Source of the DNA: a virus
IMG/VR virus record: IMGVR_UViG_3300025646_000436
Coordinates: 1-21,923 of that record
Direction: 5' to 3' (one strand)
DNA: 21,923 nt
A model generated the notes under the pieces. It made no database searches. It was not told the origin of the DNA and saw only the letters and a program-made list of their open reading frames with translations. Below, in pieces: positions 1 to 21,923 of this stretch. Made by a program: the position numbers and the translations under genes. Each line of letters opens with the position of its first letter. The first letter of the stretch is position 1.

Positions 1-168
1 GAGAAGTTGTTATTTAATTTGAAAGTTTATTTACAAGATGAGTGCTACATTAAGCCTTCTTTTATATATAACTTTTTAGATAAACGCTATCCAAACGAAA
101 GTCTACTAAAGGAAAAGGAAGAAATTGAAGCAAGGCTAAAAGAGATTAACGAAAAGCTGAAATTATGA
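1..168 (+). CDS. C-terminal end of a hypothetical protein (5' truncated)
   Basis: An open frame enters from the left edge and runs 55 codons to a TGA at 166-168. That stop overlaps the ATG of the next gene as ATGA, a typical translationally coupled junction, which supports this being a real gene. The visible part begins with a mixed hydrophobic segment and ends in a highly charged, Lys/Glu-rich helix (about residues 38-55) likely to form a coiled coil. The start and most of the protein lie outside the window, so no function can be assigned. Confidence 0.6.
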   Translation, partial: EKLLFNLKVYLQDECYIKPSFIYNFLDKRYPNESLLKEKEEIEARLKEINEKLKL

Positions 169-353
169 ACTGGAAACTATACAACAAGATCACAGGAGAT
201 TCTTTTGAAGGAACAGAAGAAAAGATTTTAGAGATGTACGCTGAACATACAGGGTTAACCCTAAAGGAACTTGACGAAGTAACTGCTCAAGAGATAGCGG
301 AGGAATTATTCGGCAAACACGCAAAGGTTGAAAAGGTGTATGATGATAACTGA
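165..353 (+). CDS. Small acidic hypothetical protein (62 aa)
   Basis: This 62-residue protein is acidic and predicted mostly helical after a short N-terminal strand (MNWKLYNKITGD). It has no cysteines, membrane segment or signal peptide, and I do not recognise the family. Its ATG is coupled to the previous stop by an ATGA overlap, and its own end overlaps the start region of the next gene. This places it in a polycistronic run of small accessory genes leading to the packaging genes. It could be a small phage accessory or inhibitor protein, but nothing in the sequence shows which. Confidence 0.6.
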   Translation: MNWKLYNKITGDSFEGTEEKILEMYAEHTGLTLKELDEVTAQEIAEELFGKHAKVEKVYDDN

Positions 354-642
354 AAAAAGCACATACAATGAAATTCGAGAATGGTTCATTGATAATAAAG
401 ATTCTTTCCCGGATAGATTAGATGCAGATGATAGATATTACTACGATGTGAGATTTACAGCTGAAAAGTGGATTGATTACATTGATGGTATAATATCAAA
501 AAATGGTAAACCTGATGATCATGCAAAGGAATGTAAAAGAAAACTATATCGATTATATTTGGATTTGCAAGTAAAAGAAAATTATAACGTGGAATTTCCT
601 AAATACATTGAAGACGATGGAAGCAAAACAAAAGCCGTGTAA
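340..642 (+). CDS. Hypothetical protein, about 100 aa, charged and helical
   Basis: The protein is charged, rich in Asp, Lys and Tyr, and predicted helical, with no recognised motif. The frame can be extended to a TTG at 328, but two ATG codons at 340 and 343 lie just downstream of an AAAGG sequence at 332-336. The ATG at 343 has the better spacing, so the true start is 340 or 343. The 5' end overlaps the previous gene and the 3' end overlaps the NinG-like gene by about 26 nt, consistent with a compact phage operon. The function is unknown. Confidence 0.6.
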   Translation: MMITEKSTYNEIREWFIDNKDSFPDRLDADDRYYYDVRFTAEKWIDYIDGIISKNGKPDDHAKECKRKLYRLYLDLQVKENYNVEFPKYIEDDGSKTKAV

Positions 643-1300
643 AGGCACAGGAAAGGCAAAGGATCACGGGTGTGGAGAGTTATCATTTAAGAGAGTTCTT
701 GGATTGTGTACAGATTGTTACAAAGAATGGCTGTACTCAACTGATGAGGGAATGGAGAGAATAAAACGACATTCGCTAAAGGCAAAGACAGATCGCAAAA
801 AAGTTGAGAGGATAAAAGCGTGTGAAACAAAAATCGAAGTGTATTCAAAGGAGTACAAAAAAACACTTCAACGCGAAATAAACAAACTTTCCAGGATGAT
901 CGATCAACAATTCAATTACAAGTATTGTATTGATTGTGGTAACATTTACGGAAATCAAACAGATGCCGGACATTTTCATTCAGTAGGATCGCACCCATCA
1001 TTGAGATATAATTTGCACAATATTCATTCTCAGGCATCGCATTGTAATAGAAATGGTTTAGGAGGAGGAAAACAATTCGGATATTACAAGGGATTGATAA
1101 AGCGATATGGAGATGATTACGCGGAGTTAATTGATAAGACATTGCCGAAACTATATCCAACGCTTAAATTAACACCACAAGAAGTATTTGAAGCATTGAA
1201 CACAGTTAGGCAAATCATCCGGAAGTTCGACAAATACGATTTCACGAATGCAGTTCAGGCACGTGAAGAGTTAAACAATGAAATCGGTATTTATAAATAA
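617..1300 (+). CDS. ninG: NinG/Rap-like recombination nuclease
   Basis: This 227-aa protein resembles phage lambda NinG (Rap), a structure-specific nuclease that cuts recombination intermediates such as D-loops and Holliday junctions and helps phage recombination. Visible signs are an N-terminal cysteine set (C8, C19, C31, C34), a basic helical middle, and a C-terminal metal-binding core. The core has CIDC at 104-107, AGHF around 118-121, then LRYNLHNIHSQ and a Cys-Asn pair at 143-144. That order of CxxC, AGH, LR-N-N-H and C-N is the NinG signature and is HNH-like. The length is close to that of lambda NinG (about 200 aa). The ATG at 617 is preferred to an in-frame TTG at 608. It lies about 0.9 kb upstream of the terminase genes. 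The family call rests on motif recognition; nuclease activity is inferred. Confidence 0.85.
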   Translation: MEAKQKPCKGTGKAKDHGCGELSFKRVLGLCTDCYKEWLYSTDEGMERIKRHSLKAKTDRKKVERIKACETKIEVYSKEYKKTLQREINKLSRMIDQQFNYKYCIDCGNIYGNQTDAGHFHSVGSHPSLRYNLHNIHSQASHCNRNGLGGGKQFGYYKGLIKRYGDDYAELIDKTLPKLYPTLKLTPQEVFEALNTVRQIIRKFDKYDFTNAVQAREELNNEIGIYK

Positions 1301-1326
1301 TTTGTAAATTCGTAAAAAGTTAACCC

Positions 1327-1620
1327 ATGAAATTTTTAAACATTTTATCAGAAGCATTGCTTTTTGTTCTGTATTTATTGTACAGAATAGCATCTACATT
1401 CAGACTAACAACCAGGATCGAAAGTTATCGGTTTTGGAAAACAAGAACAGATAAACCCAAAGAGTGGGTGTTTCCACTTGCGTTTTGGATTTTCTTCTCA
1501 ATAACGTATTTTGCATCGATTTGGTGGTCTTTAATTGTGTTCGTGGTATTGATAGTTATATCAATCGTGATAACTGCAATAAACGGCGCCATTAACGTAT
1601 ACAAAGGACTGAGAAAATGA
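1327..1620 (+). CDS. Small membrane protein with about three transmembrane segments
   Basis: This 97-aa protein has a hydrophobic N-terminal segment (about residues 3-24), a polar basic stretch, then a long hydrophobic region (about 47-88) rich in Phe, Trp, Ile and Val that is long enough for two membrane spans. The C-terminus is short and basic. The size and topology would suit a holin or another phage inner-membrane protein, but no lysozyme or amidase gene is next to it, so that role is only a guess. It follows a 26-nt AT-rich gap after ninG, and its stop overlaps the next start as ATGA (1617-1620). Confidence 0.6.
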   Translation: MKFLNILSEALLFVLYLLYRIASTFRLTTRIESYRFWKTRTDKPKEWVFPLAFWIFFSITYFASIWWSLIVFVVLIVISIVITAINGAINVYKGLRK

Positions 1621-1838
1621 AAAAGTGGATTGTAAAGATGTGGAAGCGCATCACAGGAAAGGAAAAACAAGAACAGATTGATGTTTACAGAGACGCCTTG
1701 AGTCGTATCGGATTCATAATCGTTGACAATATGAACAGTCGGAAGTTCAGGAGATTGTTACAACGAAATCCGTTAATGTATCGGATGATTGTACACGAGA
1801 TGCAAAAGGCAAACATGAAAATTGAGGACAATGAATAA
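1617..1838 (+). CDS. Small basic hypothetical protein (73 aa)
   Basis: This protein is basic and helical, with an N-terminus (MKKWIVKMWKRITGK) that could be an amphipathic membrane-surface helix. The rest is soluble and rich in Arg, Met and Asn. Its ATG overlaps the stop of the preceding membrane-protein gene, so the two are probably made together and may work together at the membrane. No cysteines, catalytic motifs or known family are apparent. Confidence 0.55.
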   Translation: MKKWIVKMWKRITGKEKQEQIDVYRDALSRIGFIIVDNMNSRKFRRLLQRNPLMYRMIVHEMQKANMKIEDNE

Positions 1839-2019
1839 AGATTATATTCATTTGATTTGGTTCGTTCATGAAAACGACAACTTTAAAAGCGATAATTACA
1901 TCACAATTTATTCTGATGGTGAAATTCTAACTAAATCAGAACTTGATAAAGCGATTGAAAGTGAATCAGGAAAAGGCAATTACGCCGTAAAGGAATCAAT
2001 GAAAGTGTTAAACAGATAA
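1831..2019 (+). CDS. Small hypothetical protein (62 aa)
   Basis: The protein is predicted to have an N-terminal beta part (HLIWFVHEND and NYITIYSDGE) and a helical C-terminal half, and has no recognised motif. The ATG at 1831 overlaps the end of the preceding gene by 8 nt and sits just after a GAGGA sequence. It is preferred to an in-frame TTG at 1822 that would add three residues. It belongs to the cluster of very small genes just before the terminase. The function is unknown. Confidence 0.5.
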   Translation: MNKDYIHLIWFVHENDNFKSDNYITIYSDGEILTKSELDKAIESESGKGNYAVKESMKVLNR

Positions 2020-2031
2020 AAAATAAATACA

Positions 2032-2169
2032 ATGGACAGAGACGAAATGGACAAAAGAATGATAAGCGAACTGGAGATGATTCGCAAAAACGTTCAATTC
2101 TTTTTTTGGATCGCATTGGCAACGTGTTTTGCCGGTGTAGCATTAACGTTAATTGCTTTAGGAGTGTAA
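2032..2169 (+). CDS. Tiny single-span membrane protein (45 aa)
   Basis: This is a 45-codon ORF from ATG at 2032 to TAA at 2167-2169. It has a charged helical N-terminal half (about residues 1-21) and one hydrophobic C-terminal span (about residues 23-45, FFFWIALATCFAGVALTLIA). A charged amphipathic helix followed by one C-terminal membrane anchor resembles small XhlA-like phage membrane proteins, though similarity at this size is weak evidence. It fills the gap between 2019 and the terminase start at 2173 almost exactly, as expected for a real gene in a packed operon. A small holin-associated or membrane accessory role is possible but unproven. Confidence 0.5.
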   Translation: MDRDEMDKRMISELEMIRKNVQFFFWIALATCFAGVALTLIALGV

Positions 2170-2172
2170 ATT

Positions 2173-2568
2173 ATGGGAGGAGGCAGACCAAAAGAAGGAA
2201 TTTCAAGTTTACCTGAAGGATGGTATAATGACATCCTTGAGATATACAAAAACGGTGGTTCTGACGTTGAGGTTAAAGCATTGATTTACGAATGGAGAGG
2301 TTCATTTTCTAATGATTTATGGGAAAGATGGGTAAAAGAAGAACCTCAATTTTCGGAAACCATAAAAGTCGGAAAGATACTTTCTGAATCGTGGTGGCAA
2401 AAAAATGGCAGAACAAACTTGCACAATCCGAAGTTTAATTATACCGGATGGTATATGCAAATGAAGAACAGATTTGGATGGAGTGATAAACAAGACGTAA
2501 ACCATCAGAACAACGGTAAATCATTTAATTCAGCACCGGTAACGATCACATTTAAGTCAGATGAATGA
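2173..2568 (+). CDS. Terminase small subunit
   Basis: This 131-aa protein is probably the DNA-recognition subunit of the packaging terminase, which binds the packaging site and brings in the large subunit. The N-terminus has the Gly-Arg-Pro lead-in (GGGRPKEG) common in small terminases. It is followed by a helical region that could form the helix-turn-helix and oligomerisation core, and by the segment YTGWYMQMKNRFGWSDK, a hallmark I associate with this family. The C-terminus is short and polar. A GGAG at 2161-2164 lies 8 nt before the ATG. It is separated from the large subunit by one small gene, the expected gene order. The assignment rests on motif and context. Confidence 0.8.
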   Translation: MGGGRPKEGISSLPEGWYNDILEIYKNGGSDVEVKALIYEWRGSFSNDLWERWVKEEPQFSETIKVGKILSESWWQKNGRTNLHNPKFNYTGWYMQMKNRFGWSDKQDVNHQNNGKSFNSAPVTITFKSDE

Positions 2569-2782
2569 GATTTATCTTGAGTTTGGAATTGGTGAGATTG
2601 TTTACTACAAACTTGATCCTGAACAAAATCAGATGTTCATCTCTTCAATCCGCTTAATGCCCGGGAACGTTGCTTTATATGAATGCTCGTCATTTAATGG
2701 CGTTCGTGATTTTTACGGGTTTGAGTTGACGCGTGAAGCAGATTTGTTAAAGCGATTGGAGATACAAAAGCGAGATAATTAG
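2561..2782 (+). CDS. Small hypothetical protein between terminase genes (73 aa)
   Basis: This 73-aa protein is predicted mainly beta, for example LEFGIGEIVYYK, QMFISSIRLMP and NVALYECSSF, and ends in a short charged helix. It looks like a small SH3-like or beta-barrel fold, but I recognise no family. It starts inside the end of the terminase small-subunit gene (8-nt overlap), so it is translationally coupled to it. An 80-nt gap with no clear promoter follows before the large subunit. A packaging accessory role is plausible from position only. Confidence 0.55.
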   Translation: MNEIYLEFGIGEIVYYKLDPEQNQMFISSIRLMPGNVALYECSSFNGVRDFYGFELTREADLLKRLEIQKRDN

Positions 2783-2862
2783 GAATCAAAGAATTGTTTT
2801 CAATGTTTATGGGATACTATACCCGAAAAAATTGATACTTAAAAACAGTTAGGATTACAATA

Positions 2863-4188
2863 ATGAATGTTGAATTCCCAAATAAAGCAAAAGCACAATT
2901 TTCCATATTGAATGCTCGTGAAAAACTAAAGGATAAGAACCTAAGTGCAAATGAGCGTGAATATTGGGAACAAATAAGCCGAATTGATACAGTTATTGAT
3001 TACGGTGGGAGGGAGTCAGGTAAATCATTCAGAGGTTCATTATGGGCAACTGTTGCCTGTGTTGATTACAATCACAGAATATTATATTCACGATACGTGA
3101 TGAACACAACCGATCAGTCGATTACACAGGCACTTGATGAGCGAATTGAATTATTAGGGTATAACAACCGCGTTTCATTCGCAAACAACACATACACAAC
3201 AACCGATCAACATTCAAAAGGTCGCATATTTATATCCGGAATCAAGACAAGTTCCTTGAATCAAACGGCAAAATTGAAATCGCTTGAGGATTTTAGTATT
3301 TGGATAGTTGATGAAGCTGAGGAGTTCACGAATTACAGAGATTGGAAAAAGATAAAACGATCACTTAGGGCAAAGGATGTGCAATGTGTGGCTGTATTAT
3401 CGTTCAATCCTCCGACAATCGATCATTGGCTGTATACAGAATTCTTTGAAAACGTAGGGATTGAGCCTGGATTCAGCGGAATTGTAAATAATGTGCTTTA
3501 CATCTATTCAAATTATCTTGATAACATCGATCATATTGCTGAACACAACTTGCGAGAGTATGAAGAAAAGCGAATGAACTATGAGTATTATGAATCTTTA
3601 AACGATGAAGAGCGAAAAACCGTAATAGGTAAAATCGTATCGGATTGGGAGGATTACAAATACGAAATTTTGGGTGGTTTCAGATTACGTGCTGAAGGTG
3701 TTATTTTCAGGAATTGGAAATATGGAGAGTTCGATGAATCATTACCATACGCTTATGGTCTTGACTTTGGATCGAATGATCCGGATGCACTTTTAAAGGT
3801 TGCAGTTGATAGGAAGAACAAAATAATCTATATGGATGAGGTGTATTTTCAGAACAATACATCATCAGATGCACTTTCAAAGGTTCTTGAGGATCGTGTT
3901 GGGTATCGTGATTTAATTGTTGCAGATGCAGCGGATAGGCGTTTGATCCGTGACCTTTACGAGCAAGGTTTTAATATCAAAAAATGCAAAAAAGGACAAG
4001 GTTCTGTGTTGCACGGCATAAAAACAATGCAAGGATATTTGATTGTCATAACAAAAAAATCGATACATTTGTCAAAAGCATTGAATAATTATGCGTGGCA
4101 CGATTCAAAAAGTGGAATTCCCAAGCATGAACATTCACATTTACCGGATGCCGGGAGATATGCTTTTATGGATTTGATACGTGATTAA
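2863..4188 (+). CDS. terL: Terminase large subunit (packaging ATPase and nuclease)
   Basis: This 441-aa protein is the motor that pumps phage DNA into the prohead and cuts it. The N-terminal ATPase domain shows a Walker A motif GGRESGKS (residues 48-55), a Walker B motif IWIVDEAEE (146-154, with D150 and E151) and a coupling segment LSFNPP (179-184). The C-terminal RNase H-like nuclease shows the three expected acidic positions: D301 in YGLDFGSNDPDA, D354 in IVADAADRR and D429 in LPDAGRYAF. The length is normal for Terminase_3/PBSX-type large subunits and no key residue is missing. The portal gene begins 8 nt after the stop, the canonical order. Confidence 0.95.
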   Translation: MNVEFPNKAKAQFSILNAREKLKDKNLSANEREYWEQISRIDTVIDYGGRESGKSFRGSLWATVACVDYNHRILYSRYVMNTTDQSITQALDERIELLGYNNRVSFANNTYTTTDQHSKGRIFISGIKTSSLNQTAKLKSLEDFSIWIVDEAEEFTNYRDWKKIKRSLRAKDVQCVAVLSFNPPTIDHWLYTEFFENVGIEPGFSGIVNNVLYIYSNYLDNIDHIAEHNLREYEEKRMNYEYYESLNDEERKTVIGKIVSDWEDYKYEILGGFRLRAEGVIFRNWKYGEFDESLPYAYGLDFGSNDPDALLKVAVDRKNKIIYMDEVYFQNNTSSDALSKVLEDRVGYRDLIVADAADRRLIRDLYEQGFNIKKCKKGQGSVLHGIKTMQGYLIVITKKSIHLSKALNNYAWHDSKSGIPKHEHSHLPDAGRYAFMDLIRD

Positions 4189-4196
4189 TTGATAAT

Positions 4197-5939
4197 ATGG
4201 TATTTCAGGACGAAAACGAAGTAATTGAGGTTGTAAAGGCGTTGCAAAGCGTACCTAATTGGGTAAATGAAGCGCGAAAGGTGCATAACAAATATCGTGC
4301 GCTGAAGTACGGTGATGATTACCTAAAGTTGCTCATTGAAAAGATTGAGAAAATCGAAAGTGCAGACAGGGCAGATGCGCGTAAAAAGTATTCAAAAGAC
4401 ATTCGCGATATGTTCGGGCGCGTATTTGAACCAAGGCAAAACGTATTTAACGCATCAGGAGGTTCGTTTTCATTGGATATAGCATCGAATCCGATAAAGG
4501 AAAAAGTGATATATCACATTGATAGGTTCAAGGGAAATAAATCAATTCACAAGTACTTATCTGAATACTTCTTTGAATTGCTTGATGTTGATCCGAATGG
4601 CGTGATTTTCATGGAGTACGTTGCTGATGAAAAGATTTACCCAACATACAAATCAATTTGTGACATTCGTTACTATGAATCCAATGGGCAGAATATTGAG
4701 TTCATTGTATTTGAACCGAAACCATCAAAATCAAATCCATCGATTTATAAATGGCGCGTTGTTGATAGCGAGAATGATTATACTGTAATTCAGAACGGTC
4801 AAACATTTGTTATTGATTCTTCAAGCACGTTTAATCATCCGTTTGATGAAGTTCCAGGAATTGTGCTTTCAGATTATCAAAAACTTGGAACGGAATTGAG
4901 GTTTTCACCGATGTTTGAGATCGAACAATTATCTGAGGAGTATGCTCGTGATAAATCCGTTTTAATGCTTTACAAATTCATTCACGGATTCCCTATTCAT
5001 TGGAGGTACACTCAAATTTGTAGACGTTGCCACGGTACTGGGCGCGATGGAGAAAACGCCTGTGGTGTATGTGATGGAAAAGGGCATTTAGGAAAGAATG
5101 ACGTTACAGATATTCTTGAAGTTCCGATGCCACGTGACTCGGATGATATAAAAATCGCTCCGGATTTAGCCGGGTTTGTATCTCCTGATATTAAAACATG
5201 GGAACAGTACAGAATTGACCTTGAGAAACTTGAAAAGCAGATTGAAGACACTATATGGGGAACTCACCGCGTTAACGAAAGCAAATCAGAAACGGCAACA
5301 GGAAGGTTCATCGATGTGCAACCTGTAATGAACAAATTGAATTCATACGCAGATAATGTTGAGTGGGTTCACGAACAATTACTGAAGTGGGTTATTCAAT
5401 GGGCAAACGGAAGTGCTGAAGCTGAATATTCTGCTCATGTCGCGTATGGTCGCGGATTCATCATTGAGAGTCCGGATGTATTATTGAAAAGGTATGAGGA
5501 CAATCGATCTTCAGGATCAAATTGGACAGTCCTGGACAAACTATTGAACGAATACTTGTCAAGTAAGTACAGAAACAATCCTCAAGTATTGGAGATTGAA
5601 CAGAAGAAAATACGCATAGAACCATATTTGCACCTATCTTTCAAAGAAACAAAAGAGATTTATGGATCAAAGGCTGCAAATCAAAAAATGTTGTTCGGTC
5701 AATTTTGGCAAGAAGCAGACAAAAATAAAACTGTTGATCAGTTAAAAGCTGAATTTGATAAATACATATTACAATCGGAAGATGTTAATAAGTTGAGTGA
5801 ATCCGATAAAACAAATAACGCTCTTAATTTATTATCTCCTCTCGTAGCGACAAAAGTTCTTGAAGAATTGTCAAGTGAGGAAATAAGGTCATTAATAGGC
5901 AAGGATGGCAGTAATCCAAATCAACAAAGTAACCCATAA
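4197..5939 (+). CDS. Portal protein with an embedded DnaJ-like zinc module
   Basis: This 580-aa protein lies directly after terL. It is assigned as the portal, the ring at the capsid vertex through which DNA enters and to which the tail attaches. Position, length, the mixed alpha/beta N-terminal part, the segment FDEVPGIVLSDYQKLG, and the later helical region KSETATGRFIDVQPVMNKL fit the portal proteins of Gram-negative siphophages. It carries an insertion with two CxxCxGxG repeats, CRRCHGTG (C275, C278) and CGVCDGKG (C289, C292). That is the spacing of a DnaJ-type zinc-binding site. The C-terminal 60 residues are polar and helical. The portal call rests mainly on context; the zinc motif is directly visible. 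Confidence 0.85.
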   Translation: MVFQDENEVIEVVKALQSVPNWVNEARKVHNKYRALKYGDDYLKLLIEKIEKIESADRADARKKYSKDIRDMFGRVFEPRQNVFNASGGSFSLDIASNPIKEKVIYHIDRFKGNKSIHKYLSEYFFELLDVDPNGVIFMEYVADEKIYPTYKSICDIRYYESNGQNIEFIVFEPKPSKSNPSIYKWRVVDSENDYTVIQNGQTFVIDSSSTFNHPFDEVPGIVLSDYQKLGTELRFSPMFEIEQLSEEYARDKSVLMLYKFIHGFPIHWRYTQICRRCHGTGRDGENACGVCDGKGHLGKNDVTDILEVPMPRDSDDIKIAPDLAGFVSPDIKTWEQYRIDLEKLEKQIEDTIWGTHRVNESKSETATGRFIDVQPVMNKLNSYADNVEWVHEQLLKWVIQWANGSAEAEYSAHVAYGRGFIIESPDVLLKRYEDNRSSGSNWTVLDKLLNEYLSSKYRNNPQVLEIEQKKIRIEPYLHLSFKETKEIYGSKAANQKMLFGQFWQEADKNKTVDQLKAEFDKYILQSEDVNKLSESDKTNNALNLLSPLVATKVLEELSSEEIRSLIGKDGSNPNQQSNP

Positions 5940-5950
5940 AACAAATATAC

Positions 5951-6412
5951 ATGAACAATTCACAAATGGTTGTGGCGGCTAAATACCGCTTAACGGAGTT
6001 CGTGAGTATTCAACAGGGAACGTACAAACAAGATGGTTCTCGTGAGTTGATATTCGCAAAAAAAATCGTACCACGTGCATACGTTGAGGAGCAAAACGCT
6101 CAACAAAACAATGTTCTTTGGATTATCGATGAAGAAGCAACGCTTGAGATGATTCAGGAGCGTGAACGCAATATTGTTGAAAATGCAAAACGTGCTGAAC
6201 GTGAGAAGTTGACAACTGCCGATCTGATTGAAGCGATTGCCAAAGGTAACACGAAAGCTGTACAAGTGAAGGAGGAGGTTGTTAAGTCTGAAACTCCTGA
6301 TAATACTTGGAGCAAGGAAGAGTTACAACAGTACCTTGATGAAAATGATATTTCATACAGTCCTCGTCACGGAAAAGCGAAATTGATTGAATTAGCAACT
6401 AAAAACGATTGA
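5951..6412 (+). CDS. Head-region protein with a C-terminal HeH/SAP-like motif
   Basis: This 153-aa protein has an N-terminal beta-type part (residues 1-60), a charged helical stretch rich in Glu and Arg (62-115), and a C-terminal segment at 119-151. The last segment (TWSKEELQQYLDENDISY, then SPRHGKAKLIELA) matches the HeH/SAP-like pattern: helix, extended loop with a Gly-Lys pair, helix. In other phages such motifs sit on small proteins near head-completion genes and are thought to bind DNA or protein. It lies between portal and scaffold, with only 2 nt between its stop and the next ATG. A head-completion or DNA-contact role is inferred, not shown. Confidence 0.6.
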   Translation: MNNSQMVVAAKYRLTEFVSIQQGTYKQDGSRELIFAKKIVPRAYVEEQNAQQNNVLWIIDEEATLEMIQERERNIVENAKRAEREKLTTADLIEAIAKGNTKAVQVKEEVVKSETPDNTWSKEELQQYLDENDISYSPRHGKAKLIELATKND

Positions 6413-6414
6413 TC

Positions 6415-7248
6415 ATGGCAAAAGTAGTTATATCAGGAAGAGAATTTGATATTGATGATGATGCTTTAAAAAGCGGTCTTGAATCGGGAACAGTTGAATT
6501 GAATCTTGAAAATGTAGTGTTACGTACAACGGAAGAGGATTCAACATTCCAGGAAAACTTGAAAAAGGATGCTCAATCATTAGGTATTGAATTAGGACGC
6601 AAAAACGTTCTTAAATCACTTGGAATTGAGGAGTTGAATGGAGCGCACAAGAGCGATGATAAAACGCTTGAGGTGTTAAATGGTTTTGTTCAGTCATCGG
6701 TATCAAAAGCGATGGAAGAGGCAAAGATTGAACCAAATAAAAAGGTTCAGGAGTTATCAAAAGACCTTGAAACGTTAAGAAACACTGTAAAGGAAAAGGA
6801 AAACGCTTACAATTCGCTAAAGGATGAGTTTTTTGGTTACAAGAAGAATCAGAAAATCACATCAACACTTTCATCATTAATTCCGGACAACGTGATTATT
6901 GACAAAAGCGATATGCTTACGATCTTATCAAACAAGATAAAAGTTGATCTCGATGAATCAGGAAACATCTTCGCTTTGAATAATGATGGATCACCGATCA
7001 AAAATCCAACAACGCTTGAACCGTTACCAATCGATTCAGTAATTAAAGGATTCTTTGATAATAATCCAACATATCTGAAGCCGGTTCAAGGTGGTGCTGG
7101 TGGTGGTGATAGTACCTCAGGAAAAGGAGGTAAACAAACTATTGAAGAATTCCAAGAGGAGATGAAGAAAGCCGGTCACGCTTTAAACAGTCCAGGGTTC
7201 GTTAATGAAATGAATTCAAGAATAAAAGCCGGGTTACTTGACATTTAA
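6415..7248 (+). CDS. Probable capsid scaffold protein
   Basis: This 277-aa acidic protein lies just upstream of the major capsid gene, the usual place of the scaffold that shapes the prohead and is later removed. It has an N-terminal acidic region, a coiled coil (about residues 103-147, KKVQELSKDLETLRNTVKEK), a small folded middle, a Gly/Ser-rich flexible linker (GGAGGGDSTSGKGGK) and a short helical tail ending in MNSRIKAGLLDI. Coiled coil, flexible linker and short C-terminal helix is typical of scaffolds, whose tail binds the capsid protein. The ATG at 6415 is preferred to an in-frame TTG at 6409. No protease domain is visible. Confidence 0.8.
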   Translation: MAKVVISGREFDIDDDALKSGLESGTVELNLENVVLRTTEEDSTFQENLKKDAQSLGIELGRKNVLKSLGIEELNGAHKSDDKTLEVLNGFVQSSVSKAMEEAKIEPNKKVQELSKDLETLRNTVKEKENAYNSLKDEFFGYKKNQKITSTLSSLIPDNVIIDKSDMLTILSNKIKVDLDESGNIFALNNDGSPIKNPTTLEPLPIDSVIKGFFDNNPTYLKPVQGGAGGGDSTSGKGGKQTIEEFQEEMKKAGHALNSPGFVNEMNSRIKAGLLDI

Positions 7249-7267
7249 AAAACAATGTTTATATTTG
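7238..7267 (+). promoter_or_regulatory. Bacteroidetes-type promoter P1
   Basis: TTG at 7238-7240, 19 nt, then TATATTTG at 7260-7267 match the Bacteroidetes -33/-7 consensus (TTG, about 19 nt, TAnnTTTG). It overlaps the end of the scaffold gene. Transcription would start near 7274, and the first thing downstream is the terminator at 7315-7345, so the product would be about 70 nt long unless the terminator is read through. Confidence 0.5.
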
Positions 7268-7273
7268 CTTACC

Positions 7274-7345
7274 TCTTGATTCTTTTTTCACAGCGTTTAG
7301 TTTTAAGTTTGAAGAACGGTTGTCCTATCGGATAGCCGTTTTTTT
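7274..7345 (+). ncRNA. Candidate short RNA between P1 and the terminator
   Basis: This stretch is bounded by promoter P1 and an intrinsic terminator, so it would give a roughly 70-nt transcript ending in an 11-bp hairpin and a U tract. The 5' half is pyrimidine-rich and shows no strong internal structure. It could be a phage small RNA or a by-product of a leaky promoter-terminator arrangement. The ends are estimated from the promoter position. Confidence 0.25.
7315..7345 (+). terminator. Intrinsic terminator before the capsid gene
   Basis: An 11-bp stem pairs 7315-7325 (AACGGTTGTCC) with 7330-7340 (GGATAGCCGTT) through a TATC loop, with two G-U pairs, and runs into seven T residues (7339-7345). 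It would end transcripts from the packaging and head-assembly genes and from P1. Confidence 0.85.
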
Positions 7346-7346
7346 A

Positions 7347-7376
7347 TTTGCATAATCAAAAGATTTACTATATTTG
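7347..7376 (+). promoter_or_regulatory. Bacteroidetes-type promoter P2 for the capsid gene
   Basis: TTTG at 7347-7350, 18 nt, then TATATTTG at 7369-7376 match the Bacteroidetes -33/-7 consensus. It begins immediately after the U tract of the upstream terminator, so it starts a fresh transcription unit. The start point would be near 7383, giving a leader of about 100 nt before the major capsid ATG at 7485. It is the best promoter candidate in the window. Confidence 0.7.
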
Positions 7377-7380
7377 TAAC

Positions 7381-7424
7381 TGTACTGTGTACAATGTCCG
7401 CAAAAATTGGTACTGTGTACCGAT
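7381..7424 (+). repeat. Two tandem palindromes in the capsid-gene leader
   Basis: An 11-bp direct repeat GTACTGTGTAC occurs at 7382-7392 and 7410-7420. Each copy is the core of a palindrome with the same TGT centre: TGTAC-TGT-GTACA (7381-7393) and ATTGGTAC-TGT-GTACCGAT (7406-7424, with one T-G pair). The outer pair changes from T-A to G-C while staying complementary. Both copies are followed by ATGTC. The first lies at the predicted start point of P2, the second about 25-40 nt into the leader. They may be protein-binding operators or RNA hairpins. Confidence 0.65.
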
Positions 7425-7484
7425 GTCTTTAGGAGCAAATCGCTCACTTTTTTCAATTATTGTTTAATTTAAAACCGTTTAAAA

Positions 7485-8513
7485 ATGGCAAATTTCGCAA
7501 CTGCGGCATTGGTTAAAGCACAAGCAAAACTTCAAGCCGCATTCCAATCAAATGAATTGCGTTTCCGTGATCCGGCAGTTCATAAACTATTTCTTCAGAA
7601 CAGTTCAATCATGTTCCCTGATTACAACGAATTAAAAACTCGTGATGATCGTACTGTTGAAACAAATTATGCAACAAGAACTGCGAGATCTTTGGGTTCA
7701 GCACGTTCACACAACCACACGGGTGCGCAAGGAGATTCTGCGGTAATGACTCCATCATGGACAACTTACTCAGATGATTTCGTTTCCACAATCAAAGAAG
7801 CAGACAACAAAATCTATTCTTATGAGGAAATGCACATGAGTAAAATGCAGAACGTTATCGCTAACTTCGCTGAAGGTCTTGATTCTGCGGCATCTACTTA
7901 TTTGTTCTCAAACAGAACAGGAGTAAACGGTGCGACTGTTGAAGGTACGTTTGATGCAACTGATGATACTTTTGAGATTGATGAAACAACTAACGGAAAC
8001 CGTGCAATCCAAATCACGAAAATGGTTATGGACATCAACAAATACCAAGGTGTTCGTTTCTCAATCGTTTGTGATTCGATTGCTTACAACAAGTTCATGT
8101 TCAATGCTGCTCAAGGTGTTTCAAATGCAACAAATTATTCATTCCAATTCCAGGGAATTGATTTCATTCACGATCCGGCGTTAACTGCGGCGGCTGCCGG
8201 TCTTGCATCTGCATACTCAAAAGGATATTGGATTGCAGTTCCTGAGGGTTCAATCGGTGCTTTGCCTTGGATTCCAAAACAAAACAAGCAAGGTCTTGAG
8301 TTGAAGGAAGCATCTTATGGATCAATCTTGAATCCTATTGATGGAATTCAATATGCTGTTCATACTTATGAGGAAAGAGCAGATGGTACATCTTTGGGTG
8401 GTTACACTCAGGATGTTAAGATTGAAACTGAAATTTCAGTTGATATTGCATACGTTCACGCTCCATTGAGTGCTGCCGGTGCAACTCCAATGTTCGCTTT
8501 CGCTCTTGTATAA
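7485..8513 (+). CDS. Major capsid protein
   Basis: This 342-aa protein is assigned as the main shell protein, probably with the HK97 fold. It follows the scaffold gene, has its own promoter, and is rich in Ala, Thr, Asn and Gly. The layout fits: an N-terminal helical arm (residues 1-40), an extended polar segment that could be the E-loop (about 50-100), a long helix (SYEEMHMSKMQNVIANFAEG, about 110-130) and beta/helix elements to the C-terminus. There are no cysteines except one in SIVCDSI. The start context is A-rich (AAAAATGGC) without a Shine-Dalgarno site, as is common for highly expressed Bacteroidetes genes. It ends in tandem stops TAA TAG. Sequence motifs for this family are weak, so context carries much of the call. 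Confidence 0.85.
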   Translation: MANFATAALVKAQAKLQAAFQSNELRFRDPAVHKLFLQNSSIMFPDYNELKTRDDRTVETNYATRTARSLGSARSHNHTGAQGDSAVMTPSWTTYSDDFVSTIKEADNKIYSYEEMHMSKMQNVIANFAEGLDSAASTYLFSNRTGVNGATVEGTFDATDDTFEIDETTNGNRAIQITKMVMDINKYQGVRFSIVCDSIAYNKFMFNAAQGVSNATNYSFQFQGIDFIHDPALTAAAAGLASAYSKGYWIAVPEGSIGALPWIPKQNKQGLELKEASYGSILNPIDGIQYAVHTYEERADGTSLGGYTQDVKIETEISVDIAYVHAPLSAAGATPMFAFALV

Positions 8514-8532
8514 TAGATAAAAAGAAACTACC

Positions 8533-9603
8533 ATGTTCAATGTAACAAAGGTGCAAAATGGGTTAACGGGGGTTGTCGGTGTTCGGCAGCCTCTTAACCC
8601 TGAGTATGCAATTTTAACTGCTCCAAATACTGCGAGTTCATCAGGTTTATATCTTGATGAGGTATCGCATTACAAGACAGAATTCTTTATTGATAACATC
8701 GATTACAAGGATGCTTCTGACGCTGACAAAAATACGTTGATTACTAACATTCAAAAATCAGCAATCTCAAGCGTTATGTATGAAGTTTTCGGTGAAGAAA
8801 GTTACATTGATCGGAATTTCGTCTATTCAAAAGCGACAACGCGACAAACTCCCGAATCAGGGATATTAAATGGGTTCGTTGGTTTCAAAATTAAACCGAG
8901 TGCAAAGAAAAACATCGGTTTTGAGATAACACGAATCAGGCTTGAATTCCAAGGTGCTGGTGACATCAAAATAATTCTGTTCAATTCCAACGTTAACGAT
9001 CCTATAAAGACAGCGGACATTACAATTACATCGAGCGATCAAATTGAGGAATTGAATTGGGTTGTTGACTCAACTGATGGAGATTATAAAGGCGAGTATT
9101 ATCTTGGGTTCATTTACGATGGTTCGTTAATTCCATTTAAACGTGATTATCAGGATTCAAACTATCAAAACAACATCGCGGAATTAAACATCGAAAGAGT
9201 GTACGTTAAAGATGCGGATGGTGTTGCGATATTTGACCTTGATCAAGTTTATGGATTGAGCCAAAATTGCGGATTAAATCCGGACATTACCGTTTATTCA
9301 GATTATACCGACTTGATATTGAATAATAAAAAACTCTTTGCGAGAGCAATTCAGTATCAGTGGGGAATTGATATGATGAGAACTTACATAAATTCAATGA
9401 GAAGTAACAGAAACGAGCGAATATCAAAAGATGTAATTGCTCAGACGTTACAAGCGATTGAAGGGAGTACAATCAACAATCCTTTGAAAATTGTCGGGTT
9501 ACGTGAATATTTAGGTGATGAGATTGTGAAACTTCGCAAATCTGTTGAACAGTTGAAGCGTGGGTATTTTCCGTATGGTGTTGAAGTAATAACTGCGAAA
9601 TAA
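8533..9603 (+). CDS. Phage structural protein of unknown role, between capsid and tail terminator
   Basis: This 356-aa protein has three apparent parts. The N-terminal part (about residues 1-100) is mixed. The middle (about 110-205) is strongly beta-predicted and looks like a jelly-roll or carbohydrate-binding-like sandwich (FEITRIRLEFQGAGDIKII, ADITITSSDQI, GEYYLGFIYD). The C-terminal part is helical (about 255-350, LFARAIQYQWGIDMMRTYI and LREYLGDEIVKLRKSVEQL). Position between the capsid and neck genes suggests a head-tail connector or head-decoration protein, and the middle domain could face outwards. The last base of its stop codon is the first base of the next ATG (TAATG). I do not recognise the family with confidence. 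Confidence 0.7.
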   Translation: MFNVTKVQNGLTGVVGVRQPLNPEYAILTAPNTASSSGLYLDEVSHYKTEFFIDNIDYKDASDADKNTLITNIQKSAISSVMYEVFGEESYIDRNFVYSKATTRQTPESGILNGFVGFKIKPSAKKNIGFEITRIRLEFQGAGDIKIILFNSNVNDPIKTADITITSSDQIEELNWVVDSTDGDYKGEYYLGFIYDGSLIPFKRDYQDSNYQNNIAELNIERVYVKDADGVAIFDLDQVYGLSQNCGLNPDITVYSDYTDLILNNKKLFARAIQYQWGIDMMRTYINSMRSNRNERISKDVIAQTLQAIEGSTINNPLKIVGLREYLGDEIVKLRKSVEQLKRGYFPYGVEVITAK

Positions 9604-10142
9604 TGGCATTGATTCAGAAAACTGATCCGATTGGAGTTGACAAGGTGATCGATGGATTACAAGAGTATTTATTCAATGAGTTGAATTTATCTTTGTGGCA
9701 ATCCTATCCGAGAGCATATAAAAACCCGAATCATTTTAATGATCAAGTTTTCATTCCTGAGGTGTTCATTGATGGAGAGTATTACGAAGCATTTTATGAT
9801 GATGACTACAATTTAACTTCATATTTTGTTGTAGATGATGAGAGGAATTTCGATGGTGGTGTGTACACTACCGAAATCGCTTTGATTATTCAAGCGAACG
9901 TTGAAACGTTATTGCCTTCTATACCTCACAGAGCAGATGAAGAACTGTTGAATTTGATTTGTCGTGAGATACAATATTACCCTGGTGAGGGTATCGATTT
10001 ACTTGGTGTAGAGACTTCCGTATTAGCGGTGTATCGGGAGTTTACAAGTGAACGATTAACATTCAATGATATGAATGAATTTTTCGTGGCGCGAATTAAT
10101 ATGAACGCCACATATTACACCGATTGTTGTGCAAATTGTTAA
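9603..10142 (+). CDS. Probable tail terminator / neck protein
   Basis: This 179-aa acidic protein starts in a TAATG overlap with the preceding stop. An N-terminal helix (GVDKVIDGLQEYLFNEL) is followed by WQSYPRAYKN, a beta-rich core with FFVARINMN near the end, and a Cys-rich tail (CCANC). This order and its place directly before the tube gene match tail terminator proteins, which form a hexamer that caps the finished tail tube and joins it to the head. The segments TEIALIIQANV and the late beta strand are typical of that fold. The assignment is from pattern and position; another neck role is possible. Confidence 0.65.
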   Translation: MALIQKTDPIGVDKVIDGLQEYLFNELNLSLWQSYPRAYKNPNHFNDQVFIPEVFIDGEYYEAFYDDDYNLTSYFVVDDERNFDGGVYTTEIALIIQANVETLLPSIPHRADEELLNLICREIQYYPGEGIDLLGVETSVLAVYREFTSERLTFNDMNEFFVARINMNATYYTDCCANC

Positions 10143-10154
10143 TACGTATAAAAA

Positions 10155-11090
10155 ATGAGCGTTAATTCATGTACTTGTACTGATCCACGTTTCCCGGTAT
10201 TGGGAAGACCAAACTGTGTGATCAGAAAGAAAAAACTTGCGTTTCCTGTTCTTATCCCACGATACAAAGCGGATGGAACGCGTAACGTTATCGACTTGAG
10301 TTCTCCGACATTAGGAGCAGATATTCAAGCACTTGTTCAAGCATCAACAGCGGTTCTTGAGCGACTTTACCCATTCCCAAGAGTTGAGGAAGTAACTTTT
10401 GATAGAACTGACACGGCTTATCAAACAATGGCATCAGGTCGCAAGTTCAAACTTGATGGTGAAGGTGGTATCAGAACGGTATCTTTCATGTTGCCTGGTG
10501 ATGATGGTGTTGAAGCCATCGCGAGAGAATTGTCAAACGGATCATGTTCTGAAGTTGATGTTTTTGAGGTGACTGTTGATGGAAACATTTGGGGTGTTAT
10601 GGATGACACTTCTGTTGCAGCACTTCGCGGTTATGCAATGGAGCGTGAAACATTTGATTCATTCATTCAACGTGCAGTTGATGGTTCAATCAATGGTGTT
10701 ATGGTTTCATGGGATTTGGAATCTGATGAGGATTTCGTGAATTCTTATGCAATAACTTCAAGCGAACTTGGATATAAAGCAACTTCATTGCGTCCATTAA
10801 TCCGTGCGGCTTGTACTGCTCAAGAAGCATCTTCAGTAACTATTGAAGCGACAGTTGTTACTGATTTCGGTACTGCGACAAACAAAGAGGGTGTTCTTGG
10901 ACTACTTACAGCAAACTTCACAGTTACCGCAAACGGTACTCCTGTGACGGTTACTGCGGCAGAGGTTGGAGAAGGTGTTTATACACTTACTCACGCTGAC
11001 CTTGATATTACTCCAGGTGATGATGTAATCGTATCGGTATCTGCGACAAGTTACGATGTTGCTAATGGTACGTTTGTAGCGACATTATAA
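10155..11090 (+). CDS. Major tail tube protein with C-terminal Ig-like domain
   Basis: This 311-aa protein is assigned as the subunit of the tail tube. The N-terminal 220 residues are beta-rich with a cysteine-containing start (CTCTDPRFPVLGRPNC: C6, C8, C21), as expected from its place between the tail terminator and the tape measure. The last 90 or so residues (about 222-311) look like a bacterial Ig-like (invasin/adhesin type) domain: VTIEATVVTDFGTA, ANFTVTANGTPVTV, EGVYTLTHADLDI and DVIVSVSATSYDVANGTF. Such domains are common decorations on phage tube proteins and may bind carbohydrate on the cell surface. No sheath gene is nearby, which supports a non-contractile tail. Its stop overlaps the next ATG. 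Confidence 0.8.
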   Translation: MSVNSCTCTDPRFPVLGRPNCVIRKKKLAFPVLIPRYKADGTRNVIDLSSPTLGADIQALVQASTAVLERLYPFPRVEEVTFDRTDTAYQTMASGRKFKLDGEGGIRTVSFMLPGDDGVEAIARELSNGSCSEVDVFEVTVDGNIWGVMDDTSVAALRGYAMERETFDSFIQRAVDGSINGVMVSWDLESDEDFVNSYAITSSELGYKATSLRPLIRAACTAQEASSVTIEATVVTDFGTATNKEGVLGLLTANFTVTANGTPVTVTAAEVGEGVYTLTHADLDITPGDDVIVSVSATSYDVANGTFVATL

Positions 11091-11314
11091 TGTCGAAACT
11101 TCCGGAGGTTGTAATTCTTGGTGAAGAGCGTTATTCAGGAAAGTTTTTGCGGAGCGTAACCGAAGCACAAGCAATCCGTATCTTTGCCAAAAACGACAGA
11201 AACCAAGTTGTTAACGCTTGGAAACAAGCAAACGGGTTATCTGTTCCGAATTACACAAAGAAGCGTAAAAAGGCAGAAGAGCCAAAAGAAGAAAACAAAA
11301 CCGGTGAAGAATAG
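11090..11314 (+). CDS. Small basic protein after the tail tube gene (74 aa)
   Basis: A folded first half (PEVVILGEERYSGKF, then a helix with VTEAQAIRIFAKND) is followed by a very charged C-terminal tail rich in Lys and Glu (KKRKKAEEPKEENK). It starts in a TAATG overlap with the tube gene and ends in tandem stops TAG TAA just before a strong terminator, so it is the last gene of the capsid-to-tube unit. Position suggests a tail assembly helper, but no programmed-frameshift site was seen, so a lambda G/GT-like chaperone pair is not supported. The function is unknown. Confidence 0.6.
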   Translation: MSKLPEVVILGEERYSGKFLRSVTEAQAIRIFAKNDRNQVVNAWKQANGLSVPNYTKKRKKAEEPKEENKTGEE

Positions 11315-11333
11315 TAATCGGTTAATTTATTGG

Positions 11334-11370
11334 AAAAGGGAGTGTTTAATTGCATTCCCTTTTTTGTTTT
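11334..11370 (+). terminator. Strong intrinsic terminator closing the capsid-tail tube unit
   Basis: An 11-bp stem pairs 11334-11344 (AAAAGGGAGTG) with 11353-11363 (CATTCCCTTTT), with one G-T pair and an 8-nt loop, and continues into TTTTTTGTTTT. The A run on the 5' arm means it could also work on the other strand, though no gene there needs it. It lies only 4 nt before the next ATG. Confidence 0.85.
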
Positions 11371-11373
11371 AAG

Positions 11374-11832
11374 ATGATAAGATTTGAAGCGATACATAAT
11401 TTACTTGATTCAGCGAGAAAGCTGAGTGAAATCCGTGCTTGGAGATTCGCTACCGACAGAACAACTTTGCAGTTCATTATATCGATGAACACAAACGAAC
11501 AGTTGGGTGAGGATGGTATTGATTCAACGGGTGCAAGTTTAGGTGATTACGCACCGATGACAGTTCAGTTTAGGAGGTCAAAAGGTTTGCAAGTTGGGCA
11601 TATTGATTTCAAGGTTACTGGACAATATTGGTCATCTTGGAAAGTCAGAGCGACATCAAGTGAATTGATAATAACAGTTGATCAAGATCGTTTTCAGGAG
11701 TTAACACAATTACTTCGATTTTCGGAGGAACACGTTGGTTTGACAGATGAAAACATGGATAGATTAGCTGAAATGATTAAACGTAAATACATAGAGTATG
11801 TTGAAAGAGAATTACAAAATGGCATTGGATGA
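11374..11832 (+). CDS. Tail completion / neck protein, HK97 gp10-like
   Basis: This 152-aa protein has the layout of gp10-like tail completion proteins. An N-terminal helix is followed by a polar region with GIDSTGASLGDYAPMTV, a basic loop (FRRSKG), the sequence IDFKVTGQYWSSWKVRAT, a strand pair (SELIITVDQDRF) and a C-terminal helical part (GLTDENMDRLAEMIKRKYIEY). The combination of DSTG..LG.Y, VTGQYW.SW and GLT.EN is familiar from Bacteroidetes phages. It would complete the head-tail joint. The ATG at 11374 is preferred to an in-frame TTG at 11350, which lies within the terminator. It is the first gene after a strong terminator with no obvious new promoter. Confidence 0.7.
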   Translation: MIRFEAIHNLLDSARKLSEIRAWRFATDRTTLQFIISMNTNEQLGEDGIDSTGASLGDYAPMTVQFRRSKGLQVGHIDFKVTGQYWSSWKVRATSSELIITVDQDRFQELTQLLRFSEEHVGLTDENMDRLAEMIKRKYIEYVERELQNGIG

Positions 11833-12280
11833 GGTTACTTTGTGGGAGTACAGAAAAGCGTTATCAGGCGATCTGACTAAACTTAGGAGGAATGAAGACA
11901 AAGGAACTGAGGAGGAAGATGAACGTGCGTTTGAAGCCGTTTATGATGATTATTTGAAGAGGTTTGGATTAGGAGATAAATATGAAAGGTATGCAGAGTT
12001 GCAAATGGAGTTGATCGATGCTTATACTGATTACATTGAGAATGACAACGAATTTGCGAGGAACTTGATAAACAGACTTGAAAGAGAAATGGAGCAACTT
12101 ACAACCGATTCGCGTGGTGGTGATATGGACGATGCCATTATCATTGTCAGCAAATGGTTGGGAACATACATAAATGAACGCGAATGGATCGCGAAGGATT
12201 TTTTTAAGGCATTGGATAATTGTATAAAGGAAAACGAACAAATAAGGCAGAAGCATGGCAAAGCAAATAAAGAAGAGTGA
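11819..12280 (+). CDS. Acidic helical protein before the tape measure, possible tail assembly chaperone
   Basis: This 153-aa protein is almost entirely helical and acidic. Segments include VTLWEYRKALSGDLTKL, YDDYLKRFGLGDKYERYAEL and VSKWLGTYINEREWIAKDFF. The gene starts inside the end of the previous gene and overlaps the tape-measure start by 26 nt, so it is made in step with both. In siphophages the slot just before the tape measure usually holds tail assembly chaperones that coat it before tube polymerisation. That role is inferred from position and helical, charged character. An alternative ATG at 11798 would add seven residues; 11819 is preferred for its AAAATGGC context. Confidence 0.6.
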   Translation: MALDEVTLWEYRKALSGDLTKLRRNEDKGTEEEDERAFEAVYDDYLKRFGLGDKYERYAELQMELIDAYTDYIENDNEFARNLINRLEREMEQLTTDSRGGDMDDAIIIVSKWLGTYINEREWIAKDFFKALDNCIKENEQIRQKHGKANKEE

Positions 12281-15200
12281 TCTCGTAGAATCGAACCCGT
12301 TTAGTGAGATTAAAAAGAGTGCTGAAGAAGCGAAGGCATCGGTTGTGTTGCTTGAAAAGGCATTGAACGCGGTTAAGGAAGCGAGTAAAATGGTCAAAAC
12401 GTCCGCACCGAAAGAGGTTAACAATACAAAGGATATAAAAGACCTAAACGCTGCGCAGCAAAAGGCGAACGAACTTGCGAAAGCAAAGATGATGATTGAT
12501 AAGGATTTGCAAAAGGAGCGTTTGAAGTTGCAGAAAATCAATCGTGAATACAATACTCTTTTAAAGGAGGAAATAACCCTGGAGCAAAAAGAACTTGGAA
12601 CACTTGAAAAATTAAAAGTTGAAAATGCTCAGTTGAGAAGGGAGCGCGAAAAGTTGAACCTTGAAACCAAAGAGGGTACAATGAGAATGCGCGAAATAAA
12701 TGCTCAACTTGACAAGAATAATGCAAAAATAAAGGCATCCGGAGATCAACTTAAACAACAGCGTATGAATGTGGGTAACTACACGAGTGCAGTTGAGGGG
12801 TTGCGTGGAAAATTGACAAGTTTAGCCGGTGCATTTGGTATGGCTTTCGGTGTTACTGCAATAGCACGAAACGCGTTTAATGTAATTGCTGATTTTGATC
12901 AAGGAGTTGCAAATTTAGCATCTGTATTAGGCAAAACACGTGAACAAGTTGTTGCGCTTGAATCCGATGCAAAACGATTAGGAGCAACGACATCATTTAC
13001 AGCTACACAAGTTGCAGAACTCCAAACAGAATTTGCAAAGTTAGGATTTACTGAAAGTGAAATATTAAACGCAACTGAAGCAACATTAAACCTTGCAGCC
13101 GCGACAGGATCAGACTTAGCGACTGCGGCAGCAGTTGCCGGTTCAACTGTCAGAGGTATGGGATTGACTGCCGAGGACACGATGCACGTTACAGATGTAA
13201 TGGCTAAATCATTTAGTACTTCGGCACTTGATATGAATAAGTTTGCTGAATCGATGAAAGTTGTTGCTCCTATTGCGAATTCCGCTGGTGTATCTTTAGA
13301 GGAAACAACAGCAATGCTTGGAGCGTTGGCAAATGCCGGTATTTCAGGAAGTAACGCCGGAACTGCATTACGTAGAATATTATCAGAAATCGGTGCATCA
13401 GGGAAACCAGTTGGAGAAGCATTGAAGGATTTAGCAGCAAAGGGATTGGATTTAGCCGGTGCAGAGGATGAAGTTGGTAAAAACGCAATGAGTGCCTTAC
13501 TTGTATTATCTAAGCAAACAGAAACCATTGATAAACTTACAGGTGAATTTGAAAATGCTGATGGTGCTGCGGCAAAGATGGCAGAAACTCAGTTGAAAAC
13601 AGTCGGAGGAGCAGTTGCATTATTGCAATCCGCATGGGAAGGTTACATTTTAAAATTAAATGATGCGACAGGGGCGGGAAGTAAACTTGCATCAGGGATC
13701 AAATTCCTTGCCGATAATCTTGATACCATATTATCAACATTAGGTCAAGTCATCAAGTTGTTTGTTATCTATAAAACGACAATGTTGGCAATGAAGATGA
13801 AAGATCGTGTTGCTGAGTTTGTACAGATGCAAAGAGCAATAAAAGATTCAGGAGAATCAATGCAAGGTGCATCACAAAGTGCAAAAGCATTTGGCGCGGC
13901 GTTAAAGGGAATCGGATTTTCTGTTGCAATTGCTTTATTAATGGAACTTGTTAAAGGGTTGTATGATTTCGCAACCGGTGCAGCGAGAGCAAGGAGAGAA
14001 GCTGAAGCATTTAATTCAGCAATTTCAAAGGGTGCAGAACGTGCAACTGCTGATCTTGGGAAGGTTAACGCAAAAATAGAGGAGCAAGTTAATCTATTGC
14101 GTGAGCAGTTGTCAAAAGGTCAGATTACTCAACTTGAATTTGAACAAAAAAGCCAGGAGTTGACATCTAAAGGAACAAAACTAATTGGTGAGCGTATAGA
14201 TTATCTTTACAAGCAAAGAAAAGCGTATGAGGATGAAATTGAAATTCAAAGGGAACGTGTTAAATCTCTTGAGGATAGATTGAATTTAACATATGATGAG
14301 CAAGTTCAGTTGCAAACAGAGAAAAACAACCTTGCGAAATTACGTGGTTCGTACAAGTTTTTAAATTCAGAAATAGAAACACTTAAAGCCGGGAAACTTG
14401 ATTTGAAAAATAGGACATTTGAATTGTCACTATCGATCAATGAAAGTAAAAAAGAATCCGAAAAAGACACCAAGGCTAAAAAGGATCAAAAAGATGCAAT
14501 TGTTGATCTTGATGAGGTATTGAAAAAATATGAGGAAAGGCAAAGGAAACTTGCCGAAGAACGTAGAAAATTAGCAGAAGAAGTCCCTGATTTTGGTATT
14601 CCCGATTTGCCTAATGTTAATCCTGAGGATGTATTCTTTTTAACTGATGAGCAACTGAAAGACATTGAGGATAAAATTGCCGAAATGAGAAGAAAAAGAC
14701 TTGAACAAGAACGGCAATACATTGATTTAGCAACGAATTATTTTGTTGAACGTGCAGATGAGCGAATATCAAAGATTGAAGAGGAGATGAAAATGGCACA
14801 GGATCAAGCTGATTTGTATCGCAAACTTGCCGCAGAGGGTAATTTAACGGCAAAGGAATCACTTGCCGAACAGGATAGATTGATTGCAGAGAGTAATTTA
14901 CGCAAAGAACAAGAAGAGAAGCGAAAGCAACGAATACTGTTGGTAAGTTCAATACTTCAATCGTACAATGCGAACTTACAAGCCGGTGACGATAGTACAC
15001 AAGCGTTCACAAAGGCAATTACTTCAAGTGGAGTATTACAACAATTCATTGCAGCGTTACCGGCGTTTGAAAAAGGTACTGAGGATACCGGTTTAAATGG
15101 TTCGGGCGTGGATGGTCGTGGCGGAATGTTGTCGATATTGCATCCAGGAGAGCGAGTGATGACAAAGGAGCAGAATATGAAAATGCGCGGATTGTCAAAT

Positions 15201-15458
15201 GATGAGGTTGCGGATATTATTCACGGATGGAAATACGGCAAATTGATTGATTCTGCACAAATTGGTGGTGCTTGGGAAAGTGCTGCTATTGTAGGTCAGT
15301 TAATGAGTGTTGAAAATAGAATTGCCGGAGTTGAAAAGGCAATACTGAATAAGCCTGAACATACTGCCGAAATAATCAATGCGACTGCCAAAGGATTTAC
15401 TTTGATGCACAAACAGAAGAATACTCACAAAACAATCACAAAAAGGTTCAAAATATGA
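12255..15458 (+). CDS. Tape measure protein
   Basis: This 1067-aa protein sets tail length and is passed into the cell during DNA entry. In order it shows: a charged coiled coil (about residues 10-175); a TP901-type tape-measure core (about 210-460) rich in Ala, Gly and Thr, with SVLGKTREQVVALESDAKRL, GATTSFTATQVAELQTEFAK and the ANAGISGSNAGTALRRIL segment; two hydrophobic stretches (about 491-512 and 552-575) that could enter the membrane; and a long coiled coil (about 758-892). Near the end is the motif GVDGRGGMLSILHPGERVM (about 951-969). At the usual 0.15 nm per residue it predicts a tail of about 160 nm. It overlaps both neighbours, the downstream one by ATGA. Confidence 0.92.
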   Translation: MAKQIKKSDLVESNPFSEIKKSAEEAKASVVLLEKALNAVKEASKMVKTSAPKEVNNTKDIKDLNAAQQKANELAKAKMMIDKDLQKERLKLQKINREYNTLLKEEITLEQKELGTLEKLKVENAQLRREREKLNLETKEGTMRMREINAQLDKNNAKIKASGDQLKQQRMNVGNYTSAVEGLRGKLTSLAGAFGMAFGVTAIARNAFNVIADFDQGVANLASVLGKTREQVVALESDAKRLGATTSFTATQVAELQTEFAKLGFTESEILNATEATLNLAAATGSDLATAAAVAGSTVRGMGLTAEDTMHVTDVMAKSFSTSALDMNKFAESMKVVAPIANSAGVSLEETTAMLGALANAGISGSNAGTALRRILSEIGASGKPVGEALKDLAAKGLDLAGAEDEVGKNAMSALLVLSKQTETIDKLTGEFENADGAAAKMAETQLKTVGGAVALLQSAWEGYILKLNDATGAGSKLASGIKFLADNLDTILSTLGQVIKLFVIYKTTMLAMKMKDRVAEFVQMQRAIKDSGESMQGASQSAKAFGAALKGIGFSVAIALLMELVKGLYDFATGAARARREAEAFNSAISKGAERATADLGKVNAKIEEQVNLLREQLSKGQITQLEFEQKSQELTSKGTKLIGERIDYLYKQRKAYEDEIEIQRERVKSLEDRLNLTYDEQVQLQTEKNNLAKLRGSYKFLNSEIETLKAGKLDLKNRTFELSLSINESKKESEKDTKAKKDQKDAIVDLDEVLKKYEERQRKLAEERRKLAEEVPDFGIPDLPNVNPEDVFFLTDEQLKDIEDKIAEMRRKRLEQERQYIDLATNYFVERADERISKIEEEMKMAQDQADLYRKLAAEGNLTAKESLAEQDRLIAESNLRKEQEEKRKQRILLVSSILQSYNANLQAGDDSTQAFTKAITSSGVLQQFIAALPAFEKGTEDTGLNGSGVDGRGGMLSILHPGERVMTKEQNMKMRGLSNDEVADIIHGWKYGKLIDSAQIGGAWESAAIVGQLMSVENRIAGVEKAILNKPEHTAEIINATAKGFTLMHKQKNTHKTITKRFKI

Positions 15459-17167
15459 TCGAAACTGAATTTTTCATAAATGGTATTGCTCACAAGCCTG
15501 TAAACGCTGATGAAATCGGGTTTAAATTCGATTACACACGTAATTGGCAAGAAGCTGAGGTGAATGTTGACAATGTTATTCTTGCAAATAAGGCTTATGA
15601 AATTGTTTTGCAACATATAAATACGATCGGACATCACGAAGGTATACCGTATACAATAAAAATCGGATCACAAATCTTTGAATATTATATTGATTTAGTT
15701 GATAATCCGGTATACCGAACAAGTGAAGGTGAATTTACATTGAAAAGAAGAAAAGGCGTTGATTGGTTTGAACAAAAGGCATCCGGATTGTCATTTGAAG
15801 CGATAAACGCTGAAAGTACTATTACGGGAATATTCAACGTTCCTTATATCATCGTAAAGGACAATCAAGTTGAATTGTTGATCATGCTTTCAATAAGTAC
15901 GTACACGCTCACAAAGGAGTTGATTACGGCAACGCGTGAACTTGCAAATGCAACGGCAGACCTTGTTGAAGCGTTAACCCCTGACGTTCCGCCAAACGCA
16001 AAGCCAGGTGAAATTGCATCAGTAGCGATTAAGGTTGCCGCATCTGCCGTGTATGTTGCGCTTTTAATCATCGCTTTGATAAATCTCATTTCACAAATCA
16101 TTGAGTTGATCATTCCGATTGTTAGGAACTTCAAAGCAAATACATTCAGATCATTGATAACTCAAGGTTTACAACATCCTGAGATAAACCTTGGATTTTC
16201 GTCATCATTAATTGAACTTGATTCAACGTTTTTGCCTGTTCCGCTGTTGAAACAAAAACAGTCGATATTTGATTACCTAATCGCACAACAAACTCAAGCA
16301 TATACAAAAGGTTATCCGACTGCGTCAGATGGAATTTGGGCAACGTTGATGGGTATGATCAATGAGGTTTGTAAATGGCTGAACGCTGAATATAGAATTG
16401 TGAACGGTGTTCTTTTCATTGAAAATGAATCGTATTGGCAAAACAATTCAGGAGTTAATATCACGACAACTCTTGAAATACAGGATCGCAAACAAAATGA
16501 ATGGACTTATAATTTTGATGAAACTTGGTCGCGTTATTACATTCATGCAGCATATGACATTTCCGATACACATACAATGGATAAGAGTTCAGGAATTTAT
16601 GCCGAATACCAAACACAACCGATTACTGTAATTAACCCTGATTTAGTCAATATAAAAGGTCTTAGGGAGGTTGCTTGTGGTTTTGCCTATGGAACGAGAA
16701 AAAATCAACTAAACGCCGTTGAATTGACTTTGTTACCATTTGCACAATTAGCGGATTCATTAATCAACTTTCTTGGAGGTAATTCATCACTTGCGAGTAA
16801 AGTTGTGAACCGAGTTGGTGTATTACAAGTGAGTCAACAATTCTTTGTTGTTCCAAAAGTGTTGTGGACAGTAGGCGGTAAACAGCCATCAAATTACTTC
16901 GATATTATCGGGATGCCTACTATTTACACAAAATATCATTCATCGGAGCAAGTGAAAGAAAACTTCAAGCAGTTGCACCAGGGAAGAATTAGATTCAGTC
17001 CGGAACAATTTTACGCTTTACTGAATAACAACTACGTGAATGATCAGTTCGGAAACTCGCTAAAAATAATTACCTTTGAATGGGTAAATGAAGCGAGGGA
17101 AGCGGAGATATATTACTCAATCTCAAGCGATGAAGCGAATAATTTAACAACGATAGCAATTTCATAA
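15455..17167 (+). CDS. Distal tail / tail-tip protein with a central hydrophobic region
   Basis: This 570-aa protein follows the tape measure, the usual place of the distal tail protein. The first 125 residues are beta-rich (EFFINGIAHKP, then YTIKIGSQIFEYYIDLVD), as in Dit-like baseplate rings. Residues about 130-225 are unusual: an amphipathic helix, a Pro-rich link (TPDVPPNAKPGE) and a strongly hydrophobic stretch at 187-223 (IASVAIKVAASAVYVALLII, then ALINLISQIIELIIPIV). The rest is mixed beta/alpha with a late VNRVGVLQVSQQFFVVPKVL segment. It starts in an ATGA overlap with the tape measure. A tail-tip role is inferred from position; the hydrophobic part may contact the outer membrane or pack inside the tip. 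Confidence 0.7.
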   Translation: MIETEFFINGIAHKPVNADEIGFKFDYTRNWQEAEVNVDNVILANKAYEIVLQHINTIGHHEGIPYTIKIGSQIFEYYIDLVDNPVYRTSEGEFTLKRRKGVDWFEQKASGLSFEAINAESTITGIFNVPYIIVKDNQVELLIMLSISTYTLTKELITATRELANATADLVEALTPDVPPNAKPGEIASVAIKVAASAVYVALLIIALINLISQIIELIIPIVRNFKANTFRSLITQGLQHPEINLGFSSSLIELDSTFLPVPLLKQKQSIFDYLIAQQTQAYTKGYPTASDGIWATLMGMINEVCKWLNAEYRIVNGVLFIENESYWQNNSGVNITTTLEIQDRKQNEWTYNFDETWSRYYIHAAYDISDTHTMDKSSGIYAEYQTQPITVINPDLVNIKGLREVACGFAYGTRKNQLNAVELTLLPFAQLADSLINFLGGNSSLASKVVNRVGVLQVSQQFFVVPKVLWTVGGKQPSNYFDIIGMPTIYTKYHSSEQVKENFKQLHQGRIRFSPEQFYALLNNNYVNDQFGNSLKIITFEWVNEAREAEIYYSISSDEANNLTTIAIS

Positions 17168-17169
17168 AT

Positions 17170-17385
17170 ATGGAGAAATTACAAGAACATCTAAAGGGTT
17201 TAACATCAGAAGTTGACGCGTTGTTGAAATCAATACCGTTGAATTATCTTGATGATGAACTATCGGATAAAATTAAGGTGGCACAAAACTCCCTTGATTT
17301 TTCTAATAATGAAAGTATAGAAGTTAAACAACAGAAATTAAATACCGCACTCAATGCCATTGCAAATTACAAACGAACAGTATAA
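17170..17385 (+). CDS. Small helical protein between tail-tip genes (71 aa)
   Basis: This protein is predicted to be all-helical with heptad-like spacing: LQEHLKGLTSEVDALLKSI, DDELSDKIKVAQNSL and KQQKLNTALNAIANYK. It probably forms a short coiled-coil bundle. The gene starts 2 nt after the previous stop, and its end overlaps the start of the large tail protein by 32 nt, so it is translationally linked to both. It may be a small tip component or a chaperone for its larger neighbour. No family is recognised. Confidence 0.6.
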   Translation: MEKLQEHLKGLTSEVDALLKSIPLNYLDDELSDKIKVAQNSLDFSNNESIEVKQQKLNTALNAIANYKRTV

Positions 17386-20300
17386 TTCACTTCCGGCGTT
17401 ATATGCCAATGCCGGAAAATGGGTTTCAGCATCCGTATCATTTAGGAATTGTTATAGAGCCGGATCAGGGAATAGCAATACTTTTTCATCCGGAGTTGAC
17501 AATTTAATCATTCAGTCGGGTTCTTGGCTTGATTATGGTTTTTCTGATGGTGATACCGTTACGATATATTTCAAGAAGAATGGGCAATCTGTTTCATTCT
17601 CACGAACGATCGATTACATAAACGGAAGTTATATGTATTTCACGGCATCATTACCGAGCCAATATCAATACAAAACATTCCCAACGTCAGGAACATATAC
17701 CGGAATGTTTATTGTGGCAAATAAGCAACCGCAATCAGTTGATATGAGGTTTAATTTAGCTTTGACAGGATCGACAAGTTCTGATTCAGTTATTGATAGC
17801 GAATTGAATCGCTTTATTGACAATCAAGTTGGTTCTTTAGCGATAGGTATTCCAATTAACATGGTTCAACTTGGTAATAAATCAGGGGGTTATGTGAAGG
17901 ATGTTGTATTGACAAGGAATTCAGATACAACATTTACGAATGCAGCGACAAATGGAACTGCGACTGAATACAATTACACGATAACATTCAAATTTTTGCA
18001 ATGGGGTATTTTCCAAAACGATCAAACATCACCTTTTTGGTATAATGCTGCAAACTGTTTAAATCCAGTAATTCGTATCGCATCATTTCCTCAAATTAAT
18101 ACGTCAAACGGTCAAATGTTTGATTTGAATGGATCAAGCAACGCAAATACGGGTTGGTTCAATGAGAATTACAACGGTTATCCAAGTGCGTACACGTTTA
18201 CAAGTATTGAGTTGACAGATACATCAGGGAATTCGATTGATAAAGTCGCATATAATCAAACAACTCACGGTCAAGCGATACTAAGCGCTCCGAATCAATT
18301 AAATGGTTCATCAAACTATCGTTTAGGACTTGCGTTCACACCGTTTGATGATGTTTTATACAAAAACTTGAGTACTGATTTCGCTCAGAATTGCTTGGTA
18401 AACGCTCCGGATGTGAATTTTCAGCATAGTGCATCACCTGACGCAACTTTAAGGAGTGGTTTTGAGAACTCAGATGGAGCAAGATTTGACTTGCAAAACA
18501 TACAATTCAGTCATTCAGCAAGTGTTTTGACTGTCGATTTTGACATCATTCCAAGCGCATCAAGTGAAGCATTTTTTGATAACTTATCCGATGGGTTGCG
18601 AAACCTTATGATGTGGGTTCAGGTATCAAATTACACAACAGATGGAACGCAAAACAGCGATGAAGTAAATGTATTGATTTACAATGATGACTGTTACGAT
18701 GCTCCGCGTATCGGTGGTCAATATCCTGACGTTGTTGATGACGTTTTACTTGATCACGCCGGTAATGATGTCACCTCAACTGCATATCCGAACACAACGA
18801 CAGAGGACAACGTTCTATATACAGGAACATTCAGATTGATTGATGACGAGGTTGTTGATGGTGTTCGATGTGGCATTATGTGCCGTAACATTTCAACGAA
18901 TGATTCATTTATGCTTGAGGAGGTGTATTTTGATTTTACAAATGTTCCATTTATATCGGGAAAATATGAAGTAAACGAAACGATCAATAGAGGTTTTTTA
19001 TTACCTCCTTCATCAGATCGAAACATTATCAGATTAACACGTGATACATCACTTGATATTGTTGGGAAATACGGTGTTAAATTGGAGTACGGATATTTGA
19101 ATGATTGGCGTTATTGGTTTGAACAAGCAAATGTTGATGATGATTTGTTCGATTCAAATGAACCGTTCAATGGAAAAAATAAGAATTGGCAAAAACTTCA
19201 GTCCGGAGATTGGGAATTGTTTGTTGCGTACTTTGTGCGCGTTCAAGGAGTTGATGATTACAACTATACTCCTTTTATTGATAGAGCGTATGAGGACGAT
19301 CCGAACGTATCTTGCACGGTTACATATACGGATTCAAATGGTAATACTATCAATGCGTTACCAAATACCGGAATAGTTGATGTTGAAGCTGTGTTTGATT
19401 GGATAAACGCATTTGCAGATGAATGGGCGGAGGTAACTTGTGAAACGTTTGAAGGCACGAGAATTGGATTTATTTCATCTGTACTTGATCACGATGGACA
19501 GCCGAATAACTGTTTACTTCCATCTCCAGGACAAACGAAACTGCAAAAAACACTTGGAGCAACATCACTTACAGTTAATTTCAGGATTGATTGTTCTCAG
19601 ATCGGTTCAAATAGTGTATCACTATCGTATCGATCATTCTCAACTCCAAAGGTTGCGATTGGGTATTTAATAACAACAAACAAGGATGCTGAATTAGCAT
19701 ACTCATTCAGAAGAGTATCAAGCAAAACAATATATCCGGATTCACTTCCGGTTGTTCGATTGATTCGTGAAGTTGATGATGTTGAACAAGATTTTTTCTT
19801 TGTTGGAGATGCAGTTGATGACATTGCAATCAGAACATTTGCATCAGGATCAAACGTTCTTGTTAAAACATGGTATGATCAGACAGGAAACGGCAGACAT
19901 GCCGTGCAGACTGATAAGACCAAAATGGCAAAGGTTGCCAATCCCGGAAGCGTATTAAAGTTGAACGGAAAAGTTTGTGCGTTATTCGATGGTGTTAATG
20001 ACGCTTATGAGATAACCGGAACAACATCAACATCTCCGACTTATTACATTACGGGTGTAATTGAAAGGACAGCCGGAACGGAAACCGTGTTGATCGGTTC
20101 GTTAACAAACACTTATTATCCGATCAGATGGAGTTCATTTAATGTACTTATAACGAATATGGCGGTAAGCGGAAACGCGGCATCAAGTTCAGCGTTGACA
20201 GGGCAAACAATAATTACTGCCGGACGCGATGCAAGTTTATCAATTTACGTTCAAGCTGATGGAACTTTCTTAGATAGTGATACATCAAGTGCTGATCCGT

Positions 20301-20443
20301 TGGTTACATTGGATTATTTTGGTGTTACTGATACTATTTACCTATCGGGTAATTTCCAAGAGGTTGTATATTGGCGAAAAGATAAAACATCTGCATTGAC
20401 AACGATTGAAACAAATATTAACGATTATTATTCAGCATTCTAA
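17354..20443 (+). CDS. Large tail protein with C-terminal arabinofuranosidase/lectin-like domain
   Basis: This 1029-aa protein is beta-rich throughout and belongs to the tail tip. The N-terminal two thirds hold repeated beta-sandwich-like segments, and a middle part (about residue 575 onward, KYGVKLEYGYLNDWRYWFEQ) resembles a segment common in large tail proteins of Bacteroidetes phages. The C-terminal domain (about 781-1029) contains AYSFRRVSS, VVRLIREVDDVEQDFFFVG, VKTWYDQTGNGRHAVQ (WYDQTGNGR at about 840) and LNGKVCALFDGVNDAYEI. These are the hallmarks of the alpha-L-arabinofuranosidase B catalytic-type (concanavalin-like) domain found on phage tails. It probably binds, and might cut, surface polysaccharide. 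Its stop overlaps the next ATG as TAATG. Confidence 0.75.
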   Translation: MPLQITNEQYNSLPALYANAGKWVSASVSFRNCYRAGSGNSNTFSSGVDNLIIQSGSWLDYGFSDGDTVTIYFKKNGQSVSFSRTIDYINGSYMYFTASLPSQYQYKTFPTSGTYTGMFIVANKQPQSVDMRFNLALTGSTSSDSVIDSELNRFIDNQVGSLAIGIPINMVQLGNKSGGYVKDVVLTRNSDTTFTNAATNGTATEYNYTITFKFLQWGIFQNDQTSPFWYNAANCLNPVIRIASFPQINTSNGQMFDLNGSSNANTGWFNENYNGYPSAYTFTSIELTDTSGNSIDKVAYNQTTHGQAILSAPNQLNGSSNYRLGLAFTPFDDVLYKNLSTDFAQNCLVNAPDVNFQHSASPDATLRSGFENSDGARFDLQNIQFSHSASVLTVDFDIIPSASSEAFFDNLSDGLRNLMMWVQVSNYTTDGTQNSDEVNVLIYNDDCYDAPRIGGQYPDVVDDVLLDHAGNDVTSTAYPNTTTEDNVLYTGTFRLIDDEVVDGVRCGIMCRNISTNDSFMLEEVYFDFTNVPFISGKYEVNETINRGFLLPPSSDRNIIRLTRDTSLDIVGKYGVKLEYGYLNDWRYWFEQANVDDDLFDSNEPFNGKNKNWQKLQSGDWELFVAYFVRVQGVDDYNYTPFIDRAYEDDPNVSCTVTYTDSNGNTINALPNTGIVDVEAVFDWINAFADEWAEVTCETFEGTRIGFISSVLDHDGQPNNCLLPSPGQTKLQKTLGATSLTVNFRIDCSQIGSNSVSLSYRSFSTPKVAIGYLITTNKDAELAYSFRRVSSKTIYPDSLPVVRLIREVDDVEQDFFFVGDAVDDIAIRTFASGSNVLVKTWYDQTGNGRHAVQTDKTKMAKVANPGSVLKLNGKVCALFDGVNDAYEITGTTSTSPTYYITGVIERTAGTETVLIGSLTNTYYPIRWSSFNVLITNMAVSGNAASSSALTGQTIITAGRDASLSIYVQADGTFLDSDTSSADPLVTLDYFGVTDTIYLSGNFQEVVYWRKDKTSALTTIETNINDYYSAF

Positions 20444-21306
20444 TGGATTACAGATACAAAGAAACATTGAGCGTATTCAAGCCTGAGAAACCCGAAGATG
20501 TTACTCGTGGTTTGAATGAGTGTTGTTGTGAAATGGATATTTTCGCAAGTACAACAAGTTCCGATGAATGGAAAAACGATACAACATTAGCTTTTTACAA
20601 GAAAGCAGTATCAACAGACACTTGTTCATTTGTGATGACTAAATGTGGAACAACCTCACCGCTAACAAACCTCGGAACGGATGCCGAATTTCCAAATGAT
20701 TCTTTAGCTGTTGGTTTCATGTACAATTGGAATGAAATCTTGACAACATACGGTGTTGGTGAGTACAAGATAACATTGAATTATACGAAAGCCGGAGTTT
20801 CATACACTAAAGTTTGGGGAGTTTATACGCTTCAAGAATGGTCAATGGAGCGTGTTCAGAAGTTGGTCAGATTTAGGACGTTATTCAAATCATACAACCA
20901 ACAAAAAGACATTGATTTTACAGGATCAAATTGTTTCGACACTATCCGAATCCCTGGGTGGTTTGGTCAAAGAGATAGACAACCTGAGGTGAATCAGTTG
21001 ATAACAAAGGGTTATGTATCTGAAAAGGTGACTCGCAAAAATGATAATTTATACACATTCTCAAGTGACTTAATACCTGAATGTTTAAGTGAGAAACTAC
21101 TTGATTTACACATGATCGATGAGGATGAAATGTATGTTTCCGAGCATTGGAAATATTCACATACGTATAAATACATTGATTTTCCTGTTGTGTTCAGAGA
21201 GTTGACAGAGAATCAGTATTTTGCAAAAGATAGGAGGGCATCGTTCACGTTGACTTTCGGTGATAGAGTTAAAAACGACAATTCATTATACAACAATGGC
21301 ATATAA
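20443..21306 (+). CDS. Tail-tip / baseplate-associated protein (287 aa)
   Basis: This 287-aa protein lies between the large tail protein and the tail fibre. It has a short N-terminal extension with CCCEMDIFAS (C27-C29), two further cysteines in the next 40 residues, then beta-rich sequence (EYKITLNYTKAGVSYTKVW) and a C-terminal part with RIPGWFGQRDRQPEVNQL and FPVVFRELTENQYFAKD. The last segment looks like an anchoring or assembly module shared by Bacteroidetes tail-tip proteins. It starts in a TAATG overlap and its end overlaps the fibre start by 11 nt. A baseplate or fibre-adaptor role is inferred from position. Confidence 0.65.
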   Translation: MDYRYKETLSVFKPEKPEDVTRGLNECCCEMDIFASTTSSDEWKNDTTLAFYKKAVSTDTCSFVMTKCGTTSPLTNLGTDAEFPNDSLAVGFMYNWNEILTTYGVGEYKITLNYTKAGVSYTKVWGVYTLQEWSMERVQKLVRFRTLFKSYNQQKDIDFTGSNCFDTIRIPGWFGQRDRQPEVNQLITKGYVSEKVTRKNDNLYTFSSDLIPECLSEKLLDLHMIDEDEMYVSEHWKYSHTYKYIDFPVVFRELTENQYFAKDRRASFTLTFGDRVKNDNSLYNNGI

Positions 21307-21923
21307 ATTTGAAGTTAACGGGTATTATTTTCGTGTAACAGATACGGTCACATCTGACATTTTGATTCACGAAACAAGGGAAACACTAAAGTGGACTATT
21401 GACGATGATGGTCTTTATCAATTCATTCAAAAAGGAGCAGTACCGAAATCATTTGATGGTGTATCGGGTACATTGTTAAACGTTGGTCAAGCGTTTGCGC
21501 TTGCTGATATTGTTGATGAAACATTATCCGCTTTTGCAAGTGAAACAGTTTTGCAAGATTGGTTGTCAACGTATGTCGGGTACATTTGTTGCAGTTCTGT
21601 TGATATTGAAGTGAATGATGTATCATACGGATCAGTCCCATCTGGCACGATATTGGAAGTTGATGTGAATGATGGTGTTAGTCCTGTCACTCCTGATTCA
21701 GTTAGTTTAGTAGGTAATACTTTAACGGTTGCTGTTCCAAGTGGAGGTGGTGGATGTAATAAATTTCCACTTGTTACGGGTCAAACCACAGTATATCAAA
21801 CGAATGACAACGGTACTATTCAATTCGGTAGAGAAGCGGGATGGCTAACTCTTTCAGGAAATAACCCATTCGGCAATACCAATAGATTTACTGACTTAGT
21901 CGGAGGGTCTACTTATTCAGATG
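21296..21923 (+). CDS. Tail fibre / adhesin, 3' truncated
   Basis: The frame opens at ATG 21296 and is still open at the right edge (209 complete codons). The first 100 residues (MAYKFEVNGYYFRVTDTV, then a helix ending in LQDWLSTYVGYICCSSV) probably attach to the tip complex. A beta linker follows (VEVNDG-like repeats of Val, Asp and Ser) and a Gly-rich hinge (PSGGGGCN). The last visible segment, SGNNPFGNTNRFTDLVGGST, matches the start of a DUF1566/Lcl-like receptor-binding domain frequent at the ends of Bacteroidetes phage fibres. It overlaps the previous gene by 11 nt. The rest lies outside the window. Confidence 0.7.
   Translation, partial: MAYKFEVNGYYFRVTDTVTSDILIHETRETLKWTIDDDGLYQFIQKGAVPKSFDGVSGTLLNVGQAFALADIVDETLSAFASETVLQDWLSTYVGYICCSSVDIEVNDVSYGSVPSGTILEVDVNDGVSPVTPDSVSLVGNTLTVAVPSGGGGCNKFPLVTGQTTVYQTNDNGTIQFGREAGWLTLSGNNPFGNTNRFTDLVGGSTYSD

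Follow-up and report, generated by a model that had tools for sequence, protein, structure and literature searches.

Several described systems share features with the capsid leader reported here. In stem-loops of the ompA/papA type, an abundant message has a helix at its 5′ end or close to it. Structure in this position makes mRNAs more stable, since RNase E and RppH act on 5′ ends that are single-stranded, with at least two unpaired nucleotides required by Bacillus subtilis RppH (all as given in the cited sections of PMC3997798). The present leader differs in having tandem copies with a near-fixed loop before a phage capsid gene, and its stabilising effect is a predicted one. The T4 gp43 translational operator is likewise a hairpin upstream of its gene in which loop bases matter (cited part of PMC3014915), but it is a single hairpin that reaches the ribosome site, whereas two to four hairpins and a putative reader are proposed here. 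Roquin constitutive decay elements carry a UGU triloop on a C-G closing pair and a free stem and can be tandem (PMC6294493, in the section cited); they act in eukaryotic 3′ UTR decay, so the likeness is one of shape and no kinship is claimed. Promoters of the phage N4 virion RNA polymerase also combine a short stem with a central-purine triloop, but they are DNA hairpins with another loop rule and a dedicated polymerase (PMC4496689, cited part). As a structured mRNA leader, the element belongs to a known kind; what is unusual and new is a tandem array with fixed loops on free stems, dedicated to the capsid gene, together with lineage-specific loop switches. A literature search yielded no description of such an RNA leader before a capsid gene, which is not proof of its absence in print, and no Rfam family reached its gathering threshold in window positions 7200-7600 or in 13 whole loci, the best sub-threshold match lying far below (24.3 bits vs 58.7).

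The window, that is, the whole stretch of DNA analysed, is the 21.9-kb virus record G000. It carries a terminase gene (2863-4188), a portal gene (4197-5939), a small gene (5951-6412), a gene in the scaffold position (6409-7248), a major-capsid-like gene on the + strand (7485-8513) and, further downstream, a tape-measure gene. The capsid protein matched phrog_7231 (virion structural protein; E 2.6e-32) and aligned at 32% identity (E 4e-33) with the major capsid protein annotated in the cyanophage Pseudanabaena phage Pan5, on which two matches the capsid assignment is based; the AlphaFold model of the capsid protein had a mean pLDDT of 34. The C-terminus of the small gene product weakly matched Arc-like repressors (phrog_1539, E 7e-5), and the product had a sub-threshold match to Ish1 in Pfam. 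Between 7248 and 7485 lie a terminator-like hairpin, a promoter with a Bacteroidota box and two tandem palindromes. The terminator-like hairpin with its T-run (7311-7344, + strand; 15 bp, −19.9 kcal/mol, z −6.66) is strong and would close the upstream transcript. A second promoter-like pair, TTGACA with TATATTTG (7260-7267), was seen at 7238-7267; its transcripts would probably stop before the capsid gene, since the terminator-like hairpin intervenes.

The palindromes sit right behind the promoter box. Copy 1, TGTACTGTGTACA (7381-7393), and copy 2, GGTACTGTGTACC (7409-7421), are spaced 28 nt apart and form the dyads TGTAC-TGT-GTACA and GGTAC-TGT-GTACC. The exact repeat with identical TGT centres described in the sequence-only reading was recovered: GTACTGTGTAC occurs at 7382-7392 and 7410-7420 and has no other mismatch-free copy in the window. 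The outer pair also changes as that reading had stated, from T7381-A7393 to G7409-C7421, with complementarity kept. The motif ATGTC, said to follow both copies, does so one base out of register, being 1 nt past the GTAC of copy 1 (7394-7398) and 2 nt past that of copy 2 (7423-7427). An 11-mer repeat within 60 nt arose in 90 of 200 Markov controls, pairs of perfect dyads with 5-bp arms and 3-nt centres within 40 nt averaged 1.1 per Markov control, and a repeated dyad with a complementary outer pair appeared in 1 of 600 random controls. The whole-leader fold energy was ordinary (z −0.59; 56 of 200 shuffles equally good). By itself, then, the two-copy pattern in the window is only moderately unlikely and counts as modest evidence. 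Chance duplication was also considered; the window opposes it only weakly (1/600 controls), and the relatives rule it out.

The predicted promoter P2 (7347-7376, + strand) consists of TTTG (7347-7350) and TATATTTG (7369-7376) and follows the Bacteroidota consensus TAnnTTTG with a −33 TTTG, as quoted in the cited part of PMC7366714. The TAnnTTTG box of Flavobacterium psychrophilum occupies positions −12 to −5 (PMC9723704, cited section); applying this rule, the predicted transcription start is 7381 on the + strand, which is the first base of the first hairpin. Three hairpins follow on the same strand. Hairpin A (TGTAC-UGU-GTACA, 7381-7393) is copy 1 and, by alignment, an extra 5′ hairpin, such as one relative (L021) likewise has. 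Hairpin B (ATTGGTAC-UGU-GTACCGAT, 7406-7424) is copy 2, whose dyad extends to 8 bp, and aligns as the homologue of conserved hairpin 1; a model built from such leaders matched it at 7403-7449, with the window itself a training member of that model. The two copies are not equivalent, copy 2 being the conserved hairpin and copy 1 the addition. A linker, ATGTCTTTAG (7423-7432), corresponds in alignment A3 to AAGTCT of the relatives. Hairpin C (GAGC-AAATC-GCTC, 7433-7445), placed by the same alignment and the fold, is weaker than A and B and occupies the place of the relatives' second hairpin (conserved hairpin 2) without an NGU loop. An A/T-rich stretch (7446-7484) then leads to the start codon.

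To compare this leader with homologues, viral contigs were scanned with the capsid protein and its alignments, which gave eight close relatives with 65-77% capsid identity over the matched part. Through a leader pattern scan we reached a more distant clade (L048-L056), including two loci (L055, L056) that lie in Bacteroidota genome assemblies and have 28-33% capsid identity to the window. Pan5 and two contigs near it with identical leaders (L081, L082) were found by protein similarity. After L056 and L082 were dropped, the compared set comprised 19 distinct leaders including the window, with capsid identity down to about 28%; the leaders are related and the L048 clade was first found by its hairpin pattern, so that counts over this set are not independent. 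The pattern scans returned 22 stretches, among them the known leaders L030, L037 and L046, a new clade (L035) and four stretches of another capsid family (L027, L028, L033, L034). MAFFT alignments of the wider set (A6, A7) misplaced some hairpins, and no count uses them.

The comparison with relatives was decisive. In alignment A3 of the nine close leaders, 94.9% of cells were paired, and two-sided compensatory changes occurred at 10 of the 11 base pairs. The covariation score was 1.03 compared to 0.33 in shuffles (0/500 as high), sliding the partner by 1-3 columns reduced pairing to 30-61%, and RNAalifold, unprompted, predicted the same 11 pairs. When five more distant leaders were added, pairing was 92.9% and covariation 0.95 vs 0.28, to be read with caution as this enlarged alignment was fitted to the model. 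None of the eight closest relatives had the same promoter with the dyad missing. Taken alone, the pair change between the two copies in the window, in which the sequence-only reading saw a hint that symmetry matters, would not show selection. The comparison does show the marks of a structured cis-acting RNA leader: helices that covary, lie on the mRNA strand and precede a single gene.

These alignments also bear on the proposal that a dyad-binding protein recognises the palindromes as DNA operators where P2 transcription starts. Two near-identical dyads do stand at the start point in the window, but conservation of arm sequence across relatives, as in a DNA operator, was not found: the arms are largely unrelated and vary at every conserved pair, with complementarity kept and two-sided changes at 10 of the 11 pairs. 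The wobble count (4 G-U, 5 A-C and 4 other, with every A-C mismatch in the outermost of the pairs counted) gave no distinction between RNA and DNA. In addition, as shown below, the loop is strand-specific (34/49 vs 0/49). We regard DNA operators as very improbable. The other suggestion of the sequence-only reading, that UGU-loop RNA hairpins bind a regulator or shield the 5′ end, is supported by the compensatory pairing and the loop kept in homologous leaders.

Comparison across relatives shows hairpins on the mRNA strand, with covarying stems and near-fixed loops, placed ahead of the capsid gene. Of the 19 distinct leaders, 18 carry two or more short hairpins whose triloop is N-G-U or, rarely, GGC, and Pan5 has four; this count required at least 4 of 5 Watson-Crick pairs and NGY loops and covers 47 sites, a few clearly outside the array. 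For triloop hairpins of at least 5 bp, with the leader defined as the 140 nt before the 19 capsid genes, loops ending in GT made up 34 of 49 in leaders compared to 52 of 884 in the remainder of these loci (Fisher 4e-27, a value that overstates independence because the leaders are related). The reverse-complement loop class accounted for 0/49 and 62/884, respectively, which makes the element strand-specific. Stems diverge across relatives while loop and strand stay fixed, and a strand-fixed loop on a free stem argues for RNA rather than a sequence-specific DNA operator. In one leader (L051), about 110 to 50 nt ahead of the capsid start, three hairpins with unrelated stems all have a GGC loop where most relatives have NGU, as if all loops had switched in step. 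Another (L053, 2880-2960) has no NGY hairpin; by eye, GGGAU loops cap three of its stems, one of 7 bp and two of 3-4 bp, the latter two absent from the predicted fold. The GGGAU loop recalls the CsrA/RsmE loop motif; a CsrA-type site was considered for it, and the NGU loops of the other leaders do not fit such a site.

The geometry of a short stem and a three-base loop with a central purine, on a stem that is free where pairing is kept, is shared with the extruded DNA hairpins that serve as promoters for the N4 virion RNA polymerase (PMC4496689, in the part cited). That source gives 5′G and 3′A in the template-strand loop as needed, whereas the loops here read NGY on one strand and RCN on its complement and lack this combination. 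No RNA polymerase family was found among five large Pan5 proteins and three large window proteins; a genome search with phrog_414 carries no weight on this question, as its control matched nowhere. Promoters of this type are therefore extremely improbable here.

We then related the first helix to the predicted start in 16 leaders. The helix began at +0 to +2 in 11 of them, at +4 to +5 in 3 and at +12 to +13 in 2. Boxes for this count were picked by eye and L049, L051 and Pan5 were left out; the helix counted was an outer GTC/GAC-type pairing around the first hairpin, also by eye, in L048, L050, L052 and L055, and an extra hairpin without an NGU loop in L021. This placement is what would be seen if the hairpins only kept the 5′ end double-stranded, with the loop fixed for stability or folding speed and no reader involved, and the principle is established in the cited sections of PMC3997798. 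One hairpin would suffice for that purpose, yet at least two are present in 18 of 19 leaders; moreover, the loops are far more constrained than the stems, and L051 shows a single different loop (GGC) on three unrelated stems. A plain 5′ stabiliser is accordingly a serious alternative that we nevertheless judge unlikely.

To assess where the array occurs, we searched for tandem NGU pairs on both strands of 507 kb. Sixteen were found, 15 in capsid leaders and 1 elsewhere (L073), compared to 0, 2, 3, 3 and 3 in Markov controls. The sources included 19 array leaders, of which this strict detector picked up 12, missing L016, L049, L051, L053, L054, L055 and L056 through a bulge, 4-bp stems or other loops. 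In 204 kb, all 14 matches of model R1 up to E 3 were capsid leaders, five of them untrained (Pan5, 0.0028; L052, 0.0074; L048, 0.11; L049, 1.5; L055, 2.0), and no match was obtained in 5 of 19 sources (L050, L051, L053, L054, L081). With model R2, 647 kb yielded 7 matches up to E 3; every one was a capsid leader and one was untrained (L050), while L051, L053, L054 and L081 were again missed. A wider-set model search gave three matches outside this capsid family (E 2.3-5), two of which are the L027/L028 leader. In 300 genomes of one Bacteroidota order, R2 matched only the assembly holding L055, a leader in the model; this is a weak negative, as stricter filters scored 20 candidates per listed genome. 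Among 395 Bacteroidota genomes, the window capsid protein had a match in 1, again that assembly, and it had none in genome contigs by pattern scan.

No tandem NGU pair was present in the array-less phages phiST (50 of 78 kb), 6H, P12002L and a Rhodobacteraceae phage. The last two have homologous capsid genes (25% and 32% identity) behind leaders of 34 and 50 nt without an array, which indicates that the array is confined to part of the capsid family and dispensable to the family as such. Among the Polaribacter records of the protein search, P12002L was the one read.

NGU hairpins were also observed at other loci. The four stretches L027, L028, L033 and L034 belong to an unrelated capsid family (phrog_247) and have a scaffold leader with two NGU hairpins, the second adjoining the ribosome site; in the first, L027 and L033 show a compensatory pair change. 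These stretches were found by hairpin pattern and so are not independent, and the sample is small. In Roseobacter, EBPR, Pelagibacter and Alteromonas phages of other capsid families, scaffold/capsid operons have NGU-triloop hairpins immediately ahead of the ribosome site or the start codon (other-family coordinates: L027, 3674-3728; L087, 1640-1740; L089, 1850-1880; L090, 1255-1290; L091, 1150-1175). Among published relatives, a UGU hairpin stands in the same place as in the L027 group, with 6 bp in DSS3_VP1 and DSS3_PM1 and 4 bp in EBPR siphovirus 1; Aegir and R9Y2 have 4-bp NGU hairpins, and VSe103 and 9g none with an NGU loop.

A long structural operon that opens with tandem hairpins also brings to mind the put antiterminators of phage HK022, likewise tandem hairpins early in a phage transcript, which would let RNA polymerase read through the late operon. 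The window leader differs in showing no evidence of downstream terminators needing read-through: terminator-like sites in 7486-21923 were not in excess (8 found vs 9.3 expected, one on the + strand), and the array stands at the capsid gene rather than at the head of the structural cluster. A put-type antiterminator is therefore improbable. When window ORFs were compared by BLAST with 17 other stretches, several of them short, the terminase, portal, scaffold-position, capsid, adaptor and tail-terminator genes were shared to varying extent, and the small gene at 5951-6412 was matched in the window's own clade only. No gene was tied to the array alone, and no candidate loop reader emerged from this comparison.

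Taken together, the results support well an RNA element, as far as sequence comparison can show it. The explanation we favour, at a probability of roughly 0.6, is that the run of two to four short NGU/GGC-triloop hairpins is a cis-acting RNA element: a 5′-terminal leader that would shield the capsid mRNA, its loops being repeated sites for a factor. Here we infer a start site, a stabilising effect and a factor, in its existence and its identity. The array would start at or near +1 of the capsid mRNA, with an A/U-rich stretch running from it to the start codon, and the 5′-terminal helix would leave few or no unpaired 5′ nucleotides and so slow 5′-end-dependent decay. Conserved loops in repeated hairpins exceed what a 5′ stabiliser needs, which suggests that the strand-fixed loops may be sites for a loop-reading factor, most likely a phage protein or a host protein. 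The simplest candidate reader would be the capsid protein itself, with which the placement ahead of the capsid gene fits. Such a factor would set the lifetime of the capsid mRNA, the frequency of its translation, or both. Against this explanation stand the ordinary fold energy of the leader, the missing NGU loop of hairpin C, the leader L053 without NGY hairpins and the two array-less relatives.

A broader and more tentative idea, which we hold to be possible though doubtful, is that NGY-triloop arrays form a control code for phage capsid genes, so far undescribed and in wide use. One factor would read the loops on free stems, lineages would have switched all loops in step (NGU, GGC and perhaps GGGAU), and in unrelated Proteobacteria phages hairpins of this kind would likewise sit directly upstream of the ribosome site in scaffold-capsid operons.

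Tailed phages need capsid protein in great excess, and the leader might serve strong expression in Bacteroidota. The element is compact (about 45 nt), strongly covarying and repeated, and it has natural loop variants, which makes the identity of the loop reader directly testable.
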